Source: Shinella zoogloeoides (GTDB taxonomy: Bacteria > Pseudomonadota > Alphaproteobacteria > Rhizobiales > Rhizobiaceae). From it: DNA of 64,000 nt. The notes beneath the pieces are model-generated. The model searched no databases, was not told where the DNA came from, and was given only the letters and a program-made list of their open reading frames with translations. The number at the start of each line of letters is the position of its first letter. Position 1 is the first letter of the stretch. Of the stretch, positions 1-64,000 are shown one piece after another. The position numbers and the translations under genes are program-made. The stretch is taken from contig NZ_QNUJ01000012.1 of NCBI RefSeq assembly GCF_003574625.1, forward strand, positions 62,001 through 126,000, written 5' to 3'.

Positions 1-3000
1 GAAGGCGCTCCAGCCGAAGCGCGCGCTCACTGCGTCGCTCACCGCCTTCACCTCCTGCACGACCTCCCGATCCTCGACGGCAAAGGAGAACGCGGTCTTG
101 TAGGCGTCGTCTCCGCCGTTCTTGCGCACCGCCTCGATTTCGACAAGACGGGTCATCGTGCGTTTCGAGACCGCCGGGATCGACAGGGACATATAGGCCC
201 GGCGCTTCTTCTCGCGATCCTGGAAGCGATCTTCATTTCTGCGGAATTCCGTCGCATGCGCGCGCGCCAGAGGCAGGAGGTCATCAAGGGCCGCCATCGC
301 CGAGGCGCGCTCATCGCGTGCCGCCCGGCCGTCGACCATGAGATCGGATCCGTGCAGTCGGCCGAGCCGGTTCGGCGCCGAGGCGAGATCGTCGGCAAGC
401 CTGCGCGGCTCGGTCGAAGAATCCGAAGCGAGCGCGTTCAGCCGGGCCAGCGCCATGTCCGGATCGCGATAGACCTTCTCAAGCACCGGCTGCAGGATCG
501 CCTCCCGCTCCTTCCAACGGTCGGAGGAAAGCTGCGCACGGCGCGCATCCTCCTCAATGCTGCGAGCAAATGCGGTCGTCGGCGGGATTAGGTGATATCC
601 GACAGGGATGTCGGCCGCAATCGTTTCCGCCCGCTCCTCATTATAGGCGATGCTGCGTTCGCGCTCGATCGCAAAGCCAAGCGCGATGCTCGCCCGCTCC
701 CAGAGCCGCGCCACCTGCCCTCGCCTTTCCGCGATCCACGCCAGCCGCCGGGAAGCCCCCTCCTCCATCCCGGCCGCGACCTCGGCAGCCAAGTCGATAC
801 CACGCCGCCGGGCGAAATCGCTGGCATGCGCCTGGTAGCCTTCCTCGCTCTCGAAATCGAGCGTCGTGGTCTTCGCGCCCGAACGGCCGAGACGCTCGAC
901 CATCTGCTTGAACAATTCCGGCCGATGGCTTTCGCGCTCGATCCGCTCCTGACGCACATCGGCGGCTTCCACCTGCTTCGCCGACCAGACATTGCGTTCG
1001 ACTTCACGTTCCTCGGTTCGCTCCTCGCCGGTCTCCTCGTCGACGACGGACACCTTCACCTTGACGGTTTCTACATCATCCTTGCGGAGCAATACGGTAT
1101 CGCCCCTGGAAACGCCTCCCGCCTCCAAGGCCTTAGGCAGACTGACGCCCCAGAGCCGATGCACGGTTCCGTCATCGGTCTTCACGTCGGCATAGGGACT
1201 ATCCTTGGCGTCCTTGTCCTCGGGGCGAAATTTCGTTTCCCCAGTCTCCACAAGCTCGCCGGTGACACCGGCGGCATGATCGGCGCGCGCCCAGCCCCAT
1301 TCCGGCTTCGCCTCGAAATCCTCCCGGGCCGCGTAAAGGACGGCATTGTCGCGATGGCGGGTCATCGCGACATAGGTCAGATGCTGGTCCATCATGCCGG
1401 TGGCGAGCACGAAGGTCCGGTCGACCGTCGCACCCTGGGACTTGTGAATCGTCGCGGCATAGCCGTGATCGACATTGTTATAGCTAGCCTCGCTGATCAC
1501 GACGTCGCGGCCATTGTCGAGACGCACCGAAAGCAGCGGCCCGCCGCGTTCATCGCCGGTGGCAACGACCGTGCCGAGCATGCCGTTCTTCACATACTGC
1601 GGGCCAAGGCCGGGCGCGCGAGGCTCAAGGAACCGGGCATTTTCGAGGAAGATGATACGGTCGCCGGCGGCAAACTCGCGGACCCCGCGCGCGGTGCGGA
1701 AGTCACGCGCGCCGGTGAGCGCGCCGTCGTCGATCATGACCTTGCGCAGGGACTCGTTCAAGGCGCGGACGTCGTCGTTGGTATGGGCAAGCACAAGCAT
1801 CTCGTCGCCGCGAAGGTGAGGCGCATATCCTGTCACGGCGAATTGTTCGACAAGCGCACGGCGCGCGTCCGTCCAATCAGCAACCATGCGGCCGATGATC
1901 TCGTCGCGCGTCTCGGCCTCGACAATCTGATCGTGCGCGGCATAGACGTCGAGACCTTTTTCCACCTCGCCACGGGCGAACAGATACGACGCCTCGCGCG
2001 CCCAATCCTGACGCTGGCGGCGCACACCGGCAAGTTCCGCAAAGCCGATCCGGTCGCTGATCGCGCGAAACGCCGCGCCCGCCTGGATCGGCTGGAGCTG
2101 CATGGCGTCACCGACCAGAACGGCTTTCGCGCCGGCGTCCTCGACCGCCTTGAGGACCCGTGCCATCTGCTGTGAGGAGACCATGCCGGCCTCATCGATG
2201 ACGAAGACGTTGCCACGCTCCAGAAGATCGCGCCCGCCTTGCCACGCAAGCTCCCACGACGCGAGGGTACGCGACTTGATGCCGGAACTGTCTTCCAGCC
2301 CTTCGGCCGCCTTGCCGGACAATGCCGCGCCAAAGACCTGCCGTTCCTCCCCTTCCCAGGCTACCCGGGCGGAGGCAAGCAGGGTCGACTTCCCGGCGCC
2401 GGCAAGACCGACGACGGCCGCGATCGCATTGTCGCCGGTGACATGACGGACGGCGGCAACCTGTTCCATGTCCAGCTTGAACGCCTTTTCCGGATCGGCC
2501 GTTTCGACCTGTCGTACCGTGGCGGAAACCTTTTCAGCGGCGACGCCAAAGCCGGTACGCTTCGACAGAACCTCGGCCGACTGCGCCATGTCATATTCGA
2601 TGCGCAGGATCTCGCGCGTGGTGAAGACCGCAGGCTCCGACGCCTTTCCGGTCTGCGCATCGATCCGCTGCGGCTTCAATGTGATGAGATCGTCCGAGGC
2701 CATCAGCCGCGCCCGGATATTGGCAAAGTCGGCGGGATCGTCGACATAGCGATGCAGCGCCTTGGCGATGTCCTTCTCGTCGAAGGTGGAGCGTTCGTTG
2801 GCGAGCTGCTTCAGCAGAAGCTCCGGTTCCGCAAGCAGCCGGTCGGCCATGTCCTGCCGCCGCGCCAGATCGGCCGGCGCGAAATACATCTCGGCGCCCT
2901 TGCGGGCGAGCGCCGCTTTCTCCGGGCCAAGGTGCTTCTGGGCAATGCCATCGAGCCCCTGCTCGGCATAGGAGCGGCCGTCGAGGCGGATGTCATGGCC

Positions 3001-3645
3001 GGCAAGTGCAAGATGCCGATTGGCCGTTTCCGCCCAGCCGATCTTCCATGCCTTCATCGTCTCCTTGTCGCCGGCCCAGATCTTGTAGACGATCTTGCCG
3101 TTCGGCCGGTCGGGCGTGACGACGCGCAGCGGCTCGCCGTCGTCGCCGAGCACCGCCACCTTCTTCGGCCCGAATCCCTCTTCCGTCAGCGGCCGGAGCG
3201 CCGTCATCAGATGGATATGCGGATTGCCATCCTTGTCGTGATAGACCCAGTCGGCAATCATGCCTTTCGAGGTAAAATTGTCCCCCACGAACTCGCGGAC
3301 CAGGGCGATGTTCTCCGCCCGCGTCAATTCCTCCGGCAGCGCAATGATCAACTCCCGGGCAAGCTGTGCGTCGGCCCGCGTCTCGAAGACGTCGACGGCG
3401 TTCCAGAGCGCCTCGCTCGCCGCCGCCACCGTCTTCCCCTCGACAGCGGTCTTCAGCCACCCAGGGATCTGGTCCGGCAGCGCCAGCTCCTCATGCACCA
3501 GTTCGCGAGCGCCGCCACGGTAGCTGAAGGACGTTCCGGCCTGGTCGTCCATCATCCGGGCGCGGTGACGATAGGCGGCTGCGGAGACGATGCTTCGCCC
3601 TGCCCCCCGTCCTATCACCTGCGCCCTGACGAACATGATCGCCAC
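1..3645 (-). CDS. traA: Conjugative relaxase/helicase TraA (C-terminus beyond window)
   Basis: This is the Ti/rhizobial TraA protein, which nicks oriT, stays on the 5' end of the transferred strand and unwinds the plasmid. The visible 1,215 residues contain an N-terminal MobA/MobL (MobQ-type) relaxase with a candidate catalytic Tyr in SAAAYRH near residue 25 and the metal-binding motif NPHIHLMT near residue 143. A RecD/TraI-type helicase follows, with Walker A GLAGAGKST near residue 410, the motif VFVIDEAGMVS, and the motif VDHGYAATIHKSQG. The reading frame runs off the left edge; family members are usually about 1,100-1,550 residues. I chose GTG at 3645 because AGGAG lies 6 nt upstream and the product then begins (M)AIMFVRAQVI like its relatives; the ATG at 3636 is too far from the AGGAG. 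It is divergent from traC, with oriT between. Confidence 0.95.
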   Translation of the reverse strand, partial: MAIMFVRAQVIGRGAGRSIVSAAAYRHRARMMDDQAGTSFSYRGGARELVHEELALPDQIPGWLKTAVEGKTVAAASEALWNAVDVFETRADAQLARELIIALPEELTRAENIALVREFVGDNFTSKGMIADWVYHDKDGNPHIHLMTALRPLTEEGFGPKKVAVLGDDGEPLRVVTPDRPNGKIVYKIWAGDKETMKAWKIGWAETANRHLALAGHDIRLDGRSYAEQGLDGIAQKHLGPEKAALARKGAEMYFAPADLARRQDMADRLLAEPELLLKQLANERSTFDEKDIAKALHRYVDDPADFANIRARLMASDDLITLKPQRIDAQTGKASEPAVFTTREILRIEYDMAQSAEVLSKRTGFGVAAEKVSATVRQVETADPEKAFKLDMEQVAAVRHVTGDNAIAAVVGLAGAGKSTLLASARVAWEGEERQVFGAALSGKAAEGLEDSSGIKSRTLASWELAWQGGRDLLERGNVFVIDEAGMVSSQQMARVLKAVEDAGAKAVLVGDAMQLQPIQAGAAFRAISDRIGFAELAGVRRQRQDWAREASYLFARGEVEKGLDVYAAHDQIVEAETRDEIIGRMVADWTDARRALVEQFAVTGYAPHLRGDEMLVLAHTNDDVRALNESLRKVMIDDGALTGARDFRTARGVREFAAGDRIIFLENARFLEPRAPGLGPQYVKNGMLGTVVATGDERGGPLLSVRLDNGRDVVISEASYNNVDHGYAATIHKSQGATVDRTFVLATGMMDQHLTYVAMTRHRDNAVLYAAREDFEAKPEWGWARADHAAGVTGELVETGETKFRPEDKDAKDSPYADVKTDDGTVHRLWGVSLPKALEAGGVSRGDTVLLRKDDVETVKVKVSVVDEETGEERTEEREVERNVWSAKQVEAADVRQERIERESHRPELFKQMVERLGRSGAKTTTLDFESEEGYQAHASDFARRRGIDLAAEVAAGMEEGASRRLAWIAERRGQVARLWERASIALGFAIERERSIAYNEERAETIAADIPVGYHLIPPTTAFARSIEEDARRAQLSSDRWKEREAILQPVLEKVYRDPDMALARLNALASDSSTEPRRLADDLASAPNRLGRLHGSDLMVDGRAARDERASAMAALDDLLPLARAHATEFRRNEDRFQDREKKRRAYMSLSIPAVSKRTMTRLVEIEAVRKNGGDDAYKTAFSFAVEDREVVQEVKAVSDAVSARFGWSAF

Positions 3646-3664
3646 TGCCGTCTCCTAACCTTCC

Positions 3665-3702
3665 AAGCACGTCGCGCCAGCGACGTATATTGCGCCCTCA
3701 AA
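3665..3702 (+). other. oriT: Origin of transfer (oriT), RSF1010/Ti type
   Basis: A 7-bp inverted repeat ACGTCGC-gcca-GCGACGT (3669-3686) is followed directly by ATATTGCGCCCTCA. This matches the layout of the RSF1010 and Ti plasmid oriT, where the relaxase binds the inverted repeat and cuts within TGCG/CCCT. By that analogy the cut would fall between 3694 and 3695 of the + strand, and the 5' end starting CCCTCA would lead rightwards into the recipient. It sits between divergent traA and traC, as in Ti plasmids. Further palindromes follow (3706-3724 ATCGGACC-gca-GGTCCGAT; GCCGGAATTCCGGC near 3752-3765) and may be accessory binding sites. Confidence 0.85.
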
Positions 3703-3797
3703 TCGATCGGACCGCAGGTCCGATGCCGCTTTTCCGGAAAACGGCCCAAGCCGGAATTCCGGCATCGACGTTTTGGGGACTTGCACACGGTAGCTTA

Positions 3798-3842
3798 TTT
3801 TACTATCGTTTTCTAGTCAGTATAATCATCCAAATGATGATT
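3798..3842 (+). promoter_or_regulatory. traCDG promoter and palindromic operator
   Basis: A likely -35 TTTTAC (3798-3803) and a perfect -10 TATAAT (3821-3826) are separated by 17 bp, about 40 bp before traC. A 7-bp inverted repeat AATCATC-caaat-GATGATT (3824-3842) overlaps the -10 and the expected transcription start, which is where a repressor would bind. The element resembles the one upstream of the DUF1173 gene at 24565-24594. Confidence 0.6.
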
Positions 3843-3865
3843 GTTCACGCGGAAAGGATAGCGAT

Positions 3866-4153
3866 ATGGCCGGAAAATCCTCGATTGTTGATATTGATAC
3901 GCAGATCGAGAGACTTCGCGAACGTAGAAAACTTTTGATAGTTAAATCGGCGGATCGGTTCGCCCGTGCGGCGACGAAGTCGGGCCTGGCTGAGATGGAG
4001 ATCGCCGACGAGGAGGTCGATCGCATCTTCGAGGAGATCGCCGCGCGATTTCGGGAAGGGAAAAAGAAAAGGCCTGCTGGCGCATCTGCTGCGTCGCGTG
4101 GATCGGCAGATGGCGGCACTGGAGCGGCGACGGAGGTTTCTCATGACGGCTGA
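3866..4153 (+). CDS. traC: Conjugal transfer protein TraC
   Basis: This 95-residue protein starts MAGKSSIVDIDTQIERLRER and matches the small TraC of Ti/rhizobial plasmids in size, charge and position. TraC is thought to be an accessory relaxosome protein that helps TraA at oriT. The first 35 residues form an amphipathic, Arg/Lys-rich helix, and the C-terminal third is Ala/Ser/Gly-rich and probably disordered. AAAGGA stands 7 nt before the ATG. It is the first gene of traC-traD-traG; traD starts inside its last codons (11-bp overlap), which suggests translational coupling. Confidence 0.88.
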   Translation: MAGKSSIVDIDTQIERLRERRKLLIVKSADRFARAATKSGLAEMEIADEEVDRIFEEIAARFREGKKKRPAGASAASRGSADGGTGAATEVSHDG

Positions 4154-4376
4154 GCGGAAGAAGGAAGCCCGCGAAAAATTCATGCTCGGCGGCATCGTCG
4201 TGCGGGCAGGTCTGTCGAAGATCGACCGGGCCTTCCTCCTCGGCGGATTGCTCGAACTCGCGACGATCAGGCCAGGAACATCGGAGCACCGGCGGCTGCG
4301 CGATATCGGCGAAGAGGCATTCAGGGCACCGGCGCTCGACGGCATGGGTGGCGGCATGGTGGAGGCGGCTGAATGA
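4143..4376 (+). CDS. traD: Conjugal transfer protein TraD
   Basis: This 77-residue protein starts MTAERKKEAREKFMLGGIVV and has the TraD pattern of a basic N-terminus, a Gly-rich segment (GGIVVRAGL) and an Ala/Leu helix (DRAFLLGGLLELA). TraD of Ti plasmids is a small protein of uncertain biochemical role needed for, or aiding, DNA processing with TraC and TraG. The frame stays open further upstream, but ATG 4143 gives the family's usual N-terminus and overlaps the end of traC. Its stop overlaps the traG start (ATGA), so the three genes are coupled. Confidence 0.82.
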   Translation: MTAERKKEAREKFMLGGIVVRAGLSKIDRAFLLGGLLELATIRPGTSEHRRLRDIGEEAFRAPALDGMGGGMVEAAE

Positions 4377-6292
4377 CGACGCTGACCAAACCGCATCCGA
4401 GCCTGCTGCTGGTTCTGGTGCCGATCGCCGTCACGGCATTCGCCTTCTATGTTGCCGGCTGGCGCTGGCCGGCGCTTGCAGTCGGCATGTCGGGCAAAAC
4501 GGCGTACTGGTTCCTGCGGGCCGCGCCATTGCCGGCGCTTCTGCTCGGGCCGCTTGCCGGGCTTCTCACCGTCTGGGCGCTGCCGCTGCATCTGCGGAGA
4601 CCGATCGCCGTGGCGAGCCTTCTCAGCTTTCTGCTCGTCGCCGGGTTCTACGGGCTGCGGGAATTCGCGCGGCTTTCTCCGTTCGTGGAGAACGGAGCGG
4701 TGTCATGGGACGGAGCGCTTTCGTTTCTCGACAGGATAGCCATCGGAGCGGCCGTCGCCGGCTTTATCGCCGTCGCGGTCGCCGCGCGCATCTCGACGGT
4801 CGTGCCCGAACCGGTGAAGCGCGCCAAGCGCGGAATCTTCGGGGACGCAAACTGGCTTCCGATGGCGGCGGCAGGAAAGCTCTTTCCGCCTGACGGCGAG
4901 ATCGTCGTCGGTGAGCGCTACCGGGTCGACAAGGATATCGTCCGGGACGTACCCTTCGATCCCTATGATCGCTCGACATGGGGAAAAGGCGGAACCGCGC
5001 CGCTCCTCACCTACAAGCTGAACTTCGACTCCACCCATATGCTGTTCTTTTCGGGCTCGGGGGGATTCAAGACCACGAGCAACGTCATACCGACGACGTT
5101 GCTCTACAGCGGTCCCTTGATCTGCCTCGATCCCTCCACGGAGATCGCGCCGATGGTCGTCGAGCACCGCACCCGCGCGCTCGGGCGCGAGGTGATGGTG
5201 CTCGACCCGATGAACCCCGTCATGGGCTTCAACGTCCTCGACGTCATCGAGACCTCGCTGAAGAAGGAAGAGGACATAGTCGGCATCGCGCACATGCTGC
5301 TGTCGGAAAGCGTGCGCATCGATACATCGACCGGCTCCTATTTCCAGAACCAGGCGCACAATCTCCTGACGGGCCTCCTCGCCCATGTGATGCTTTCGCC
5401 GGAATACGAGGGACGGCGAAACCTGCGCAGCCTTCGGCAGATCGTTTCCGAACCGGAGCCGTCCGTGCTCGCCATGCTGCGCGATATTCAGGAACATTCC
5501 GCATCCGCCTTCATCCGTGAAACGCTGGGCGTCTTCACCAACATGACCGAACAGACGTTCAGCGGCGTCTATTCGACCGCGTCGAAGGATACGCAATGGC
5601 TGTCGCTCGAAGGCTACGCCGCGCTCGTCTGCGGCAATGCGTTCAAGTCGAGCGATCTCGTCAGCGGAGAGAAGGACATTTTCCTGAACTTGCCCGGCGA
5701 CATTCTGCAATCCTATCCGGGTATCGGCCGGGTGATCATCGGCGCGCTGATCAAGGCGATGGTGCAAGCCGATGGCGGCTTCAGGCGGCGGGCGCTGTTC
5801 ATGCTGGATGAGGTGGATCTGCTCGGCTACATGCGCGCGCTCGAAGAGGCGCGCGACCGCGGTCGCAAGCACGGCATCACCATGATGCTGCTCTACCAGT
5901 CGGTCGGGCAGCTGGAGCGGCATTTCGGCAGAGACGGCGCGACGTCGTGGATCGACGGATGCGCCTTTGCAAGCTACTCGGCGATCAAGTCGATGGAGAC
6001 GGCCAAGAACGTCTCGGCGCTGTGCGGTGTGATGACGGTAGAGGTCAAGGGAGATTCGCGCGACGTCAGCTTCGCCACGAAGAACGGCTCACCGCGAAAA
6101 TCGGAGAACATCACCTATCAAGCGCGACCGTTGCTCCTGCCTCATGAAGTGACCCAGACCATGCGAAAGGATGAGCAGATCATCATCGTGCAAGGCCATA
6201 GCCCGATCCGCTGCGGGCGGGCGATGTACTTCCGGCGGAAGGATATGAACAAGGCAGCAAAGCCCAACCGGTTCGCCAAGCGTCATCGCTGA
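4373..6292 (+). CDS. traG: Type IV coupling protein TraG (VirD4 family)
   Basis: TraG is the inner-membrane ATPase that links the TraA-DNA complex to the mating-pair formation channel. The 639 residues begin with hydrophobic segments typical of coupling proteins (about residues 10-30, 45-65, 75-95 and 120-140). The cytoplasmic NTPase follows, with Walker A SGSGGFKTT near residue 230 and Walker B LFMLDEVDLLG near residue 477. Length is normal for Ti-type TraG. The start overlaps the traD stop by four bases. No trb (mating-pair formation) genes are visible, so they must lie elsewhere if the plasmid is self-transmissible. Confidence 0.95.
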   Translation: MTTLTKPHPSLLLVLVPIAVTAFAFYVAGWRWPALAVGMSGKTAYWFLRAAPLPALLLGPLAGLLTVWALPLHLRRPIAVASLLSFLLVAGFYGLREFARLSPFVENGAVSWDGALSFLDRIAIGAAVAGFIAVAVAARISTVVPEPVKRAKRGIFGDANWLPMAAAGKLFPPDGEIVVGERYRVDKDIVRDVPFDPYDRSTWGKGGTAPLLTYKLNFDSTHMLFFSGSGGFKTTSNVIPTTLLYSGPLICLDPSTEIAPMVVEHRTRALGREVMVLDPMNPVMGFNVLDVIETSLKKEEDIVGIAHMLLSESVRIDTSTGSYFQNQAHNLLTGLLAHVMLSPEYEGRRNLRSLRQIVSEPEPSVLAMLRDIQEHSASAFIRETLGVFTNMTEQTFSGVYSTASKDTQWLSLEGYAALVCGNAFKSSDLVSGEKDIFLNLPGDILQSYPGIGRVIIGALIKAMVQADGGFRRRALFMLDEVDLLGYMRALEEARDRGRKHGITMMLLYQSVGQLERHFGRDGATSWIDGCAFASYSAIKSMETAKNVSALCGVMTVEVKGDSRDVSFATKNGSPRKSENITYQARPLLLPHEVTQTMRKDEQIIIVQGHSPIRCGRAMYFRRKDMNKAAKPNRFAKRHR

Positions 6293-6328
6293 TTGCAGCA
6301 AGGGACCGATGCGGACGCGCGCGGCGCG

Positions 6329-6718
6329 TTATGGATCGGTACGGCGATAGCGTTCGGCCGGGTCGGTCTCGCCCGGCGGCGTGATCCAGTCGACGAACCT
6401 GGAATAGCCCATGGCGAAGGCGATCGAGCCGATGGCCATCAGAAGGATGGCCCAAGGGGGCATTCCGGGCGAAGCCTCCGGTTTGACGAAGGCTGCGAAG
6501 GCAAGCAACAGCATCACCATGCCGCCGAGGATCATCACGTTGACGACCGGGCGCAGCGCGGAAAGGACGGCGAAGGCAATGTACCACGCGGCATGGAGCG
6601 TTGCCGCCACCATGGCGACGACAATCACGAACGGGAGCCGAACGACGAAGCGCAGCGCGCGCGAAGCGGCGCTGCGCTTCGTCGCGCCGGTCTCGGTGGC
6701 TTTAGGCTCCATGGACAT
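6329..6718 (-). CDS. Small multi-pass membrane protein, conserved next to traG
   Basis: This 129-residue protein has a short basic N-terminus and about three hydrophobic stretches (residues 25-50, 55-85 and 92-112), so it is probably an inner-membrane protein. AAGGAG lies 7 nt before the chosen ATG; a second ATG two codons downstream is possible. It is convergent with traG, and its stop is only about 35 bp from the traG stop. I recognise it as a plasmid-associated hypothetical but cannot name a function; a role in transfer or entry is only suggested by position. Confidence 0.75.
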   Translation of the reverse strand: MSMEPKATETGATKRSAASRALRFVVRLPFVIVVAMVAATLHAAWYIAFAVLSALRPVVNVMILGGMVMLLLAFAAFVKPEASPGMPPWAILLMAIGSIAFAMGYSRFVDWITPPGETDPAERYRRTDP

Positions 6719-6833
6719 GGCTGGCTCCTTGGACGGGCGAACTCTTGCTTACGAGAGAGTCTAGTCCCGCAAAAGGATCCAGACAACAACGGCGCGACCG
6801 GTCCGTAGCGTGTCGCGCGCAGTGAGAGTTGAA

Positions 6834-6853
6834 GGGAGGCGTGAACGCCTCCC
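6834..6853. terminator. Bidirectional terminator-like hairpin
   Basis: A perfect 9-bp stem GGGAGGCGT-ga-ACGCCTCCC lies just past the stop of the minus-strand gene 6864-7304 and is followed on the + strand by TTCTTCTT. It probably ends transcription of that gene before the membrane-protein gene. Confidence 0.55.
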
Positions 6854-6863
6854 TTCTTCTTGT

Positions 6864-7304
6864 TCAGACGCGAGCCGCGACGAACCGGATGCCGGTTTGC
6901 TGGCGGATGCGGTCGAGAATATCGAAGAGGCCCTCCTGGTCAGCCGCCGGAACGATGGTGTAGTCGAGATCCACCTCGCAAACGTCGTCCTCGATGACGA
7001 CCTTCTCGCTGATTTCGTCGAGGATGGAGATCGAGCCCGACTTGATCCATCGGCGTTCGAAGTGTGTGCAGACATGGTAGATCTCGTAAAGGAAATCTCC
7101 CGCCCAGGTGCCCTTGTCAGCGGCAAACTGCTTCTCCGTCTCCATTTCCTCAAGAAGCGCCGCAGCAACCTCGTCGAGCTTCGTGACCAGCGTGTCATGC
7201 AGGTCGCGCGCGAACGCGCTCTTGCATGCCGCTCGGTTCGCGACGACTTCGGTGCGAAAGGCGGCGATGGTCGGAACGAGTGTGAGTGCGTTGAACGTCA
7301 TCAT
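6864..7304 (-). CDS. Conserved plasmid hypothetical protein (146 aa)
   Basis: The frame is open much further upstream, but the ATG at 7304 has AGGAG 7 nt before it and starts the well-behaved part of the protein (MMTFNALTLVPTIAAFRTEV). The product is acidic and mostly helical, with no signal peptide or membrane segment: a Leu/Glu-rich middle (KLDEVAAALLEEMETEKQF), one His-Cys-His cluster (YHVCTHFERR) and a C-terminal acidic domain. I do not recognise a family with a known role. It lies directly downstream of the long inverted repeat at 7347-7466, which may carry its promoter. Confidence 0.75.
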   Translation of the reverse strand: MMTFNALTLVPTIAAFRTEVVANRAACKSAFARDLHDTLVTKLDEVAAALLEEMETEKQFAADKGTWAGDFLYEIYHVCTHFERRWIKSGSISILDEISEKVVIEDDVCEVDLDYTIVPAADQEGLFDILDRIRQQTGIRFVAARV

Positions 7305-7346
7305 GATATGTCTCCTTTCGATTGACGAAAGGTGTCGACGTTGTTG

Positions 7347-7466
7347 CCCGGCGGGGGTCAAGGACCGCGGAACGCGGCATGCAAGCGGCAACGCTGATTT
7401 TCCGGCGTCGCCCAACAGGCGGTGGCGGAAAATCAGCGTTGCCGCGCCGTCCTTGAGGCCCGGTGG
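7347..7466. repeat. Long nested inverted repeat IR1
   Basis: The core is a perfect 20-bp inverted repeat (7385-7404 against 7426-7445, sharing GCTGATTTTCC) around a 21-nt spacer that can itself pair. Imperfect outer arms continue the symmetry (about 7347-7370 against 7446-7466, sharing GTCCTTGA). The centre is 111 bp upstream of the start codon at 7304. It belongs to a family of five such structures (see IR2-IR5). As single-stranded DNA or RNA it would fold into one long hairpin. Confidence 0.9.
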
Positions 7467-7499
7467 GCTGGCGTAGAATGGGAAGTCAGAAGAAGAGCC

Positions 7500-7599
7500 C
7501 GCGGCCCGAAGGGCCGCGCCGTCTCCGGCGATCAGCCGGCGGGGTGCGCGAGGGGCATCCCCTTGCGATGAGACGGCCGGTCGATCCGGCTGTCTCGTC
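7500..7599 (+). ncRNA. Structured element, copy A (four hairpins)
   Basis: Four consecutive stems are visible: CGCGGCCC/GGGCCGCG (7500-7518), CCGGC-gatca-GCCGG (7525-7539), GGGGTGC/GCATCCCC (about 7541-7562), and a 14-bp stem with loop TCGAT (7567-7599). Copy B at 8080-8181 repeats the order with compensatory base changes in stems 1 and 4, which argues for selection on structure rather than on sequence or protein. Whether it works as RNA or as folded single-stranded DNA is unknown. The spacer 7305-7680 (376 bp) holds only IR1 and this element, plus a further CGTGCGGGA/TCCCGCACG stem after 7630. Confidence 0.6.
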
Positions 7600-7680
7600 C
7601 GGCACGCGTGAGCATCATCAAGGGCCGAAACGTGCGGGACCGCCGATCCGCTCCCGCACGCGAAGGATGGGACTGCTTCC

Positions 7681-7869
7681 CTAGAAGGGAAGCTCGTCCC
7701 AGTCGGGGCTCGCCCGCAGTTCGGCGATTGCCTCGGCACGCTCGCCAATCAGCTTGTCGAGCACGACCTTGCTCCAGTACCGCTCGATTTCGGGTGCGTC
7801 GCAGCTGTAGAGGTTGTCCTCTACCTCTGCGATCATCTGGTCGATATCCAGGTGGTTCTTGGTACGCAT
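7681..7869 (-). CDS. Small acidic hypothetical protein (62 aa)
   Basis: The ATG has GGAGA 6 nt upstream. The product, starting MRTKNHLDIDQMIAEVEDNL, is acidic and helical with no membrane segment. It keeps the same context as its neighbours: a small gene with a long inverted repeat (IR2) centred about 107 bp upstream. I do not recognise a domain. Codon use looks like that of the surrounding plasmid genes, so I take it as real. Confidence 0.65.
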   Translation of the reverse strand: MRTKNHLDIDQMIAEVEDNLYSCDAPEIERYWSKVVLDKLIGERAEAIAELRASPDWDELPF

Positions 7870-7886
7870 CTTCGTCTCCTTCGCTT

Positions 7887-8066
7887 CAATGACGAAGCGG
7901 GCCTATCGCTTCTCGACGAGCGGGTCAGGGACCGCGAAGCGGCCGCCGGGGCGGGGAGTGGGGGAGCCGATTTTGTTGGCGGGCGCTACGGCGACCGACG
8001 ACAAAATTGGGGGCACCGCTCATCCTTGAGGCGCTTGTCGGGAAGCGATAGGCTAGGTCGTCATTG
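7887..8066. repeat. Long nested inverted repeat IR2
   Basis: Outer arms of about 41 nt (7887-7927 against 8027-8066) share long blocks such as GAAGCGATAGGC and TCGTCATT. The inner part has CCGATTTTGT (7971-7980) pairing with ACAAAATTGG (about 8000-8010) with one G-T pair. The centre is about 107 bp upstream of the start codon of the 62-residue gene ending at 7681. It shares the GTGGGGGAGCCGATTTT block with IR3. Confidence 0.85.
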
Positions 8067-8079
8067 AGAGAGAGATAGC

Positions 8080-8181
8080 CACGGCCCCCAAGGGCCGTGT
8101 CCATCTCCGGCGACCAGCCGGCGGGGTGTGCGAGGGGTATCCCATTGCGGCAAAGTGGCCGGTCGATCCGGCTGCTTTGCC
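8080..8181 (+). ncRNA. Structured element, copy B (four hairpins)
   Basis: This has the same order of stems as copy A: CACGGCCC/GGGCCGTG (8080-8099), CCGGC-gacca-GCCGG (8107-8121), GGGGTGT/GTATCCC (8123-8143), and a 14-bp stem with loop TCGAT (8149-8181). Relative to copy A, at least four base pairs of stem 4 and the outer pairs of stem 1 change on both sides. It ends about 210 bp before the WGR gene. The spacer 7870-8392 (523 bp) otherwise holds IR2 and a small inverted repeat at 8321-8348. Confidence 0.6.
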
Positions 8182-8320
8182 CAGCGAGAGTGAGCGTGAC
8201 CGCAGGCCGAGACGGCTTCGCCGGCTCGGGGAGCGACGGCACGGCGCGAGTAGGGAGCGGTCGGCCAAGGGCCGGCTCGCCCAGATCACCTTTCCTCTGA
8301 ACCGTCCACCTATCAGGAAA

Positions 8321-8348
8321 TTGAATCGAACCCGGCCCTCCGATTCAA
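8321..8348 (+). promoter_or_regulatory. Operator-like inverted repeat before the WGR gene
   Basis: TTGAATCG (8321-8328) and CGATTCAA (8341-8348) form a perfect 8-bp inverted repeat with a 12-nt spacer, 45 bp upstream of the WGR start. It could bind a dimeric regulator; no partner is evident. Confidence 0.4.
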
Positions 8349-8392
8349 AAGTGTCGTTGGACGTCGATCGGCGAACGGGCGATCTTCTCGCC

Positions 8393-8662
8393 ATGCTGAT
8401 GCAACCCTATCATCTCTATACGGAACGCCTGGATGCTGGCCGGAATATGGCGCGCTTCTATGCCCTTGCGATCGAGCAGACGCTGTTCGGGACACCCTGC
8501 CTGGTCCGGCGATGGGGACGGATCGGGACTGGCGGTCAGGCGAAGGTGCATCATTTCGAGCGGGAAGAGGACGCGGTCGCGATGTTCCTGGCGCTGCTTC
8601 GGGTGAGACGGTCTCGCGGATACGCCACGAAAGCCACGGGCTCGATGCATGGGCGGCGCTAA
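8393..8662 (+). CDS. WGR domain protein
   Basis: This 89-residue protein is a stand-alone WGR domain. It shows the typical order: a variable YxLYTERLDAGRNMARFYAL start, then RRWGRIGTGGQAKVHHF containing the WGR signature, and a C-terminal helix EDAVAMFLALLRVRRSRGY. WGR domains bind nucleic acid and occur in PARPs and MolR-like proteins; single-domain forms are common on rhizobial plasmids with unknown targets. It is one of few + strand genes in this block. The start is uncertain: ATG 8393, ATG 8399 and an upstream GTG 8351 are all in frame, none with a strong Shine-Dalgarno. Confidence 0.85.
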   Translation: MLMQPYHLYTERLDAGRNMARFYALAIEQTLFGTPCLVRRWGRIGTGGQAKVHHFEREEDAVAMFLALLRVRRSRGYATKATGSMHGRR

Positions 8663-8699
8663 ACGACGATCGGAAGGATGGGATGGGAAGCGGAGCTTC

Positions 8700-8734
8700 G
8701 GGCCGGGGCGCCGGTCGATCCGGCGCGTCGGCCC
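8700..8734 (+). repeat. Structured element, copy C (terminal hairpin only)
   Basis: A hairpin with the same TCGAT loop and GCCGG/CCGGC upper stem as stem 4 of copies A and B has a different but still pairing lower stem (GGGCCG/CGGCCC). About 14 pairs form with one mismatch. It lies between the WGR gene and the 51-residue gene. Confidence 0.55.
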
Positions 8735-8758
8735 AATCGTGCAAGGCAAAAGCCTCCC

Positions 8759-8914
8759 TCAGTGGGGAGGCTCGGCGTCCTCGGCGGCGATGCGTGCGGC
8801 CAGTTCGGCGCGGGCCTGTTCCAGCTCGGCCTCGATCTGGGCGCGCTCGGCCGGGTCGCAGTGGTTCGCTTCGCGGCGCAGCTCTTCGATGTGGTTTTCG
8901 AGGGTGTTCGTCAT
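8759..8914 (-). CDS. Small coiled-coil protein (51 aa)
   Basis: The product MTNTLENHIEELRREANHCD is followed by an Ala/Glu/Arg heptad-like stretch to residue 45 and an acidic tail, so it is probably a short coiled coil that dimerises. I chose the ATG at 8914 because AAGGAG lies 9 nt before it; ATGs at 8923 and 8959 are in frame but worse placed. No known family is recognised. Inverted repeat IR3 is centred 112 bp upstream. Confidence 0.65.
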   Translation of the reverse strand: MTNTLENHIEELRREANHCDPAERAQIEAELEQARAELAARIAAEDAEPPH

Positions 8915-8955
8915 CGTCGTCATCTCCTTGATGATGTGAAAGATGACGTTGTCGG

Positions 8956-9095
8956 CCATGACGGAGCGGTGCGGGTCAAAACCCGCTTTAGCGGCTCGCG
9001 CGTGGGGGAGCCGATTTTTTTGTCGAGCCGCTTTAGCGGTTCGGCGGAAAAATTGGGGGTACCACGCGGTTTTGACGCGCGCCGCTCCGTCATGG
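8956..9095. repeat. Long nested inverted repeat IR3
   Basis: The outer arms (8956-8983 and 9068-9095) match at 26 of 28 positions and include GACGGAGCGG and GGTTTTGAC. Inside, GCGTGG/CCACGC and GATTTTT/AAAAATT continue the stem, and GCCGC-ttta-GCGGT forms the tip. The centre is 112 bp upstream of the start at 8914. The mirror symmetry runs into the first codons: MADNVI at 8959 on the minus strand is mirrored by a short MADLAI frame at 9091 on the plus strand. Confidence 0.92.
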
Positions 9096-9181
9096 CAGAC
9101 TTGGCGATCTGAGCAGACAGACCTTCCTCTCGTGGGGCACCGCTAAAATCCGGCCGCGCCGGGCGGCCGGATCCTATGGGA

Positions 9182-9508
9182 TCAGGCGTGGAAATCGACC
9201 GTGCAGCTTTCCTGAAGTTGGATAGCCCACAGTCCTGCCTGTTCGGGCGACTGCCATGCAACACCGGAAATCCGCTTTCCCGACGGGCACCTGACGACAA
9301 CGGCGATATAGGGGATGCCGTTGACCGGGCTCGTGTTGCTCCAGCCATGGCCGAGTTCGACGTCGCTGGTGTCGAGCCGGTAGTCGGGCGCGTAATGGTT
9401 CGTCCGTTCGATAGGGTGCAGGGCGATCGGCAGGTCGAGGAGGAACGACAGGTCGACGTCGATTCCGAGCGGTCCCGGCAGAAGCATTGCGATCAGGTGC
9501 GTGTTCAT
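9182..9508 (-). CDS. DUF736-like protein, divergent
   Basis: This 108-residue protein keeps the DUF736 core: APDYRLDTSDVELGHGW lines up with the family's PDYRV...EIGAGW, and GIPYIAVVVRCPSG with its repeated beta strands. The N-terminus (MNTHLIAMLLPGPLGIDVDL) differs from classical members. DUF736 proteins are abundant on rhizobial plasmids and their function is unknown. AAGGAG lies 7 nt before the ATG. A second, classical DUF736 gene lies just upstream, so this is a tandem pair, probably cotranscribed through the hairpin at 9533-9558. Confidence 0.7.
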   Translation of the reverse strand: MNTHLIAMLLPGPLGIDVDLSFLLDLPIALHPIERTNHYAPDYRLDTSDVELGHGWSNTSPVNGIPYIAVVVRCPSGKRISGVAWQSPEQAGLWAIQLQESCTVDFHA

Positions 9509-9532
9509 CGTAGTCTCCTTCACGAGGGGCAA

Positions 9533-9558
9533 AAGGAAGCCGGCCCCTTGCGGGGCCG
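9533..9558 (-). terminator. GC-rich hairpin between the two DUF736 genes
   Basis: CCGGCCCC-ttgc-GGGGCCGG forms an 8-bp stem between the stop at 9571 and the Shine-Dalgarno of the next gene. On the minus strand it is followed by CTTCC rather than a T-run, so it may be an attenuator or RNA-stability element. An inverted, decayed copy is seen near 10490-10510. Confidence 0.45.
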
Positions 9559-9570
9559 GTTCGGTTCGGC

Positions 9571-9894
9571 TCACTCCGGGTTGTTCCAGAGGATCACCTT
9601 CTTGTTGTCCTCGCCGCCCGGCGCGGGGGCCAGGTTCCCGAAGATGACGCCGATCTCGGGGGCCTCCATCCGGATCGAGACGTATTCTGCCCCGCTGCGC
9701 GGCGAGATCTTGTTCCAGCCCGCGCCGATCTCGAACCCGGTGCGCTTGTTGATGACGCGGTAGTCCGGGGCGTCCTCGCGGGACTTGTGGGCGTTGGGGA
9801 GGACGGCGATCGGGGCATTGACGCGGAGCGTTGCGAAGACGCCTTCCATCGAGCCGTCGGCCTTGGTGGTGAGGTTTGCGATCGTGGATGCCAT
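9571..9894 (-). CDS. DUF736 family protein
   Basis: This 107-residue protein is a classical DUF736 member: MASTIANLTTKADGSMEGVF at the start, DAPDYRVINKRTGFEIGAGW in the middle, and repeated short beta strands to the end. The family is nearly confined to alphaproteobacterial plasmids and integrative elements; its role is unknown. GGAGAA stands before the ATG. Inverted repeat IR4 is centred about 114-125 bp upstream, and a degraded copy of this gene lies on the opposite strand on the other side of IR4. Confidence 0.85.
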   Translation of the reverse strand: MASTIANLTTKADGSMEGVFATLRVNAPIAVLPNAHKSREDAPDYRVINKRTGFEIGAGWNKISPRSGAEYVSIRMEAPEIGVIFGNLAPAPGGEDNKKVILWNNPE

Positions 9895-9908
9895 GGTAGT
9901 TCTCCTTC

Positions 9909-10129
9909 GGTTCCATCGGGACCGTTCCCGATGTCGGCAAAGGAGAGGGCTGACCTGCTGCGGTCAGCTCGGCGGAAAATTTTGGAAAATTCGATTTGCC
10001 GCCAAAGCGGACAAACCGAAATCGAATTTTGCAAAAATTTCTGTCGAGTCTTACCCCTTCAGGGGTTGGCCGCAAAAGCAGGCAGTCCTCTACAAAGTCG
10101 GCATCAATGGGAACGGGCCGTGTGGAACC
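9909..10129. repeat. Long nested inverted repeat IR4
   Basis: Outer arms 9909-9938 and 10097-10129 share GGTTCCA and GGGAACGG blocks. The inner core is a perfect 12-bp repeat AAAATTCGATTT (9986-9997) against AAATCGAATTTT (10019-10030), flanked by further A/T-rich imperfect pairing. IR4 is the centre of a larger inverted duplication that includes the DUF736 gene on the left and its pseudogene on the right. Confidence 0.85.
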
Positions 10130-10149
10130 GGAGGTGATGCGTGCCGTGG

Positions 10150-10465
10150 CGTCCCGACTTGCAGCCTCTCCGCCAGCGCTGCGACCGCTCGATGGAGGTG
10201 ACTTTGCCTATCGGTTTGCGCGCCATTGCCTTTGCCGCCCTTCCCGCACGACTACCCCGCGAGGGCGCTCCGGGGTGCCGACGTCATCGCAAGCGCCCGG
10301 CGTTCGACGGCGTGGGTTGGGACCGGGGTGAGACGTGCAGCGGGTCCGATATGCCGCGTCTCGACCCGGATTGAGGTCTTCGAGGCAGGCATTATCTTCC
10401 GCATCGGTCCTGGCCGCCGCGCCCGGCGGCGAGGACGGCAAGGAGACGATCTCTCTCTGCACGAC
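10150..10465 (+). pseudogene. Degraded inverted copy of the DUF736 gene
   Basis: On the + strand this stretch aligns by eye with the coding strand of the DUF736 gene 9571-9894: CGCTCGATGGA near 10188, CCCGCGAGG near 10256, GACGTCATC near 10280, GTGCAGCGGG near 10333, CGTCTCGACCCGGAT near 10356, and CCGGCGGCGAGGAC near 10424. The frame is broken several times, and no single reading frame gives the DUF736 protein. Past it, CGCAAGGGGCCGGCTTCC (about 10494-10511) mirrors the hairpin following the intact gene. The rest of the spacer to 10605 holds nothing I recognise. Confidence 0.75.
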
Positions 10466-10605
10466 ATCGGAGGGGCCGAGCGGACCGGTCCCGCAAGGGG
10501 CCGGCTTCCTGAAGGGCGGCAGGAAGCCACGGAGATCATCGCAGCGAGACGCCGGCGTGCTGTCGGCCGGCCGCGGCCGGGCAAGACGCCCGCCGAACAG
10601 GCGTT

Positions 10606-11142
10606 TCATCGCCCGTTGGCGAGATGGCGCTCCCCGTCGGTCATGCGTGCCTCGATCCGCCCCACCAGATCCCGGCCGGCATTGCGCAGCATCTCATGCC
10701 AATCGGGAAGGCTTCGGAGCGTGAATGTCGCTCTGCGCATCGTGTCGTAGACGACGCAGGGGGAACCGGCTGCGGCAAGGCGCAGCATGTTGAGGCAGGT
10801 TCCCGGCGAAGCGCCATCCCAGACCATCAGCCCGTAATCGGCCCGCCGCGCCATCTCGCGATCCTTTTCGGCATGAAAGGCGTAGCCGTGCGCGCCTCCC
10901 GGCGCAGGCCGGTGATATGCCGCCCAGTCGCCCAGATTGTTGCGCGGCTCGCTGCCGGCATGGAAGACGCCGACATGCTCATAGCCATAGCCGGCGAGCA
11001 GGCTCTGCGCCTCCGCATCAGCTCCGGGCGCATCGCCGACCAACACGCCATGCTCGGCGGCGATCATCGCGCCGATGCGCGCTATCACCGGTTCCGGCAG
11101 CTCGAATATGTCGCGTGATCCGCCTACGAATATCATCGCCAT
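10606..11142 (-). CDS. SLOG (YspA/DUF2493-like) nucleotide-binding protein
   Basis: This 178-residue protein has the SLOG Rossmann pattern: MAMIFVGGSRDI at the first strand, GVLVGDAPGADAEAQ as the glycine-rich GD.PGAD motif near residue 35, then YGLMVWDG and a C-terminal SPCVVYD strand. SLOG proteins bind nucleotides or nucleotide-derived ligands and often act in signalling or conflict systems. AAGGAG lies 7 nt before the ATG at 11142, so the longer open frame upstream is not coding. A purine-rich leader shared with four other genes lies just upstream. Confidence 0.78.
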   Translation of the reverse strand: MAMIFVGGSRDIFELPEPVIARIGAMIAAEHGVLVGDAPGADAEAQSLLAGYGYEHVGVFHAGSEPRNNLGDWAAYHRPAPGGAHGYAFHAEKDREMARRADYGLMVWDGASPGTCLNMLRLAAAGSPCVVYDTMRRATFTLRSLPDWHEMLRNAGRDLVGRIEARMTDGERHLANGR

Positions 11143-11145
11143 GGT

Positions 11146-11199
11146 CGCTCTCCTTTTTCCACCAACAGGCCTACCCCCTCCCTGCCCACCTCTCCCTCT
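11146..11199 (-). repeat. Purine-rich leader element 1
   Basis: On the minus strand this reads GAGGGAGAGG... and ends in a GGAGAGC block just before the start of the SLOG gene. It has the same layout as elements at 18971-19024, 23563-23612, 34189-34249 and 36014-36073. This is the most diverged of the five. Confidence 0.45.
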
Positions 11200-11220
11200 A
11201 GGCGACCGCATCGAAGGAGC

Positions 11221-11281
11221 GGAACGGCGAAGCCGTTCCGCGGACCAGCAGACGGCCCGGGCCGGCCTTCGGCCGGCTTTT
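11221..11281 (+). terminator. Two hairpins, the second terminator-like, with no obvious gene
   Basis: GGAACGGC-gaa-GCCGTTCC (11221-11239) is followed by GCCGGCC-ttc-GGCCGGC and TTTT (11261-11281), a + strand intrinsic terminator. No + strand gene ends here, so it may close a small RNA or be a leftover. The spacer 11143-11449 holds this pair, purine leader 1 and the parDE promoter. Confidence 0.45.
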
Positions 11282-11377
11282 GCTTCGCGGGAAGAAAGCG
11301 GGACCCAGCCGTGCCAGACCTCCGCTCGGGACCTGCGACGATGCCCATCACGGCCAAAGCCGGGGATGCCATGCCGA

Positions 11378-11415
11378 TGTCAAATATTGACATTAAAGTC
11401 CCGGTACGGGAAAAT
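11378..11415 (+). promoter_or_regulatory. parDE promoter with palindromic operator
   Basis: TTGACA (11387-11392), a 17-bp spacer and GAAAAT (11410-11415) form a good promoter 35 bp before parD. The perfect palindrome TGTCAA-ata-TTGACA (11378-11392) includes the -35 box and is a likely operator for autoregulation by the antitoxin or the complex. Confidence 0.7.
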
Positions 11416-11449
11416 CCGCGTCGACAAATCCAACCGGGAGGGCGCGGCC

Positions 11450-11707
11450 ATGACCAGCAGCCTGCATGTGAGTTTGCCCGACGAAATGCGCGCCTTCGTC
11501 GATATGCGCGCAAACGGCAAGAACCAGTACACGACGCCGAGCGAATATGTGCGCGCGCTGATCCGCGAAGATATGGCGCGCGAGGAAGACCGCCGTTATG
11601 CGGTCCGCTCCCTGTTGAAGGCGGAGGAAGAATTCCGGCGCGGGGAAATGATGCCGCTGTCCGCGCTGGATGCCGTCGACGCGGAATTGGACGAAGAGCT
11701 GCGTTAG
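11450..11707 (+). CDS. parD: ParD-type antitoxin
   Basis: This 85-residue protein begins MTSSLHVSLPDEMRAFVDMR, a ribbon-helix-helix pattern with a short strand and two helices, including YTTPSEYVRALIREDM. The C-terminal half is charged and would wrap the toxin. It is the ParD/CopG-like antitoxin of a ParDE pair. GGGAGG is 8 nt before the ATG. The stop overlaps the toxin's GTG start by one base (TAGTG). On a plasmid such a pair usually stabilises inheritance. Confidence 0.85.
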   Translation: MTSSLHVSLPDEMRAFVDMRANGKNQYTTPSEYVRALIREDMAREEDRRYAVRSLLKAEEEFRRGEMMPLSALDAVDAELDEELR

Positions 11708-12078
11708 TGGCTCCCCGCATCCTTATCCTGCCGACGGCGCTGGAAAACTACCGTCTGGCGATCCGCGAGACGGCGCGAATCTGGTCGCCGCAACAGGCGA
11801 AAGCCTATGGACGCCTGCTTCGGAAGGGCTTCGAGGAGATCCCCGAAGCCTATGCCCGCGTGCGCACGAAGAAGGACGAGCGGGTGGGCAATTCCCTGTT
11901 CCGCCTCCACAAGATCGAGCATCACTATGCTGCCTATATCGTGGTGGACGACGCGACTTTTGTCGTCGCCGCTGTTCTGCACGAACGGATGGACATTCCC
12001 GCGCAGCTGCGCACCGTCGAACGATTGACGGACCGGGAGTACGAAGCCCTCATGGGGCACCCTCGCCCGAAGCGCTGA
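11707..12078 (+). CDS. parE: ParE/RelE-superfamily toxin
   Basis: The product of 123 residues shows the ParE fold: N-terminal helices (ENYRLAIRETARIWSPQQAK) and a C-terminal sheet with LFRLHKIEHHYAAYIV and VLHERMDIPAQL, the usual conserved end of ParE toxins. ParE toxins generally inhibit DNA gyrase. I chose the GTG at 11707, overlapping the parD stop; it has no own Shine-Dalgarno and is probably translated by coupling. An N-terminal extension of about 8 residues over typical ParE is possible. Confidence 0.82.
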   Translation: MAPRILILPTALENYRLAIRETARIWSPQQAKAYGRLLRKGFEEIPEAYARVRTKKDERVGNSLFRLHKIEHHYAAYIVVDDATFVVAAVLHERMDIPAQLRTVERLTDREYEALMGHPRPKR

Positions 12079-12088
12079 ACGCGCTCTT

Positions 12089-12132
12089 CGCCGGGCTGAT
12101 CGCCCGGCGGAGACGAGCCGCGTTTCGCGGCT
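12089..12132 (-). repeat. Structured element, copy D (two hairpins, minus strand)
   Basis: On the minus strand AGCCGCG-aaa-CGCGGCT is followed by CGTCTCCG and CGCCGGGC-gatca-GCCCGGCG. The order, the GTCTCC linker and the GATCA loop match stems 1 and 2 of copies A and B with different stem sequences. It lies between the convergent parE and DUF2493 genes, where a terminator would also be expected. Confidence 0.45.
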
Positions 12133-12149
12133 GGAAAGGAAAACGGCGC

Positions 12150-13091
12150 TCACGCGCCGTTGCCTCCAAAGCGCCAGACCGGGATGCCGAGCTTGCGGGC
12201 CTTGTCGGCCATATTGCCCTGGATGCCGCCGCCGGGAAACAGGATCAGTCCAGTCGGCATCGTTTCGATCAGCTGGTCGTTGCGCTTGAACGGCGCTACC
12301 GTGCGCGAATACTTTTTGAAGTTTGGCGGGAAGGGGATCTCCGTGACGCCGCGCGTACCGGCCCAGCGTGCGGCGATGCGTTCAGCGCCGGTCTTGCTGC
12401 CGCCGTGCAGGAGGACCATATCGGGGAATTTTGCGCGGGCGCGGTCCAGAGCGTCCCAGATCACCTGATGCTCGTTGTAGTCGGTTCCCCCGGAGAAGGC
12501 GATCTTGGTGCCGGCCGGGATCAGAACCTCGGTCTCGGCGCGCCGGCGAGCTGAGAGGAAGTCTCTGGAGTCGATCATCGCGGCGGTCATGTTGGCGTGG
12601 CTCACCTTCGATCCGGTGCGCGGCCGCCAGGCCGAGCCAGTCTGTGCCGCGAACAACTCGGCTGCATAGTCGCGCATGAACTCGAAGGCGTTGCGGCGCT
12701 CGAGGAGCGAGATGCCCTCCATGATATGGCGTTCGAGCTCGACGCTCTTGACTTCCGAGCCGTCCTGCTCGCGCTGCCCGTTTCGCTGGGCGTCCTCGTT
12801 GCGCTGAAGCTCGCGCTGGATGCGTTCGCCGGCGCGGTGGAAGAGGTTGACCGTCGACCAGAGCATGTCTTCGAGGTCGGGCTCCAGCCGCGTGTCGCCG
12901 AGCATTTCGAACATCGCGTCGAACATCGCGGTCAGCGCGGACTGGACGACTGGCTCCTCCGGCAGCGGGCGCGGGTCCGGCTCGTCCTCGAACGGACGAT
13001 AACCGTAGACCTGCATCTCGTAGATGACCCGGTCGGTCGGGGACGATGTGTGGAGCTCGGTAGCGGCATCGATGGGAAGTTGGACGTTCAT
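12150..13091 (-). CDS. DUF2493 (SLOG family) protein
   Basis: This 313-residue protein has a helical N-terminal region rich in Asp/Glu/Arg (to about residue 185) and a C-terminal DUF2493 domain. The domain shows IAFSGGTDYNEHQVIW, then DMVLLHGGSKTGAERIAARW with the HGG...G.E motif, and LILFPGGGIQGNMADKAR near the end. DUF2493 is a SLOG-type nucleotide-binding fold common on rhizobial plasmids. GGAG lies 6 nt before the ATG. The long inverted repeat IR5 is upstream. It is the second SLOG protein within 2 kb. Confidence 0.85.
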   Translation of the reverse strand: MNVQLPIDAATELHTSSPTDRVIYEMQVYGYRPFEDEPDPRPLPEEPVVQSALTAMFDAMFEMLGDTRLEPDLEDMLWSTVNLFHRAGERIQRELQRNEDAQRNGQREQDGSEVKSVELERHIMEGISLLERRNAFEFMRDYAAELFAAQTGSAWRPRTGSKVSHANMTAAMIDSRDFLSARRRAETEVLIPAGTKIAFSGGTDYNEHQVIWDALDRARAKFPDMVLLHGGSKTGAERIAARWAGTRGVTEIPFPPNFKKYSRTVAPFKRNDQLIETMPTGLILFPGGGIQGNMADKARKLGIPVWRFGGNGA

Positions 13092-13130
13092 GGTGATCTC
13101 CGTCGGTTGCGGCCGCGCCTCTCGCGGCCT

Positions 13131-13313
13131 GACGGCGATCCCTTTCCATCCGGCGGGCGGGCCGGAACCGCGGCGCTCGCGCCGCGGCCCAGCGCAGCGC
13201 CGGGCCGCCGGGGACAGGTTTTTTGCTCCGCGAGGAGCGCCGGCTTCGCCGGCGCGGGGAAAAAACCTGTCCCCGGCGGTTGGAGGCCCGAACGCCTGAT
13301 GGTAAGGGTCGCC
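13131..13313. repeat. Long nested inverted repeat IR5
   Basis: The inner core is a perfect 20-bp repeat (13205-13224 against 13260-13279, containing GGGGACAGGTTTTTT). Outer arms 13131-13163 and 13285-13313 share GGCCCG, GATGG and AAGGG blocks. GCGCCGGC-ttc-GCCGGCGC forms the tip. It is centred about 130-150 bp upstream of the DUF2493 start, so it is slightly further away than IR1-IR4. The spacer 13092-13414 holds nothing else. Confidence 0.9.
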
Positions 13314-13414
13314 TCTCGGCAGGCCCGCAGGTGCGCGCTCATCCGTGCGGCGACCAGCATGGCCGCCCTCCCCTCTGCCGCTCCCGCCCCGCCCATCTCC
13401 CCATCACGGCCTCA

Positions 13415-14449
13415 TCACGACGGCAGAAAGACGCTTGCGTCTTCCGGGGCGAGCTGCGCCCTGAGACTGCCGATCAGGCGGCTCGGGTCCTGCCGCAGAT
13501 CGTCGTTGAAGTCGCCGAGTTCCGGGGCGAGCACCAGCGGCAGGATCCCGCGGGCCTGCGCCCGGCGGCTCAGTCGCTCGATGCCGCTCCGGCCAGCAGC
13601 GTCGGCGTCGGCGGCGATGTAGAGGCGCATGCAATCGGGCGGCAGCTCGAAGGCGGCGAGGTGATTGGCCGTCAGCGCCGAGACCATCGGCATGCCGGGC
13701 ATGACGTGCGACAGGGACAGGATGCTTTCGAGGCCTTCGCCGGCGGCCATGACCGATACGGGGCGGTGGACAGGAAAGGCGAAGCGAACCGCATTGCCGA
13801 GCAGGCCGCCGAGCGCCCGGCGGGGATCGTCGACCAGCGCCTTGCCGCAACCATCGGGGTCGAGCCAGGTGCGATGCACGCCGGTGATCGTGCCACCGGG
13901 GTCGGTCACGGCCGCGATCAGCGCGGGGAAGCTGCACGTCCGGCCCGTTGCGAGATCGCGATAGTAGCAGGACGGATGATAGCGAAGCGCGGGGTGCAGG
14001 GATGCGCGCAGGATGCCGCGCTGGCGCAGATAGCTGTCCGCGAGGGTCCCCGCCAGCGGCTGCGACATGCGGAACAGGCGTTGCGCACGCTCGTCAGCCG
14101 GTCTTACGACCGGCGGATCGGTTCGGGCGTCGCCCCTGCGGGACGCCGCCGGATAGGGTTGCGGAAGACTGAGGAACCGCCTCGCCTCGTCAGCGACGTC
14201 GCGGAAATCGACAAGCCCGCAGGTCTCCCGCACGAGATCGAGCAGGTCACCATATTCAGCCGTGGCTCCGTCAGCCCACCGGCCGGCGCGCGGGCCGGTG
14301 AGGTGGACATAGAGCGACTTGCCCTTGCTGTTGACGGTGTCGCCGACGATCCAGTAATTGCCGGCCCTGCGGCCGGCGGAAAGATAGTGCCGGCAAACCG
14401 CCTCGGCATCGCGCGCAAGACGGTTCGCCAGTTCGGAGGCCGTGAGCAT
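13415..14449 (-). CDS. Toprim-domain (primase-like) protein
   Basis: This 344-residue protein has an N-terminal region resembling the DUF7146-type part of plasmid primases (NYWIVGDTVNSKGKSLYVHL) and a C-terminal Toprim domain with the acidic residues GEGLES near residue 240 and IAADADAAG near residue 285. Toprim domains bind Mg and catalyse nucleotidyl transfer or hydrolysis; here a role in priming or processing transferred single strands is plausible. AGGAGG is 6 nt before the ATG. It starts 12 bp after the stop of the giant methyltransferase-helicase gene, so the two form an operon. Confidence 0.82.
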   Translation of the reverse strand: MLTASELANRLARDAEAVCRHYLSAGRRAGNYWIVGDTVNSKGKSLYVHLTGPRAGRWADGATAEYGDLLDLVRETCGLVDFRDVADEARRFLSLPQPYPAASRRGDARTDPPVVRPADERAQRLFRMSQPLAGTLADSYLRQRGILRASLHPALRYHPSCYYRDLATGRTCSFPALIAAVTDPGGTITGVHRTWLDPDGCGKALVDDPRRALGGLLGNAVRFAFPVHRPVSVMAAGEGLESILSLSHVMPGMPMVSALTANHLAAFELPPDCMRLYIAADADAAGRSGIERLSRRAQARGILPLVLAPELGDFNDDLRQDPSRLIGSLRAQLAPEDASVFLPS

Positions 14450-14461
14450 GGCGATCCTCCT

Positions 14462-17400
14462 TCAATTCCGGCTGACGACATCGAGCAACCGATGACGCTG
14501 CATCAGGCGCGAAAGGATTGCAGCGCCTTCCTCGGTGACCGGAATGAAGAAGCGCAGCTTCCATGCGATCATCTCCGAAAACAGGCCGATCGCGCGCAGC
14601 CAGTCGCGCATCCCGTCCGTGAAGCCGGTCAATTCGACGCGGTTGTCGTTCATGACCCGGACGCGGCGCACCGTCATCTCACCGGCAAGGCTGATGATTG
14701 AGGAGCCATCGACCACCGACCGCCAAGCCTGCTCCGGATCGAGCACCTCGCTCCGGTCGATCCCGAAATTGTTGCACAGCCGGGAGAGGCCGGCCGGGGC
14801 GATCACGCGGCCGACGATGCGCTCGCCATCGTCGGTCTGCAGGCGGTAGACCCGGCAATAATCCTGCGGCAGCAGTTTCCAGATCGGCAGTAGCAGGCCC
14901 GAGACGACATGCAAGGTCGAGGTCGAGAATTCCGGCACCTTGGCGACCTCGGCATTCCAGGCGGCGGCGAACACCTGTTCGTCCGCCTCCTCCCAGTTCG
15001 TCTCTTCGAGATGACGGATCTCGAAGCGCAGTTCGTCCATCGGCCGGATCAGCGCGACGCGCGGCTGGAGCGAGCCGTCGTCGAGCATGATGGAGCGTGT
15101 CGGGGCCATGACGGCGGCGCGCTCGGACTTTGCGTTGATCATCAACTTCGCGCGCGGATCCCGCGCCACCAGACGAAGGGCATCCTCAAGGAGCATCGGC
15201 CGGTTGCGGTCCAGGCGCTCGATGGTCAGAAGGTGCGACTGCGCGCCGGTGACCGGATGCGTGTAGACCAGCTTGCGATCCTTCAGCGTCATGCGATCGG
15301 CCGTCAGCGTCTCCAGGCCCTTGTCGTAGACGCCGGCGGCGATGGCACCCTCGATGCGGGCCGCCAGCAGTTCCTCGAAGGACTCGAAGAGGACGTTTTG
15401 CATGGCAATGGTCAGCGCCAGCATGCGATTGAGGAAGGTGTGGATCGGCGGCAATTCATCCGTCAACCCACCATCCTCGTCGCAGAGTGAGAGGCCCGTG
15501 ATCGTCTCGAAGGCTTCCAGCGAGCAGCCGGTGACCGCACCGCTATGGACGCGCTTGTAGAATTGCCTGAGCGCATCGCGGGCGTATTGGGATTCGAGAT
15601 TGTCCTCGCTGCGGAACATGCCCTGCCCGCCGGTCTGGCGCTGGCCACGGGTGATCGCGCCGAGCGTGTCGAGCCGCCGGGCGATCGTCGAGAGAAACCG
15701 CCGCTCGGCCTTCACATCGGTCGCGACCATCCGGAAGCGCGGCGGCTGGGCCTGGTTGGTGCGATGGCTGCGCCCGAGGCCCTGGATCGCGACATCGGCG
15801 CGCCAGCCGGCTTCGAGCAGGTTGTGCAGGCGCTGGCGCTGGTTCTTCGCGCCAAGATCGGCATGGTAGGAGCGCCCGGTTCCACCGGCTTCCGAGAAGA
15901 CGAGGATCGGCTTCCGGTCATCCATGAAGGCGCGCGTCTCGTCGAGATTGGCGCTGCCCGGCCGGCTCTCGACGGCGAAGCGGGCAAAAGCGCCGTCCCC
16001 ATCCCGGCGCACGATACGACGGGAGCGTCCGGTGATTTCGGCGACCTTGTCCGATCCGAAATGCTGGACGATCTGGTCGAGCGCGGTCGGGATCGCCGGC
16101 AGGCTGCCGAGTTTTTCCAGCAATTCGTCACGACGGGCAGCGGCCTCACGGCACAGGACCGGATTACCGTCGGCGTCATAGGCAGGTCGGGAAAGCAGAT
16201 TGCCCTCGTTGTCCGAATATTCCTCAAAGAGCTGGGTCGGGAACGAGTTCATCAGGTACTCCGCGACGATCTCGCGCGGGGTCACGTCGACCTGGATGTC
16301 GTTCCATTCCTCTGTCGGGATTTCGGCGAGCCGCCGCTCGGTTATAGATTGTCCCGTCGAGATGAGCTGGACAATCGCGGCATGGCCGTCCGCCACGTCC
16401 TGGTTGATCGTGCCGATCAGCGTGGGCGTCTTCATGCTCGTCAAAAGATGATTGAAGAAGCGCTGCTTCGTGCTCTCGAAGGCGGAACGCGCCGCGGCTT
16501 TGGCATTTTTGTTGAGCGTTCCAGCCGCCGAGGTGATGCTGCAGGCTTCCAGCGCCTGATCGAGGCGATTGTGGATCACCTGATAAGCCTCGGCATAGGA
16601 ATCGTAGATGCGGACCTGCTCCTCGGTCAGCGCGTGTTCGAGGATCTCATATTCGACACCCTCGAACGACAGCGAGCGGGAGCCATAAAGCCCCATCGCC
16701 TTGAGATCGCGGGCGAGCACCTCCATGGTCGCAACGCCGCCGTCCTCGACGGCGGCGATGAATTCGCTGCGGGTGGCGAAGGGGAAGTCGGCGCTGCCCC
16801 AAAGACCGAGCCGCTCCGCATAGGCGAGCGACTCGACTTCGGATGCTCCGGTTGCCGAGACATAAACGACGCGCGCGTCGGGCAGCGCGCGCTGAAGGCG
16901 AAGACCGGCGCGACCCTGCTGCGAGGCAGCCTTGTCGCCACGGTCGGACTTGCCGCCGGCAGCGTTGGCCATGGCATGGCCTTCATCGAAGATGACGACG
17001 CCATCGAATATCTTTGCTTCATCGACCACGCCATCATGATCCTCGCCCTCGCAGAGCCAGTCGACGATCTGCTGGACACGGGAGGACTTGCCCTCGCGTT
17101 CGTCCGTGCGGAGCGTCGCGAAGGTCACGAACAGGATTCCCTCGTCCAGCTTGATCGGCTTGCCCTGCCGGAAGCGCGACAGAGGCGTGACCAGCAGCTT
17201 CTCCTGACCGAGTGCCGACCAGTCACGTTGGGCGTCCTCGATCAAGGTCTCGGATTTCGAGATCCAGACGTGCCGCCGGCGGCCCTTCAGCCAATTGTCG
17301 AGAATGATGCCGGCGGCCTGCCGGCCCTTCCCGGCTCCCGTGCCATCGCCGAGAAACCATCCGCGACGGTATCGCACCGCGCCCTCGGTTTCCGGGCTGA

Positions 17401-18934
17401 CAGCTGTGAGATTGTCGAACGAGGCATCGACTTTCCAAAAGCCGGCGAGATGGCCGGAATGGGCTTCGCCGGCATAGATCACGCTTTCGAGCTGGGCGTC
17501 CGAAAGATCGCCGGCGGTGATCACGTTCCTGGGGAGGTGGGGCCGATAGCTGGGCTTGGGCGGGGCAACCGACGCCATGGCGACGGACTCGACCAGCTTG
17601 TCAGGATGCGGCTTGGCGTCCGGAATGCGGATTGCCCGCAGCTCGTAGGGCTCGTAGATGCCATCGGCGACATCCAGCCGCGCGGATGGCGGCGCATCGC
17701 GCAGCTCGTAGCCGAGTTCGACGATCTCCTCATGGGCAGGCGCGGGGGCCAATGACGCCCGGTTCGGTGCGCGGGGAGAGAGCGCGGGGCCCGACTGCAA
17801 TCCCGCAACCGCGGCGGGGCGCAGTGTGTCGGCGGCCTTGCGCGCTGCCATTTTCGCGGCGCAGGCCCGGAGAATGCCGTTGGACAGCGCGCCTATGGAG
17901 TTCGATGCGGTCGACGGAGAGCGCGGCGGCAGGCCCGAGATCCAGGATAGCAATGTTGCGAGATCGGGTGCGACACCGCGACTTTCGGCCAGCTTCGTCG
18001 GGTCGGCCGCCACAATCTTGTCGATGACCGTCAGCCGCGTTTCCATCGTCGTGCCATGACGGGCAAAGACGCTGCCTGCGATCGCGGCGCTGAACGCGAC
18101 CGTACCGCGCTCCTGCAAGCGAACGAAGGCGTCACGCCATTTCGGATTGTCGGGAGAAAGGCTGGAGCCGGTGATGGCAACGAGGCGGCCGCCAGGCACA
18201 AGACGGGCGAAAGCCGAAGTGAGATGCCGCCACGCTGCATCGGCCATGCGACCCTCGACATGCACACCGGCCGAAAACGGCGGATTCATCAGCACGACGG
18301 TGGGACGGGCGACGCGATCGAGATAGTCGTCGAGATGGGCCGCATCGTGGTGCGTGACCGATGTTCCTGGAAACAGTTGCTCGAGGAGGTAGTGACGGAC
18401 CGGCGCATATTCGTTGAGAACGAGGCGCGCATGGGCGAGTTCGCCGAAGATCGCCATGAGGCCGGTCCCGGCGGACGGCTCAAGCAGGACGTCGTCCGCC
18501 ATGATGGAGGCGGCCCTTGCTGCGACATAGGCGAGTTCGACGGGCGTGGAAAACTGCTGGAGCCTCTGGGTTTCCTCGGATCGACGCGTATGCGTCGGGT
18601 TGAGCGCCGCAAGCCTGGTCAGAATGGAAAGAGCCGCCTCGGGCATATTCGTCCGGGCGGAAATGGCCGAGCCGAATTTGCGAAGGAACAGTACCTGGGC
18701 GACTTCCGTCGCCTCGTAGGCGTCCTTCCACGACCAGAATCCCTCGGCGTCCGAACCGCCGGATTCAGTGGTGAGGACGGTGCGCAGGTGGGCCGATGTG
18801 ATGGACTGGCCTGCTTCAAGAAGCGGCAGGAGCGCGCCCCCGGCTGCAAAGATGTTGCTGGCGCGGCTGCGTTGTTCGGGCAAGCGGGGCTTGCTGGCAA
18901 ACGGGTTCGCGGCAAAGGAGGACCGAGCGTTCAT
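14462..18934 (-). CDS. Giant methyltransferase-strawberry notch helicase fusion
   Basis: This protein of 1,490 residues combines an N-terminal class I SAM-dependent methyltransferase (LEPSAGTGLMAIFG near residue 155, catalytic NPPFSAG near residue 220, the N6-adenine/N4-cytosine type) with a strawberry-notch-type helicase. The helicase shows GDGTGAGKGRQAAG as Walker A near residue 545, VIFDEGHAMANA as the DEGH box near residue 655, and a long C-terminal half. Such fusions are typical of large alphaproteobacterial plasmids and phages and may modify or remodel DNA; the target is unknown. ATG 18934 has GAGG 6 nt upstream and is preferred over ATG 18946. A purine-rich leader precedes it. Confidence 0.88.
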   Translation of the reverse strand: MNARSSFAANPFASKPRLPEQRSRASNIFAAGGALLPLLEAGQSITSAHLRTVLTTESGGSDAEGFWSWKDAYEATEVAQVLFLRKFGSAISARTNMPEAALSILTRLAALNPTHTRRSEETQRLQQFSTPVELAYVAARAASIMADDVLLEPSAGTGLMAIFGELAHARLVLNEYAPVRHYLLEQLFPGTSVTHHDAAHLDDYLDRVARPTVVLMNPPFSAGVHVEGRMADAAWRHLTSAFARLVPGGRLVAITGSSLSPDNPKWRDAFVRLQERGTVAFSAAIAGSVFARHGTTMETRLTVIDKIVAADPTKLAESRGVAPDLATLLSWISGLPPRSPSTASNSIGALSNGILRACAAKMAARKAADTLRPAAVAGLQSGPALSPRAPNRASLAPAPAHEEIVELGYELRDAPPSARLDVADGIYEPYELRAIRIPDAKPHPDKLVESVAMASVAPPKPSYRPHLPRNVITAGDLSDAQLESVIYAGEAHSGHLAGFWKVDASFDNLTAVSPETEGAVRYRRGWFLGDGTGAGKGRQAAGIILDNWLKGRRRHVWISKSETLIEDAQRDWSALGQEKLLVTPLSRFRQGKPIKLDEGILFVTFATLRTDEREGKSSRVQQIVDWLCEGEDHDGVVDEAKIFDGVVIFDEGHAMANAAGGKSDRGDKAASQQGRAGLRLQRALPDARVVYVSATGASEVESLAYAERLGLWGSADFPFATRSEFIAAVEDGGVATMEVLARDLKAMGLYGSRSLSFEGVEYEILEHALTEEQVRIYDSYAEAYQVIHNRLDQALEACSITSAAGTLNKNAKAAARSAFESTKQRFFNHLLTSMKTPTLIGTINQDVADGHAAIVQLISTGQSITERRLAEIPTEEWNDIQVDVTPREIVAEYLMNSFPTQLFEEYSDNEGNLLSRPAYDADGNPVLCREAAARRDELLEKLGSLPAIPTALDQIVQHFGSDKVAEITGRSRRIVRRDGDGAFARFAVESRPGSANLDETRAFMDDRKPILVFSEAGGTGRSYHADLGAKNQRQRLHNLLEAGWRADVAIQGLGRSHRTNQAQPPRFRMVATDVKAERRFLSTIARRLDTLGAITRGQRQTGGQGMFRSEDNLESQYARDALRQFYKRVHSGAVTGCSLEAFETITGLSLCDEDGGLTDELPPIHTFLNRMLALTIAMQNVLFESFEELLAARIEGAIAAGVYDKGLETLTADRMTLKDRKLVYTHPVTGAQSHLLTIERLDRNRPMLLEDALRLVARDPRAKLMINAKSERAAVMAPTRSIMLDDGSLQPRVALIRPMDELRFEIRHLEETNWEEADEQVFAAAWNAEVAKVPEFSTSTLHVVSGLLLPIWKLLPQDYCRVYRLQTDDGERIVGRVIAPAGLSRLCNNFGIDRSEVLDPEQAWRSVVDGSSIISLAGEMTVRRVRVMNDNRVELTGFTDGMRDWLRAIGLFSEMIAWKLRFFIPVTEEGAAILSRLMQRHRLLDVVSRN

Positions 18935-18970
18935 GGGAAACCTCATCGAGAGCGGGAAAGAGCCGGCCGC

Positions 18971-19024
18971 CGGGCGCTCTCCAAGCCCGCCAGGCCACCC
19001 CTTCCCGGCCCCTCTCTCCCTCTC
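18971..19024 (-). repeat. Purine-rich leader element 2
   Basis: On the minus strand GAGGGAGAGAGGGG is followed about 25 nt later by CTTGGAGAGCGC, just upstream of the giant methyltransferase-helicase gene. The layout matches elements 3, 4 and 5. Confidence 0.5.
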
Positions 19025-19051
19025 GGCGGCACGGGCGGCGGCGCCCGGCCT

Positions 19052-19363
19052 TCAGCCGGGCGCGAGCTTGAGGTTTCCGAATGCAGCAACGCCGGCGACC
19101 GAGACTTCGTGCAGGACAGCCTTGCCGCCGGCGGCAATCCATGCAGCCGCTTCCCCGGCCGATAGCTCATGTACAGGGACGAGGTTTCGCTCCGCGGCGG
19201 CGCGCTGGCGCTCGAAAGCGTCACAATCTTCAAAGGCGTAGAGCGTATCCCCAGGACCATCCCAGAAGACGATGGCGAAGCGCGTCGGCTCGACGACTTC
19301 CGAACGGAAGTTCAGGAACACCGGCGGTGCGAGGTAAGGGCGGGCGATGGCTGAAAGGCTCAT
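19052..19363 (-). CDS. Conserved plasmid hypothetical protein (103 aa)
   Basis: The product starts MSLSAIARPYLAPPVFLNFR and has a short alpha/beta pattern (TRFAIVFWDGPGDTLYAFED, then EAAAWIAAGGKAVLHEV) without a recognisable catalytic motif. AGGAG lies 6 nt before the ATG. The stop codon sits inside a GCCCGGC/GCCGGGC hairpin (about 19045-19065) that probably ends the transcript. It is preceded by the hairpin cassette at 19387-19418. No function can be assigned. Confidence 0.72.
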   Translation of the reverse strand: MSLSAIARPYLAPPVFLNFRSEVVEPTRFAIVFWDGPGDTLYAFEDCDAFERQRAAAERNLVPVHELSAGEAAAWIAAGGKAVLHEVSVAGVAAFGNLKLAPG

Positions 19364-19386
19364 GTTGCTCTCCTGAAAATGCAGAA

Positions 19387-19418
19387 AGGCCCGGCGCTCC
19401 TTGCGGAGCACCGGGCCT
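19387..19418 (-). repeat. Hairpin-leader cassette 1
   Basis: A 14-bp stem with one mismatch (AGGCCCGG...CCGGGCCT, tip TTGC) is followed on the minus strand by TTTCTG, TTTTC and the Shine-Dalgarno AGGAG of gene 19052-19363. It is the same module as at 21747, 24350, 27167, 28914, 30192 and 31972. Confidence 0.75.
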
Positions 19419-19454
19419 GGTTGGGAGGAAGGAAGGTGAATTGCGGGCAGTCGC

Positions 19455-19736
19455 CTACGGCTGCCAGAATGCGACAGAGTCGACGCGGGTGATGGCCAGA
19501 ATGGGCTTGGCACAGGCTGGCGACGGTTGCACCGCGGTCCACCGGGATGTGATGAACCTACGGTCCGTCAGCGTTCGCGATTTGATCATCGCCGCTTGAA
19601 CGGCGCCGGAAAGCTGTCGAGCTCCAGGCGCGTCGCGAGTGTCGTCGAGATAGAATGTTTCGCCGGGTCGGAGCGTGAGAAGCTTTGACACCAGCGATCC
19701 CTCCTTGAGCCTGCTCGTTCTAACGGTCCTTTTCAT
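19455..19736 (-). CDS. Small basic hypothetical protein (93 aa)
   Basis: The product starts MKRTVRTSRLKEGSLVSKLL and is basic, with a short strand-rich middle (LRPGETFYLDDTRD) and a C-terminal VDSVAFWQP. AAGGAGG stands 7 nt before the ATG. It could be a small nucleic-acid-binding protein, but no motif proves that. A CACGGCAT/ATGCCGTG hairpin (19777-19802) lies 40 bp upstream of the start. Confidence 0.65.
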   Translation of the reverse strand: MKRTVRTSRLKEGSLVSKLLTLRPGETFYLDDTRDAPGARQLSGAVQAAMIKSRTLTDRRFITSRWTAVQPSPACAKPILAITRVDSVAFWQP

Positions 19737-19921
19737 CGGATTCCTCCTTCTGGCAATAAAGTCACGCGCGGGTCCGCACGGCATACCGCGGCGGATGCCG
19801 TGTTTGATCGATCGGATAAAGCTTCTGGAAATGCGGCTGGATCACCGCTACCGGGACCCCCGCGCATCAATGAGGTTCAGCTGCGCAAGCGAGAAACGCG
19901 GTCCATTGGCGGATTGGCCGC

Positions 19922-20107
19922 CTAGCTATGCGTGTAGCCGTCGGCCTCTATACACAACCACATTCCGCACCAGGGCAGTGCAACGGCTCCGTCGGCAGCG
20001 GCGACAGGAATGGCAAGCTTCCTGAAAGCGCGATAGGAAAGGCCCTGATCGGCCTGTTGCCATTTCAGATGAATGGCGCGGCGTTGCTCCTTCGTGATGG
20101 GAAACAC
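19922..20107 (-). CDS. Small hypothetical protein with GTG start (61 aa)
   Basis: The frame VFPITKEQRRAIHLKWQQAD ends ...GMWLCIEADGYTHS. GAGGAGG lies 7 nt before the GTG at 20107, which decides the start; no ATG gives a sensible product. Two aromatic-rich ends around a helical core suggest a folded small domain. I have the impression that this family recurs on rhizobial plasmids, but I cannot name it. It is separated from the next gene by a short spacer. Confidence 0.65.
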   Translation of the reverse strand: MFPITKEQRRAIHLKWQQADQGLSYRAFRKLAIPVAAADGAVALPWCGMWLCIEADGYTHS

Positions 20108-20165
20108 GCGATGTCCTCCTCTGTTGCGGGCGCATCGGCGCCCATGATGTTCAAACTGAGCACAG

Positions 20166-20387
20166 TCATTCGACGAGTTCGATTTCATCAGTGTCGAAGC
20201 CTTGGAGTTCCTCCGGGTCGAGGAGTGCGGTTGTATACTCCTCGGATCCCGGCACCTCCCAATCATCGGGAAGATAACTGGCGTCTTCGATCGCAAGACG
20301 CTTGGCCTCCTCGACGTCTGCCGCTTCCACTATGACGCGGCGGGTGACGGTCAACTGGGCCGTGACCTGGACTTCATATTCTGGCAT
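20166..20387 (-). CDS. Small acidic hypothetical protein (73 aa)
   Basis: The product MPEYEVQVTAQLTVTRRVIV is followed by a helix EAADVEEAKRLAIEDAS and an acidic C-terminus ending in ELVE. The beta-beta-alpha layout resembles other small proteins in this block (for example 30237-30509). AAGGAGG lies 6 nt before the ATG. Its start lies just inside the stop of the following upstream gene's transcript (20398), so the two are probably cotranscribed. Confidence 0.68.
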   Translation of the reverse strand: MPEYEVQVTAQLTVTRRVIVEAADVEEAKRLAIEDASYLPDDWEVPGSEEYTTALLDPEELQGFDTDEIELVE

Positions 20388-20397
20388 CGCGCCCTCC

Positions 20398-21564
20398 TTA
20401 TCGGATCTGCTGGTCAGCTTGCGTGAACTGAGGGGAGCTAGACGAACGTCCGTCCTCACGTTTGATGGTGCTCTCGTTCAGAGCCGAGGCGACATCTCGA
20501 AAGAAATGGAGCACCAGTCGACCATCGAGGAAAATCTCGGTTCCCAGATAGTCGTCGAGCAGGGCGTCCGGCACCACGTCGCCGGTTCCCACGATGCGGA
20601 TCGTGAGCGCTTCAACAGGAGCGGTCGGATCGCATGCATACCAAACGAATGGCGACGGTTCGTCGGGATACTGGCGTGAGAGTTTCAGGATACGGGTGCC
20701 GCGAGGAGCCTGGATCGAGATCTCATCCGTGCGTGCCGCGAAGATCGGCAGCCGCTGCTTGTGAATTACGAGGCGCTGCATCCTCGCAAGCCGTTCTGCA
20801 TCGTCTGAGGCGCGGTCTGCGGATGTCGATATGCCATCCTGCTTGAGGAGCTCGGTCGAGGGATCGACGGGATCTTCGATCCCGATCAGACGCCAAAGAG
20901 CGCGCGCCGCGGCGGTGTCGCACTGCGGCTCGCCAGTATCGATTCCGATGTCATAATATTCGGCCGAGGATCGATCAAACAGAGTGCCCAAGCGATCATA
21001 GACCTGCGATTTCCTTTCGATATCGGAGAGCTCGGTTGGAACCGTCTTCGCGATGTGAGCGTCGGCGAGCGCAAACAATGCAGCCTGGGTGCGCAAGAGG
21101 CGGTGGCCATCGACCCAGGCGAGGGCTGCAAAGAATCGCCGTCTCGGTGTATTGGTTGCGCGTTCCGCCAGGTTGGCGTCAATCTCGAACCGCATATCCT
21201 CCGCCAGGGCGCGTAGTTTTGCGGCAATGGGGGGAACCGGCTCGGGGGCAGAATCGGCTTCCTCCGCGTCGTCCAGACCTGCGGGCTCGGCAAAGCGTTC
21301 GGCCGCGGCACGATCCATGAATGCGAAACCGCCCGGCGCGCTTTCCCAGGGACGGAAGTACCATCCACCCTGCTTGCGCGCCTGATTTCGGAGTGCGCTG
21401 AATTCGGTGCAGTCGAATCGTTCGTCAACAACGCAAATGAAGATCGGGATGCCCCTCGACGTGTGCACATGCTCCGCGATGGTGAAGCGAGGGGCCGCCC
21501 TCGCACCGTAGACAGGCGCGCCGACGACGTTTTCGAGACGGGCGGAATTGGTTTCGTTTTGCAT
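20398..21564 (-). CDS. Conserved plasmid hypothetical protein (388 aa)
   Basis: There is no recognisable catalytic motif. The N-terminal part (to about residue 95) is a compact alpha/beta region with GIPIFICVVDERFDCTEF and GGWYFRPWESAPGGFAFMD, the middle is helical, and the C-terminal third is beta-rich (EISIQAPRGTRILKLSRQYP). There is no signal peptide or membrane segment. Of two adjacent ATGs (21567, 21564) I prefer the second because GGAGG is 6 nt before it. Genes of this size and look recur on rhizobial plasmids, but their role is unknown to me. Confidence 0.75.
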   Translation of the reverse strand: MQNETNSARLENVVGAPVYGARAAPRFTIAEHVHTSRGIPIFICVVDERFDCTEFSALRNQARKQGGWYFRPWESAPGGFAFMDRAAAERFAEPAGLDDAEEADSAPEPVPPIAAKLRALAEDMRFEIDANLAERATNTPRRRFFAALAWVDGHRLLRTQAALFALADAHIAKTVPTELSDIERKSQVYDRLGTLFDRSSAEYYDIGIDTGEPQCDTAAARALWRLIGIEDPVDPSTELLKQDGISTSADRASDDAERLARMQRLVIHKQRLPIFAARTDEISIQAPRGTRILKLSRQYPDEPSPFVWYACDPTAPVEALTIRIVGTGDVVPDALLDDYLGTEIFLDGRLVLHFFRDVASALNESTIKREDGRSSSSPQFTQADQQIR

Positions 21565-21619
21565 CATGCTCCTCCATTACTGCAGGCGTCCGCGCCGACG
21601 GGAGCTATGTGCCCGGCGG

Positions 21620-21721
21620 TCAGAGCAGGTCGGTGTTGACGGTGATGAAAGCGAGGGGTCGGCTACGTGGGATCAGGCGACGCCGGGCCATATCGACGGA
21701 TTGTTTCAGGAAGGACAGGGT
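21620..21721 (-). pseudogene. Possible decayed small ORF behind a hairpin cassette
   Basis: The hairpin at 21747-21778 is followed on the minus strand by ACATTTCGGGAGAGCACG, the usual cassette leader with Shine-Dalgarno, but where other cassettes have ATG this one reads AGA/ACC. An open frame continues as TLSFLKQSVDMARRRLIPRS to a stop at 21620. Either the gene lost its start codon, or a CTG or the internal ATG at 21691 (23 residues) is used. Confidence 0.3.
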
Positions 21722-21746
21722 TCTCGTGCTCTCCCGAAATGTGGAG

Positions 21747-21778
21747 AGGCCCGGCGCTCCTTTCGGAGGACCGGGCCT
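21747..21778 (-). repeat. Hairpin-leader cassette 2
   Basis: The stem AGGCCCGG...CCGGGCCT with a GGAGG/CTCC inner part is nearly identical to cassette 1. It lies 45 bp past the stop of gene 21823-22230 and just before the decayed ORF at 21620-21721. Confidence 0.7.
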
Positions 21779-21822
21779 GACAGGGAAAATGAAGATGAGG
21801 TGCGGGCGGCGGCCCGCTGCTG

Positions 21823-22230
21823 TCAGGCTTTCGCAGACGGACCTGTGTCGATGAAGACCTCGTCGCTATTGGCTTCGAGCAGCATCAGGATTCGGCCGCC
21901 GACCGCGACGCATTCATTGATCCAGCAATGGTCAGCGGCGGAATGCCGGCCGAACCGCTTCGCCGGAACATAGATGATCGTGAAATGCGGATAATCACGA
22001 CCATCTTGTCCGCGATGGATGGTAGGGCCCTCGACCGCGACGACGATGCCGCCCGTCCCATACGATGTGCGAACAGTCATGCCCGGTTGCACCAGAGCCG
22101 GCACATCGGGCGCGCAGGGCGGCGTCAAGCGATATCGCCCGGGGTCATGTGCGCCGAGTTCGGCCGAGTAGAGCGAATGGGCAAGATGCGAGCCCGGCTC
22201 GCCGGGACGGGGTTTACGCCGAATCTGCAT
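21823..22230 (-). CDS. Conserved plasmid hypothetical protein (135 aa)
   Basis: The product begins MQIRRKPRPGEPGSHLAHSL. A beta-rich core follows (VRTSYGTGGIVVAVEGPTI, then HFTIIYVPA and HCWINECVAVGGRIL), which looks like a small barrel, possibly SH3-like. There is no catalytic signature. AGGGAGG lies 5 nt before the ATG at 22230. The start lies inside the end of the upstream gene (17-bp overlap), so it is coupled to 22214-22414 and the methyltransferase before it. Confidence 0.72.
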   Translation of the reverse strand: MQIRRKPRPGEPGSHLAHSLYSAELGAHDPGRYRLTPPCAPDVPALVQPGMTVRTSYGTGGIVVAVEGPTIHRGQDGRDYPHFTIIYVPAKRFGRHSAADHCWINECVAVGGRILMLLEANSDEVFIDTGPSAKA

Positions 22231-22414
22231 CGTCGCCTCCCTTTCCGTTGTGGTAGGGCGGGTCATTCGAAACCTCGCCATCACGCAGAGGATCGAGGAA
22301 ATTCGGAGATCCGAAGCCCTTGTCGAAAAGCTGCTGCGCTTCGTCAGCATCGTCGGCGAGAACTTGCTGGGTGCCCTCGATACGCCAGTTGATGATCCAC
22401 GGCTTCTTAGGCAT
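22214..22414 (-). CDS. Small hypothetical protein (66 aa)
   Basis: The product MPKKPWIINWRIEGTQQVLA continues into an acidic helix DDADEAQQLFDKGFG and a polar tail. The strand-turn-helix layout matches the other small proteins of this block. AGGAGG lies 6 nt before the ATG. Its start overlaps the methyltransferase stop by 8 bp, and its end overlaps the next start, so three genes are translated as a coupled unit. Confidence 0.68.
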   Translation of the reverse strand: MPKKPWIINWRIEGTQQVLADDADEAQQLFDKGFGSPNFLDPLRDGEVSNDPPYHNGKGGDDADSA

Positions 22415-23192
22415 GGCGACCTCCTGCAACGATCGTAACGACGCAGGTGTTGACCGCAGTCCCCGACGACCGGAAAGACCCTTCAGGAAGCGGTTCGATG
22501 GCACCGCCGTGGTCTGCAACGAAGTCGCGAAACGTCGTCGTGAGCTTGTTGGTCCTGAACAGAATGCCCGCGGACATGATCGCGACCAGCCGGCCGTTGC
22601 GCCTGAGAAAGCCGAACGCATGGATGACGTGACGGATGTCATCCTGCCCGGCGAAGGGCGGGTTCATCACGATGCGATCGTAGGATGCATCGGGCTGGAT
22701 ATCGAGGAAGTCGGCCTGTTGCCCGGTGCAGAATGAGGCGGCAGGCATGCTCTCGAGACGGGCGATCCTGAGCGCCAGGCGAGCGCATCGCGCCGCGTCG
22801 ATCTCGATCGTATGGACATATCCGCCGGCGGCAACCGCCTCCACGGCGATGTTCCCGAGCCCGGCGCTCGGTTCGAGGACCCGCATCTGCGGCCTGATGT
22901 CGGCGCGGTCGGCCACATCGCCGGCAAGGGGTTGAGGCGTATCGAACTGGCCGAAGTCCTGTTTGATGCGGGAATATTCGCCGGTAAGCAGGATCGGTTC
23001 CAGCGCCTCCGCGGCATCCCCTTCGAACACATGGGCTTTTGCCGAGCGGTTCCACTTTCCGCCGGCGGCCTGAAGGACCTTGTCGATTTCGAGATAGAGC
23101 TTGTAATCGAGCTGGCTGACAAGGGAGACCTTCGATCCTTCGACGACGGCAGCGCCGAGAATCCTGAGTATGTTTGTCGCGATCTGCGGCAT
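22407..23192 (-). CDS. SAM-dependent DNA methyltransferase-like protein
   Basis: This 261-residue class I methyltransferase has motif I VLEPSAGLGNIAVEA near residue 104, an acidic motif II HTIEIDAARC near residue 128, and the catalytic NPPFAGQDD near residue 177, the amino-methyltransferase type that acts on adenine or cytosine in DNA. There is no attached target-recognition or restriction domain, so it is an orphan enzyme that could protect plasmid DNA. The first 80 residues form a small extra domain. The Shine-Dalgarno is weak. It leads the coupled trio with 22214-22414 and 21823-22230. Confidence 0.82.
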   Translation of the reverse strand: MPQIATNILRILGAAVVEGSKVSLVSQLDYKLYLEIDKVLQAAGGKWNRSAKAHVFEGDAAEALEPILLTGEYSRIKQDFGQFDTPQPLAGDVADRADIRPQMRVLEPSAGLGNIAVEAVAAGGYVHTIEIDAARCARLALRIARLESMPAASFCTGQQADFLDIQPDASYDRIVMNPPFAGQDDIRHVIHAFGFLRRNGRLVAIMSAGILFRTNKLTTTFRDFVADHGGAIEPLPEGSFRSSGTAVNTCVVTIVAGGRHA

Positions 23193-23316
23193 TGTTGAAT
23201 TCTTTTTTTCGAGGGGAAAAGCGAGAAGACCCGCAGTGCATCGGTGCAGACTCCGGCGGCCGGACAGGTGAGACGGCGGGACCGGCGATGCGCAGCGTGT
23301 CGCGGGTTATGAGGCG

Positions 23317-23517
23317 TCAAAGTCGGAAGGCATTGGCGAGCTCGCGCCGGTCGATCCGATGCTCTGCGAGCATCGAGCGGTAGAAGCGCTTGCGCGCGAA
23401 GCGGAAGGCAGGATCGTGCCGGATTCGGTGATCGAATTGGCAGGCCGCGGCACGCACGACGGCGCGCCAGTTCGCATCCGCACGGATGCGAAGGCGTGAA
23501 TAGACGGGATCATTCAT
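23317..23517 (-). CDS. Small basic hypothetical protein (66 aa)
   Basis: The product MNDPVYSRLRIRADANWRAV is Arg/Ala-rich and helical with the segment CQFDHRIRHDPAFRFARKRF. It may bind nucleic acid, but no domain is recognised. The ATG at 23517 has only a weak Shine-Dalgarno. The purine-rich leader at 23563-23612 lies about 45 bp upstream, as for larger genes of this block, which supports a real gene. Confidence 0.55.
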   Translation of the reverse strand: MNDPVYSRLRIRADANWRAVVRAAACQFDHRIRHDPAFRFARKRFYRSMLAEHRIDRRELANAFRL

Positions 23518-23562
23518 GGCGGTGTTCTCAGGAGCGCGAGGGGCTAAGCCCGGGCAGATGTG

Positions 23563-23612
23563 CGCTCTCTCCAACCTTCAGCCGGGCCGCCCGGCCCGCT
23601 GCCCCCCTCTCA
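23563..23612 (-). repeat. Purine-rich leader element 3
   Basis: On the minus strand GAGAGGGGGGC is followed about 25 nt later by GGTTGGAGAGAGCGC, the same layout as elements 2, 4 and 5. It precedes the 66-residue gene. Confidence 0.5.
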
Positions 23613-23683
23613 CCCGGCCGTCCTGCCGCTTCGCCTGCCGCCTCGGCGACTGTCATCCGGAATGCGGACCCTCCGGCGTCGGA

Positions 23684-24328
23684 TTAGCCGAACCGACGAC
23701 CGGACGCATTGAAGGTGTAGGCATTGGCCACGATGGTCTCGTCGACCATTTCGTCGGAGGTCAGCGCGTTGTATTCGTTCTCGAGCTGTCGGTAGAGCCA
23801 TCGGGCGAGATCGCGAAGAGCCTCGATGACCGTATCCTCAGCGTCAGCGGTCATGTCCTGATAGTTGAGACTTTCCCTCCTGACAGAGATCGCCATGCAA
23901 TATTCGTGATAGTAGTTCCCGCGATGGCTGACATCGGCCCGAAGCTGGTAGAAGTTGCGGCGCTGGATCGCCTGCAGGCCGTCGGCGATCCCGTGCAGCA
24001 TCGTATCCTTCGGCGCATGGTCCCGGATCGCGCGGGGCGAGCCCTTTCGATAGGAGTAGAGTGCCTGGAAAGACGCACCGTCTCCTTGAGACCAGAAGCC
24101 CGTGAAGTGTATTCTTGGCTCATCCCGTGTGCCGCCGCCTACAAGATGGACCGGAGATGTTTTAAGGCGAACGCCAAGGCATTCACATATTCGGCCGAAA
24201 TCCTCGAAGACAAACTCGTACCACTCGTAGTCGAAGCCGCCCTCGCGGTACCAGGTGCGAGCTTCCTCCTTCGCTTTTTCCGACAATTCCTCGAATTTGT
24301 AGACCGTGGTTTCAATGACTTCGGGCAT
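23684..24328 (-). CDS. Conserved hypothetical protein (214 aa), antitoxin-like annotation in relatives
   Basis: The product starts MPEVIETTVYKFEELSEKAK, followed by WYREGGFDYEWYEFVFEDFG and a C-terminal helical part rich in Asp/Glu (DTVIEALRDLARWLYRQLEN). The motif KFEELSEKAKE.AR.WY occurs in plasmid and phage proteins sometimes labelled antitoxin of a toxin-antitoxin stability system, but no toxin partner is next to it and I would not trust that label. AGGAGG lies 5 nt before the ATG. It is transcribed away from the DUF1173 gene. Confidence 0.72.
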   Translation of the reverse strand: MPEVIETTVYKFEELSEKAKEEARTWYREGGFDYEWYEFVFEDFGRICECLGVRLKTSPVHLVGGGTRDEPRIHFTGFWSQGDGASFQALYSYRKGSPRAIRDHAPKDTMLHGIADGLQAIQRRNFYQLRADVSHRGNYYHEYCMAISVRRESLNYQDMTADAEDTVIEALRDLARWLYRQLENEYNALTSDEMVDETIVANAYTFNASGRRFG

Positions 24329-24349
24329 ACGAACCTCCTGAATTGCAAA

Positions 24350-24370
24350 AGCCCGGCGCAGGGCCGGGCT
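24350..24370 (-). repeat. Hairpin-leader cassette 3
   Basis: AGCCCGGC-gcagg-GCCGGGCT is followed on the minus strand by TTTTGCAATTC and the AGGAGG of gene 23684-24328. Here no gene ends upstream of the hairpin, which argues that the module belongs to the leader of the following gene rather than being only a terminator. Confidence 0.7.
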
Positions 24371-24564
24371 CGAGGGGAATGGACAATGCCGGCGATTGCC
24401 GGCGGCTGGAATGGATGGCGGCTCGAAAGGGGCAGCGGAAAACTCCCCTCAGCGGTGTGCGGCAGCGCACAGCATCGCCAATCTCTTTTCCGCGGCACGT
24501 TCCTGCTCGCAGACGGTCGCGCTGCGTCCGTCATTCGGCCGTTCAGATAAGCAGACGATGGACG

Positions 24565-24594
24565 TTTTACTATAGGGATTTTTGATAGTATAAC
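24565..24594 (+). promoter_or_regulatory. Promoter of the DUF1173 gene
   Basis: TTTTAC (24565-24570), 18 bp, TATAAC (24589-24594). The block TTTTACTAT...TTTT...TAGTATAA strongly resembles the traC promoter (3798-3826) and contains a TACTAT/ATAGTA inverted repeat. The rest of the spacer 24371-24639 holds nothing else I can support. Confidence 0.55.
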
Positions 24595-24639
24595 GCCACC
24601 ACGCCGCGCAGGGTTTGGCCTGGGAAAGGGAGAGCGACA

Positions 24640-25830
24640 GTGCGAACATTCACGATCGGCGATGCGGTATTCTCGGAAAATTCCCCGGAATTCCGGGCGC
24701 TTCTTCCGCGTGCCTATGAAGAGCGGCTCCGCCCGATGTGCATGTGCAGGCAGCCGGCTGTTGCGATGTACATCGCCCGAATGGACGACCAGTATCTTGT
24801 GAAACGCATGCCACTATCCGGACGCGAGCACGACCCGGCCTGCCCTTCCTATGAACCGCCATATGAGCTTTCCGGCCTCGGGCCGCTCATCGGCAGCGCC
24901 ATCCAGATCGACGCCAGCGGCAAAGCCGATCTGAAGCTCGATTTTTCCCTGACGAAACGGGGACCGCGCGCCGCGGCCGGTACGGCGGCGGAACAGTCGG
25001 AACCAGCTATTCGCAGCGAGCCGCGCAAGCTGTCGCTCAGGGCGATGCTTCATTATCTCTGGGAGGCCGGCGAACTGACCGAATGGCGTTCCGTCTGGGC
25101 CGGACGGCGCGGCTGGGGCCGTGTGCGCACCAGCCTGATCAACGCGGCGTCGCAGATGACGGCGAGAGGTGGACCGCTCAGCGACATGCTGTATGTGCCG
25201 GAGGTCTACCAGGCAGAGGACAAGGACGGCATCGCCGCCCGGCGCGCCACCGCTCTGAAACCCGTACAGGCCACAGGTTCGGGGCCGCGCAAGCTGATGA
25301 TGATCGTCGCCGAGGTGAAGGAGTTCTCTCCGGCCCGCGAGGGACAGAGGATCGTGGTGCGGCACATGCCTTTCCCCCTGATGATCGAGGACGGCGCGTG
25401 GCGGCGGCTGGCGGCCCGCTACGAAACGGAACTCGAACTATGGCGCTCCAGCGAGGCGTTCCATCTGATCGTCATCGCCACCTTCGGCATCTCGACCTCC
25501 GGCATCGCATCGGTCGAGGAGGTCGCGTTGATGGTGGTGAACGAGCACTGGCTGCCCTTCGAGGACATCAACGAATTGCGACTGCTGGAGAAGCTCAGCC
25601 ACCTGAAGAGGAAGAGCGTGAAGGGCCTGCGCTTCAACCTTCCGCGCGATGCGCCGATCGTGTCGGTGACGTTGCCGGAACAAAAGCCCGCGCCGGTGGC
25701 CATGTTCATCGTGCCGGCAAGCGCCGGCGACGACTACGAGCACGCGCTTGCCGACATGATCGAAACGAGACCCGAGATCACACCTTGGGTCTGGCGTGTC
25801 GGCGAGGGCGAAATCCCCCGGCTTCCCTGA
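24640..25830 (+). CDS. DUF1173 family protein
   Basis: This 396-residue protein matches DUF1173: an N-terminal MCMCRQPAVAMYIARM with clustered Cys, a second Cys in HDPACPSYEPP that may complete a metal site, then KLSLRAMLHYLWEAGELTEW and a C-terminal alpha/beta region. The family is typical of conjugative plasmids and integrative elements and has no established function. One of few + strand genes in this block, it has its own promoter. GGGAG lies 7 nt upstream of the start codon, which I read as GTG at 24640. It is followed closely by a small gene. Confidence 0.85.
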   Translation: MRTFTIGDAVFSENSPEFRALLPRAYEERLRPMCMCRQPAVAMYIARMDDQYLVKRMPLSGREHDPACPSYEPPYELSGLGPLIGSAIQIDASGKADLKLDFSLTKRGPRAAAGTAAEQSEPAIRSEPRKLSLRAMLHYLWEAGELTEWRSVWAGRRGWGRVRTSLINAASQMTARGGPLSDMLYVPEVYQAEDKDGIAARRATALKPVQATGSGPRKLMMIVAEVKEFSPAREGQRIVVRHMPFPLMIEDGAWRRLAARYETELELWRSSEAFHLIVIATFGISTSGIASVEEVALMVVNEHWLPFEDINELRLLEKLSHLKRKSVKGLRFNLPRDAPIVSVTLPEQKPAPVAMFIVPASAGDDYEHALADMIETRPEITPWVWRVGEGEIPRLP

Positions 25831-25922
25831 TCGTGGACTTCCCGGCGTAGGCCGTTGACAGGCTGGCGCGAATAAGAACAGCTGCCGGGAGACAGTCATC
25901 TGCCACATTCAGCCGGAGCATC

Positions 25923-26132
25923 ATGAAGCCTGAGAAAAAGCCGTTCGTCGTCGAGTTCAAGAATCGGCGGCGCCTCTCCCGGAAAGAAACGTCGATCTGG
26001 GGGCGTATCGACCTGAAGGCCGCCAGCGAAGTGGTTGAGGTCGAAGAGATGGGCACCGAAGCTGCGTCGATGATCCACGGGCAGACGCCGGAATCCGAGG
26101 CGACGCCGACCCCGGCCGGGATCAGCGCCTGA
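25923..26132 (+). CDS. Small hypothetical protein downstream of DUF1173 (69 aa)
   Basis: The product MKPEKKPFVVEFKNRRRLSR continues with SIWGRIDLKAASEVVEVEE and a disordered tail. The pattern KPFVVE...R....SIWG.IDLK looks conserved to me from other rhizobial plasmids, where it also follows DUF1173. No clear Shine-Dalgarno is seen (GGAGCATC before the ATG). It is convergent with the 26163-27140 gene. Confidence 0.65.
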   Translation: MKPEKKPFVVEFKNRRRLSRKETSIWGRIDLKAASEVVEVEEMGTEAASMIHGQTPESEATPTPAGISA

Positions 26133-26162
26133 TCAACGTCATAGACTGGCGAAGACCGTGCA

Positions 26163-27140
26163 TCAGGATTTTCGCGCGACGAGGTTCTCACTGGAGAGTG
26201 CTTCGGCCGCAACGTCCCGCCGGCGGCCGGCAACCGACGCCATGACGATCTCGAGAAATTCCTCGGGTTCGCCTTCCCGATACGGCCCGTATTCGCACCA
26301 GTCCAACGCACCGACGACAGCGGGAATGAAATCGAAATCGAAGGTAAATCCGCCCTCCTCCAATGCATCCGAGAGATCGGTGTACGCTTGCTCTGCAAGA
26401 GGTACGATCGCCAGGACATGACCCCGCATCGCCAGCCAGCCGGTCGCATCCCACAATTCGGACATGCGGATAATGCCATCGGGAACCGGACGGCGATCCT
26501 CGTGAAGTCCGCGAAAATAGAGCATGGCCTCCCAGATGCAGAGAGCCGTCTCCATCTCACCGACGGTGAAAGACCGAGGGGTGACAACCGGAGCACCGTC
26601 TAGCAACGAAGGCGGCGAGACCGGGGGCATCAGCGCGCGATCTTGCAAACGGAACCGCTTCAGCAGATCCTCGCTGGTCGCGTGATGGATGCCCTTGCCG
26701 GTGATGAGGGACACGCTGGCACCATAGGTCTCCAGCCGCTGCGAAGGGTGATTCATCCACTGGATCACCGTGACCTCCTGCAGGCTCGGCGATCGCGCGA
26801 CAATTTCATGCACGATGAATTGCCAGGGGAATTCGGTCAGGCCGATATCGGCAGCGATGTCGTCACCGTCCGCAGATGTCGGCAACAGCGCGAGAATGCG
26901 GCTGCCGATGAAGGCATTGAGTGCGCTCCCCGATTGCGCCGCCGAGGCGCCAAAGGCGTCTACCAGCGCCTGCCGTTTCACAGTGATCGGATTGACCGGG
27001 CCGACGTCAGTGAACAGGACAAGCCCGGCTTCGGTCTCGCTGCATTCGAGAACGTGGGTCAGGATGAGCTTTTCGAGCGGCGTGATATCGGCAAGCGGGA
27101 TTGGCGGATAGGTATAAATCCGGGTTTCGAGATTGTTCAT
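26163..27140 (-). CDS. Conserved plasmid hypothetical protein (325 aa)
   Basis: The product begins MNNLETRIYTYPPIPLADIT and reads as a soluble alpha/beta protein with ITPLEKLILTHVLECSETEA, a helix near QEVTVIQWMNHPSQRL and an acidic C-terminal region. No catalytic motif or named domain is recognised. AAGG lies 7 nt before the ATG at 27140. It follows the GHKL ATPase gene across a hairpin cassette (27167-27188) and may work with it. Confidence 0.72.
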   Translation of the reverse strand: MNNLETRIYTYPPIPLADITPLEKLILTHVLECSETEAGLVLFTDVGPVNPITVKRQALVDAFGASAAQSGSALNAFIGSRILALLPTSADGDDIAADIGLTEFPWQFIVHEIVARSPSLQEVTVIQWMNHPSQRLETYGASVSLITGKGIHHATSEDLLKRFRLQDRALMPPVSPPSLLDGAPVVTPRSFTVGEMETALCIWEAMLYFRGLHEDRRPVPDGIIRMSELWDATGWLAMRGHVLAIVPLAEQAYTDLSDALEEGGFTFDFDFIPAVVGALDWCEYGPYREGEPEEFLEIVMASVAGRRRDVAAEALSSENLVARKS

Positions 27141-27166
27141 GGGACTGCCTTTCAGTCGAGACGAGA

Positions 27167-27188
27167 AACCCGGCGCGATGGCCGGGTT
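27167..27188 (-). repeat. Hairpin-leader cassette 4
   Basis: AACCCGGC-gcgatg-GCCGGGTT is followed on the minus strand by TTTCTCG and the leader of gene 26163-27140. It lies 35 bp after the stop of the GHKL ATPase gene. Confidence 0.7.
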
Positions 27189-27222
27189 GATGGGAGGAAT
27201 GGTCGAGCATTTTTGATGAGGG

Positions 27223-28890
27223 CTATGTCGCCGGGCGCGGCGCGGGCGACGCACCGACGGACGGAGAAAGACCTTCGACCGAGATCTTTCGATGCTCGAT
27301 CCTGATCAGAATCGCGTCTTCGCGCGGCACGCGCCAAACCAGTTCGCGTTCGACGACACGCACGATCGCATTGAGATCGGCAGCGTGCGCCGTTTCCAGC
27401 AAGGCGATGCTCAGATCCTCCGCCTCGTCGGAAAACCATTGCTCCTGCTCGTCGTAGGAGCCGGCTTCCGAATCGTCCGTGGGCGAATAGAGGGCATCGA
27501 CAAGGAAGGTGGTCAGGTGTGACGGGGTGATAGCCGACTGCTTGGTGACGAGGATCTCCGCCTCGTCCAAGGAACCGTGATCGACCCCTTGGACGATCAG
27601 GTCGGTCTCCAGCACCCACTCGGTCTTTTCCGCGCGAGAAACGTCCAGAACCACCTCGAGGCGATCCGGCCGCGCGTTTGCGCCGAAGAGATCGAAGGGC
27701 TGATTTTCTTCGGTCGCGCCATCGATCTCCATTCTATAGGATCGGATCTGGATGCACCGAAGCGCGTCGTACCAGGCATAGCCGGCAAAAGCCCGGTGCG
27801 GGTCGAAGAGCGCCGGAGCACTGTCCAGCCGCGCGATTGCCCGGGCAAACGTCTGATCTTCGAGCGGCCCCTCTCCTTCGAAGACAATCGCGTCTTTCTC
27901 GACGGACGCAGGCGCGAGGACAACACTCCGGTCCGTGTCAGCGCACGAAGGCGAAAAGGGTCGCAATAGAGGCGCTGCCTCTTTCAGATCGATACCAAGC
28001 GTCCGGCCAAGCTGGTAGTCCTTGAACCTCAAACTGTGCGCACCGCTTGCCGCGATCATGCGAAAGAACAGGCGCGTGATCTCTTCGAGGAGCGCGACAT
28101 ACATCGCATCGCGCACGACATCCTTGCGGGCCGGAAGCACGAGCTTAAGGTGGGCACAATCGACCACGTCGATGCGCACGAAATAGCTGCGATGCCAGGA
28201 TTGCTGAAGCTCAGGCAAGGGAATCTTCAGCGTCACGCCATGGAAATTGGCGTTGTCATCGTGGTAGCGGGAAACATCCCGGCCAAAGACACCGATCCGA
28301 ATTCCTCGCCATTCCTCGATATGATCCGCGCTCTCGAGGAAGTCATTGAACGGCATTTCCTCGCCGTTGAAGACGACGGGAACAGGGAAAAAGCAAGCGG
28401 CGCGGCGAACCGCACTCGCAAAATGCTCCCCCTTCTTTTCCGGGAAGATCACCGTCAAGCCCTGATGGCCATCTGGACCGGCGTCGACGGTGACCGGTTC
28501 CTTGCCGTGAAAGGCATCCGGTGTCGCCGCGATCGCCCAGGTCTGGCCAGTGCCCTTCTGGCCGGCGATGATCATCGCTCCGCGATTGGCGAGGGAAAAG
28601 AAGCCCATTCCGGCGGCGTCTTCTGACAAGGACAGAGCCTTCGACCATTCGCTCCTTCCGAGAGAAAAGAGCGAGCGGGGGTCATCTAGGCCCGCGCCGT
28701 CATCAGCAATGCGAATTGCCGGTCCGAAACGTGGATCGTCGATCTGGTCGATCAAGACCTTCGCGGCCCCGGCGCGCCGTGCGTTCTGGAGCAGTTCGTT
28801 GAGGATATCGTCGATCGAGGCGTTGAAAAGGCGGCCGACCTTTTCGATGGCCTCCGCGGCGACCTGTGCGTGAAAGGAAAAGCTGGTCAT
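27223..28890 (-). CDS. GHKL-type (Hsp90-like) ATPase
   Basis: This 555-residue protein has an N-terminal GHKL ATP-binding domain: the N box DDILNELLQNARRAGA near residue 25, G1 IRIADDGAGLDDP near residue 65, and a glycine lid GMGFFSLANRGA near residue 100. The rest lacks a histidine-kinase dimerisation domain, so it is not a two-component kinase but resembles Hsp90/MutL/MORC-like ATPases found in plasmid and defence contexts. GGAGA lies 7 nt before the ATG. It is flanked by hairpin cassettes. Confidence 0.82.
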   Translation of the reverse strand: MTSFSFHAQVAAEAIEKVGRLFNASIDDILNELLQNARRAGAAKVLIDQIDDPRFGPAIRIADDGAGLDDPRSLFSLGRSEWSKALSLSEDAAGMGFFSLANRGAMIIAGQKGTGQTWAIAATPDAFHGKEPVTVDAGPDGHQGLTVIFPEKKGEHFASAVRRAACFFPVPVVFNGEEMPFNDFLESADHIEEWRGIRIGVFGRDVSRYHDDNANFHGVTLKIPLPELQQSWHRSYFVRIDVVDCAHLKLVLPARKDVVRDAMYVALLEEITRLFFRMIAASGAHSLRFKDYQLGRTLGIDLKEAAPLLRPFSPSCADTDRSVVLAPASVEKDAIVFEGEGPLEDQTFARAIARLDSAPALFDPHRAFAGYAWYDALRCIQIRSYRMEIDGATEENQPFDLFGANARPDRLEVVLDVSRAEKTEWVLETDLIVQGVDHGSLDEAEILVTKQSAITPSHLTTFLVDALYSPTDDSEAGSYDEQEQWFSDEAEDLSIALLETAHAADLNAIVRVVERELVWRVPREDAILIRIEHRKISVEGLSPSVGASPAPRPAT

Positions 28891-28913
28891 TGTAAGTTCT
28901 CCAAAATGGCGAA

Positions 28914-28935
28914 CGCCCGGCACGGTGGCCGGGCG
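28914..28935 (-). repeat. Hairpin-leader cassette 5
   Basis: CGCCCGGC-acggtg-GCCGGGCG is followed on the minus strand by TTCGCCATTTT and the GGAGA of the GHKL ATPase gene. Confidence 0.7.
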
Positions 28936-28978
28936 CTAATGGGATAGAGGGGGGAGTGTGTGCGGGAGCGGAACGTGG

Positions 28979-30169
28979 TCAGGTCGCGCTTTCGAGCAGC
29001 TTGCGCGCTTTGCCCTCCAGTTCCAGGCGGGTGTCCTGATGGGCTTTTCCACGCGCGAGGGCCGTGATGCCCTGAACGAAATCGAAGATGGACTCCGGCG
29101 GTCGCCCCTCCTCCGAGAGGACCGTGTCGATGATTTTGCCGGTTTCCGCCTTGGAGAATCCACGCTTGCGCAGGAAGCTGGACCGGTCCTCTTCGTCGCG
29201 GGCGACGATCTTCTCGCGTGCAGCACGGATGCCGTTGATAAACGGCGCGGGCGATGAGTTCGCGAAATTCATCAGGGCCGGCGCGGCCTCGTGCGCAAAA
29301 CGTTTTGCCGCGAATTTCGAGTGCCGAATGGTGATTTCCTCGAAATTTTCGCAGCCCCAGAGGTTCCGATTCATGCACACCGCTCGGAGATAGAAGCTTG
29401 CGATACCAAGCGTTTTCGACCCAACCTCCGAATTCCAGGCATAGAAGCCGCGGAAATAGAGATCTGGATCGCCATTCGGGAGTCGGCCGGCCTCGATGGG
29501 GTGCGTATCGTCCACCAGGAACAGGAAGACGTCCCGGTCGCTGGCATAGAGCGTCGTCGTATCCTTGGTCACGTCGACGAAAGGATTGTGGGTCATGGTC
29601 GACCAGTCGAGAACGCCAGGCACCTTCCAGATCGTGTCGCCGGTCCCGTTCCCGGCGATGCTCATCACCGCCGCAACGAGTTCCTTATCCCAGATGCGGC
29701 CATACTCGGGGCCGGTCACCGCGCGCAACTCGACGCGCCCGTCGTCCATTTCCAGGGTCTTGACCAGTTCGGCGCTGTGGTTGAGCAGCCCATGCTGGAG
29801 ATTGATCGCGGCAAGTGGCGCGGGAAGCTGGCGCATGTAGCTCGCCGGCGCGCCGACAAGGCTGCACAATTGGCCGTAGCTCCAATGGGTCGGCGCCAGC
29901 GGCACGCGGCTGCCGGGAACCACAAGAGAAAGGCGCTCGGCATTATCGCGCGTCGCCTCGACGCGGATGTCCGCGCTCTCGACCGTGCGAACACGGGCGC
30001 GTTCCGTCCGCTCGCTGACTGAGCGATGGAGGTCAGAGAGCGAGAGGTAACGCTCGTCGTCCGGGCGAGAGAACCACTCGGACGATACGCGGCCGATGCG
30101 CTCGCCGCGCGAAATGTCGACCTTGAAGCCGGAGGATACGGCGGGCGGGCTGGAAATCATGGAATTCAT
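28979..30169 (-). CDS. DUF932-like phage/plasmid protein
   Basis: This 396-residue protein resembles the DUF932 family: YLSLSDLHRSVSERTERAR at the start, ELRAVTGPEYGRIWDKELVA in the middle and FYLRAVCMNRNLWGCENFEE before the C-terminal helices. DUF932 proteins are widespread in phages and plasmids and have no established function. AGGAGA lies 6 nt before the ATG at 30169. It precedes the GHKL ATPase gene on the same transcript direction and is bounded by cassettes 5 and 6. Confidence 0.8.
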   Translation of the reverse strand: MNSMISSPPAVSSGFKVDISRGERIGRVSSEWFSRPDDERYLSLSDLHRSVSERTERARVRTVESADIRVEATRDNAERLSLVVPGSRVPLAPTHWSYGQLCSLVGAPASYMRQLPAPLAAINLQHGLLNHSAELVKTLEMDDGRVELRAVTGPEYGRIWDKELVAAVMSIAGNGTGDTIWKVPGVLDWSTMTHNPFVDVTKDTTTLYASDRDVFLFLVDDTHPIEAGRLPNGDPDLYFRGFYAWNSEVGSKTLGIASFYLRAVCMNRNLWGCENFEEITIRHSKFAAKRFAHEAAPALMNFANSSPAPFINGIRAAREKIVARDEEDRSSFLRKRGFSKAETGKIIDTVLSEEGRPPESIFDFVQGITALARGKAHQDTRLELEGKARKLLESAT

Positions 30170-30191
30170 AAGTCGTCTCCTAAAACGTGAA

Positions 30192-30213
30192 AGCCCGGCG
30201 CGAGGGCCGGGTT
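30192..30213 (-). repeat. Hairpin-leader cassette 6
   Basis: AGCCCGGC-gcgagg-GCCGGGTT is followed on the minus strand by TTTCACGTTTT and the AGGAGA of the DUF932-like gene. It lies 23 bp after the stop of gene 30237-30509. Confidence 0.7.
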
Positions 30214-30236
30214 GGTGGAAAGAAAAGGGATGAAGC

Positions 30237-30509
30237 TCAGCGCGCTGGCGCGGGGTGGATGCGGTCGTCGTCAAACTCGACATTTTCGATGACGGGCTCC
30301 GTCCCGTCCGCTGTGACGCGATCGATGTAGATGATGGTGCCTTCACGCCGTTGATCGATCTCGATGTGTTCCGGCTGATCGGATGCCTCCATGGCCACCG
30401 TAGCGCTCGTCTTGGCTTTCTCGATCGCCTCAGCATCGCTGTCGGCCTCGAGGGCGAATCCGTCATAGGCACTCAGCCAGAATCCGATTTTGACTTTGTA
30501 TTGCGTCAT
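30237..30509 (-). CDS. Small hypothetical protein (90 aa)
   Basis: The product MTQYKVKIGFWLSAYDGFAL continues with a helix SDAEAIEKAKTSATVAM and strands HIEIDQRREGTIIYIDRV. The strand-helix-strand pattern recurs in proteins 20166-20387 and 30506-30928, so these may be diverged paralogues of a plasmid family. Its ATG overlaps the stop of the upstream gene (ATGA), so translation is coupled. No function is known. Confidence 0.7.
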   Translation of the reverse strand: MTQYKVKIGFWLSAYDGFALEADSDAEAIEKAKTSATVAMEASDQPEHIEIDQRREGTIIYIDRVTADGTEPVIENVEFDDDRIHPAPAR

Positions 30510-30928
30510 AGACGCTCTCCCTCGGCGAGATTGTCGGGATCGCGAGCGCCTGCGAGGATCGCCTCGCCACGGGCGACGGCGGAGACGGCACGCTCGATCC
30601 AGTCATCCGACGCCGCCCGGCCGGCCTGAACGTCCGCGAGAAGCAACTTCAGCAAGCCAAGCAGGATCTCGAAGTGCCGTACCTTCCGCTCGCTCGCTTC
30701 CGCAAAGTGCGAGGGAACAGGGATCGCCTGGCCGGAATAGGCAGCATCGACCCCGTTCCATATGCCGGAAATGTAGTTCTCGCCGGCGTCTTCGTAGCTC
30801 AGCTTTTCGCCGGACCAGTCATCGTCCTCGATGGCTTGCCGGCATGCGAGCGCAACGGTGTCGGCCTGGTAGGTACGATGACGGTAGGCTGGCAACCGGT
30901 AGCTTGTCTCAATGGTGTAGTCGGGCAT
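30506..30928 (-). CDS. Conserved plasmid hypothetical protein (140 aa)
   Basis: The product MPDYTIETSYRLPAYRHRTY is followed by a helix DTVALACRQAIEDDDWSGEK, and the C-terminal half is helical (RHFEILLGLLKLLLADVQAG). AGGAG lies 7 nt before the ATG at 30928. It is coupled to 30237-30509 by a four-base overlap. A weaker hairpin (about 30953-30988) takes the place of the usual cassette upstream. No domain is recognised. Confidence 0.72.
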   Translation of the reverse strand: MPDYTIETSYRLPAYRHRTYQADTVALACRQAIEDDDWSGEKLSYEDAGENYISGIWNGVDAAYSGQAIPVPSHFAEASERKVRHFEILLGLLKLLLADVQAGRAASDDWIERAVSAVARGEAILAGARDPDNLAEGERL

Positions 30929-31055
30929 CTCAAGCTCCTGAAACGAAAGAGCCCGGTCGCCGCTATCGCGCCAACCGGTCTGGTGAAGTGGGATTGGATC
31001 GGTGGGGCGTAGCTCACCGCGAAACGCTCGCGACCCGCAGTCCTGCGAGTGGGCT

Positions 31056-31469
31056 TCAGTCGATTGCCTGGAAGATCTCCGAGGCCTCGGGATGATCCGC
31101 CGAGTAGGCGTGGAGGCGCTCATATCCTTCGACGAGTCGATCGGACTGAAACTGGAATGACAGGTGCGAGAAGGCGAACATCGTGGCGATGATTCCGGCG
31201 GCCTCGGCGGAGACCTCGCCCTGGAAGCATGTGACGTCACCGGTAATCCGGAAACGTGTCCTGGATCTGGGTGCGAGGAAAAGCGGCTTGCTCTCGTGCT
31301 CGAAGAAGTCCCAAGAACCGCCACGATAGTCGAGAGGGCTCAGCCTTTCCATCCAGGCATAGACGGCATTCTCGGCGACGAGCAGGTGCGAACGGCCGAA
31401 GAGGGTCGGCAGGAAATCCTGACGGGCTTCGTCGGGGACGATCACCGCGCGCGGGGTATCGTTCAACAT
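31056..31469 (-). CDS. ArdB/KlcA family antirestriction protein
   Basis: This 137-residue protein has the ArdB/KlcA signature: FGRSHLLVAENAVYAWMERL, GGSWDFFEHESKPLFLAP, then VSAEAAGIIATMFAFSHLSF and HAYSADHPEASEIFQAID at the end. ArdB proteins block type I restriction without mimicking DNA and are usually found in the leading region of conjugative plasmids. Length fits the family. AAGGGAGG lies 7 nt before the ATG, which overlaps the stop of the upstream gene (TGATG). Confidence 0.9.
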   Translation of the reverse strand: MLNDTPRAVIVPDEARQDFLPTLFGRSHLLVAENAVYAWMERLSPLDYRGGSWDFFEHESKPLFLAPRSRTRFRITGDVTCFQGEVSAEAAGIIATMFAFSHLSFQFQSDRLVEGYERLHAYSADHPEASEIFQAID

Positions 31470-31942
31470 CACGCCACCCTCCCTTCGACAGCATCCGCGC
31501 AGATTTCCTCGACGCAAACCTCCTCGAGGCGGATATTGATGTGACCGCTCTCTTCGACCCAACGACGGGCGTCGGCCATGTTTGCCGCAAGGTAGAGCAG
31601 GATGCTGTGGGCGCCGTATTCCTGAAGGACACGAACTTCGCCGGCGAGGGGGCGACGGACAACCTCGAACGAGAGATCGCTATCGAGTGGAAAGGCTTCG
31701 CGGGCGGCGATCGCAGCATCGAGGTCCATTTGAAACTCGCCCGGTAGGAGCGTAATCGCGCCTGCCGTCGACCAGATGATGCTGGAACGAGGCGGCGTGC
31801 ATCGCACGAGCCAACCGGCACCATTGCATTTCTTCCAGGCGGCGAGGGCATCGGCGTCCTCGTCGGATGGCCGGGGAACGGAATTGCGAAAGGAGATCAT
31901 CGCGCCGATCGGCGCGCGTTCATAGATGGTCATGACGGACAT
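31469..31942 (-). CDS. Hypothetical protein coupled to the antirestriction gene (157 aa)
   Basis: The product MSVMTIYERAPIGAMISFRN has alternating strands and helices, including GAGWLVRCTPPRSSIIW and a C-terminal IRLEEVCVEEICADAVEGR. No known domain is seen. GGAGA lies 5 nt before the ATG at 31942; an in-frame ATG four codons later is possible. Its stop overlaps the ArdB start by one base, so it may act together with ArdB or only share its expression. Confidence 0.72.
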   Translation of the reverse strand: MSVMTIYERAPIGAMISFRNSVPRPSDEDADALAAWKKCNGAGWLVRCTPPRSSIIWSTAGAITLLPGEFQMDLDAAIAAREAFPLDSDLSFEVVRRPLAGEVRVLQEYGAHSILLYLAANMADARRWVEESGHINIRLEEVCVEEICADAVEGRVA

Positions 31943-31971
31943 GTTCGTCTCCGAATTTCGAGAAACAGAAA

Positions 31972-31993
31972 GGCCCGGCGCGACGGCCGGGCC
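31972..31993 (-). repeat. Hairpin-leader cassette 7
   Basis: GGCCCGGC-gcgacg-GCCGGGCC is followed on the minus strand by TTTCTGTTTCTCG and the GGAGA of gene 31469-31942. It lies 28 bp after the stop of the ParB-like gene and may also end that transcript. Confidence 0.75.
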
Positions 31994-32021
31994 CCGGATC
32001 GATCGTTGTTGGTCCGAGGAT

Positions 32022-34166
32022 TTACTCCGCGGCTTCGAGATGCCCGCCGTTGTCTTCATCAGCGTCGGCGGCAGTCTGCTCGCCATCCAGCTCCTCGGTC
32101 AGGAAGGCCGGCAGCACGACGTCGCCAGCTTCGACGTCCTCGTCGTCGACCGTCACCGCATCGTTCGTCTCCGCAGTCCCGACTTCCTCGGCGACTTCGT
32201 CGGCGGGATAGCGCAGCACTTCGGGGAGCCATCCGCTACCGTCGAGCAGCCGGGCCGCCTCGCGCGCCATGTCCGGCTTCTTCAGGTGATCGATAAGCTG
32301 GGCCGACTGATCGCCCTTTGCTTCTCGAACGGCCTGCAGGATATGCGCCTTGGTCACGCGGCCCAGATAGTTGTCGACCGTCGGCGTCCAGCCCGCACCC
32401 ACCATGCCGAACCCGATCGTCTGGGCCAGCTGCACGGCATGCTGGTTTTCCCTGGTCCGGCGGTTCCATTGCTGGATCGTGGCGTTCAGCGACATCGACG
32501 CGCAATGCGCAAACAGCGCCATCCGGCTGTCGTGATCGAGCGCGATCAGATAGGCCCAGACCGCATCGGCGTCACCGGGAAGATCGTGCCCCCAGGCCTC
32601 CTGGCGCTGTTCGATCTCCTTCGCCCAGACCGTATCGGAAAGGCTCTGCGTCTTGGTCGAGACCGTATGCTGCACCGAGATTTCCAGGCACGACGTCGTG
32701 CGGAAGTGATAGAAGGTGTTCAGCACGAGCAGGTGCAGCACAGCGATGAAGGCTACCATCGGCTCGTTGGCGAGCGCATTCCTGAGCGCAAGCGTGCGGG
32801 CGGCGGTCAGGTCCTCGATAAGCCGTTCCGACAGCGGCCGGATCTTGCCGTCGTCCTCGTCAGGCTCCTCGATACCAACGGGCTTGCCGTTGATCGTCAC
32901 ACCACCCCCTGCCGCAGCGGCGGTGTTGTCGCCATCGTCACCATCCTGCTCGGCGCCATCGCCATCCTGCGCCTCGACGACAGGCTCGTCTTCCGGCCGG
33001 ACGAAGCCGCGCTCGATCCTGAGTTCACCGTTGCCGGCCAGCGAGATGAAGGCGCCGCCGCGAGCGACATCCTCGGGATCGAGGATAAAGGGTCGCTCAT
33101 TCAGCGCCGTCAGCTGGGCGTCGAGATCGTCAAGGTGCGCCTCCGTCTCCTCGGAATAGTCGTCGGCAGCTTCGTATTCCGCGTTGAGCTTTTCGAACTC
33201 GGCCGTCAGGGCATCATGACGCGCGAGTTCCTCCTCGGTGAGCTCCGGCTGCTTTCCGTAAAAGCGACGAAGGCCGGCAGCATGGCCGAAGTGGAAGTCG
33301 ATGGCGGAATCGACCCACTTCCAGCCCTCGTCGGCCTTCAGCGCCTCGGCATCAGCCGTCAGCTTCTCCAACACGAGCTGTTCGAGCAGCGCCGGATCCT
33401 GGAGCCATCCGCCGTTGTCCTGCTCGAAGAGATCACGCATGACAATGCCGCCGGCGGCCTCATAGACTTCGATGCCGACATAGACCGCACGGCGATCGCT
33501 CGCCCGGATCGCCGTTTCGGTGAGCAGCCGGCGGATGTAGTAGGGGTCGGTGCTTTGCGTGCGCGAAATCGTCTCCCAGACCTGCTCCTGCCGGGCGTGA
33601 TCCTTGGTGATCGAGAACGCCATGACCTGGCCGAGCTTCATCTGGTCATCGCCATAGAGTTCGAGCAGGCGGGGCGACACCGAGGCCAGGCGGAGGCGCT
33701 GCTTCACCGTCGCAACCGAGATGTGGAAGCGGGCGGCGATTTCTTCCTCATCGAGCCCCTGGTCCCGCAGGACCATCATCGCCCGAAATTCGTCCAGCGG
33801 ATGCAGATCGGCGCGCTTGACGTTTTCGGCAAGCGAGTCCTCCGCTTCGAGCGTATCGCCTTCGCTGACGATGCAGGGGACGCCAGTCGTCTTGGTCAAC
33901 TGCTTCCGGTCGACCAGCAGCTTCAGTGCGCGGTAGCGGCGGCCGCCGGCAGGGATGCGGTAGATGCCGGTCTCCTTGCCCTCGGCGTCGAGTTCCGCGC
34001 GCACGTTGATGCTGGTGAGCAGCCCGCGGCGAGCGATGTCGTCGGCAAGTTCCTCGATAGAGACGCCGGCCTTGGTCTTGCGCACGTTCTGCTGGCTGAG
34101 GACGAGCTTGTTGAAGGGGATATCGCGCCCGACATTGAGCGCGATTTTCTGAATGGCCTGTGCCAT
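32022..34166 (-). CDS. Large ParB/Spo0J-family protein
   Basis: This 714-residue protein has an N-terminal ParB domain with LSQQNVRKT near residue 25, GLLTSINVRAE near residue 50, GGRRYRALKLL near residue 75, and AENVKRADLHPLDEFRAM near residue 115. An HTH region (LDEEEIAARFHISVATVKQRLRL) follows, and then about 500 further residues with coiled-coil (to residue 375) and acidic segments. Ordinary plasmid partition ParB/RepB proteins are about 300-350 residues and sit next to ParA; neither holds here. It is more likely a ParB-like CTPase/nuclease of the accessory type. GGAGA lies 6 nt before the ATG. Confidence 0.85.
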   Translation of the reverse strand: MAQAIQKIALNVGRDIPFNKLVLSQQNVRKTKAGVSIEELADDIARRGLLTSINVRAELDAEGKETGIYRIPAGGRRYRALKLLVDRKQLTKTTGVPCIVSEGDTLEAEDSLAENVKRADLHPLDEFRAMMVLRDQGLDEEEIAARFHISVATVKQRLRLASVSPRLLELYGDDQMKLGQVMAFSITKDHARQEQVWETISRTQSTDPYYIRRLLTETAIRASDRRAVYVGIEVYEAAGGIVMRDLFEQDNGGWLQDPALLEQLVLEKLTADAEALKADEGWKWVDSAIDFHFGHAAGLRRFYGKQPELTEEELARHDALTAEFEKLNAEYEAADDYSEETEAHLDDLDAQLTALNERPFILDPEDVARGGAFISLAGNGELRIERGFVRPEDEPVVEAQDGDGAEQDGDDGDNTAAAAGGGVTINGKPVGIEEPDEDDGKIRPLSERLIEDLTAARTLALRNALANEPMVAFIAVLHLLVLNTFYHFRTTSCLEISVQHTVSTKTQSLSDTVWAKEIEQRQEAWGHDLPGDADAVWAYLIALDHDSRMALFAHCASMSLNATIQQWNRRTRENQHAVQLAQTIGFGMVGAGWTPTVDNYLGRVTKAHILQAVREAKGDQSAQLIDHLKKPDMAREAARLLDGSGWLPEVLRYPADEVAEEVGTAETNDAVTVDDEDVEAGDVVLPAFLTEELDGEQTAADADEDNGGHLEAAE

Positions 34167-34188
34167 GTCAATTCTCCGCGGCGGACCG

Positions 34189-34249
34189 GCCGGAGCCTCT
34201 CTCCAGCCACCTCAATCCGCCACGAACGCCCCGTCCCCCCTCTCCCTCT
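34189..34249 (-). repeat. Purine-rich leader element 4
   Basis: On the minus strand GAGGGAGAGGGGGG is followed about 30 nt later by GGCTGGAGAGAGGCTCCGGC. It is nearly the same as element 5 and lies 23 bp before the ParB-like start. Confidence 0.65.
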
Positions 34250-34266
34250 TTTGCCGGCCGCCGCCC

Positions 34267-34845
34267 TCACCGCCTGCCGCCAGCGCCCGCGTCGCCGCCG
34301 GCGTCGCGCGGGCAACTGTTCAGCCAGATCGCCATCTGCTGCCGCATGATGCCGATCGGCGCGCAGATTTCCGTGATCGCCGCGCTCCCCGCGACAAAAC
34401 CATCCTCCTGAAACAGGTCGATGAGGTGCTGCATGACGTCGAGATAGAGGGCGCCACCAACCAGGCAGACATCGACGAACGGTTTCCGGCCATGCTCCGT
34501 CATCGAGGCGATGTGCATGCCCGGATGCTCGCCCGATGGCATCACGCGCCGCTGGGTTTTCGACAGCGGCCATCGCGTGCCGAGGCCGCCGGCCTTCATG
34601 GCGGTCGCAATCTCCGGCGTCATCCGTCGATCGTAGTTTTCGATAGTGGTCCTGGCTTCACGAAAACCGTACTCGGGCGACACGAAGGCAACCCGTGCCT
34701 TCTGCTCGTCGGGATCGACATGACGCAGTGTGCGCCAGAGCGGTCCGTCATATCGGTCACGCGCCGGCATATATTGCGGGCCGTCGCGCTTGGTCATCGA
34801 GCACGAAAGGATCAGCAAGCGTTGGGAAGGCGACGTGTCGGTCAT
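34267..34845 (-). CDS. DUF6884-like protein
   Basis: This 192-residue protein has LLILSCSMTKRDGPQYMPAR near its start, then RYDGPLWRTLRHVD, FVSPEYGFREARTTIENYD and a C-terminal helical part. The pattern (ILSCS.TK...A..RYDGP..R, then a S..YG...... I..YD block) is that of DUF6884-type proteins, which occur in phages and plasmids with unknown function. GGGAGG lies 5 nt before the ATG. The start overlaps the stop of the PP-loop gene by four bases, so the two proteins are made together. Confidence 0.7.
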   Translation of the reverse strand: MTDTSPSQRLLILSCSMTKRDGPQYMPARDRYDGPLWRTLRHVDPDEQKARVAFVSPEYGFREARTTIENYDRRMTPEIATAMKAGGLGTRWPLSKTQRRVMPSGEHPGMHIASMTEHGRKPFVDVCLVGGALYLDVMQHLIDLFQEDGFVAGSAAITEICAPIGIMRQQMAIWLNSCPRDAGGDAGAGGRR

Positions 34846-35993
34846 GCGGCCCTCCCCCGGCTGGCCTGAAGGTCGAGCAGCTCAGCATAACGAGCATGGA
34901 TAGAGACGCGGTCGACATGTCGCGCGCGAAATCCCAGCATCTCGCTAACCTCCGAGCGCACTTCCGCGAGGAGATCGGCCTCGCCGTCGGATAGCGTCCG
35001 GGTCGGCCAGCCTTTCACAAAGAGCATCGGCTTCGTCAGCCGGCGTTCCGCCTCACGACGGCGGTCCGCCTTTTCCTTGGCCATGTTGAGAAGATCGCGG
35101 ATCCTCGGCTGAAGGAGATGGGGGGCGATATCGCCTAGCCACCGGCTGCTCTGAAACGCAAACGTGCTGCGGCATTCCAGGCCAACCATCTGTCGATAGA
35201 GATCGTGTGCTTCCGGCTGCGCCGCCGCGGCTACCAGATCGGGAAGGCTCGACATGATGCAGAAGCGGCACGAAACACGCGTGAGGCCAAACCGGCGATA
35301 GGCGGGATGGGGTTCGATTCCCCAGAAATCGAGCGACGAAAAGACCTCCGGCTCGGACCAGTCGAGTATCGGCCGCCAAGTCCATATTCGCTCGCCCGGC
35401 TTGTGATCGAAGATTTCGGCGCGGGCGCGCTGCCGGCTTTCCTCGCGCCGGACGCCGGTCACGCTGATGATCGGCAGTTTGGAGAACCGGCGTTTGAGTT
35501 CCGCATGGATTTTTGAGGTCTTCATCTCGGACGTGCAGTACCTCATAGCCGGCGTGCTCCAGCATGGGACGAGCGTCACGGTGCTGAGGTTTTCGTAGCG
35601 CGCGACGTTGGATCGCCAGCGGCTTTCCCACCGGTCCATCAGCCCACCTTGCTTGCGGCGGACGACAATGAGATCGGTGGCAAGGCGATCGGACAATTGC
35701 TCGCAGGTCGGGAGCGAATCCGCCCATTCGACCGAGCCGAGGTCGGCATGGATCAGCAGACGCGGGCCGGAATGTCCGATCCGATCAAGATACTCGAAGG
35801 TCGTCATGGCTGCGGCCTGGCTGTCCTTGCCGCCCGAAACACCGATGGCGACGGCCGCGCCTTGCTGAAGAAGATCCACGATCGGCGGAAGAATGGAAAT
35901 CGACGGAAAAGCGCGGGAAATCGAAATCGCCGGCCGCGTCCTATGGGTGGCAAATCGCTGGTGCTCGGGATCCTCATTCGTATTGTGACGCAT
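34842..35993 (-). CDS. PAPS-reductase/DndC/IbrA-like PP-loop protein
   Basis: This 383-residue protein has an N-type PP-loop AIGVSGGKDSQAAA near residue 50, the motif PAMRYCTSEMKT near residue 150, and a CRFC pair near residue 255 that could bind metal or an Fe-S cluster. This is the PAPS reductase-like group that includes DndC (DNA phosphorothioation) and IbrA, not a cysteine-biosynthesis enzyme. It heads a coupled unit with the DUF6884-like gene, followed by the ParB-like gene; IbrA is likewise encoded with a ParB-like IbrB. A DNA or nucleotide modification role is inferred. GGAG lies 8 nt before the ATG at 35993. Confidence 0.82.
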   Translation of the reverse strand: MRHNTNEDPEHQRFATHRTRPAISISRAFPSISILPPIVDLLQQGAAVAIGVSGGKDSQAAAMTTFEYLDRIGHSGPRLLIHADLGSVEWADSLPTCEQLSDRLATDLIVVRRKQGGLMDRWESRWRSNVARYENLSTVTLVPCWSTPAMRYCTSEMKTSKIHAELKRRFSKLPIISVTGVRREESRQRARAEIFDHKPGERIWTWRPILDWSEPEVFSSLDFWGIEPHPAYRRFGLTRVSCRFCIMSSLPDLVAAAAQPEAHDLYRQMVGLECRSTFAFQSSRWLGDIAPHLLQPRIRDLLNMAKEKADRRREAERRLTKPMLFVKGWPTRTLSDGEADLLAEVRSEVSEMLGFRARHVDRVSIHARYAELLDLQASRGRAA

Positions 35994-36013
35994 GGTGCGG
36001 CTCCATGGCGAGC

Positions 36014-36073
36014 AGCCGGAGCCTCTCTCCAGCCTCTCAACCCGCCGCTGCCGCTCCGCCCCCCTCTCCCTCC
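36014..36073 (-). repeat. Purine-rich leader element 5
   Basis: On the minus strand GAGGGAGAGGGGGGC is followed about 30 nt later by GGCTGGAGAGAGGCTCCGGC, 20 bp before the PP-loop gene. It is the closest relative of element 4. Confidence 0.65.
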
Positions 36074-36198
36074 TCCACCCCCGACCCCCTCTACCCATTC
36101 CCGGCCGCCCGCGTCCCCGGCCCGGTTCGGAAGGTGGTGTGTCACGCGGGAGTGCGCGAAGAAATTTCAGGACAAATTCAACGGGATGTCTTATCTTC

Positions 36199-36230
36199 CG
36201 CCCCGAAGCGGTACGTGCCGCTTTGGGGCG
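36199..36230. terminator. Long GC hairpin in the 36.0-36.4 kb spacer
   Basis: CGCCCC, AAGCGG and their complements CCGCTT, GGGGCG form a stem of about 13 pairs around TACGTG. The spacer 35994-36430 (437 bp) otherwise contains purine leader 5 and no gene I can support; it is the boundary between the plasmid backbone and the RloAB insert. Confidence 0.5.
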
Positions 36231-36430
36231 TGGAAACCCCTGTGAACGGTTGGTGCTGGCCGATACAGCATCACCTCCTTGACCTTTGGGTCGGGGGGCC
36301 TGACGCTATGTCCAGGTTCTCCGAACTAAAAGCTCAGGGCCGTTTCACACGGTTTCCAACCCCCCGATCATGGGGTCATTGAGCATTGAACGGCGGGGAC
36401 GTACCGCCGAAGTTGCTTCAGGAGAAACCG

Positions 36431-36742
36431 TTGGCTGAAGGTCTCGTCTTCACTTTCTATACCTACGCCGATGCCCGTATTCCGCGCGAGGAGCGCTGGA
36501 AACCGACAGGGCTGCGCGATATTTTCTTCGACAACTACGATGAAGTGAGGCGCACCGTTCTTGCGATGCGCGACGACATCGCCGCCGATCCCGACATGGA
36601 GTGGGAAACGACGAATATCGAGAAGGTTGAGACGGTCCCGATTTCTCAGTCCAGCATCTTGGCGTTGCTCAACGATGGACCCGGTGCGTTTGTCGACCGT
36701 TACGAGGTTGTGGAGACGATCGGGCGAAAGCACGAAATCTGA
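36431..36742 (+). CDS. Hypothetical protein with TTG start (103 aa)
   Basis: AGGAG lies 6 nt before a TTG at 36431, giving (M)AEGLVFTFYTYADARIPRE and then a helical, acidic protein ending VVETIGRKHEI. No ATG is available near the start, and the TTG further upstream at 36386 lacks a Shine-Dalgarno. No domain is recognised. It faces the 92-residue minus-strand gene in a convergent pair. Confidence 0.6.
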   Translation: MAEGLVFTFYTYADARIPREERWKPTGLRDIFFDNYDEVRRTVLAMRDDIAADPDMEWETTNIEKVETVPISQSSILALLNDGPGAFVDRYEVVETIGRKHEI

Positions 36743-36799
36743 TTTTCGCCCGCGTGGCAGCTCCGATCTTCATGCATGGTTGCCGTCTTCCAGTACGAG

Positions 36800-37078
36800 C
36801 TACCTATCCGGTTTGATGAACGGGGACGGCAGTAACGTGTCGTCTGGCAAATCCGACACGCGCTTTATCACCTCCTTGAGGCGGTCGATATTGAACGCAT
36901 TATCCGCAAACCATATCTCGATCTCGGCCGGATCGAGTGTATCGACCATCGCGGTCGTCGGAACCGCACAACCAGAGTCCCGGATGGTGCGGATATTGTG
37001 TTGGTAGCGGCGGATTCGTTCTTCCATCGGAAGGTCCGGACCGTGCTTCAATAACTTCTCTTTCGGCCACGTTGGCAT
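36800..37078 (-). CDS. Hypothetical protein (92 aa)
   Basis: The product MPTWPKEKLLKHGPDLPMEE continues with RIRRYQHNIRTIRDSG and AEIEIWFADNAFNIDRLKEV, a helical soluble protein. GAGGAG lies 8 nt before the ATG at 37078. It lies downstream of rloB in the same direction and may belong to that insert. The spacer 37079-37412 (334 bp) between them is A/T-richer than the rest of the window and holds no gene I can support. Confidence 0.62.
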   Translation of the reverse strand: MPTWPKEKLLKHGPDLPMEERIRRYQHNIRTIRDSGCAVPTTAMVDTLDPAEIEIWFADNAFNIDRLKEVIKRVSDLPDDTLLPSPFIKPDR

Positions 37079-37412
37079 CAGGTTCGCTCCTCCAGAGCGC
37101 CGCAAGGGTACTTCGAAAAACTACCAAAGACCCTTAAAAAAATCCAACCCTGACACTCTATGCTGTCCGGATTGTTTCCGATGAAAATGCCTGGACGAAT
37201 GCGCTTTTCGTTTATTCGCAGCGGATTTATCTTTGACCGCGTTATCTTCGCTAAAACCGAAACTTTTGCTTGGCTTCTCTCCGTTAGAGCAAGCCGCGCA
37301 GGCAACCGCCAACTTATGGACGCTTGGCAGATTGAGGTTTGCTCCCTGACGTCAGGTCGCACGATTTGCACCTTGAGCAAGTCTTCGGGCACTAGAAAGC
37401 CGAACGATCTAT

Positions 37413-37979
37413 TTACGGGATTAGTCGCAGGAACCGAAGGAGCGCAGCGAATTCCTGATGATTTCCGGAGACCCTTTCTACGCCTTCGAGATCGATCCTT
37501 CGAGACACCTCCAGGCGGCTCATTGGTTTTGCATAGCCGGGCCAAACTTGGAGAAGGTTGGCCTGCGAGGTAGCGCTGTCTGGCGGATTTGCGGTTAGCC
37601 GACCCTCAAAATGCCTGAGAAGGAATGCCTCGTGGCATGGGGTCTGCCAAATGATTGAAATTTTGTTCTGGGCCGCCAGCGCGTGGACTTGCTGGCGACG
37701 CTGGTGGTCGCCTGCGATCTGATCGTCATCCATAAGGAGCGCACGATATTGAAACTCGGCACGCCGCTGGTTTCGGCGTGCAATTTCCTGCACTGCCTTT
37801 TTGACGCGGGCGAGCGGATCTCCCGCGCCAGGGTTGAGGTTCACTACCTCTATGTGAAACGGCAGCTCTTTTTGCCGGACGATATCGTTCAAAAACTGTC
37901 CGTAAGCCTGTTCGGATTCGCCCTCGCATCCGAGAAAGACGGGTTTGCGGACGGGAATATGTGCGTTGCGCCGTCTCAT
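37413..37979 (-). CDS. rloB: RloB-like TOPRIM protein
   Basis: This 188-residue protein fits the RloB family: KPVFLGCEGESEQAYGQFLN with the first acidic TOPRIM motif near residue 18, RALLMDDDQIAGD as the DxD motif near residue 85, and WQTPCHEAFLLRHFEG, which matches the family's S.P.FE.WLL.HF box near residue 112. RloB is taken to be a TOPRIM nuclease partner of the RloA ATPase. Its start overlaps the rloA stop by four bases. The pair is a likely defence module. Confidence 0.8.
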   Translation of the reverse strand: MRRRNAHIPVRKPVFLGCEGESEQAYGQFLNDIVRQKELPFHIEVVNLNPGAGDPLARVKKAVQEIARRNQRRAEFQYRALLMDDDQIAGDHQRRQQVHALAAQNKISIIWQTPCHEAFLLRHFEGRLTANPPDSATSQANLLQVWPGYAKPMSRLEVSRRIDLEGVERVSGNHQEFAALLRFLRLIP

Positions 37980-39199
37980 CCGATTTGTGGCACCGCGCCG
38001 AATGCCCCTCCAAGGTACTTCTTGTAGAGGTTGTCACTTCGCCGAACAGACTGGACGTCCATCAGGCTATATACGCTCGAGCGTCCGGTCTGATCCTTTT
38101 CGGTAAAAACGACCTCTTCCTTGCTGAGGTCATCAAGCAACGAAGCCGAATGGCAAGACATCCACAGCTGGGCTCCGCCCGGGTTGCGGTCTGGATCGTA
38201 GAACCACCGGACGATTTCCGGAAGGATCAAGGGATGGATCGACAGATCGAGTTCGTCAATTACCGCAACACCGCCTTTTTGGAGGGCCAGCAACAAGAGC
38301 GGAAATATCCGGATAAAGGATCGGGTTCCCTGACTTTCTAATATCCATGGCATGGGGACATGCAACCCCTCATGCTTGAACAGCGCGGTCGGACCCGATG
38401 CTGTCTGGACAATCTCCATTTGCTCGACACCCACGTCGATGCGCTGGAGTTCCCGATTGAGGCTCTGGACCGCCGCTGGATTTTGAGCCAGGAACGAAAA
38501 GACGTCCCTGTCGGTAAATTCCAAGCGTTCCATCAGTATGTTGCGGAAGACAGCGCTCGCCGCTTCCGCGAGCACTTTCGAAGGCTCGTGCTCGAAAAGA
38601 GCGAGGGTTGAGACAACGCTGGCATCGTCCCGAATCTTATCAATGACCTGGCTATATCCGGTCAGGGAAAACGTGCGTGAACCGCGCACATCCTTGCCTG
38701 TTCCCCGTTCGAACACGCGCTGCCATTTGCCCTGCCCTTCTGGCTTGTGACGGAGCGCTTCTCGACCGACCGTTCGGATCTCGCCGTCTTTCGGGAGCAG
38801 TTCCAGTTCGTATCGATAAAGACCGAAGTCCTCCTTGCGATGCGTAGGCGCGTTGACGGCAGCGAATGACAGTTCCGTAAGCGCGCCCATCTCAATGGCC
38901 AATCGGATTGGTCGGTTCATCGACTCCTCGTCATTGAACCGTTCGCAGGGCAATGTGCCCTGATGCTGGAAGCTGTCCTTGAGAAACCAGGAGAGAAACG
39001 TCAGAGCTTTGAGGACCGAGGACTTTCCCGAGCCGTTTGCGCCGAACAGCGACACCACTTTGGGTGCGCGTTCCTCCGCGCCGGGGAACACCGCGGAGAA
39101 CCGCTCCGGGTAATCGGGTACGTTACGGGGAATCCGCAAGTCGAGAGCCTGCGGATCGCGGAACGAGTAGAAGTTCTCAATTTCCAATCGGTATATCAT
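37976..39199 (-). CDS. rloA: RloA-like AAA ATPase
   Basis: This 407-residue ATPase of the AAA15/21 (OLD/RecF-like ABC) type starts MIYRLEIENFYSFRDPQALD. It has Walker A FGANGSGKSS near residue 53, a signature-like SQGTRSF near residue 290, Walker B GGVAVIDELDLSIHP near residue 313, and a switch His in MSCHSASLLDD. RloA proteins are found with RloB, often beside restriction systems, and are thought to act against phage. The Shine-Dalgarno is weak, but a TTGACA promoter lies 20-50 bp upstream. Confidence 0.85.
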   Translation of the reverse strand: MIYRLEIENFYSFRDPQALDLRIPRNVPDYPERFSAVFPGAEERAPKVVSLFGANGSGKSSVLKALTFLSWFLKDSFQHQGTLPCERFNDEESMNRPIRLAIEMGALTELSFAAVNAPTHRKEDFGLYRYELELLPKDGEIRTVGREALRHKPEGQGKWQRVFERGTGKDVRGSRTFSLTGYSQVIDKIRDDASVVSTLALFEHEPSKVLAEAASAVFRNILMERLEFTDRDVFSFLAQNPAAVQSLNRELQRIDVGVEQMEIVQTASGPTALFKHEGLHVPMPWILESQGTRSFIRIFPLLLLALQKGGVAVIDELDLSIHPLILPEIVRWFYDPDRNPGGAQLWMSCHSASLLDDLSKEEVVFTEKDQTGRSSVYSLMDVQSVRRSDNLYKKYLGGAFGAVPQIG

Positions 39200-39217
39200 A
39201 CCGGGAATATATGTTCT

Positions 39218-39247
39218 GTTATGCCAATTTCAACAAGAATTTGTCAA
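39218..39247 (-). promoter_or_regulatory. rloAB promoter
   Basis: On the minus strand a perfect TTGACA (39242-39247) is followed after 18 bp by CATAAC (39218-39223), about 20 bp before the rloA start, in a stretch much richer in A/T than its surroundings. Confidence 0.55.
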
Positions 39248-39330
39248 ATTTGGGATTTCAAATCAAATCTTCTACCCGCCACGCTGATGATGATGACCGT
39301 TGTGGACCTTCATGCCATTCAAGCCACCGG

Positions 39331-42300
39331 CTAGTGAAAATTCCGGCTCTTGACCTTCAGCCGATCGATCAGAAGATCGGGGACGAATATGTCCCTGGCT
39401 GGCGCCGCCGCCTTTGGCCGCTCGCGCGGATCCGGCGCGCCATTGCCGCGCGCGAACTCGTCGCCCCGGCCATGCGGCAAGGGAAACTGCTCGTCCTGTT
39501 CTCCCAGCCGGCCGAGGTCATCCGAGAGGTCGAATAGCCGCTGCGCGACAAGATGGACGACGTCCCCTTCCCGCTGGATCTTGCCGTTAATTGCCATCAT
39601 CGAAGCGGAGAGAAGAACGCGGCGCTGGCGCTCGAACAGCGTCGGCCAGACCACCGCATTGACGATTCCGGTCTCGTCTTCCAGGGTGAGAAACATGACG
39701 CCCTTGGCCGAACCCGGCCGCTGGCGAACGAGCACCAGGCCGCCGGTCATCAGCCAGCGGCCGTCGCGCTCGGCCATCGCCTCGGCGCATGTGACCATGC
39801 CCTTCTGGCGAAGGTCTTTGCGGAGGAAGGCGATCGGGTGCTGGCGGAGGGTGAGGCCGGTGTGCGCGTAGTCTTCGACGACCTCGTGCCCTGCCCTCAT
39901 AGAGGGTAAGGCGACCTCGGGCTCCTGCAATTCCGCGACCTGGCGCGCTTCGCGCTCGGCGGCCGCGGCCCAAAGCTCAAGCGGCTCGTCACGCAGACCC
40001 TTGATCGCCCATAGCGCGTCGCGGCGCTGGAGCTGGAGCGATGGAAGAAACGCATCGGCCTCGGCCAGTTTCACCAGCGCGGCCGTCGGCACGCCGGACC
40101 GCCGCCACAGATCGTCTGCGGAGGCGAAGGGTTCATCGGCACGCGCCGCCACGATGCGGGCGGCATCCGCCGTCGAGAGGCCCTTCACCATCCGCAGGCC
40201 GAGACGAACGGCGCAAAGACGGCTTCCTTCGAGCTCCTCGAGCGTGCAGTCCCAGCGCGAGGCGGTAACGCAGACCGGCCGGATCTCGACACCATGCTGG
40301 GCGGCATCCCTCACGATCTGGGCCGGCGCATAAAATCCCATAGGCTGCGAGTTCAACAGCGCAGCGCAAAAGGCATCCGGGTGATGGCATTTGACCCAGC
40401 TGGATGCATAGGCAATGAGGGCAAAGCTGGCGGCATGGCTTTCCGGAAAGCCATAGCTGCCGAACCCTTCCAGCTGCGAAAATGTGTTCTCGGCGAACTC
40501 GGCCGAATATCCGTTCTTGACCATGCCGGCGATCAGCTTGTCCTTGAACTTGCTGACCCCGCCGGAGAACTTGAAGGTCGCCATGGATTTCCGCAGCTGG
40601 TCCGCCTCGCCGCCGGTAAACCCGGCGCAGACCATGGCGACTTTCATGGCCGACTCTTGAAACAACGGGACACCGAGGGTTTTCGAGAGCACCGCCTCCA
40701 GTTCGGGTGTCGGATAGACAACCGGCTCCTTGCCTTCGCGCCGGCGGAGATAGGGATGCACCATGTCGCCCTGGATAGGCCCGGGTCTGACAATCGCCAC
40801 CTGCACGACCAGGTCGTAAAATGTGCGGGGTTTCAGGCGCGGCAGCATCGACATCTGCGCCCGGCTTTCGATCTGGAACGTGCCAAGAGTATCTGCCTTG
40901 CGGATCATTGCGTAGGTGGGTGAGTCTTCCGATGGGATCGAAGCGAGGTTCCACACCTCACCCTTGTACTTGGCCATCAGGTCAAAAGCCTTGGCCATGC
41001 AGGTCAGCATCCCCAGTGCGAGGATGTCGACTTTCATGAATTTCAGCGCCTCGATATCGTCCTTGTCCCATTCGATGACCTGGCGATCGTCCATGCGGGC
41101 AGGCTCGATCGGCACGAGATCGTCGAGCCGGTCATGGGTCAGAACGAAGCCGCCTGGATGCTGGCCGAGATGGCGCGGCGCGCCCATCAGCTGCTGCGCC
41201 AGTTCCAGCGTCAGCGTCAGCCTATAATCGGCTGCGTTGAGATTGTTCTCGCGGATCTGGCGTTCGGATACCCCTTCCGACCAACCCCAGACGCCGGACG
41301 ACAGTTGCCCGATCATGTCCTCGGGCAGGCCGAGGGCCCTACCGACGTCCCGCAATGCGCCCTTGGCCCTATACCGCGTCACCGTGGAACAGAGCGCCGC
41401 CTTGGTGCGGCCATAGGTGTTGTAGATCCACTGGATGACCTCCTCCCTCCTCTCGTGTTCAAAATCGACGTCGATGTCTGGCGGCTCGTCCCGCTCCTGG
41501 CTGATGAAGCGTTCGAACAGCAGGTCGTTGGTATCAGGGTCGATGGAGGTGACGCCGAGGCAATAGCAGACGGCGGAGTTGGCCGCCGAGCCCCTGCCCT
41601 GGCAGAGAATGCCCTTTGACCGCGCGAAGCGGACAATCGAAAAAACCGTCAGGAAATAGGGCGCATAGTTCATCGTCCGGATCAGTTCGAGCTCGTCGCG
41701 CAGGGATGTCCGGACCTTGTCGGGAACGCCCTCCGGATAACGAGCCGCGGCACCTTCCCAGACGAACTTGACCAGCGATTGCTGCGGATCGAGGCCGGGA
41801 ACGATAGCCTCTTCCGGATACTGGTATTGCAGCTCCTTGAGATCGAACCTGCAACGCTCGACAATCTCGCGGCTGCGCGCCAGAGCTTCTGGGTACTCGG
41901 CAAACAGCCGGTGCATCTCCTCCGGCGCCTTGAGAAAGCGATCGGCATGGCGCTCCCGGTCGAATCCGACATCGTCGATGGTCGTGCGGGTGCGGATGCA
42001 GGTCACGACATCCTGCAACTGTCGGCGGCTCGGCTCATGAAACAGCACGTCGTTGGTGACGACGGTCCTCACCTTGGCGCGGGCGGCCATGGTGGCGATG
42101 CCGTGCAAGCGCAGTCGATCATTCGGCCGGCGGCGCAGGTAAAGGCTGACATAGGCCCGATCACCGAACAGTTCGGCCATCTTGCGAAGCTGCACGGCGC
42201 AGGCGTCGTCGGCTTCATCCGGGACTAGCACGCCGATCATGCCGGCGGCGTGTTCGGCAACATCCGCAAAATCGATCAGGCAGTTTCCCTTGCCGCCGCG

Positions 42301-42594
42301 ACTTTTGCCGAGCGACAGCAGCCGCGTCAGGCGCGAATAGGCCGGCCGGTCCATCGGATAGACGAGGATCGACATGCCGTCGGTGAGATCGAGCCGACAA
42401 CCGATCACAAGCCGAATGCCGGTGGCCTTGGCTGCCTCCCAGGCGCGCACGATCCCGGCGAGACTGTTGCGGTCGACGACGCCGATCGCGTCGATGCCGA
42501 GCGCGGCCGCCGTGGCGAACAGTTCGTCGGCGCTGGATGCCCCGCGCAGGAACGAAAAGTGTGTCGTGACCTGAAGTTCGGCATAGCGCGTCAT
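39331..42594 (-). CDS. dnaE2: Error-prone DNA polymerase III alpha subunit DnaE2 (ImuC)
   Basis: DnaE2 carries out translesion synthesis together with ImuA and ImuB. The 1,087 residues contain an N-terminal PHP domain ([20 protein letters not shown]), the polymerase core with catalytic [13 protein letters not shown] near residue 375 and [12 protein letters not shown] near residue 520, a helix-hairpin-helix region, and a C-terminal OB fold ([20 protein letters not shown]). Length is typical. ATG 42594 overlaps the imuB stop (ATGA). Rhizobia often carry an extra copy of this cassette on a plasmid. The operon is under the SOS box at 44832-44846. Confidence 0.96.
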
Positions 42595-44105
42595 CCGAAC
42601 ACCCCATGCACAAACCAAAGATGCGAGCCGGTTTCCGGATCGATGCCGTCGCCGGCGCGATAGACCCAGTAACGCTCGCCAAGCTCGTCCTCGACCACGA
42701 AATAATCCCTGACCGCCTGGAACTCGCGCGGGCGACGCCACCATTCGCCAAAAATCCGTTCCGGGCCATCGGCGCGCACGACCTTCCGGCGCTTGCTGCG
42801 CCAGGTGAATATCGCTGGCGGCTGGTCCGGCAGGAGCGCGATAACCTCAATGCGTTCCGGATTGGCGAACAGCCGCGTCGGCCGCGGCCATTTCACCGCC
42901 CAGGCCTCGCCGATGTCAGGCGCGGTCGCGGCAATCCGCCGGACCGAGCGCTCCGGCACATCGGAGGCAACTGGCGCGACGCGAAAGAGCCGGTGGCCAC
43001 GATTGCCCAGAATGTCGACCAGCGGGGTAATGTCGGCGACCTCCTCCTCTATCAGCGAAGAAGCGATCTGCCGCTCCTCCAGCGGCTCGGCAAAAACGGC
43101 GACCAGCACCAACTTCTCGATGCCGAAACCGGGATCGATCGTCTCGATGCGGTCGCAGAGCAGCTTCGACAGGCGCGCCGGATCGCGGACCGGTTTGGCG
43201 AGACCAGCGCGAAGATGCTGCCGGGTGTTGTCGACCCGGTGAATGAAGAGGTCGCAGCGCCGCGCGCCGAGACCGTCTTCGGCAAGGCGAGCCGAGAGCT
43301 GGCCAACCAGCCGGCGGACATATTTGGCGATGGTCTCCGGTGCACCGATCGGCTCGGCAAAATTCTTGCCGACTTCGACAAGCTCCGGCGTGCGGATCGG
43401 TTCGATCGGTTCGGCGATCCGGCCGAACATCTGATCCAGTCTGCGTCCAGGTTCCGGCCCGAACCGCAACGTCAGCGGCGCACGCGGCATGGCCGAGAGC
43501 TGGCCGACCGTGTCGATGCCGAGAACACGCAGGCCCTGGACGATCTCCGCCGGTAGCCGCAGCGCGACGATCGGCAGGTCGATGACCGCTTTCGTCACTT
43601 CGCCCGCCGGCACCACCGTCGTTTCCGTCGCCAGCAGCCGCGCGAGCGCATGCGCGGCGCCCCATGTATCGGCGACGGCGGCGCGCGCCGTCAGCCCGCG
43701 GCCGCGCAGCATGTTGACGAGGCCGGAGACGAGAAGCGCTTCGCCACCGCGCAGGTGATCCGCGCCTTCGGTATCGATGACAAGGCCGTCGGCGCCATCG
43801 ACAGCGACAACGGGGCTATATTGCCGGAGCGCCCAGAGCGCCAGCCGTTCAAGTGCTGCTACATCCTCGGCCGGAGCTGCGTCGACCATGAGAAGATCGG
43901 CGACCATGGCCTGCGCCTTGCTGGCGGCCATGCCGATGCGCAGGCCAAGCTTCATGGCTATCGGATCGGCGGCAGAGATCCATCGCTTCGTTCCGCGGCG
44001 GGCGATCACGACCAGCGGCTTGTCAACCGGCAAGGCTTCGCCAGCGCGCCGTCTGATCCGCTCGGTCGCGAGCAGTGGGAAGAAGACAGATACGACCCTT
44101 GTCAT
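42591..44105 (-). CDS. imuB: Y-family polymerase-like ImuB
   Basis: ImuB is a catalytically dead Y-family protein that bridges DnaE2, ImuA and the beta clamp. The 504 residues start [20 protein letters not shown]. The site that is DxD in active polymerases reads [10 protein letters not shown], and the second acidic motif also appears lost ([20 protein letters not shown]). The C-terminal third carries the usual extended tail. GGAG lies 6 nt before the ATG at 44105. The gene overlaps imuA by 83 bp and dnaE2 by 4 bp. Confidence 0.93.
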
Positions 44106-44781
44106 CGGGGGCTCCAATTTCGAATTCGGCGCTTTCGCCCGCCTTTACGCGCATCAGTTCCGCCAGCCAGCGCGCCCTCCCGACGCCGGCAACAGGTAGT
44201 CTTTCCGACGGCAGGGTGCTGATGCGCCATCGCGTCGTCGAGGCGGTCGGCTGCCCATAGTCCGATGCCTCATTCTGTCGTCGCCATCGCCGGAGCACGA
44301 TGCCCATGGCCCCCGTCTTCTCGGCGGCGAGTTGCAGGCGACGCGATGCGGTCATCGGGAGACGAACAAGCTCGCCGACCACGGAAGCAAGCCCGCCGAA
44401 GGACAGCCCCTCCTCCATCGCCGACAGCGCCTCCTCTTCCCGATCGCTTTCGCAGAAGACGACACGATCCGGATGGAGCCCGGCCTGAGCAACCGCAGGG
44501 AAAAACAGGTCGGGGCGCGTCATGCACCACAGAACCCTGCCTCGTGACCGGGCAGCGATGCCGGCAACGAACAACGCCGCCGCGGCCCCATCGACGGTCC
44601 CTCCCCCGCCGCCGGCGACCTCATGGAGCGCGCCGAAGGCGAGCCCTCCTCCCGGCAGCGCCCGATCAACCTCGTCAACGCCGAAAGGCAGGACCTGCCT
44701 TGCGCGCTGCGAGCCGCTTTCCAGCTGCTCGATACGCTCGCGAAGCTCGGCCAGCACGGGGTTGAGGGTATGGTTGGCCAC
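44023..44781 (-). CDS. imuA: Mutasome accessory protein ImuA
   Basis: ImuA is the RecA-like small subunit of the ImuA-ImuB-DnaE2 mutasome. The 252 residues include LPFGVDEVDRALPGGGLAFG, the RecA-like core without a proper Walker A (AGGGGGTVDGAA in its place), and SRGRVLWCMTRPDLFFPAVA. It is the first gene of the operon and lies 51 bp downstream of a LexA-type SOS box. No strong Shine-Dalgarno is visible before the ATG (CAACC only), so initiation may be weak. Confidence 0.92.
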   Translation of the reverse strand: MANHTLNPVLAELRERIEQLESGSQRARQVLPFGVDEVDRALPGGGLAFGALHEVAGGGGGTVDGAAAALFVAGIAARSRGRVLWCMTRPDLFFPAVAQAGLHPDRVVFCESDREEEALSAMEEGLSFGGLASVVGELVRLPMTASRRLQLAAEKTGAMGIVLRRWRRQNEASDYGQPTASTTRWRISTLPSERLPVAGVGRARWLAELMRVKAGESAEFEIGAPDDKGRICLLPTARDRADQTARWRSLAG

Positions 44782-44831
44782 GGCAGAATTGTTGCTCCAT
44801 CAGGGTTTTCAGCGGTTCTTTAAGCTGATAT

Positions 44832-44846
44832 GTTCATTATTTGTTC
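44832..44846. promoter_or_regulatory. Alphaproteobacterial SOS (LexA) box
   Basis: GTTC-ATTATTT-GTTC is an exact GTTC-N7-GTTC direct repeat, the LexA operator of alphaproteobacteria. It sits in the 206-bp spacer between divergent imuA and the UvrD-like helicase gene and could control both. Confidence 0.85.
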
Positions 44847-44987
44847 CAATTGCCCAACTGAGTCAATCGGGCCTCCGCCCCGGAAATCATCTCTCGGCTA
44901 AGTGTTGAAACGAATCCCTTAGTCGCTTCAACGGGATATCCAGTGATCGGAGGGGCAGGAAAATTTTCTTATGGTGTCTGGGGACAA

Positions 44988-47057
44988 ATGGCGGCGGCGC
45001 ATCTCGAAAAACTCAACGATCGGCAACGCGAAGCCGTCGAGCACGGTATCGGCCTGCCGGACGGAAAGATCGGTGGCCCGCTGCTGATTATTGCCGGCGC
45101 GGGCAGCGGCAAGACCAACACGCTGGCGCACCGCGTCGCGCATCTAATCGTCAACGGCGCCGATCCGCGCCGTATCCTGCTGATGACCTTTTCCCGGCGA
45201 GCGGCTTCAGAAATGGCACGCCGGGTGCAGCGCATCTGCCGGCAGGTGCTCGGCGACAACGCCGCCATCATGACCGACGCACTCGCCTGGGCCGGCACTT
45301 TCCATGGCATCGGCGCGCGGCTGTTGCGGATGTATGCCGAGCAGATCGGTCTCAGCGTCGATTTTACGATCCACGATCGCGAGGACAGCGCGGACCTGAT
45401 GAATCTCGTCCGGCATGACCTTGGCTTTTCCGCCAAGCAGAGCCGGTTCCCCACGAAGAGCACCTGCATCGCCATCTATTCCCGCGTCGTCAATTCCGAG
45501 GCCTCGATCAAGGAGATCCTGAAATCGTCCTATCCGTGGGTGCTGGAATGGGAGGACGAACTGAAGCAGCTTTTTGCGGCCTACGTTGAAGCCAAGCAGG
45601 CTCAGAACGTGATGGATTACGATGATCTGTTGCTCTACTGGGCGCAGATGGTTTCCGAACCGGAGCTGGCCGAGGACGTCGGCAACCGCTTCGACCATAT
45701 CCTCGTCGACGAATATCAGGACACCAATCGCCTGCAGGCGTCGATCCTGATGTCTCTCGCGCCCGGCGGCCGCGGCCTGACTGTCGTCGGCGACGACGCA
45801 CAGTCGATCTATTCCTTCCGCGCCGCGACCATCCGCAACATCCTGGATTTCCCGAAGGAATTTTCGCCGAAGCCGGCGGACGTCATCACGCTCGACCGCA
45901 ACTATCGTTCGACCCAGCCGATCCTGGCGGCCGCCAACGGCGTCATCGAACTGGCACGGGAACGCTATACGAAAAACCTCTGGACGGACCGCGCCTCCGA
46001 GCAACGGCCGATGCTGGTCACCGTCAAGGACGAGGTCGACCAGGCCGCCTATATCGTCGAGCAGGTGCTGGCCAACCGCGAGATCGGCATGACGCTGAAG
46101 CAGCAGGCCGTGCTGTTCCGAACCTCAAGTCACAGCAACGCGCTGGAGATAGAACTCACCCGCAGAAACATTCCCTTTGTGAAATTCGGCGGCCTCAAAT
46201 TTTTGGACGCGGCCCATGTGAAGGACATGCTGGCGGTCATGCGGTTCGCGCAGAACCCGCGCGACCGGGTTGCCGGCTTCCGGGTGCTGAAGCTTTTGCC
46301 CGGTATCGGGCCGCGGACAGCCGGGAGTATCCTCGACACGATTGCCGCCGATCCGGAGCCGTTGCAGTCGCTCGCCGAAGTCCCGCCGCCGGCAAAGACC
46401 GGCGACGACTGGCCCGCCTTCGTCACGCTGGTCACGGCGCTGCGCAAGGCCGAAGCGGGCTGGCCTAGTGAAATCGGCACGGTGCGGATGTGGTACGAGC
46501 CGCATCTCGAACGCATCCATGAGGACGCGGACGCCCGCAAGGACGACCTGCTGCAGCTCGAACAGATCGCGGGCGGCTATGCGAGCCGGGAACGCTTTCT
46601 GACGGAGTTGACCTTGGACCCGCCGGACGCCACCAGCGACCAGGCCGGCGTACCGCTACTCGATGAGGACTATCTGATCTTGAGCACGATCCATTCGGCC
46701 AAGGGGCAGGAATGGCGGGCTGTATTCATGCTCAATGTCGTCGACGGCTGCATCCCGTCCGATCTTGGCACCGGCTCTACCCCTGAACTCGAGGAGGAAC
46801 GGCGCCTGCTTTATGTCGGCATGACGCGGGCGCGCGACAACCTCACGCTGATCACGCCGCAGCGGTTTTTTACGAGCGGGCAGAACGCAAGGGGCGACCG
46901 ACACGTCACCGCTGCGCGAACACGCTTCATCACGGCCACCCTCCTCCAGTTCTTCGAGGTGGCCGGCTGGCCGAAGGTGGGTGCTTCCGCCAGCGAGCAG
47001 AGCACGCGCCAGGTCCGCGTCGATATCGGTGCGCGGATGCGATCTATGTGGAAATGA
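44988..47057 (+). CDS. UvrD/Rep-type ATP-dependent DNA helicase
   Basis: This 689-residue superfamily 1 helicase has Walker A IIAGAGSGKTNTLA near residue 35, FHGIGARLLR, Walker B ILVDEYQDTNR near residue 239, VVGDDAQSIYSFR near residue 265, and ILSTIHSAKGQEW and LLYVGMTRARDNL near the end. It unwinds DNA 3' to 5' in repair or replication restart. I chose ATG 44988, which gives the family-like start MAAAHLEKLNDRQREAVEHG; a GTG at 44943 is in frame. It leads an operon with dinB four bases downstream and may respond to the SOS box. Confidence 0.92.
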   Translation: MAAAHLEKLNDRQREAVEHGIGLPDGKIGGPLLIIAGAGSGKTNTLAHRVAHLIVNGADPRRILLMTFSRRAASEMARRVQRICRQVLGDNAAIMTDALAWAGTFHGIGARLLRMYAEQIGLSVDFTIHDREDSADLMNLVRHDLGFSAKQSRFPTKSTCIAIYSRVVNSEASIKEILKSSYPWVLEWEDELKQLFAAYVEAKQAQNVMDYDDLLLYWAQMVSEPELAEDVGNRFDHILVDEYQDTNRLQASILMSLAPGGRGLTVVGDDAQSIYSFRAATIRNILDFPKEFSPKPADVITLDRNYRSTQPILAAANGVIELARERYTKNLWTDRASEQRPMLVTVKDEVDQAAYIVEQVLANREIGMTLKQQAVLFRTSSHSNALEIELTRRNIPFVKFGGLKFLDAAHVKDMLAVMRFAQNPRDRVAGFRVLKLLPGIGPRTAGSILDTIAADPEPLQSLAEVPPPAKTGDDWPAFVTLVTALRKAEAGWPSEIGTVRMWYEPHLERIHEDADARKDDLLQLEQIAGGYASRERFLTELTLDPPDATSDQAGVPLLDEDYLILSTIHSAKGQEWRAVFMLNVVDGCIPSDLGTGSTPELEEERRLLYVGMTRARDNLTLITPQRFFTSGQNARGDRHVTAARTRFITATLLQFFEVAGWPKVGASASEQSTRQVRVDIGARMRSMWK

Positions 47058-47060
47058 GCC

Positions 47061-48185
47061 ATGCAGCCCGTCACGTCGGCCGAGATAGAGGTGCAGAAAC
47101 CGGACCGCGAAGACCAGGTCCGGCGCATCATCCATATCGACATGGATGCCTATTACGCCTCGGTCGAGCAGCGCGACAATCCGGAATTGCGCGGCAAGCC
47201 GGTTGCTGTCGGCGGCTCGGCCGCCCGCGGCGTTGTGGCGGCGGCAAGCTACGAGGCGCGTGCTTTCGGTGTGCGTTCCGCCCTCCCGTCGATCACCGCC
47301 AAGCGTCGCTGCCCGGATCTGATCTTCGTCACTCCACGCTTTGACGTCTATCGTGCGGTATCAGCGCAGATTCATGCGATTTTTGCAGAATATACCGACC
47401 TGATCGAGCCTTTGTCGCTCGACGAGGCCTATCTCGATGTCACGGCCAACAAGCAGGGCATTCCGATCGCGACGGAGATCGCCACCAGGATCCGCGCTCG
47501 CATCAAGGAGGTCACCGGGCTCAACGCCTCGGCCGGTATTTCGTATTGCAAGTTCCTCGCAAAAATGGCCTCCGACCTCAACAAGCCCAACGGTCAGGCG
47601 GTCATCACGCCGCGCAATGGACCTGCCTTTGTTGAGGGACTGGCCGTCAAGAAATTCCATGGTGTGGGACCTGCGACCGCCGCGAAGATGGAACGGCTCG
47701 GCATTCTGACCGGCGCCGATCTCAGGGAAAAGTCGCTTGCCTTCCTGCAAGAGCATTTCGGAAAGTCGGGTGCTTGGTACTACGACATCTCCCGCGGCAT
47801 CGACGATCGGCCGGTCCGGCCGGATCGGGAGCGCAAGTCCGTCGGCGCTGAAGATACCTTCATGACGGATATCTTCGATCTGAATGCAGCCCGCGCCGAG
47901 ATTACTCCGCTCGTCGATAAGGTCTGGCGGCACTGCGAGGCCAAGAATCTGCACGGCCGCTCCGTGACCCTGAAGGTGAAGTATGCCGATTTCCAGATCA
48001 TCACGCGAAGCAAGACCGAAGCCGCGCCGTTCGGATCGGTCGCCGAGATCGTGGCGACCGTCCACTCCGTCCTTGCTCCCTTGTTTCCGACGGCGAAAGG
48101 GATCCGCCTCCTCGGCGTGACCCTGTCATCCTTCGCCGATGATGTCGAGCGCCGCCCGGACGATCAGCTCCAGCTGGAGATCTAG
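47061..48185 (+). CDS. dinB: DNA polymerase IV
   Basis: DinB is a Y-family lesion-bypass polymerase. The 374 residues keep the catalytic motifs IIHIDMDAYYASVEQRD near residue 26 and EPLSLDEAYLDVT near residue 118, followed by the thumb (helix-hairpin-helix) and little-finger domains. An extra 20-residue N-terminal stretch precedes the usual start. A C-terminal beta-clamp motif is plausible in the last residues. It begins 3 bp after the helicase stop. Together with ImuB/DnaE2 the window carries two separate lesion-bypass systems. Confidence 0.94.
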   Translation: MQPVTSAEIEVQKPDREDQVRRIIHIDMDAYYASVEQRDNPELRGKPVAVGGSAARGVVAAASYEARAFGVRSALPSITAKRRCPDLIFVTPRFDVYRAVSAQIHAIFAEYTDLIEPLSLDEAYLDVTANKQGIPIATEIATRIRARIKEVTGLNASAGISYCKFLAKMASDLNKPNGQAVITPRNGPAFVEGLAVKKFHGVGPATAAKMERLGILTGADLREKSLAFLQEHFGKSGAWYYDISRGIDDRPVRPDRERKSVGAEDTFMTDIFDLNAARAEITPLVDKVWRHCEAKNLHGRSVTLKVKYADFQIITRSKTEAAPFGSVAEIVATVHSVLAPLFPTAKGIRLLGVTLSSFADDVERRPDDQLQLEI

Positions 48186-48280
48186 GTGGTCATTGATTGG
48201 CGCGGCCGGCCTCATCGAAATCCGCCTCACCTGCGCTAGGTTACTGCCAAGCCGCGATATGGCCGAACCGTGGAGGTACC

Positions 48281-48871
48281 ATGTGCAACGATTACAGGCT
48301 GATGGTCGAACTCGCCTCGGTCATCGAGGAATTCGAGCATCTCAAGATCAATATCCGCTTTCCCGAGGGAAGGCCGAACATCGAGGCGCGCGAGGATATC
48401 AGGATCACCGACACGGCGCCCATCGTTCGCTCGGTCGAAGGCGACCGCGGGGTTGGCGAGCTTGTCCAGCGGCGATGGAGCTGGCCGGGACCGAGCAAGA
48501 ATCCGGTCTACCATTTCCGGTCGGAAGGCCGCGATTTCAGCTCGCACAGGGCTTTGATTTTGTGCGACGGATTCTTCGAATTCACGAATCCGATCGAGAA
48601 AGACAAGAAACGCAAGGACAAGTGGCTGTTTCAGAAGGTCGGGGAACCGATCTTTGCCATCGCCGGCATCTGGCGCGCCACCGAAGAGGTCGGCGAGGCC
48701 TTTACCATGCTCACGATGGCGCCGGGTCCCGATATCGCACCTTACCACGACCGCCAGATCGTCATACTCGAGCGTGATGCGTGGATGGACTGGCTCGATT
48801 CGACCGTTTCGGCAAAATCGCTGATCAAGCCGCTGCCTGCCGGCTCCCTTTCCGTGGAGCAAGTCGGCTGA
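48281..48871 (+). CDS. SOS response-associated peptidase (SRAP/YedK-HMCES family)
   Basis: SRAP proteins form a thiazolidine DNA-protein crosslink at abasic sites in single-stranded DNA. The product begins MCNDYRLMVELASVIEEFEH, with the catalytic Cys2 exposed after Met removal. It also has LILCDGFFEF and MTMAPGPDIAPYHDRQIVIL, where the conserved His usually lies in an HDRMP box and here reads HDRQI. GGAGG lies 4 nt before the ATG. It is 196 residues, slightly shorter than YedK. It follows dinB with a 95-bp gap. Confidence 0.9.
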   Translation: MCNDYRLMVELASVIEEFEHLKINIRFPEGRPNIEAREDIRITDTAPIVRSVEGDRGVGELVQRRWSWPGPSKNPVYHFRSEGRDFSSHRALILCDGFFEFTNPIEKDKKRKDKWLFQKVGEPIFAIAGIWRATEEVGEAFTMLTMAPGPDIAPYHDRQIVILERDAWMDWLDSTVSAKSLIKPLPAGSLSVEQVG

Positions 48872-49128
48872 TGCGCTTCTCCTTCCCGCATAGTCACGCC
48901 TTTCCCGGCGGCGAGGTCCGCGTCGAAGATGCGGAGGCTGCGGAAGGGATGTGTGTTGTGGAGTTCGGAGACGGGATCGCCATGATTGGAGAATGGCATC
49001 CGGACGGCGACGACATTCAGCTTTCTGTCCCGTCCTATCGCACGGCTCGCGGTACTGATGTCGATGCGCGCCGCTGGCGGCTGGTCATGGACAAGGCTGG
49101 AACTTGGCGTTCGCGGCGATCCGTGTAA
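48871..49128 (+). CDS. Hypothetical protein coupled to SRAP (85 aa)
   Basis: The product MRFSFPHSHAFPGGEVRVED is beta-rich with a conserved look in its second half (WRLVMDKAGTWRSRRSV). Its ATG shares a base with the SRAP stop (TGATG), so it is translated by coupling and may assist abasic-site protection. No domain is recognised. A 10-bp hairpin (49163-49194) follows. Confidence 0.7.
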   Translation: MRFSFPHSHAFPGGEVRVEDAEAAEGMCVVEFGDGIAMIGEWHPDGDDIQLSVPSYRTARGTDVDARRWRLVMDKAGTWRSRRSV

Positions 49129-49162
49129 CCGTACCCTGCGGCGACCCCTTCCCGAAATGACG

Positions 49163-49194
49163 AAGGGCGCTCGACCCTTTCGGGGAGCGCCCTT
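49163..49194. terminator. Terminator-like hairpin between convergent genes
   Basis: AAGGGCGCTC and GAGCGCCCTT form a perfect 10-bp stem around a 12-nt loop. It separates the + strand SRAP operon from the minus-strand zinc-ribbon-like gene and probably serves both. Confidence 0.55.
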
Positions 49195-49244
49195 CTGACC
49201 CGGACGACTGCGAACGCGCGACTGGTATCGTCGCTGCAGGCAGT

Positions 49245-49496
49245 TCATCGATGACGGGCAGTGAGCGATAGATGGGGAAAGCCATCTGGGAAATCAAGAC
49301 CGTCGGGATTGCCGGTCGCCTGCAGCGGCGCATCGAGGCAGGCATCGCAGATACCGCAGCCGTCATCGTCCATCGCCCGATCCGCCTGCCCGCAACAGAT
49401 GCACGCAGCTGTAGATCGGGCAGCGTGGTCGCACCGGCGCGGCAGCATGATTTCGGCGGCGGCGTCAAAAAGGGTATCGATGGGAATTGTCTTCAT
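49245..49496 (-). CDS. Small Cys-rich (zinc-ribbon-like) protein (83 aa)
   Basis: The product MKTIPIDTLFDAAAEIMLPR carries ACICCGQ and CGICDACL, four well-spaced cysteines in CxxC pairs that could bind one zinc ion. GGAGA lies 8 nt before the ATG at 49496. It is divergent from xthA. No family is recognised; a DNA-binding or regulatory role is only a guess from the zinc site. Confidence 0.65.
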   Translation of the reverse strand: MKTIPIDTLFDAAAEIMLPRRCDHAARSTAACICCGQADRAMDDDGCGICDACLDAPLQATGNPDGLDFPDGFPHLSLTARHR

Positions 49497-49677
49497 CGCG
49501 GCCGTCTCCAACGATCTTGAGCACAGATAGGAGCGCTCAAAATCTTTGCAATGGCAGGGAAAGACGCCCAGAGCGATCAAGTTGCTGCAAACGTCCGTGG
49601 AGCTTCGACGGCGCAGGGAACCTTTGAAATTCCGGGATGGTTTTCCCTCGGACCATCGCCGCGCCCGGAGCAGCTTC

Positions 49678-50460
49678 GTGAAAATCGCCACCTACAACGT
49701 CAACGGCATCAACGGCCGGCTTCCCGTCCTTCTACGATGGCTGGAAGAAGACGCGCCCGACATTGTCTGCTTGCAGGAGCTCAAGTCGCCGGACGAGCGC
49801 TTTCCCCGGCGTGACCTCCAGCGAATGGGATACGAGGCCGTGTGGCATGGGCAGAAAAGCTGGAACGGCGTCGCGATCCTCGCCAGGGACGCAACCCCGA
49901 TCCTGACGCGCCGCGGCCTGCCCGGCGATCCCGACGACACCCACAGCCGTTATATCGAGGCTGCAGTCGACGGCATCCTGGTCGGCTGCATCTACCTGCC
50001 GAACGGCAATCCGGCGCCCGGTCCCAAATTCGACTACAAGCTGCGCTGGTTCGAGCGGCTGCAGACCTACGCGGCCGACCTGCTGTCGCTCGACCTTCCG
50101 GTGGCGCTGATCGGGGATTTCAACGTCATGCCGACGGATCTCGACGTCTATGCACCGGAGCGCTGGCGCGACGACGCGCTATTCCGACCGGAGGTCAGGA
50201 AGGCCTATGCCGATCTCGTCGCCCAGGGCTGGACCGACGCCATCCGTCAGCTGCATCCGAAGGAACGGATCTATACCTTCTGGAAATACTGGCGGAATTC
50301 CTTCGAACGCGACGCGGGCCTGCGCATCGACCATCTTCTCCTTAGCCCGACGCTGGCGCCCTGGCTTCGGAAGGCAAGCGTCCGGCGTGGTCCACGAGGC
50401 TGGGAGCACACCAGCGACCATGCACCCGTCATCATCGAGATAGAGCCACCATCGGATTGA
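49678..50460 (+). CDS. xthA: Exodeoxyribonuclease III
   Basis: This 260-residue protein is an ExoIII-type AP endonuclease/3'-5' exonuclease. Motifs in order are (M)KIATYNVNGINGRLP, DIVCLQELKSPDERF with the metal-binding Glu, IYLPNGNP, VALIGDFNVMP with catalytic Asp and Asn, LRIDHLLLSP, and a final HTSDHAPV with the catalytic Asp-His. GTG 49678 starts the family-like N-terminus and has GGAG 7 nt upstream; the longer open frame before it is not coding. Confidence 0.95.
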   Translation: MKIATYNVNGINGRLPVLLRWLEEDAPDIVCLQELKSPDERFPRRDLQRMGYEAVWHGQKSWNGVAILARDATPILTRRGLPGDPDDTHSRYIEAAVDGILVGCIYLPNGNPAPGPKFDYKLRWFERLQTYAADLLSLDLPVALIGDFNVMPTDLDVYAPERWRDDALFRPEVRKAYADLVAQGWTDAIRQLHPKERIYTFWKYWRNSFERDAGLRIDHLLLSPTLAPWLRKASVRRGPRGWEHTSDHAPVIIEIEPPSD

Positions 50461-50462
50461 GG

Positions 50463-51344
50463 TCAGGCGGAAGTGCGTCGGGTCGCCCGACGCTCGCGCG
50501 CCCTCGCCGTTCGACGCGCCTCGCGCAACTCCTCAAGGGTCGGTAGCCACCAGCCACGCCGGCGTTCTTGTTGTCCCGGCTCGACCTTCGACGGCCAGGT
50601 GTGGACAAATTCGTCCAGCGAAGGAGTTCGCCATGTGGCCCAAACTTGGTCCCCGAGAAGACCCGGATAGAGTTCGGCGATCTCTTCGCGCTCGACCAGT
50701 TCGCCGTTGCTGTCGCTCACGACGACAATCCCGTAGGCCGTCGTCGCAATCGGCCGATCCAGCGGGGGCAGATCATCAGCGGGAAGCGGGATGCGCCGGC
50801 GCTTGCGTTCGGCCGCCCGCAGGCGAGAGGTCCTCTCCTCGTCCGTCCCTCTACGCGCCCCGGCGCGCTTGCGCCTTTCTTCAGGCTCGCATCGCTGTGC
50901 TTCCGTCTCGATGACCTGCCAGCGATCAACGAGATCCTCATAGGAGGCGAAAGGCACCCGCCAGACCTTGTTGCCGCCATCCCAACGGGCGAAGGGCACT
51001 TGGCGGATTTCCTCGACCAGCTTGCGCGAATAGGGCGTCTTGATGCGAAACCCTTCTCTGTCAACGCCAAGATAGGGGCTGAGGATCGGCTCGAACTCGA
51101 ACGCATCCCTGCCCTTCGCATCGGCATAGGGATCGACACGCGACTCTTCCCTTGCCATCCAGCGATCGATGCGCCGCCGCGCGGTCGTTCCAGGGACGAG
51201 CCACGCCTTCCGCCGGTCGCTCCAGCGGGCGCGCGGAAAGGCTTCGCGAAACCGCTGTACCGTCATCTGGTCGAACGGAAACGAGACGGCGGCGCGCTCG
51301 TCGTCCTCCGTGGCGTCCTGGCCAATGTCGTCACCGTCGACCAT
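50463..51344 (-). CDS. HARP-like DNA-annealing domain protein next to ku
   Basis: This 293-residue protein contains two repeats that resemble the HARP domain of SMARCAL1-type proteins: VSFPFDQMTVQRFREAFP...W..RRKAWLVPG near residue 20 and IKTPYSRKLVEEIRQVPFARW...KVWRVPF near residue 100. An Arg-rich linker and a C-terminal WWLPTLEELREARR segment follow. HARP domains bind forked or annealing DNA; here there is no helicase attached. ATG 51344 has GGAAGG 8 nt upstream. It is divergent from the ku pair, with 199 bp between, and may be part of the end-joining system. Confidence 0.7.
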   Translation of the reverse strand: MVDGDDIGQDATEDDERAAVSFPFDQMTVQRFREAFPRARWSDRRKAWLVPGTTARRRIDRWMAREESRVDPYADAKGRDAFEFEPILSPYLGVDREGFRIKTPYSRKLVEEIRQVPFARWDGGNKVWRVPFASYEDLVDRWQVIETEAQRCEPEERRKRAGARRGTDEERTSRLRAAERKRRRIPLPADDLPPLDRPIATTAYGIVVVSDSNGELVEREEIAELYPGLLGDQVWATWRTPSLDEFVHTWPSKVEPGQQERRRGWWLPTLEELREARRTARARERRATRRTSA

Positions 51345-51543
51345 CCCATTGCCTTCCAGTTGCGATGCCCAAGAAACGCACGCCAACTCGAAAAGATGCA
51401 GCGAATCAAAGGCATGATCGAGACTCGTCAAAAGTGAGGATGAAGAGGCCTAAGTTATTGATTTCCGATTCTTTTCGACTCGGAACAAATTCGCATGTGA
51501 TTCGCTTGACTCGCTTTGGTTGCGTCGAGTCGGGAGTTTCGAG

Positions 51544-52449
51544 ATGGCCGGTCATCGTGCCCAGTGGAAGGGTTTCATCAAGTTCGGCGAGGTGAGTTGC
51601 GGTGTCGGCCTCTACACGGCGGCCAGCACGTCCGAGCGCATCTCGTTCCACACGATCAACAAAAAGACCGGCAATCGCGTCAACCGCGTTTTCATCGACA
51701 GCGATACCGGCAAGGAGGTCGAGCGCGAGGACCAGACAAAGGGTTTCGAGATCGAGAACGGCCAGTACATCATGATCGATCCCGAAGAGGTCGCCGCAAC
51801 CATCCCGGAGAGCAACAAGACGCTGACGATCGAGGCCTTCATCCCCTGCTCCGATGTCGATGACGTCTATTTCGACAAGCCCTACTATCTCGTGCCGACT
51901 GACCGTGTTTCGTCGGACGCCTTCACCGCGCTCAGGGACGCCATGGAGAAGTCGAAGGTCGCCGCGGTCGCCCGCACGGTCTTGTTCCGGCGCATGCGCA
52001 CCGTCCTGATCCGCACGCATGGCAAAGGCCTGATCGCCACGACCATGCAATACGACTATGAGGTTCGCTCCTCGGAAAAGGCATTCGAGGAGATACCGAA
52101 GCTGCGCATCAAGGGCGAAATGCTGGATCTCGCCAAGCACATCATCGCCACCAAGAAGGGCACCTTCGATCCGGCGGCGTTCGACGATCGATACGAGACT
52201 GCCGTCGCTGAACTGGTGAAGGCCAAGATCGAGGGCAAGGCTCTCCCGAAGCGCAAGGAAGTCAAGGTGTCCAAGCCCGAAGATCTTCTGGCCGCCTTGC
52301 GCGAAAGCGCCAAAATGCTGAAGGCCGATGACGACACGCCGAAACGCTCCGCCGCAAATGCCAACAAGGGCACCGGCCGCAAGCCGGCGGCCCGCGCCAC
52401 CGCGTCGAAGGCGCGGAGCCCAGCGGCCGCACAGCGCAAAGCCGGTTGA
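51544..52449 (+). CDS. ku: Ku protein, copy 1
   Basis: Bacterial Ku binds double-strand ends and recruits LigD. The 301 residues begin MAGHRAQWKGFIKFGEVSCG and keep the Ku core (RISFHTINKKTGNRVNRVFI, PYYLVPTDRVSSDAFTALRD), followed by a Lys/Ala-rich disordered tail of about 45 residues. GGGAG is 7 nt before the ATG. The second ku gene begins 11 bp after its stop. Two different adjacent Ku proteins suggest a heterodimer, as proposed for the ku3-ku4 pair of Sinorhizobium meliloti. Confidence 0.94.
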   Translation: MAGHRAQWKGFIKFGEVSCGVGLYTAASTSERISFHTINKKTGNRVNRVFIDSDTGKEVEREDQTKGFEIENGQYIMIDPEEVAATIPESNKTLTIEAFIPCSDVDDVYFDKPYYLVPTDRVSSDAFTALRDAMEKSKVAAVARTVLFRRMRTVLIRTHGKGLIATTMQYDYEVRSSEKAFEEIPKLRIKGEMLDLAKHIIATKKGTFDPAAFDDRYETAVAELVKAKIEGKALPKRKEVKVSKPEDLLAALRESAKMLKADDDTPKRSAANANKGTGRKPAARATASKARSPAAAQRKAG

Positions 52450-52460
52450 GGAGATAGATC

Positions 52461-53270
52461 ATGGCACCCCGCCCCTACTGGAAGGGCTATCTGAAGCTCT
52501 CGCTCGTCACCTGCCCCGTCTCGATGTCGCCGGCAACGTCGGAGAGCGACAAGGTCCGGTTTCACACCTTGAACAGGGAGACCGGCAATCGCGTCGTCTC
52601 GCAATATGTCGATGCCGTCACGCGCAAGCCGGTGAAGGACGACGATGAGGTGAAGGGCTATGCCCGTGGTGAGAACGACTATGTCCTGCTCACCGACGAC
52701 GAGCTGGATGCGGTGGCGCTCGACACGGTGAAGACGATCGACATCGACAAGTTCGTGCCGCGCGACAGCATCGAATGGATTTATCTGGAAAAGCCGCATT
52801 ATCTCGTGCCCGACGATCCGGTTGGCCACGAAGCCTTCGCCGTCATCCGCGACGCCATGGCGTCGGACAAGGTCTTTGGCGTGTCACGTCTGGTGATCGG
52901 CCGGCGCGAGCGGGCCGTCGTGCTGGAGCCGCGCGGCGAAGGCATCGTGCTTTGGTCATTGCGCTTCGGCGACGAGGTGCGGCCGGAGGAATCCTATTTC
53001 GAGGATATCGACGCGAGGTCCGATCCCGACCTCGTGCCCATGGTTCAGAAGTTCATCCAGCAGCACACGAAGACGTGGTCGCCGGACATGGTCTCTGATC
53101 CCGTTCAGGACGCGCTGCTCGACATCATCGCCAAAAAGAAGAAGGCGCTAAAGCCATCGAGGAAAGGCAAGGCCAAAGGTGAAGAGCGGCCGTCAGGCGG
53201 CAACGTCATCGATATCATGGATGCGCTGCGCAAGAGCCTCGCCGGCGAAAAAGGTAAGCGCGCCTCCTGA
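52461..53270 (+). CDS. ku: Ku protein, copy 2
   Basis: This is a second Ku of 269 residues: MAPRPYWKGYLKLSLVTCPV at the start, VRFHTLNRETGNRVVSQYVD, then PHYLVPDDPVGHEAFAVIRD. The tail is shorter than in copy 1 and ends in a conserved-looking VIDIMDALRKSLAG, which resembles the C-terminal segment through which bacterial Ku can contact LigD. GGAG precedes the ATG. It lies in one operon with copy 1 and the downstream ligase. Confidence 0.94.
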   Translation: MAPRPYWKGYLKLSLVTCPVSMSPATSESDKVRFHTLNRETGNRVVSQYVDAVTRKPVKDDDEVKGYARGENDYVLLTDDELDAVALDTVKTIDIDKFVPRDSIEWIYLEKPHYLVPDDPVGHEAFAVIRDAMASDKVFGVSRLVIGRRERAVVLEPRGEGIVLWSLRFGDEVRPEESYFEDIDARSDPDLVPMVQKFIQQHTKTWSPDMVSDPVQDALLDIIAKKKKALKPSRKGKAKGEERPSGGNVIDIMDALRKSLAGEKGKRAS

Positions 53271-53325
53271 AATCGTCGCATGGGTCGCCTATGTCTGTTT
53301 CCTCTCGCACGCGTGATGGATCTCC

Positions 53326-54384
53326 ATGAAAGTGAAGCGCCGATCTGCCATCCCCCTGCTCGACGACTCCGGCACGGCGCTGCAGTCGCGCCCGGTGCGC
53401 AAACGCAATCCCGCGCAGCCGAGCCTCCCGTTCGATCCGATGCCCGACCGCGTCGAGCCATGCCTCGCCCTTCTCCGGCCGGGGCCGCCCGAAGGACCGG
53501 ACTGGCTGTTCGAAAACAAATGGGACGGCTATCGCCTCGCCATCCACATCGAGCCGAAAGGGGTGCGCATCATAACGCGCGGCGGTCATGACTGGACTCA
53601 CCGCTTTCCGACTATCGCCGAAGCCGCGAAGAAGCTCGGCGTCGGAACCGCCATTCTCGACGGCGAAGCCGTGGTCCTCACCAAGCAAGGGCACGCTGAT
53701 TTCGGGGCGCTGCAGCGTTCGCTCGGCGGCCGCGGCGGGAAGCGCGCTTCCACCGAGGCCATCTTTTTCGCGTTCGACCTGCTCTATTTCGATGGTCATG
53801 ACCTTACCAAGACGGAACTCGACGTCCGGCGGCATCTGCTCTCGGATTTCCTCGACGGCGCCACCGGCGCGGTGCAGTTGTCAGAAGAGGCCCACGATGA
53901 TGGCGCCGAGCTGTTGGCGAAGGCCTGCTCGCTCGGCCTTGAAGGCATCATCGCCAAGCATCGCGACCGACCTTATCGCTCCGGCCGCACGGGTGACTGG
54001 ATCAAGATCAAGTGCGTTCAGAGCGAGAGCTTCATGATCGTCGGCTACGAACAATCTGCCGCGGCGCGGAGCGGGATCGGCAGCTTGCTGCTCGCGGCTC
54101 GGCGCGGCGACACCTGGGTGTCGGTCGGCTCGGTCGGAACGGGCTTCAAGACGAAGGACGCCGAATATCTGCGCAAGACGCTGGACAAGCTGAAGACGAA
54201 GAAACCGGCTGTGCCGCTGAAGGGCAAGAACTACGTGTTCGCGCTACCGACGCTCATCGCAGAGATCGAATTCCGCGGCTGGACCGACGACGGCAATCTG
54301 CGCCACGCCTCCTACAAGGGCCTGCGCGAAGTCCAGGATAATGCCGCGGTATTCGAGATGGAAGCCTCCGCCGTCGGCAAGTGA
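53326..54384 (+). CDS. ligD: Stand-alone ATP-dependent DNA ligase (LigD ligase-domain type)
   Basis: This 352-residue ligase contains only the LIG part of LigD. The adenylation motif I is FENKWDGYRLAIH with the nucleotide-accepting Lys near residue 64, motif III is ...FFAFDLLYFDGHDLT, motif IV LEGIIAKHRDRPY, and motif V GDWIKIKC, followed by an OB fold. Polymerase and phosphoesterase domains are absent. It follows ku copy 2 after 55 bp and probably seals ends bound by these Ku proteins. A complete LigD lies convergent, 423 bp further. Confidence 0.92.
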   Translation: MKVKRRSAIPLLDDSGTALQSRPVRKRNPAQPSLPFDPMPDRVEPCLALLRPGPPEGPDWLFENKWDGYRLAIHIEPKGVRIITRGGHDWTHRFPTIAEAAKKLGVGTAILDGEAVVLTKQGHADFGALQRSLGGRGGKRASTEAIFFAFDLLYFDGHDLTKTELDVRRHLLSDFLDGATGAVQLSEEAHDDGAELLAKACSLGLEGIIAKHRDRPYRSGRTGDWIKIKCVQSESFMIVGYEQSAAARSGIGSLLLAARRGDTWVSVGSVGTGFKTKDAEYLRKTLDKLKTKKPAVPLKGKNYVFALPTLIAEIEFRGWTDDGNLRHASYKGLREVQDNAAVFEMEASAVGK

Positions 54385-54769
54385 CTATCGTCGCCGGTCA
54401 AGGTCGGCATGGTCGAGACCGAAGTGATCCAGCACCAGCTGCAAATTCCGGCGGTTTGACTTGAAATAGACGTCGAAGACGTCGCCAAGCACTGGCACGC
54501 TGCCCGCGACCGTATCGAAGCCGACATTGACCAGCATCTTGACGATGCTTGTCGTTCGGCACACCGAGACGGCGCGCCTCATTGACGATGACGAGGCTGA
54601 CAGCCGCCGCAGCGAAATCGCCGATGCCCGGGATCAGGCCGAGAACAGAGTCCGCCCCGAGCGAAATCCGCGTGCCGGGAACGCGAAGCGCGGTGTCCAT
54701 TAGCCGCGCCAACCCGCGGATTCGCCGGAGGCGCGCCAGCTTCTCGATGTGGAGATCGTGCTTCCTCAT
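54385..54769 (-). pseudogene. DUF4112 protein, frameshifted
   Basis: The first frame reads MRKHDLHIEKLARLRRIRGL to ...EARRLGVPND, and a second frame continues it as SIVKMLVNVGFDTVAGSVPV to the stop at 54385. Together they make a normal DUF4112 protein (small membrane-associated family with GLIPGIGD and VPVLGDVFD boxes). The break is at about 54551-54556, in GACAAGC, where one extra A explains the shift. It may be a real mutation or a sequencing error. Confidence 0.8.
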
Positions 54770-54806
54770 TCTTCCTATGTGGCCCCGACGCTCGTCCGTT
54801 CAAAGG

Positions 54807-57446
54807 TCATGCGGCCGCCTTGTGCTTGCCGAGCCGCTTGATCGCCTGTTCCAGAGGGCGCTGGCCTTCGCGATAATCCTCCCAGGCACTCGTCTTCGCC
54901 AGCAGCGCCGGCACGGTCCGAACCGTGAACCGCTTCGGATCGAGGTCGGATTTGACCTGCGTCCAGTTGAGCGGCATCGATACCGTGGCGCCGGGCCGCG
55001 CCCGGGGTGACAGCGGCGCCACCGCCGTCGCCATGCGGTCGTTGCGCAGATAGTCGAGGAAGATGCGCCCTTCCCGCAGGCTCTTGGTCATCTTGATGAG
55101 ATAGAGGTCGGGATTGTCGCGCGCCATCCCCTGGCAGACGTCGTGGGCAAAGCCCTTGGCGTCGGCCCATGAGAGCGGCTTGCGTGCGTTGACCGCGAGC
55201 GGCGTCACGACATGCAGCCCCTTGCCGCCGGTCGTCTTGCAAAAACTGATGAGTCCGAGATCGTCCAGACGGTCGCGCATCTCGCGGGCGGCAGCAACCA
55301 CGACCGAGAACGGCACGTCCGGGCCGGGGTCGAGGTCGAATACGAGTCGGCCCGGCACTTCGGGTTTCCCTGGTTCGCAGTTCCACGGGTGAAGTTCGAT
55401 GCCGCCGATCTGCGCGATGGCGACGAGGCCTTCGACACGGTCGACCTGCAGATAGGGCTTCTTGTCACCGAAGACCTTGACCAGTTCCAGCAGGTTCGAG
55501 GTGCCGGGCATAGCGTGGCGCTGGAAGAACTGTTCGCCGCCGATGCCATCCGGTGCGCGGATGACCGAGCACGGCCGGCCCTTCACATGCTCGATGAGCC
55601 ACGAGCCCATAGCTTCGTGATAGCGGGCCAGGTCTTCCTTGGTCACAGGCTTGCCGTCGCCGGCGTCCGGCCACAAAGGCTTGTCCGGATTGGAGATGAG
55701 CACGCCCATGACTTCGGCCTTCGCCCCTTTACGGCGCGCGGGCTTCGCCTGCACGGCCACGGCCGGCTCCGGCGTTTCGGTCCTTGCCGGCGAGGCCGGC
55801 TTTTCGGCCTCGACTTCCCCCGCCGGTTTGTCTTCCCGCAGGCCCTTGAACGCGGCTTGGCGAACCAGACCGTCCGCGGTCCAGCCGGCGAATTCGATCT
55901 CGGCGACAAGCTCGGGTTTCAGCCAGACGACTTCCTTCTCCTTCTTCGGCGCGCCTATCCCCGTGAAGGGGGATTTCTCCGCCTCGGCGGCTTTGAGCTT
56001 GGGCAGCAGCGTCTCGACCTTCTTGGCGCCATAGCCCGTGCCGACGCGGCCGACATAGACGAAATGCTCACCCCTGTTAACGCCGACCAGCAGGGAGCGA
56101 AATTTGCCGTTCGTCTTGGCATAGCCGCCGATGACGACTTCGTGCCCCGCGCGGCATTTCGATTTCGCCCAGGTGTCGGTCCGGCCGGATTGATAACGCG
56201 CATCCGCCTGTTTCGAAACGATGCCTTCGAGCGAGAGCTTGCAAGCGGAGCGAAGCACGGCGTCGCCGCCGGTCTCAAAATGCTCGACAAAGCGCAGATG
56301 CGGATCTTCGGTCGCGTTCGCGAGCATTTCCTGCAGCCGGGCTTTCCGGTCGACCAGAGGCTTGTCGCGCAGGTCCTCCCCTCCATCGAACAGGAGGTCG
56401 AATGCGAAATAGACCAGGTTGCCGGTGTTGCGCTCCGACAGCGCCGCCTGCAAGGCCGCGAAATCCGGGGCGCCATTGTCATCGAGCGCGCAGATCTCAC
56501 CGTCGACGATACAATCCGGCAGCGATGCAGCGGCCTTCGCAATCTCCGGATATTTCGCCGTCCAGTCCAGGCCCTTGCGGGTTTTGAGCGTCACATCGCC
56601 GCCGACGACACGCATCTGAATTCGATAGCCGTCGAACTTGATCTCATGCAGCCACTTGTCGCCGGCCGGCGGGCGTTCGAGCGTTTCACAGAGCTGCGGA
56701 GGAATGAAGTCCGGCAGATCGGCTTCCGTCGTTGTCGCCTGGTTCTTGCGCGTCTTCTTCTTGCGCTCGTCAGCCGCAAGGCCGTGCTTGCTGTCCCAGA
56801 CCGCGTCGGCCTCGACGTCGCCCCCTGCCGTCATGAACGCTACCGGCTTCCGCCCCTTGCCGGCGGCGATCTCTTCCATCTTCCGGCCGGATGCGACCGA
56901 GGTCAGGTTCTCCTCCAGGATGGCCGCGCCGTTCTCGTCGACGGAATGCTCGTCGTGGTGCTTGATCAGCAGCCAGTTGGTCCGTTTGCCGCCGTCGCGA
57001 TCATTGCGCATGCGCACCAGAACGAAGCTGCCATGCAAGCGCTTGCCATGGAGCACGAATTTGAAATCCCCCTTCTTCAGAGCCTCTTCCGGAGACTTGT
57101 TGCCTTCAGGCTCCCAGTAGCCGCGATCCCACAGCATGACCGTGCCGCCGCCGTATTGGCCTTTTGGAATGGTCCCCTCGAAGTCGCCGTAGTCTAGCGG
57201 ATGATCCTCGACCTCGACAGCCAGCCGCTTGTCATGCGGATCGAGCGACGGCCCCCTGGTCACGGCCCAGGATTTGAAGACGCCGTCGAGTTCGAGGCGG
57301 AGATCGTAGTGCAAGCGCGTGGCATCATGCTTCTGGATGATAAACCGCAGCCGGTTCGAGGATTTAACGGCCGCCGAGCCACTCGGCTCCTGCGTCTGAT
57401 TGAAGTCCCGCTTCTTCCTGTAGGTCGAAAGCTTGTCAGCCGCCAT
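54807..57446 (-). CDS. ligD: LigD: phosphoesterase-ligase-polymerase for NHEJ
   Basis: This 879-residue LigD has the PE-LIG-POL order. The 3'-phosphoesterase domain (residues 30-160) shows [16 protein letters not shown] and [13 protein letters not shown]. The ligase (about 215-530) has [12 protein letters not shown] with the catalytic Lys and [13 protein letters not shown]. The primase-polymerase (about 590-870) has [12 protein letters not shown] with metal-binding Asp residues and [15 protein letters not shown]. It trims, fills and seals ends held by Ku. ATG 57446 has AGGA 5 nt upstream. It is convergent with the ku-ligase operon. Confidence 0.96.
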
Positions 57447-57454
57447 GACCGTCC

Positions 57455-57823
57455 TCACCAGATCCTGCGGTCGACCTGCGCCGCAATAATCGGCACAGCC
57501 GCCGCGCCCGACGCGCCGAGCCGAAGGCGCTGCACCAGCCGCCCAAGGAGGTAGGTCATCGCGACAGTCGTGGCTATCCGCATCCATGGGTGACGTTCAC
57601 CCCGCGACGATGGCGCATCGATACCTTCAGCCTCTTTCCGGATCGCCGACAATCGCGCTCGTAGATTCTCGACCTCCTTCCGCAAGGCCGCGATCTCTCG
57701 CTCGGCGGAGCGGTCGGCCCTCGCCGTGCTCGGATCCTCGGCTGGACTCTCTTCCTCGAGCTCGATGAGATGCTCGCGTAACTGTGACGGACTGTCGAAT
57801 CCCTTCGCGCGGAAATTGGTCAT
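57455..57823 (-). CDS. Coiled-coil protein upstream of ligD (122 aa)
   Basis: The product starts [20 protein letters not shown], followed by a clear heptad stretch [20 protein letters not shown] (residues 45-68) and a weakly hydrophobic C-terminus ([20 protein letters not shown]). It may be a peripheral or single-pass membrane coiled coil. AAAGGGA lies 7 nt before the ATG. It ends 8 bp before the ligD start, so the two genes are cotranscribed. No family is recognised. Confidence 0.72.
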
Positions 57824-57950
57824 CTGAAATCCCTTTGTTTGAGCCGCAATGGAGAACACAGGCGCGGCAAGCTTGTTCCGTCGTGTGCGCAGCGTGACGC
57901 TATGAAGAGGGCGACCCGTGACCAAGTGTCGAGGTAAGGCGGGTGGGCGC

Positions 57951-58424
57951 ATGATCGCCGGCAAAAGATTTGACTTTCGTCATAGGCGCTCCACATCACC
58001 TGCGCTCATCCGACTCAAGCAGATGAGCCGGGGAGATTTCGCGGCAGCCCCCGCTGTCGAGGATCTCCCCATCGTCGAAATGCACGCAGGACTTTACATG
58101 CCCCTGATCAGAAAGACCGGCGCACCCGCGCCAAAGGAACTCGGATTGTTCTGGCAAATGCTGACATCCGAGGGAGAGACGATCGACGTCTTCGTCTTCG
58201 CAGGCACGCTGCAGGCGTTCGACAGCAGCGCGGTTGGCCCGGTCGGCCTCCTGAAACGACACCGGCAGTTGCTCGAGGAGATCGCGAGTGCAAAATTCGA
58301 TCGCGAGGGCGGCATCGCGCCAGGACCGTTTCAAATCAGCTTGGACGACCTGCGGTCGACCAACCCGATTGGCGAGGACGGAAACCTGCAGGGCAGCGGC
58401 CAAGACTCGACTCTGAGGTCCTGA
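57951..58424 (+). CDS. DUF1488-like protein
   Basis: The C-terminal part, with TIDVFVFAGTLQAFDSS and LLKRHRQLLEEIASAKFDRE, resembles the small DUF1488 family, which ends in a helix reading F..HR..IE.IA. The N-terminal third is basic and specific to this protein. The start is uncertain: ATG 57951 is used here, while a GTG at 57918 is in frame. No strong Shine-Dalgarno is seen. Function is unknown. Confidence 0.55.
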   Translation: MIAGKRFDFRHRRSTSPALIRLKQMSRGDFAAAPAVEDLPIVEMHAGLYMPLIRKTGAPAPKELGLFWQMLTSEGETIDVFVFAGTLQAFDSSAVGPVGLLKRHRQLLEEIASAKFDREGGIAPGPFQISLDDLRSTNPIGEDGNLQGSGQDSTLRS

Positions 58425-58456
58425 CATGGTGTGGTCGGGTGCCGAGGAGGACACGG

Positions 58457-58585
58457 ATGGCCTATGAGTGGGATGAGCGGCGCGCCCGGCGCGCGCAGTT
58501 GGTGAAACTTGCGACCGCCATGGCGTTGACGCTATCGGCCATCAGTGTGCCCGTCGCCGTACTTCTTGCCGCGTCACCCCTCTGA
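58457..58585 (+). CDS. Very small single-pass membrane protein (42 aa)
   Basis: A 42-residue frame MAYEWDERRARRAQLVKLAT continues with a hydrophobic helix (AMALTLSAISVPVAVLLAAS). GAGGAGG lies 6 nt before the ATG, a near-perfect Shine-Dalgarno, which makes translation likely. The basic N-terminus and helix suggest an inner-membrane protein with the N-terminus inside. Nothing more can be said of its role. Confidence 0.6.
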   Translation: MAYEWDERRARRAQLVKLATAMALTLSAISVPVAVLLAASPL

Positions 58586-58653
58586 CCACGGCAACGCTCG
58601 CGCAAGGACGTCGAAGCATTCTCCGCCGCCAAGTGATCCGCAGGAGAAGCAGA

Positions 58654-58869
58654 TTGGACGATATGTCGGGCGTCTTTACATCGACCACCGAGCGTGCAGC
58701 ATGGAACATCGCGGCCCGCCATCTGGCGCGCGGCCAGAAAGATCCCGTGATGATGATTGTCGACGGCATCGAGGAGGAGCGCAAACGCTGCATCGATTTG
58801 CTGCGGTCGGCCATCGGCAGGGACTTTGAAGTCCCGACTTTCATGGTCGATCCCGACCATCAATGGTGA
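58654..58869 (+). CDS. Small hypothetical protein with TTG start (71 aa)
   Basis: AGGAG lies 7 nt before TTG 58654, giving (M)DDMSGVFTSTTERAAWNIAA and then VMMIVDGIEEERKRCIDLLR and EVPTFMVDPDHQW. The ATG three codons later is possible but too far from the AGGAG. The protein is soluble and alpha/beta; no family is recognised. The spacer from 58870 to 59039 holds no gene. Confidence 0.6.
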   Translation: MDDMSGVFTSTTERAAWNIAARHLARGQKDPVMMIVDGIEEERKRCIDLLRSAIGRDFEVPTFMVDPDHQW

Positions 58870-59039
58870 GCCAACAGACCGGCTCATATGAGCGGACGAA
58901 TCTGGATTCACATCGGCACGCACCTCTGGCAGAGTACCAAAGTGCTTGAACCATCGAGCGCCAAGGCCCGGTCGAGCTATACGAGGTGGCTCCCGGGCCG
59001 ATTTCCTCGATTCTGTCTCGGTCTCTATCGGGCTTTGCC

Positions 59040-59273
59040 TTATGCGGCCGTGTCGCTGCTGTAGAACATTCGCGCCGACGCTTCGACGACCGAGCGATGT
59101 TTCCGGGCATCAAAGGCGCCAGACGGGAACGTTTCGATGAGATACCTGGCGAAAGCCTCCTTTGCGCCGTCGGACGGATCGAACCAGGGCTGCGATGTGA
59201 TGTCATCGAACAGCAACTTGAGATCGCTCAGCTCCTCGGGCTGGAATGCCGTTTTGACGAACAAGTGATCCAT
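59040..59273 (-). CDS. Small hypothetical protein (77 aa)
   Basis: The product MDHLFVKTAFQPEELSDLKL continues with LFDDITSQPWFDPSDGAKEA and a helical C-terminus. GGGAGG lies 5 nt before the ATG. It has the look of a rhizobial conserved hypothetical but has no motif to assign a role. Confidence 0.65.
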   Translation of the reverse strand: MDHLFVKTAFQPEELSDLKLLFDDITSQPWFDPSDGAKEAFARYLIETFPSGAFDARKHRSVVEASARMFYSSDTAA

Positions 59274-59562
59274 TGGTGCCTCCCACAATCGCATCACAGG
59301 TAAGCAATTCCCTAGCCGTTTCAAGGTGGGTTTGCCCACATCGGGGTTCTTGATGGGAGTCGAACCGGCCACTCGGGACCGGCTATCAACTTATCCAGCG
59401 GGCCACCAGGACGAGCATTAACATCGCCACGGCCGTCAACGCCTTAGGCCGACAGAGAGCTATCCCAAAATTAAGCCGATAGAAGAGACGTTCTGGTCCT
59501 CGACGGGATATGACCAGCGCTTTCTCTGAGGGAAGGCACCAGCCTGAACGCATGACAGCGGC

Positions 59563-60261
59563 TTACTGCTCGCCTTCCAGCGCGCCCTCAATGTCTTGTA
59601 CCGCGGCACCGGCAATGGCGTCGGCTTTGCTGGCCGCATCGAGGAACTCATCTTGCGAAGCGACTGTGTAGTTGCAACCGACGAACATCGTCCTGGGCTT
59701 GGCGGTCTCGACCGGCATGCCCAGCAGCATGGCCAGCGCATCGTCGGTAGGAGCGAAGGCGCCGATCATCGGGCCGGCCTCGGGATCGACGAAGCGATAA
59801 TATTGCTCGGTCAACTTGATCGGCGCGCGCTTCATGCCCTCCTTCTGGATGGTGGCGAGGGCGGCGCCGTAATCCCGCTCCGTCACGACCCATTCCTGGA
59901 GGAACGAGATTCGGGTTGTCGGCGCGCCAAACACCGTGATCGGCTCCTTGAGATCGAAGGTTTCCAGCCCCATCATTCGATCGTGGCTGTCATCATCGAC
60001 AGGTGTGAGCCACGCCGGCACCGCTCCTCCCATGAAAAGTGCCATTCCAACCTCGCCAAGGACCTCGCGGGGCGCACGGCACTCCACAAGCTGTTCCAGG
60101 AACCGTGGCGTTAGCTCGAACGTGTCCTGCCCGGCCGACAGGTCTTCGGCATGGGCAACGCCGAACCCTATCGAATGACACAGAAGTGCTGACGCGGCCC
60201 ATGCTCTCGCGCGGGGCCTCGTTACACGTACGGCGGTTTGTTCCTTCTCGCGCGACGCCAT
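59563..60261 (-). CDS. Exported hypothetical protein (232 aa)
   Basis: The N-terminus has an Arg-rich stretch, then ARAWAASALLCHSIGFGVAHA, a likely signal peptide cleaved after AHA near residue 38, so the mature protein is periplasmic. The mature part has TFELTPRFLEQLVECRAPRE, a ...YRFVDPEAGPMIGAF... segment and two or three Cys residues. No enzyme motif is seen. ATG 60261 is chosen; a GTG at 60273 is in frame. The spacer 59274-59562 holds nothing I can support. Confidence 0.7.
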   Translation of the reverse strand: MASREKEQTAVRVTRPRARAWAASALLCHSIGFGVAHAEDLSAGQDTFELTPRFLEQLVECRAPREVLGEVGMALFMGGAVPAWLTPVDDDSHDRMMGLETFDLKEPITVFGAPTTRISFLQEWVVTERDYGAALATIQKEGMKRAPIKLTEQYYRFVDPEAGPMIGAFAPTDDALAMLLGMPVETAKPRTMFVGCNYTVASQDEFLDAASKADAIAGAAVQDIEGALEGEQ

Positions 60262-60269
60262 ATTGAGCT

Positions 60270-60503
60270 TCACGAGGCCGAGAACTTTACCGTCACGCCG
60301 CGCTGGCGGAAGTAGGCCTGCATCAGCTTTCTGCCGGAACGATTGCCATGCGGCAGCCTAGCCGGTTCGAATACAGCCTCCTTCAAACCCTCCCGCGTCA
60401 ACGCCGCCTTGAGAGCCGCGATGTGCAGGTCGATGTCCGCATTATCAGCCTCAAGCGATTGATAAACACGGGCTGTTGCTTCCGCCACGGTCGGTTCGCT
60501 CAC
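60270..60503 (-). CDS. Small hypothetical protein with GTG start (77 aa)
   Basis: AGGAG lies 7 nt before GTG 60503, giving (M)SEPTVAEATARVYQSLEADN and a helical product ending in RKLMQAYFRQRGVTVKFSAS. The frame and codon use are good, and the gene is 8 bp upstream of the exported-protein gene in the same direction. The basic C-terminus could contact nucleic acid, but that is a guess. Confidence 0.62.
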   Translation of the reverse strand: MSEPTVAEATARVYQSLEADNADIDLHIAALKAALTREGLKEAVFEPARLPHGNRSGRKLMQAYFRQRGVTVKFSAS

Positions 60504-60677
60504 GATGAAACTCCTGTTCTTGTTCGACCAGCGCTTACCACGATTTGTCGCCTGAATACGACTTAGTTTACACAGCCTGCATGGTTGCCGAAAATCTCGG
60601 TCGGAGCGTTCCCGAGCGAACACACCGTTGGATCTCGTCCGTGTTGGACCGTTTGCCAAGTGGATCACTATATCGGA

Positions 60678-60893
60678 TTATGGAAGCCTTGCGCCACGAA
60701 CCCCTTGTGATGCTTCCGCTTCTTCTTCCGCGCGGGCGCCCGCCTCGTCGAGCCGCTTGAGCAAATCCTCAAATGCCGTGTTCGGCTGATCGATGCGATA
60801 CATCGACTGCAGACGCCTGCGCATGTCTGGATTTGCGAAGCGTGCATTGTAGTCGGATCGGGCTTTCCCCTTGTGATGTTTAGACTGTTGCAA
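60678..60893 (-). CDS. Small hypothetical protein with TTG start (71 aa)
   Basis: GGAGA lies 5 nt before TTG 60893, giving (M)QQSKHHKGKARSDYNARFAN and then RRRLQSMYRIDQPNTAFEDL and an acidic tail. The basic N-terminal half and the pattern DYNARFA.PDMRRRLQS.Y look conserved. No function is known. It runs in the same direction as the two genes that follow, but with a gap of 175 bp. Confidence 0.58.
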   Translation of the reverse strand: MQQSKHHKGKARSDYNARFANPDMRRRLQSMYRIDQPNTAFEDLLKRLDEAGARAEEEAEASQGVRGARLP

Positions 60894-61062
60894 CGCTGTC
60901 TCCGTAGGGCGTGTGCGGTATGCGGGAACCGGCGAGCGTTGCGGAATGTTCCGGCGATCTGCAAAGCTGCCTGATCGGCAGGACGGTCCTGTACGGAGAT
61001 GAGCGGTTGAATATCCACCGAAGGTGGGAACTATCGCTTCCGGCGAACGCTTGCCATGCAGA

Positions 61063-62529
61063 CTACGAGGCTTCGGCTCCCTCGGCGTGGCGGGCGGCGT
61101 CCACTTCGCAGATCAAGCCTGAAGGGGCAAACTCCAACCGCACTTCACCGCGAAGCTCGGATGCCAGGAGACGCTCGATAAGCTTCGAGCCAAAGCCGCG
61201 ATGAGTTGGGGCGATAACATTCGGCCCTCCCTCTTCCTTCCAGGAAAGTACGAAGCGAGAAGCGTCTTGGTCCTCCTGCCAGTTTATCGAAACCCGTCCC
61301 CCATCTTGGGAAAGCGCACCGTATTTTGCGGCGTTCGTCGCCAACTCATGGAACGCAAGCGTCAACGCCGTGACCGTATGGGCTCCCACGCTGATCGCAG
61401 GCCCGTTTATCTGGAAGCGATCGGGGGAATAGGGTTGGAGAGCGGTATCGATAACGGCACGCAAATCCGCCTCTTCCCAGTTACCGCTCGTCAGAACGTC
61501 GTGAGCGCGCGCCAGGGATGCCAGGCGCTCGTCGAAGGTCCTAGCAGCTGCCCGCTCCTCCTCACCGTTGACAAATGTCTGCCGAGCAATCGCCGTCACC
61601 GTCGACAGGATATTCTTGATCCGGTGCTTGAGCTCGCCCATGGCCATCGCCTGAAACCGCTCGAATTGCTTCTTCCCGGTGATGTCCCGTGCGATCTTGG
61701 ATGCTCCGACAATCTCGCCCGCTCCGCCATAGATGGGAGAAACGGTAAGGGACACATCGACAAACGTGCCGTCACGCCGCCGGCGCTTCGTTTCATAAGG
61801 CGGGACGTGTTCGCCGCGACCAATTTTGCGGAAGAGTTCGTGCTCCTCGTCGCTGCGATCCTCCGGTATCAACAACAATACCGAGCGGCCGATCATCTCA
61901 TCGGCCCCATAGCCATACAGCCGTTCAGCACCGCGATTCCAGCTGGTGATCGTCATGTCGAGGTCAGAACTCAAAATCGCGTCATCCGTGGAGGCGATAA
62001 TTGCAGCCAATTGGCGCTCAATGTCCTGCGCACGTTTCAGCTCGGTCGTCTCGTTGACAATGCAGAACACTCCGGCGACCGCACCATCGTCACCGTGGAC
62101 AGGAGAATAGGAGATGTCGAAATAGACCGTCTCCGGCCCGCGCCCGCGCTCGATGTAGAACGGCCGGTCCTTGGCCGAAACGGTCTCGCCGGTCTCCAGA
62201 ACACGCCTCAAAAGCGGTTCAAGGTCTGTCCACAACTCGGCCCAATATTCACATGCGGGTTTGCCCAACGCATGCGGATGTTTGTCGCCGATGGTCGGTG
62301 CATAGGCATCGTTGTAGAGGGCCAGGAATTGCGGTCCCCAGAAGAGGACGGTCTGGACGTTTGCTCCGAGCATGACATCGACAGCGGAACGGAGATACGG
62401 CGGCCACTCGCAAAGAGAGCCGACATTTGTTCGACTCCAGTCGAACGAACCGATCAATCGTGCCATCTCGCCCTTATGGCGAGGAACCCACGGACCCGAC
62501 ACAAAATCCCCCGCGCTCAGGTGGATCAT
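61063..62529 (-). CDS. HWE-family sensor histidine kinase with PAS domains
   Basis: This 488-residue soluble kinase has an N-terminal PAS-like domain (residues 25-165, ...FLALYNDAYAPTIGDKHPHA...), a second PAS domain with PAC (170-285, STDDAILSSDLDMTITSWNR), and an HWE kinase core with the phosphoacceptor His in GELKHRIKNILSTVTAIARQ near residue 300 and an N box LAFHELATNAAKYGALS. HWE kinases are typical of rhizobia and often feed the general stress response. No transmembrane helix is seen, so it senses an internal cue. An ATG near 62467 is an alternative start. Confidence 0.9.
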   Translation of the reverse strand: MIHLSAGDFVSGPWVPRHKGEMARLIGSFDWSRTNVGSLCEWPPYLRSAVDVMLGANVQTVLFWGPQFLALYNDAYAPTIGDKHPHALGKPACEYWAELWTDLEPLLRRVLETGETVSAKDRPFYIERGRGPETVYFDISYSPVHGDDGAVAGVFCIVNETTELKRAQDIERQLAAIIASTDDAILSSDLDMTITSWNRGAERLYGYGADEMIGRSVLLLIPEDRSDEEHELFRKIGRGEHVPPYETKRRRRDGTFVDVSLTVSPIYGGAGEIVGASKIARDITGKKQFERFQAMAMGELKHRIKNILSTVTAIARQTFVNGEEERAAARTFDERLASLARAHDVLTSGNWEEADLRAVIDTALQPYSPDRFQINGPAISVGAHTVTALTLAFHELATNAAKYGALSQDGGRVSINWQEDQDASRFVLSWKEEGGPNVIAPTHRGFGSKLIERLLASELRGEVRLEFAPSGLICEVDAARHAEGAEAS

Positions 62530-62656
62530 GCCCCACGATTGGACAACCGCTGAAGCATTATAAAGATGGCATCGCTGGAAAATTCGTCAACAGGTCAACG
62601 ACCACGCGGTGATCAGCGAGAATGGCGGCGCCATAAGCTCTCCGTGGTCGGCCGCC

Positions 62657-62765
62657 TTACTTGACGGCGCTGCGATAGAGAGTGATCCAGTCGGCCGGCG
62701 CGATGCCGCGGCATTCGCCCATCATGCTGAAGCCGGTGCGCGTGAAGGCGTCCCCGCCGCCGCGA
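62657..62765 (-). pseudogene. 3' remnant of an unidentified minus-strand gene
   Basis: The minus-strand frame ends ...FTRTGFSMMGECRGIAPADW and then ITLYRSAVK with a stop at 62657. It reads like a genuine protein C-terminus, but upstream (past about 62765) it runs into the antisense of the flavodoxin-like gene. It marks one side of a rearrangement. Confidence 0.35.
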
Positions 62766-63283
62766 TGGAACCGCTGGGTGTGGCAACGGAGTTCCTGCAG
62801 CTTGCCGATTACGACATCAAGCCCGGCGTTACCTCGGATGAAGGCAATGGCGACACGTGGCCCGACATCCGCCGCAGGATTCTGAATGCCGATATCCTCA
62901 TCATGGGCACGCCGATCTGGATGGGCCAGTCCTCCAGCGTCTGCAAGCGGGCGCTGGAACGCATGGACGCCTTTCTGGAGGAAAAGGACGATGAAGGCCG
63001 GATGGTTTCGTACGGCCGGGTCGCCGCCGTTGCCGTCGTCGGCAACGAGGACGGTGCACATCACGTCTCGGCGGAACTCTTTCAGGCTCTGAACGATGTC
63101 GGCTTCACCATTCCCGCCAACGCCGTGACCTATTGGGTCGGGGAAGCGATGGGTTCGGTCAATTTCGTCGATCTGACGGAAATCCCCGAGGTCGTGCGGT
63201 CCACGCTCGATCTCGTCGCCCGCAACACGGCGCATGCTGCCCGCCTCTTCAAGGCGCAGCCTTATTCTGGTGAAGAAGACTGA
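62765..63283 (+). pseudogene. NADPH-dependent FMN reductase/flavodoxin-like, 5'-truncated
   Basis: From about 62768 the frame matches flavodoxin-family reductases: GVATEFLQLADYDIKPGVTS, ILIMGTPIWMGQSSSVCKRA, VAAVAVVGNEDGAHHVSAEL and FTIPANAVTYWVGEAMGS. The first beta strand and the phosphate-binding loop that normally open the fold (about 35-40 residues) are missing. The frame stays open leftwards to 62609, but that part is the antisense of another gene's end. FMN binding is probably lost. Confidence 0.75.
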
Positions 63284-63442
63284 CCACAGCGAAAAAGCCA
63301 AAGACGAACGACGCAAGGAAGAAAAGAACAGCTTCATCCTCGACTACCGACTGCTTCGGCAAGTCCACCTCACCAATCGTTCAGCGGAACAAAGCCTATC
63401 GCCCCCCGTTAGCGACCCATCCTCGTGATGAAAGGCAGCACC

Positions 63443-63958
63443 ATGGACACCGCGCTTGAAGACCGTTTTCCGACCTGTCCCCTCTCCCTCACGATCAATG
63501 GCAAGCCCTACACGCTCGACGTCCATCCCTGGACGACGCTGCTCGACCTTCTGCGCAGCGATCTTGAGCTGACAGGCACCAAGAAGGGATGCGACCATGG
63601 CCAGTGCGGCGCATGCACGGTCCTCATCGAGGGGCAGCGGATGAACGCCTGCCTCAAGCTCGCCGTCACGTTGGAGGGAGCTGCGATCACCACCGTGGAA
63701 GGTCTTGGCACGCCTGAGGAAATGCATCCCGTGCAGAAGGCGTTCGTCGAGCATGATGCCTTTCAGTGTGGCTACTGCACTCCGGGGCAGATCTGTTCCA
63801 CCATCGGGCTGCTGAACGAAGGGCATGCTTCCACGCGTGAAGACATTCGCGAATTGATGAGCGGCAATCTCTGTCGTTGTGGCGCCTATACCAACATAGC
63901 CGACGCCATCGAGGAGGTGCTCGCAGATAGAGCCTCCTATCGGGAGGCTGCGGAATGA
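63443..63958 (+). CDS. [2Fe-2S] subunit of a molybdenum aldehyde oxidoreductase (PaoA/xanthine-dehydrogenase type)
   Basis: This 171-residue iron-sulfur subunit carries a plant-ferredoxin cluster (GCDHGQCGACTVLIEGQRMN...CL) and a second all-helical cluster (QCGYCTPGQ and LCRCGAY). It passes electrons from the molybdopterin subunit to the FAD subunit of enzymes such as PaoABC. No Tat signal is seen, so it is probably cytoplasmic. ATG 63443 has AGG 7 nt upstream; GTG/ATG at 63425/63428 are alternatives. Its stop overlaps the next start by four bases. Confidence 0.92.
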   Translation: MDTALEDRFPTCPLSLTINGKPYTLDVHPWTTLLDLLRSDLELTGTKKGCDHGQCGACTVLIEGQRMNACLKLAVTLEGAAITTVEGLGTPEEMHPVQKAFVEHDAFQCGYCTPGQICSTIGLLNEGHASTREDIRELMSGNLCRCGAYTNIADAIEEVLADRASYREAAE

Positions 63959-64000
63959 AGCGCTTTACTTACACACGCGCCGAAACCGTTGCAGATGCCG
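63955..64000 (+). CDS. FAD-binding subunit of the same oxidoreductase (start only)
   Basis: The frame MKRFTYTRAETVADA begins at ATGA overlapping the iron-sulfur gene and runs off the window. Sequence and position fit the FAD-binding (PaoB/CoxM-like) subunit, whose members begin M..F.Y.RA.... The molybdopterin subunit should follow. Confidence 0.75.
   Translation, partial: MKRFTYTRAETVADA

Follow-up and report, generated by a model that had tools for sequence, protein, structure and literature searches.

The DNA to the right of oriT in this part of the Shinella zoogloeoides sequence raises the question of what five very long inverted repeats (IR1–IR5) are doing there, each of them lying upstream of a minus-strand gene. 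By the window we mean the whole stretch analysed, 64 kb (64,000 nucleotides) in length. We consider it very probable that the repeats serve the leading region as single-strand DNA promoters and function in the manner of Frpo. The first-pass annotation had put them forward as candidates for such a role, and this idea gains support from genes templated by the transferred strand (T-strand), from folds on that strand, from the relatives and from a pair of boxes that exists on the fold only.

The polarity of the region can be read from a nick region of the Ti/RSF1010 type, identified by its motif sequence at 3669–3700 on the plus strand, where by analogy with RSF1010/pTiC58 we take the nick to fall between 3694 and 3695. 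It is flanked by traA on the minus strand, a gene running off the left edge with an open frame of 1540 aa and a relaxase domain (MobA/MobL, PF03389, 231 bits) at 2899–3597, and by the coupling protein gene traG on the plus strand (4373–6292; TIGR02767 TraG-Ti, 1012.5 bits). Given this oriT, the plus strand is likely the transferred one, leading rightwards, so that the five minus-strand genes behind the hairpins would all be leading-region genes with the plus (T-) strand as template, the placement that goes with promoters of the Frpo kind. Of 109 loci, 36 carry the oriT motif pointing the same way with respect to their leading genes, and no locus has it reversed.

All five repeats of the first-pass annotation were recovered. 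A repeat search placed the arms of IR1 at 7385–7412/7418–7445 (28 nt, 89%), of IR2 at 7901–7931/8023–8053 (84%), of IR3 at 8951–8983/9068–9100 (91%), of IR4 at 9968–9997/10019–10048 (87%), and of IR5 at 13205–13224/13260–13279 (20 nt, 100%). Single-strand DNA folding gives them z values of −8.9, −10.2, −10.0, −12.5, and −8.3 (IR1–IR5), with 0 of 200 shuffles as good in each case. When the window was scanned as 2128 segments of 180 nt, with 12 shuffles per segment, the repeats came out as the top five fold sites of the 64 kb, IR5 (−7.1) being barely ahead of a site inside traG, 5071–5250 (−7.0). Raising the shuffles to 300 per strand gives z values, for the better strand, of −10.2, −8.8, −10.1, −9.1, and −7.8, and widens the gap between IR5 and the runners-up (5071–5250, z −5.7; 36181–36360, z −6.0). 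The distance from arm centre to start codon (about 111, 108, 112, 114, and 151 nt) is close to the near-fixed values given earlier. Folding both strands, which had been proposed as a check, gave a divided outcome: IR1–IR4 fold better on the T-strand, and IR5 has no preference (−7.6/−7.8, 300 shuffles per strand).

The five hairpins, all taken on the plus strand, serve rather different minus-strand genes. IR1 (7335–7480) has a −35 box TTGAGG (7453–7458) and a −10 box TAGAAT (7474–7479) at a spacing of 15, with leftward transcription predicted to start at ~7325–7328, ahead of the 146-aa gene g1 (6864–7304), which has relatives in 13 loci and no match in Pfam, NCBIfam, PADLOC, or PHROG. IR2 (7902–8055; TTGAGG 8026–8031, TAGGCT 8049–8054, spacing 17, predicted start ~7892–7895) precedes the 62-aa gene g2 (7681–7869), for which tblastn found no ortholog in the relatives' loci and which matches no Pfam, PADLOC, or PHROG family. 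IR3 (8952–9102; TTGACG 9072–9077, CAGACT 9096–9101, spacing 18, predicted start ~8943–8946) precedes the 51-aa gene g3 (8759–8914), whose start was picked by its Shine-Dalgarno sequence and which has relatives in 38 loci and only sub-threshold Pfam matches. IR4 (9905–10133) has a −35-like TTGGCC (10066–10071) and a poor −10, TACAAA (10091–10096), at spacing 19, the predicted start (~9930–9934) being derived by hand; behind it is a DUF736 gene (9571–9894; PF05284, E 3.5e-19). A second DUF736-like gene (9182–9508) has no tblastn orthologs in the relatives' loci. IR5 (13105–13324), with a weak −35-like TTGGAG (13280–13285), a poor −10, TAAGGG (13303–13308), a spacing of 17 and a predicted start at ~13127–13130, stands before a DUF2493/YAcAr (SLOG) gene (12150–13091; PF10686, E 1.8e-26) and has orthologous regions in 78 loci. 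The neighboring toprim (DUF7146) gene (13415–14449, minus strand; PF23639, PF13362) has no upstream hairpin and serves as an internal negative control. PADLOC and PHROGs returned nothing informative for the hairpin-served genes; weak matches to a phage "GTP-binding domain" family were seen in the same search for the DUF2493 protein and a 178-aa protein.

The boxes are what distinguishes the folded strand from the duplex. The 3' arm carries TTGA followed 15–19 nt further on by a −10-like box, which is missing from the double-stranded form. A paired TTGA occurs 39 times in the 3' arm versus 6 in the 5' arm, and in 27 of 28 cases the −10 score, computed with assumed weights, is higher for the 3' arm than for the double strand; a further 17/18 for DUF2493 hairpins is unreliable, the 5' partner being misplaced in at least 3 of 4 rows inspected. 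The −35/−10 pair is reconstituted in this way in IR1–IR3 and their relatives and only weakly in IR4 and IR5, and the spacings of 15 or 19 fall outside the usual 16–18. It is quite improbable that the large palindromes belong to operators or to double-strand promoters of the conventional type, recognized by a protein on duplex or cruciform DNA. Palindromes upstream of genes are indeed common in operators, and IR5 folds with equal stability on either strand, but the double strand has no properly placed −10, and a conventional double-strand promoter scan of 6300–14500 gave no minus-strand consensus promoter, the sole one being on the plus strand at 11387, ahead of a ParE-like pair. Arms of 20–70 nt that are preserved by covariation and not by sequence, together with the G.T/A.C asymmetry described below, also speak against a duplex operator.

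The relationship among the repeats was examined with R1, a covariance model whose training sequences were relatives of IR3 from other genomes. It matches IR3, IR2, and IR1 at 108.9, 105.5, and 68.7 bits, which makes these three, as judged by the model, one sequence family; the earlier statement that sequences differ between members fails for them and holds for IR4, which R1 does not match, and for IR5, matched at only 21.6 bits (E 0.0066). IR4 and IR5 share the family plan but carry poor −10 boxes. Among the relatives R1 gives 78 strong matches in 59 of 80 loci, and it also has hits in some further Alphaproteobacteria, often close to genes for conjugation, the distant members showing the same boxes in 12/12 cases from nine loci. 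Two of the 11 distant stretches (L112 and L113) were rejected as probably other palindromes, having no A/T inner stem and no properly placed gene; L112 shows a chance NANNNT despite its probable non-membership. That IR1–IR3 are one family and that hairpin tips in relatives carry inserted palindromes would suit mobile palindromes without a regulatory role, an explanation we find hardly credible: across the 5.4 Mb own genome R1 picks out IR1–IR3 and nothing else at E ≤ 0.01, all 78 strong matches lie in one orientation, on the T-strand, and the placement is orthologous with long-term covariation.

This covariation is best seen in the IR3 family (33 sequences), where it affects 23 of 41 pairs, a level reached by 0 of 500 shuffles, and the IR3 hairpin is by this measure preserved through compensatory changes in relatives. 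The DUF736 hairpin alignment covaries at only 5 of 51 pairs because its arms are nearly invariant. The pairs kept also reveal the strand: among IR3 relatives the T-strand fold holds G.T versus A.C in 170 versus 3 cells, the figures being 29 versus 4 when the pairs are taken from the fold of the complement itself, and the consensus energy is −49.0 for the T-strand versus −18.3 for the complement. The G.T excess could also come from mutational bias at exposed T-strand cytosines, although the upstream regions of DUF2493, with a G+T share of 0.498, speak against a strong bias of this kind. The same figures make it very improbable that the repeats work as RNA elements (attenuators or riboregulators) within the 5' leaders of mRNAs from the minus strand, where every kept G.T would become A.C and the fold would have the weaker consensus energy. 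The repeats do lie 5' of genes, and two weak sub-threshold Rfam matches on the minus strand overlap IR4 and IR5, but Rfam 15 gave just three matches over 3000–20000, all below the gathering score.

Comparison with other rhizobial plasmids, also proposed in the first-pass annotation, did not reveal the absence of repeats that would have contradicted it. Hairpins are kept upstream of g1, g3, DUF736 (the orthologs of IR4), and DUF2493 orthologs and are absent in the relatives' loci before toprim (median zT −0.4, n = 68), traG, helicase, and 129-aa genes. Across 80 loci, 190 of 224 folds are better on the T-strand and 19 on its complement, a count that includes very strong near-symmetric folds (e.g., L054, L042, L057) resembling terminators or other repeats. 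For DUF2493 upstream regions it is better in 76 of 78, or 66 of 78 once composition is corrected, the signal being weak in many relatives (fraction with zT < −4 only 0.42). In nine annotated plasmids a hairpin precedes 20 of 76 T-templated versus 1 of 42 T-sense genes. The relatives' sequences share ancestry, and these counts are therefore not independent. Sphingobium pCHQ1, with a different relaxase and pilus type, has zT < −4 in 0 of 16 genes and no R1 match.

Placement also bears on whether the hairpins are single-strand initiation sites for the complementary strand, loading a primase or primosome or giving a short polymerase primer, and have no part in gene expression. T-strand folds in a leading region suit priming equally well, and Frpo reportedly makes primer RNA too, as Masai and Arai are said to have found in 1997. 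We nevertheless regard this as unlikely, since five copies within 6 kb exceed what priming needs, each hairpin stands at a gene start and none before the toprim, traG, or helicase genes, and the −35/−10-like boxes face the gene, with predicted starts just ahead of Shine-Dalgarno sequences.

Under the single-strand promoter reading, the nicked plus strand would enter the recipient 5' end first and each repeat would fold into a hairpin. Its 3' arm would be the non-template face, with the A/T-rich inner stem resembling an UP element, duplex TTGA(C/G)G as −35 and the −10-like box 15–19 nt on, at the frayed stem base, and the 5' arm would be the template. The host RNA polymerase holoenzyme could then bind and transcribe back towards oriT into the minus-strand gene, through a leader of ~20–40 nt with a Shine-Dalgarno-like sequence. 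Second-strand synthesis would open the hairpin and pair the template 5' arm with its true complement; this complement has no −10, and the promoter would thus switch off, a simple account of promoter shut-off. The hairpin RNA may additionally prime second-strand synthesis, and a purine-rich internal loop, which is conserved, may offer some factor a docking site. It seems reasonably likely, if less so than the promoter function itself, that we are dealing with a family of single-strand-only promoters spread across Alphaproteobacterial conjugative elements and without detectable relationship to Frpo of F, their −10 existing only in the folded T-strand and being erased by second-strand synthesis, and that the small genes behind them are the first expressed in the new host. 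This would extend the single-strand promoter principle to rhizobial and agrobacterial plasmids, including Sinorhizobium meliloti pSymA and pAt-type plasmids, with a searchable model, and would make g1, g3, DUF736, and DUF2493 candidate early establishment genes.

According to PMC9849209, single-strand promoters of enterobacterial plasmids, F and ColIb-P9 among them, have been demonstrated experimentally, and Frpo of F gives early, transient expression ended by second-strand synthesis. We found the same strand signal in the F leading region before ssb, at 13741–13920 and before an antirestriction gene, in agreement with the likeness to F drawn earlier. Low-z folds also occur there at 15181, 16141, 13201, and 16891, places not known as promoters, so a low z is not by itself enough to recognize a single-strand promoter. 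The likeness does not extend to the boxes: anchored on TGGAC, the two Frpo regions of F have no good −10 at spacing 15–19 and the double strand scores higher. R1 finds nothing in the F leading region at E ≤ 1, the best blastn hit to F has E 0.34 over 18 nt, and these searches thus detect no sequence similarity to the Frpo/ssi family of F. Frpo-like promoters have been predicted before T-strand leading-region genes of anti-defence islands by fold, −35, −10, and UP elements, the candidates having come either from resemblance to known Frpo/ssi sequences or from four selected islands, and the main text of that paper does not mention Agrobacterium, Rhizobi-, alphaproteobacteria, DUF736, or DUF2493 (PMC11541004).

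The closest known kind is F Frpo1/Frpo2, to which the ColIb-P9 ssi promoter is related. Single-strand origins (sso), of which ICEBs1 has one, are also folded single-stranded DNA on the incoming strand and serve second-strand synthesis, whereas the IR hairpins are each tied to a gene start. With Frpo1/Frpo2 the IR hairpins have in common their position in the leading region, a T-strand hairpin upstream of T-templated genes, the A/T-rich inner stem and, except for IR5, a T-strand stabler than its complement. They differ from F in the side hairpin on the 5' arm and the mismatch after TTGA seen in the IR3 family, in the −10 at spacing 15–19, and in their setting, which is that of MOBQ/MPF_T plasmids of Alphaproteobacteria.

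The five large inverted repeats IR1 to IR5, which lie within 7347–13313, each upstream of a minus-strand gene, most likely serve the leading region as single-strand promoters, similar in their working to the Frpo promoters of plasmid F. As single-stranded DNA they fold at z scores of -8.3 to -12.5 (0 of 200 shuffles as good) and are the top five among 2128 windows scanned, IR5 being barely above a place inside traG. With 300 shuffles per strand, the plus/minus z scores were -10.2/-9.1 (IR1), -8.8/-4.7 (IR2), -10.1/-6.6 (IR3), -9.1/-5.4 (IR4), and -7.6/-7.8 (IR5), the next two places of the window reaching -5.7 and -6.0. The first-pass annotation had taken all five as candidate single-strand promoters or conversion sites, to be examined by folding both strands of each interval; these values indicate that the plus strand folds better in IR1 to IR4 but not in IR5.

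The window corresponds to positions 62001–126000 of a 200.7 kb contig in a 5.4 Mb assembly, and the named plasmids closest to it come first from Shinella and after them from Agrobacterium, Sinorhizobium, and Rhizobium. Its left part is a Ti-type transfer module: the relaxase gene traA is on the minus strand, the plus strand carries traD and traG after it, and the interval between traA and these two genes holds a Ti/RSF1010-type nick region, ACGTCGCGCCAGCGACGTATATTGCGCCCTC. Analogy with RSF1010 and pTiC58 suggests that the plus strand is nicked ahead of CCCT. The plus strand would then enter the recipient 5' end first, as the transferred strand (T-strand), and would be the template for the genes that lie on the minus strand beyond 6.3 kb. 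The nick motif was present in 36 of 109 related loci searched, many of which stop short of oriT, and its orientation relative to the leading genes was that of the window in 36/36.

Folds favouring the T-strand recur before orthologs of four of the five genes behind the hairpins. After removal of duplicates, the median T-strand z score (zT) was -4.5 upstream of g1, the small gene behind IR1 (n = 13), -4.7 for g3, behind IR3 (n = 37), -7.8 for the DUF736 gene behind IR4 (n = 72), and -3.5 for the DUF2493 gene behind IR5 (n = 72), with a T-strand advantage, counted beyond shuffles, in 12, 35, 64, and 59 of them. The controls gave -0.4 (toprim, advantage in 33/68), +0.4 (traG, 7/30), -1.3 (129-aa gene, 5/11), -0.6 (helicase, 6/20), and -2.1 (178-aa gene, 7/11). 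Across nine annotated plasmids, including Sinorhizobium meliloti pSymA, an Agrobacterium tumefaciens pAt, pAtK84b, and an A. fabrum plasmid, zT fell below -4 before 20 of 76 T-templated versus 1 of 42 T-sense genes, and in 0/16 on another of the nine, Sphingobium pCHQ1. A T-sense WGR-domain gene (8393–8662, plus strand) stands among the leading genes and is also annotated on 7/9 plasmids. Among those of A. fabrum pATPC2 is an ArdC-family gene (positions 4463–5389 of locus L087), which fits an anti-defence role of the leading region; no strong hairpin was found directly upstream of it (zT -1.3). The window also encodes a Strawberry-notch-type helicase protein with a methyltransferase-like part (14462–18946, minus strand), a weak PADLOC match to mad2 (E 6e-8).

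Enough upstream DNA was available at DUF2493 in 78 of 80 loci; of these, 76 have the more stable fold on the T-strand, and 66 show a T-strand better than expected once composition is corrected for by shuffles. Leading regions of the 80 loci held 224 folds at z < -5, spread over 73 loci; 190 of these folds favour the T-strand by over 0.5 kcal/mol, 19 favour its complement, and 15 are about equal on both. Because a G.T pair becomes an A.C mismatch when read from the complementary strand, kept mismatches show which strand folds. The alignment of IR3 relatives (33 sequences) contains 170 G.T versus 3 A.C cells; as this structure was derived from the T-strand, the count was repeated on the pairs of the complement's own fold, giving 29 versus 4. 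Consensus energies were -49.0 for the T-strand and -18.3 for the complement. Both sides have changed in 23 of 41 pairs, paired cells amount to 97.3% versus 85.3% in shuffles, none of five measures was reached by a shuffle (0/500), and slid versions pair at 32–47%. The nearly invariant DUF736 alignment is little informative (16 versus 7 on the unbiased set). A purine-rich internal loop, AGGAA opposite AGGGG and variants, leads from a side hairpin to the A/T-rich stem (window 8985–9065 and 7955–8015; alignments A1 and A3); its invariant unpaired Gs are kept in IR2, IR3, and relatives, and the loop is absent from IR1. It may reflect contact with a protein, tandem G.A pairs, or G-tetrads. Upstream of DUF2493, the folds of L021, L024, and L074 place palindromic inserts at the hairpin tip, with intact arms.

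Promoter-like boxes lie on the 3' arm. TTGA is paired 39 times in the 3' arm and 6 times in the 5' arm of 129 non-redundant hairpins, and in the IR3 alignment the 3'-arm TTGA is invariant across the 33 sequences, its 5' partner changing only to G.T-giving variants. Over 28 hairpins with CTTGA paired in the 3' arm, the mean best -10 score at spacings of 15–18 was 2.6 on that arm versus -6.6 for the 5'-arm complement, the would-be non-template of the double strand, and was greater on the 3' arm in 27. NANNNT occurred at spacings 15, 16, 17, 18, and 19 in fractions of 0.21, 0.04, 0.54, 0.14, and 0.07 on the 3' arm and 0, 0, 0, 0, and 0.04 on the double strand. By family, the 3' arm scored higher in 7/7 g1 hairpins (TATAAT, TAAAAT, and similar), 15/15 g3 hairpins (CAGACT and similar), 35/37 DUF736 hairpins (poor boxes, TAGAAA and TATACG), and 17/18 DUF2493 hairpins (poor box, AAGGGT), where partner placement is unreliable. 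The boxes and predicted leaders, each leader with a Shine-Dalgarno-like sequence inside, are TTGAGG-15-TAGAAT and 22 nt in IR1, TTGAGG-17-TAGGCT and 24 nt in IR2, TTGACG-18-CAGACT and 30 nt in IR3, TTGGCC-19-TACAAA and about 37 nt in IR4 (start placed by hand), and TTGGAG-17-TAAGGG and 37 nt in IR5. A consensus scan of 6300–14500 found no double-strand promoter on the minus strand. The sole sigma-70-like consensus promoter of that interval precedes a ParE-like toxin gene which, with a small preceding frame, lies inside the leading region (11450–12078, plus strand).

R1, a covariance model trained on 30 relatives of IR3 with the window excluded, matches IR3, IR2, and IR1, all on the plus strand, and nothing beyond them in its own genome at E <= 0.01. 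Above 50 bits it gave 78 matches, all on the T-strand, in 59 of 80 loci, 30 of which had supplied its sequences. It matches the eight other annotated plasmids at 60 bits or more, with no match on F or pCHQ1. In overlapping whole-genome samples it was found in 11/297 (order), 10/289 (class), and 10/299 genomes (phylum), own genome included, every match being labelled same class or closer, where the phylum sample's share of genomes outside the class is not shown. The 11 stretches retrieved carried 14 matches, of which 12, in nine stretches, have the layout of the IR3 family, with the gene start (longest frame) 3–52 nt from the hairpin base and NANNNT 15–19 nt past the -35 in 12/12. A coupling-protein gene within 14 kb on the same contig, and a DUF736 gene within 2 kb, each accompany the match in 8 of 12 such genomes.

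Among the papers listed by literature searches whose scope took in few subscription journals and no preprints, none described elements of this kind on plasmids of rhizobia or other Alphaproteobacteria, and an earlier description of single-strand promoters there may exist. When the leading region of F was scanned by the same procedure, T-strand-favoured folds appeared before ssb (T/other z -7.3/-5.3) and at 13741–13920 (-5.8/-2.8), both with an A/T-rich inner stem, and before the antirestriction gene (-4.5/-2.3); other places in that region have low-z folds too, and a -10 test at F's two Frpo regions, anchored on TGGAC, gave no good box. According to Couturier and colleagues (PMC9849209), Frpo1 and Frpo2 are required for early, transient leading-gene expression, which stops with second-strand synthesis. 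Without detectable sequence similarity to them, the hairpins of the window are like the Frpo elements in their proposed working.
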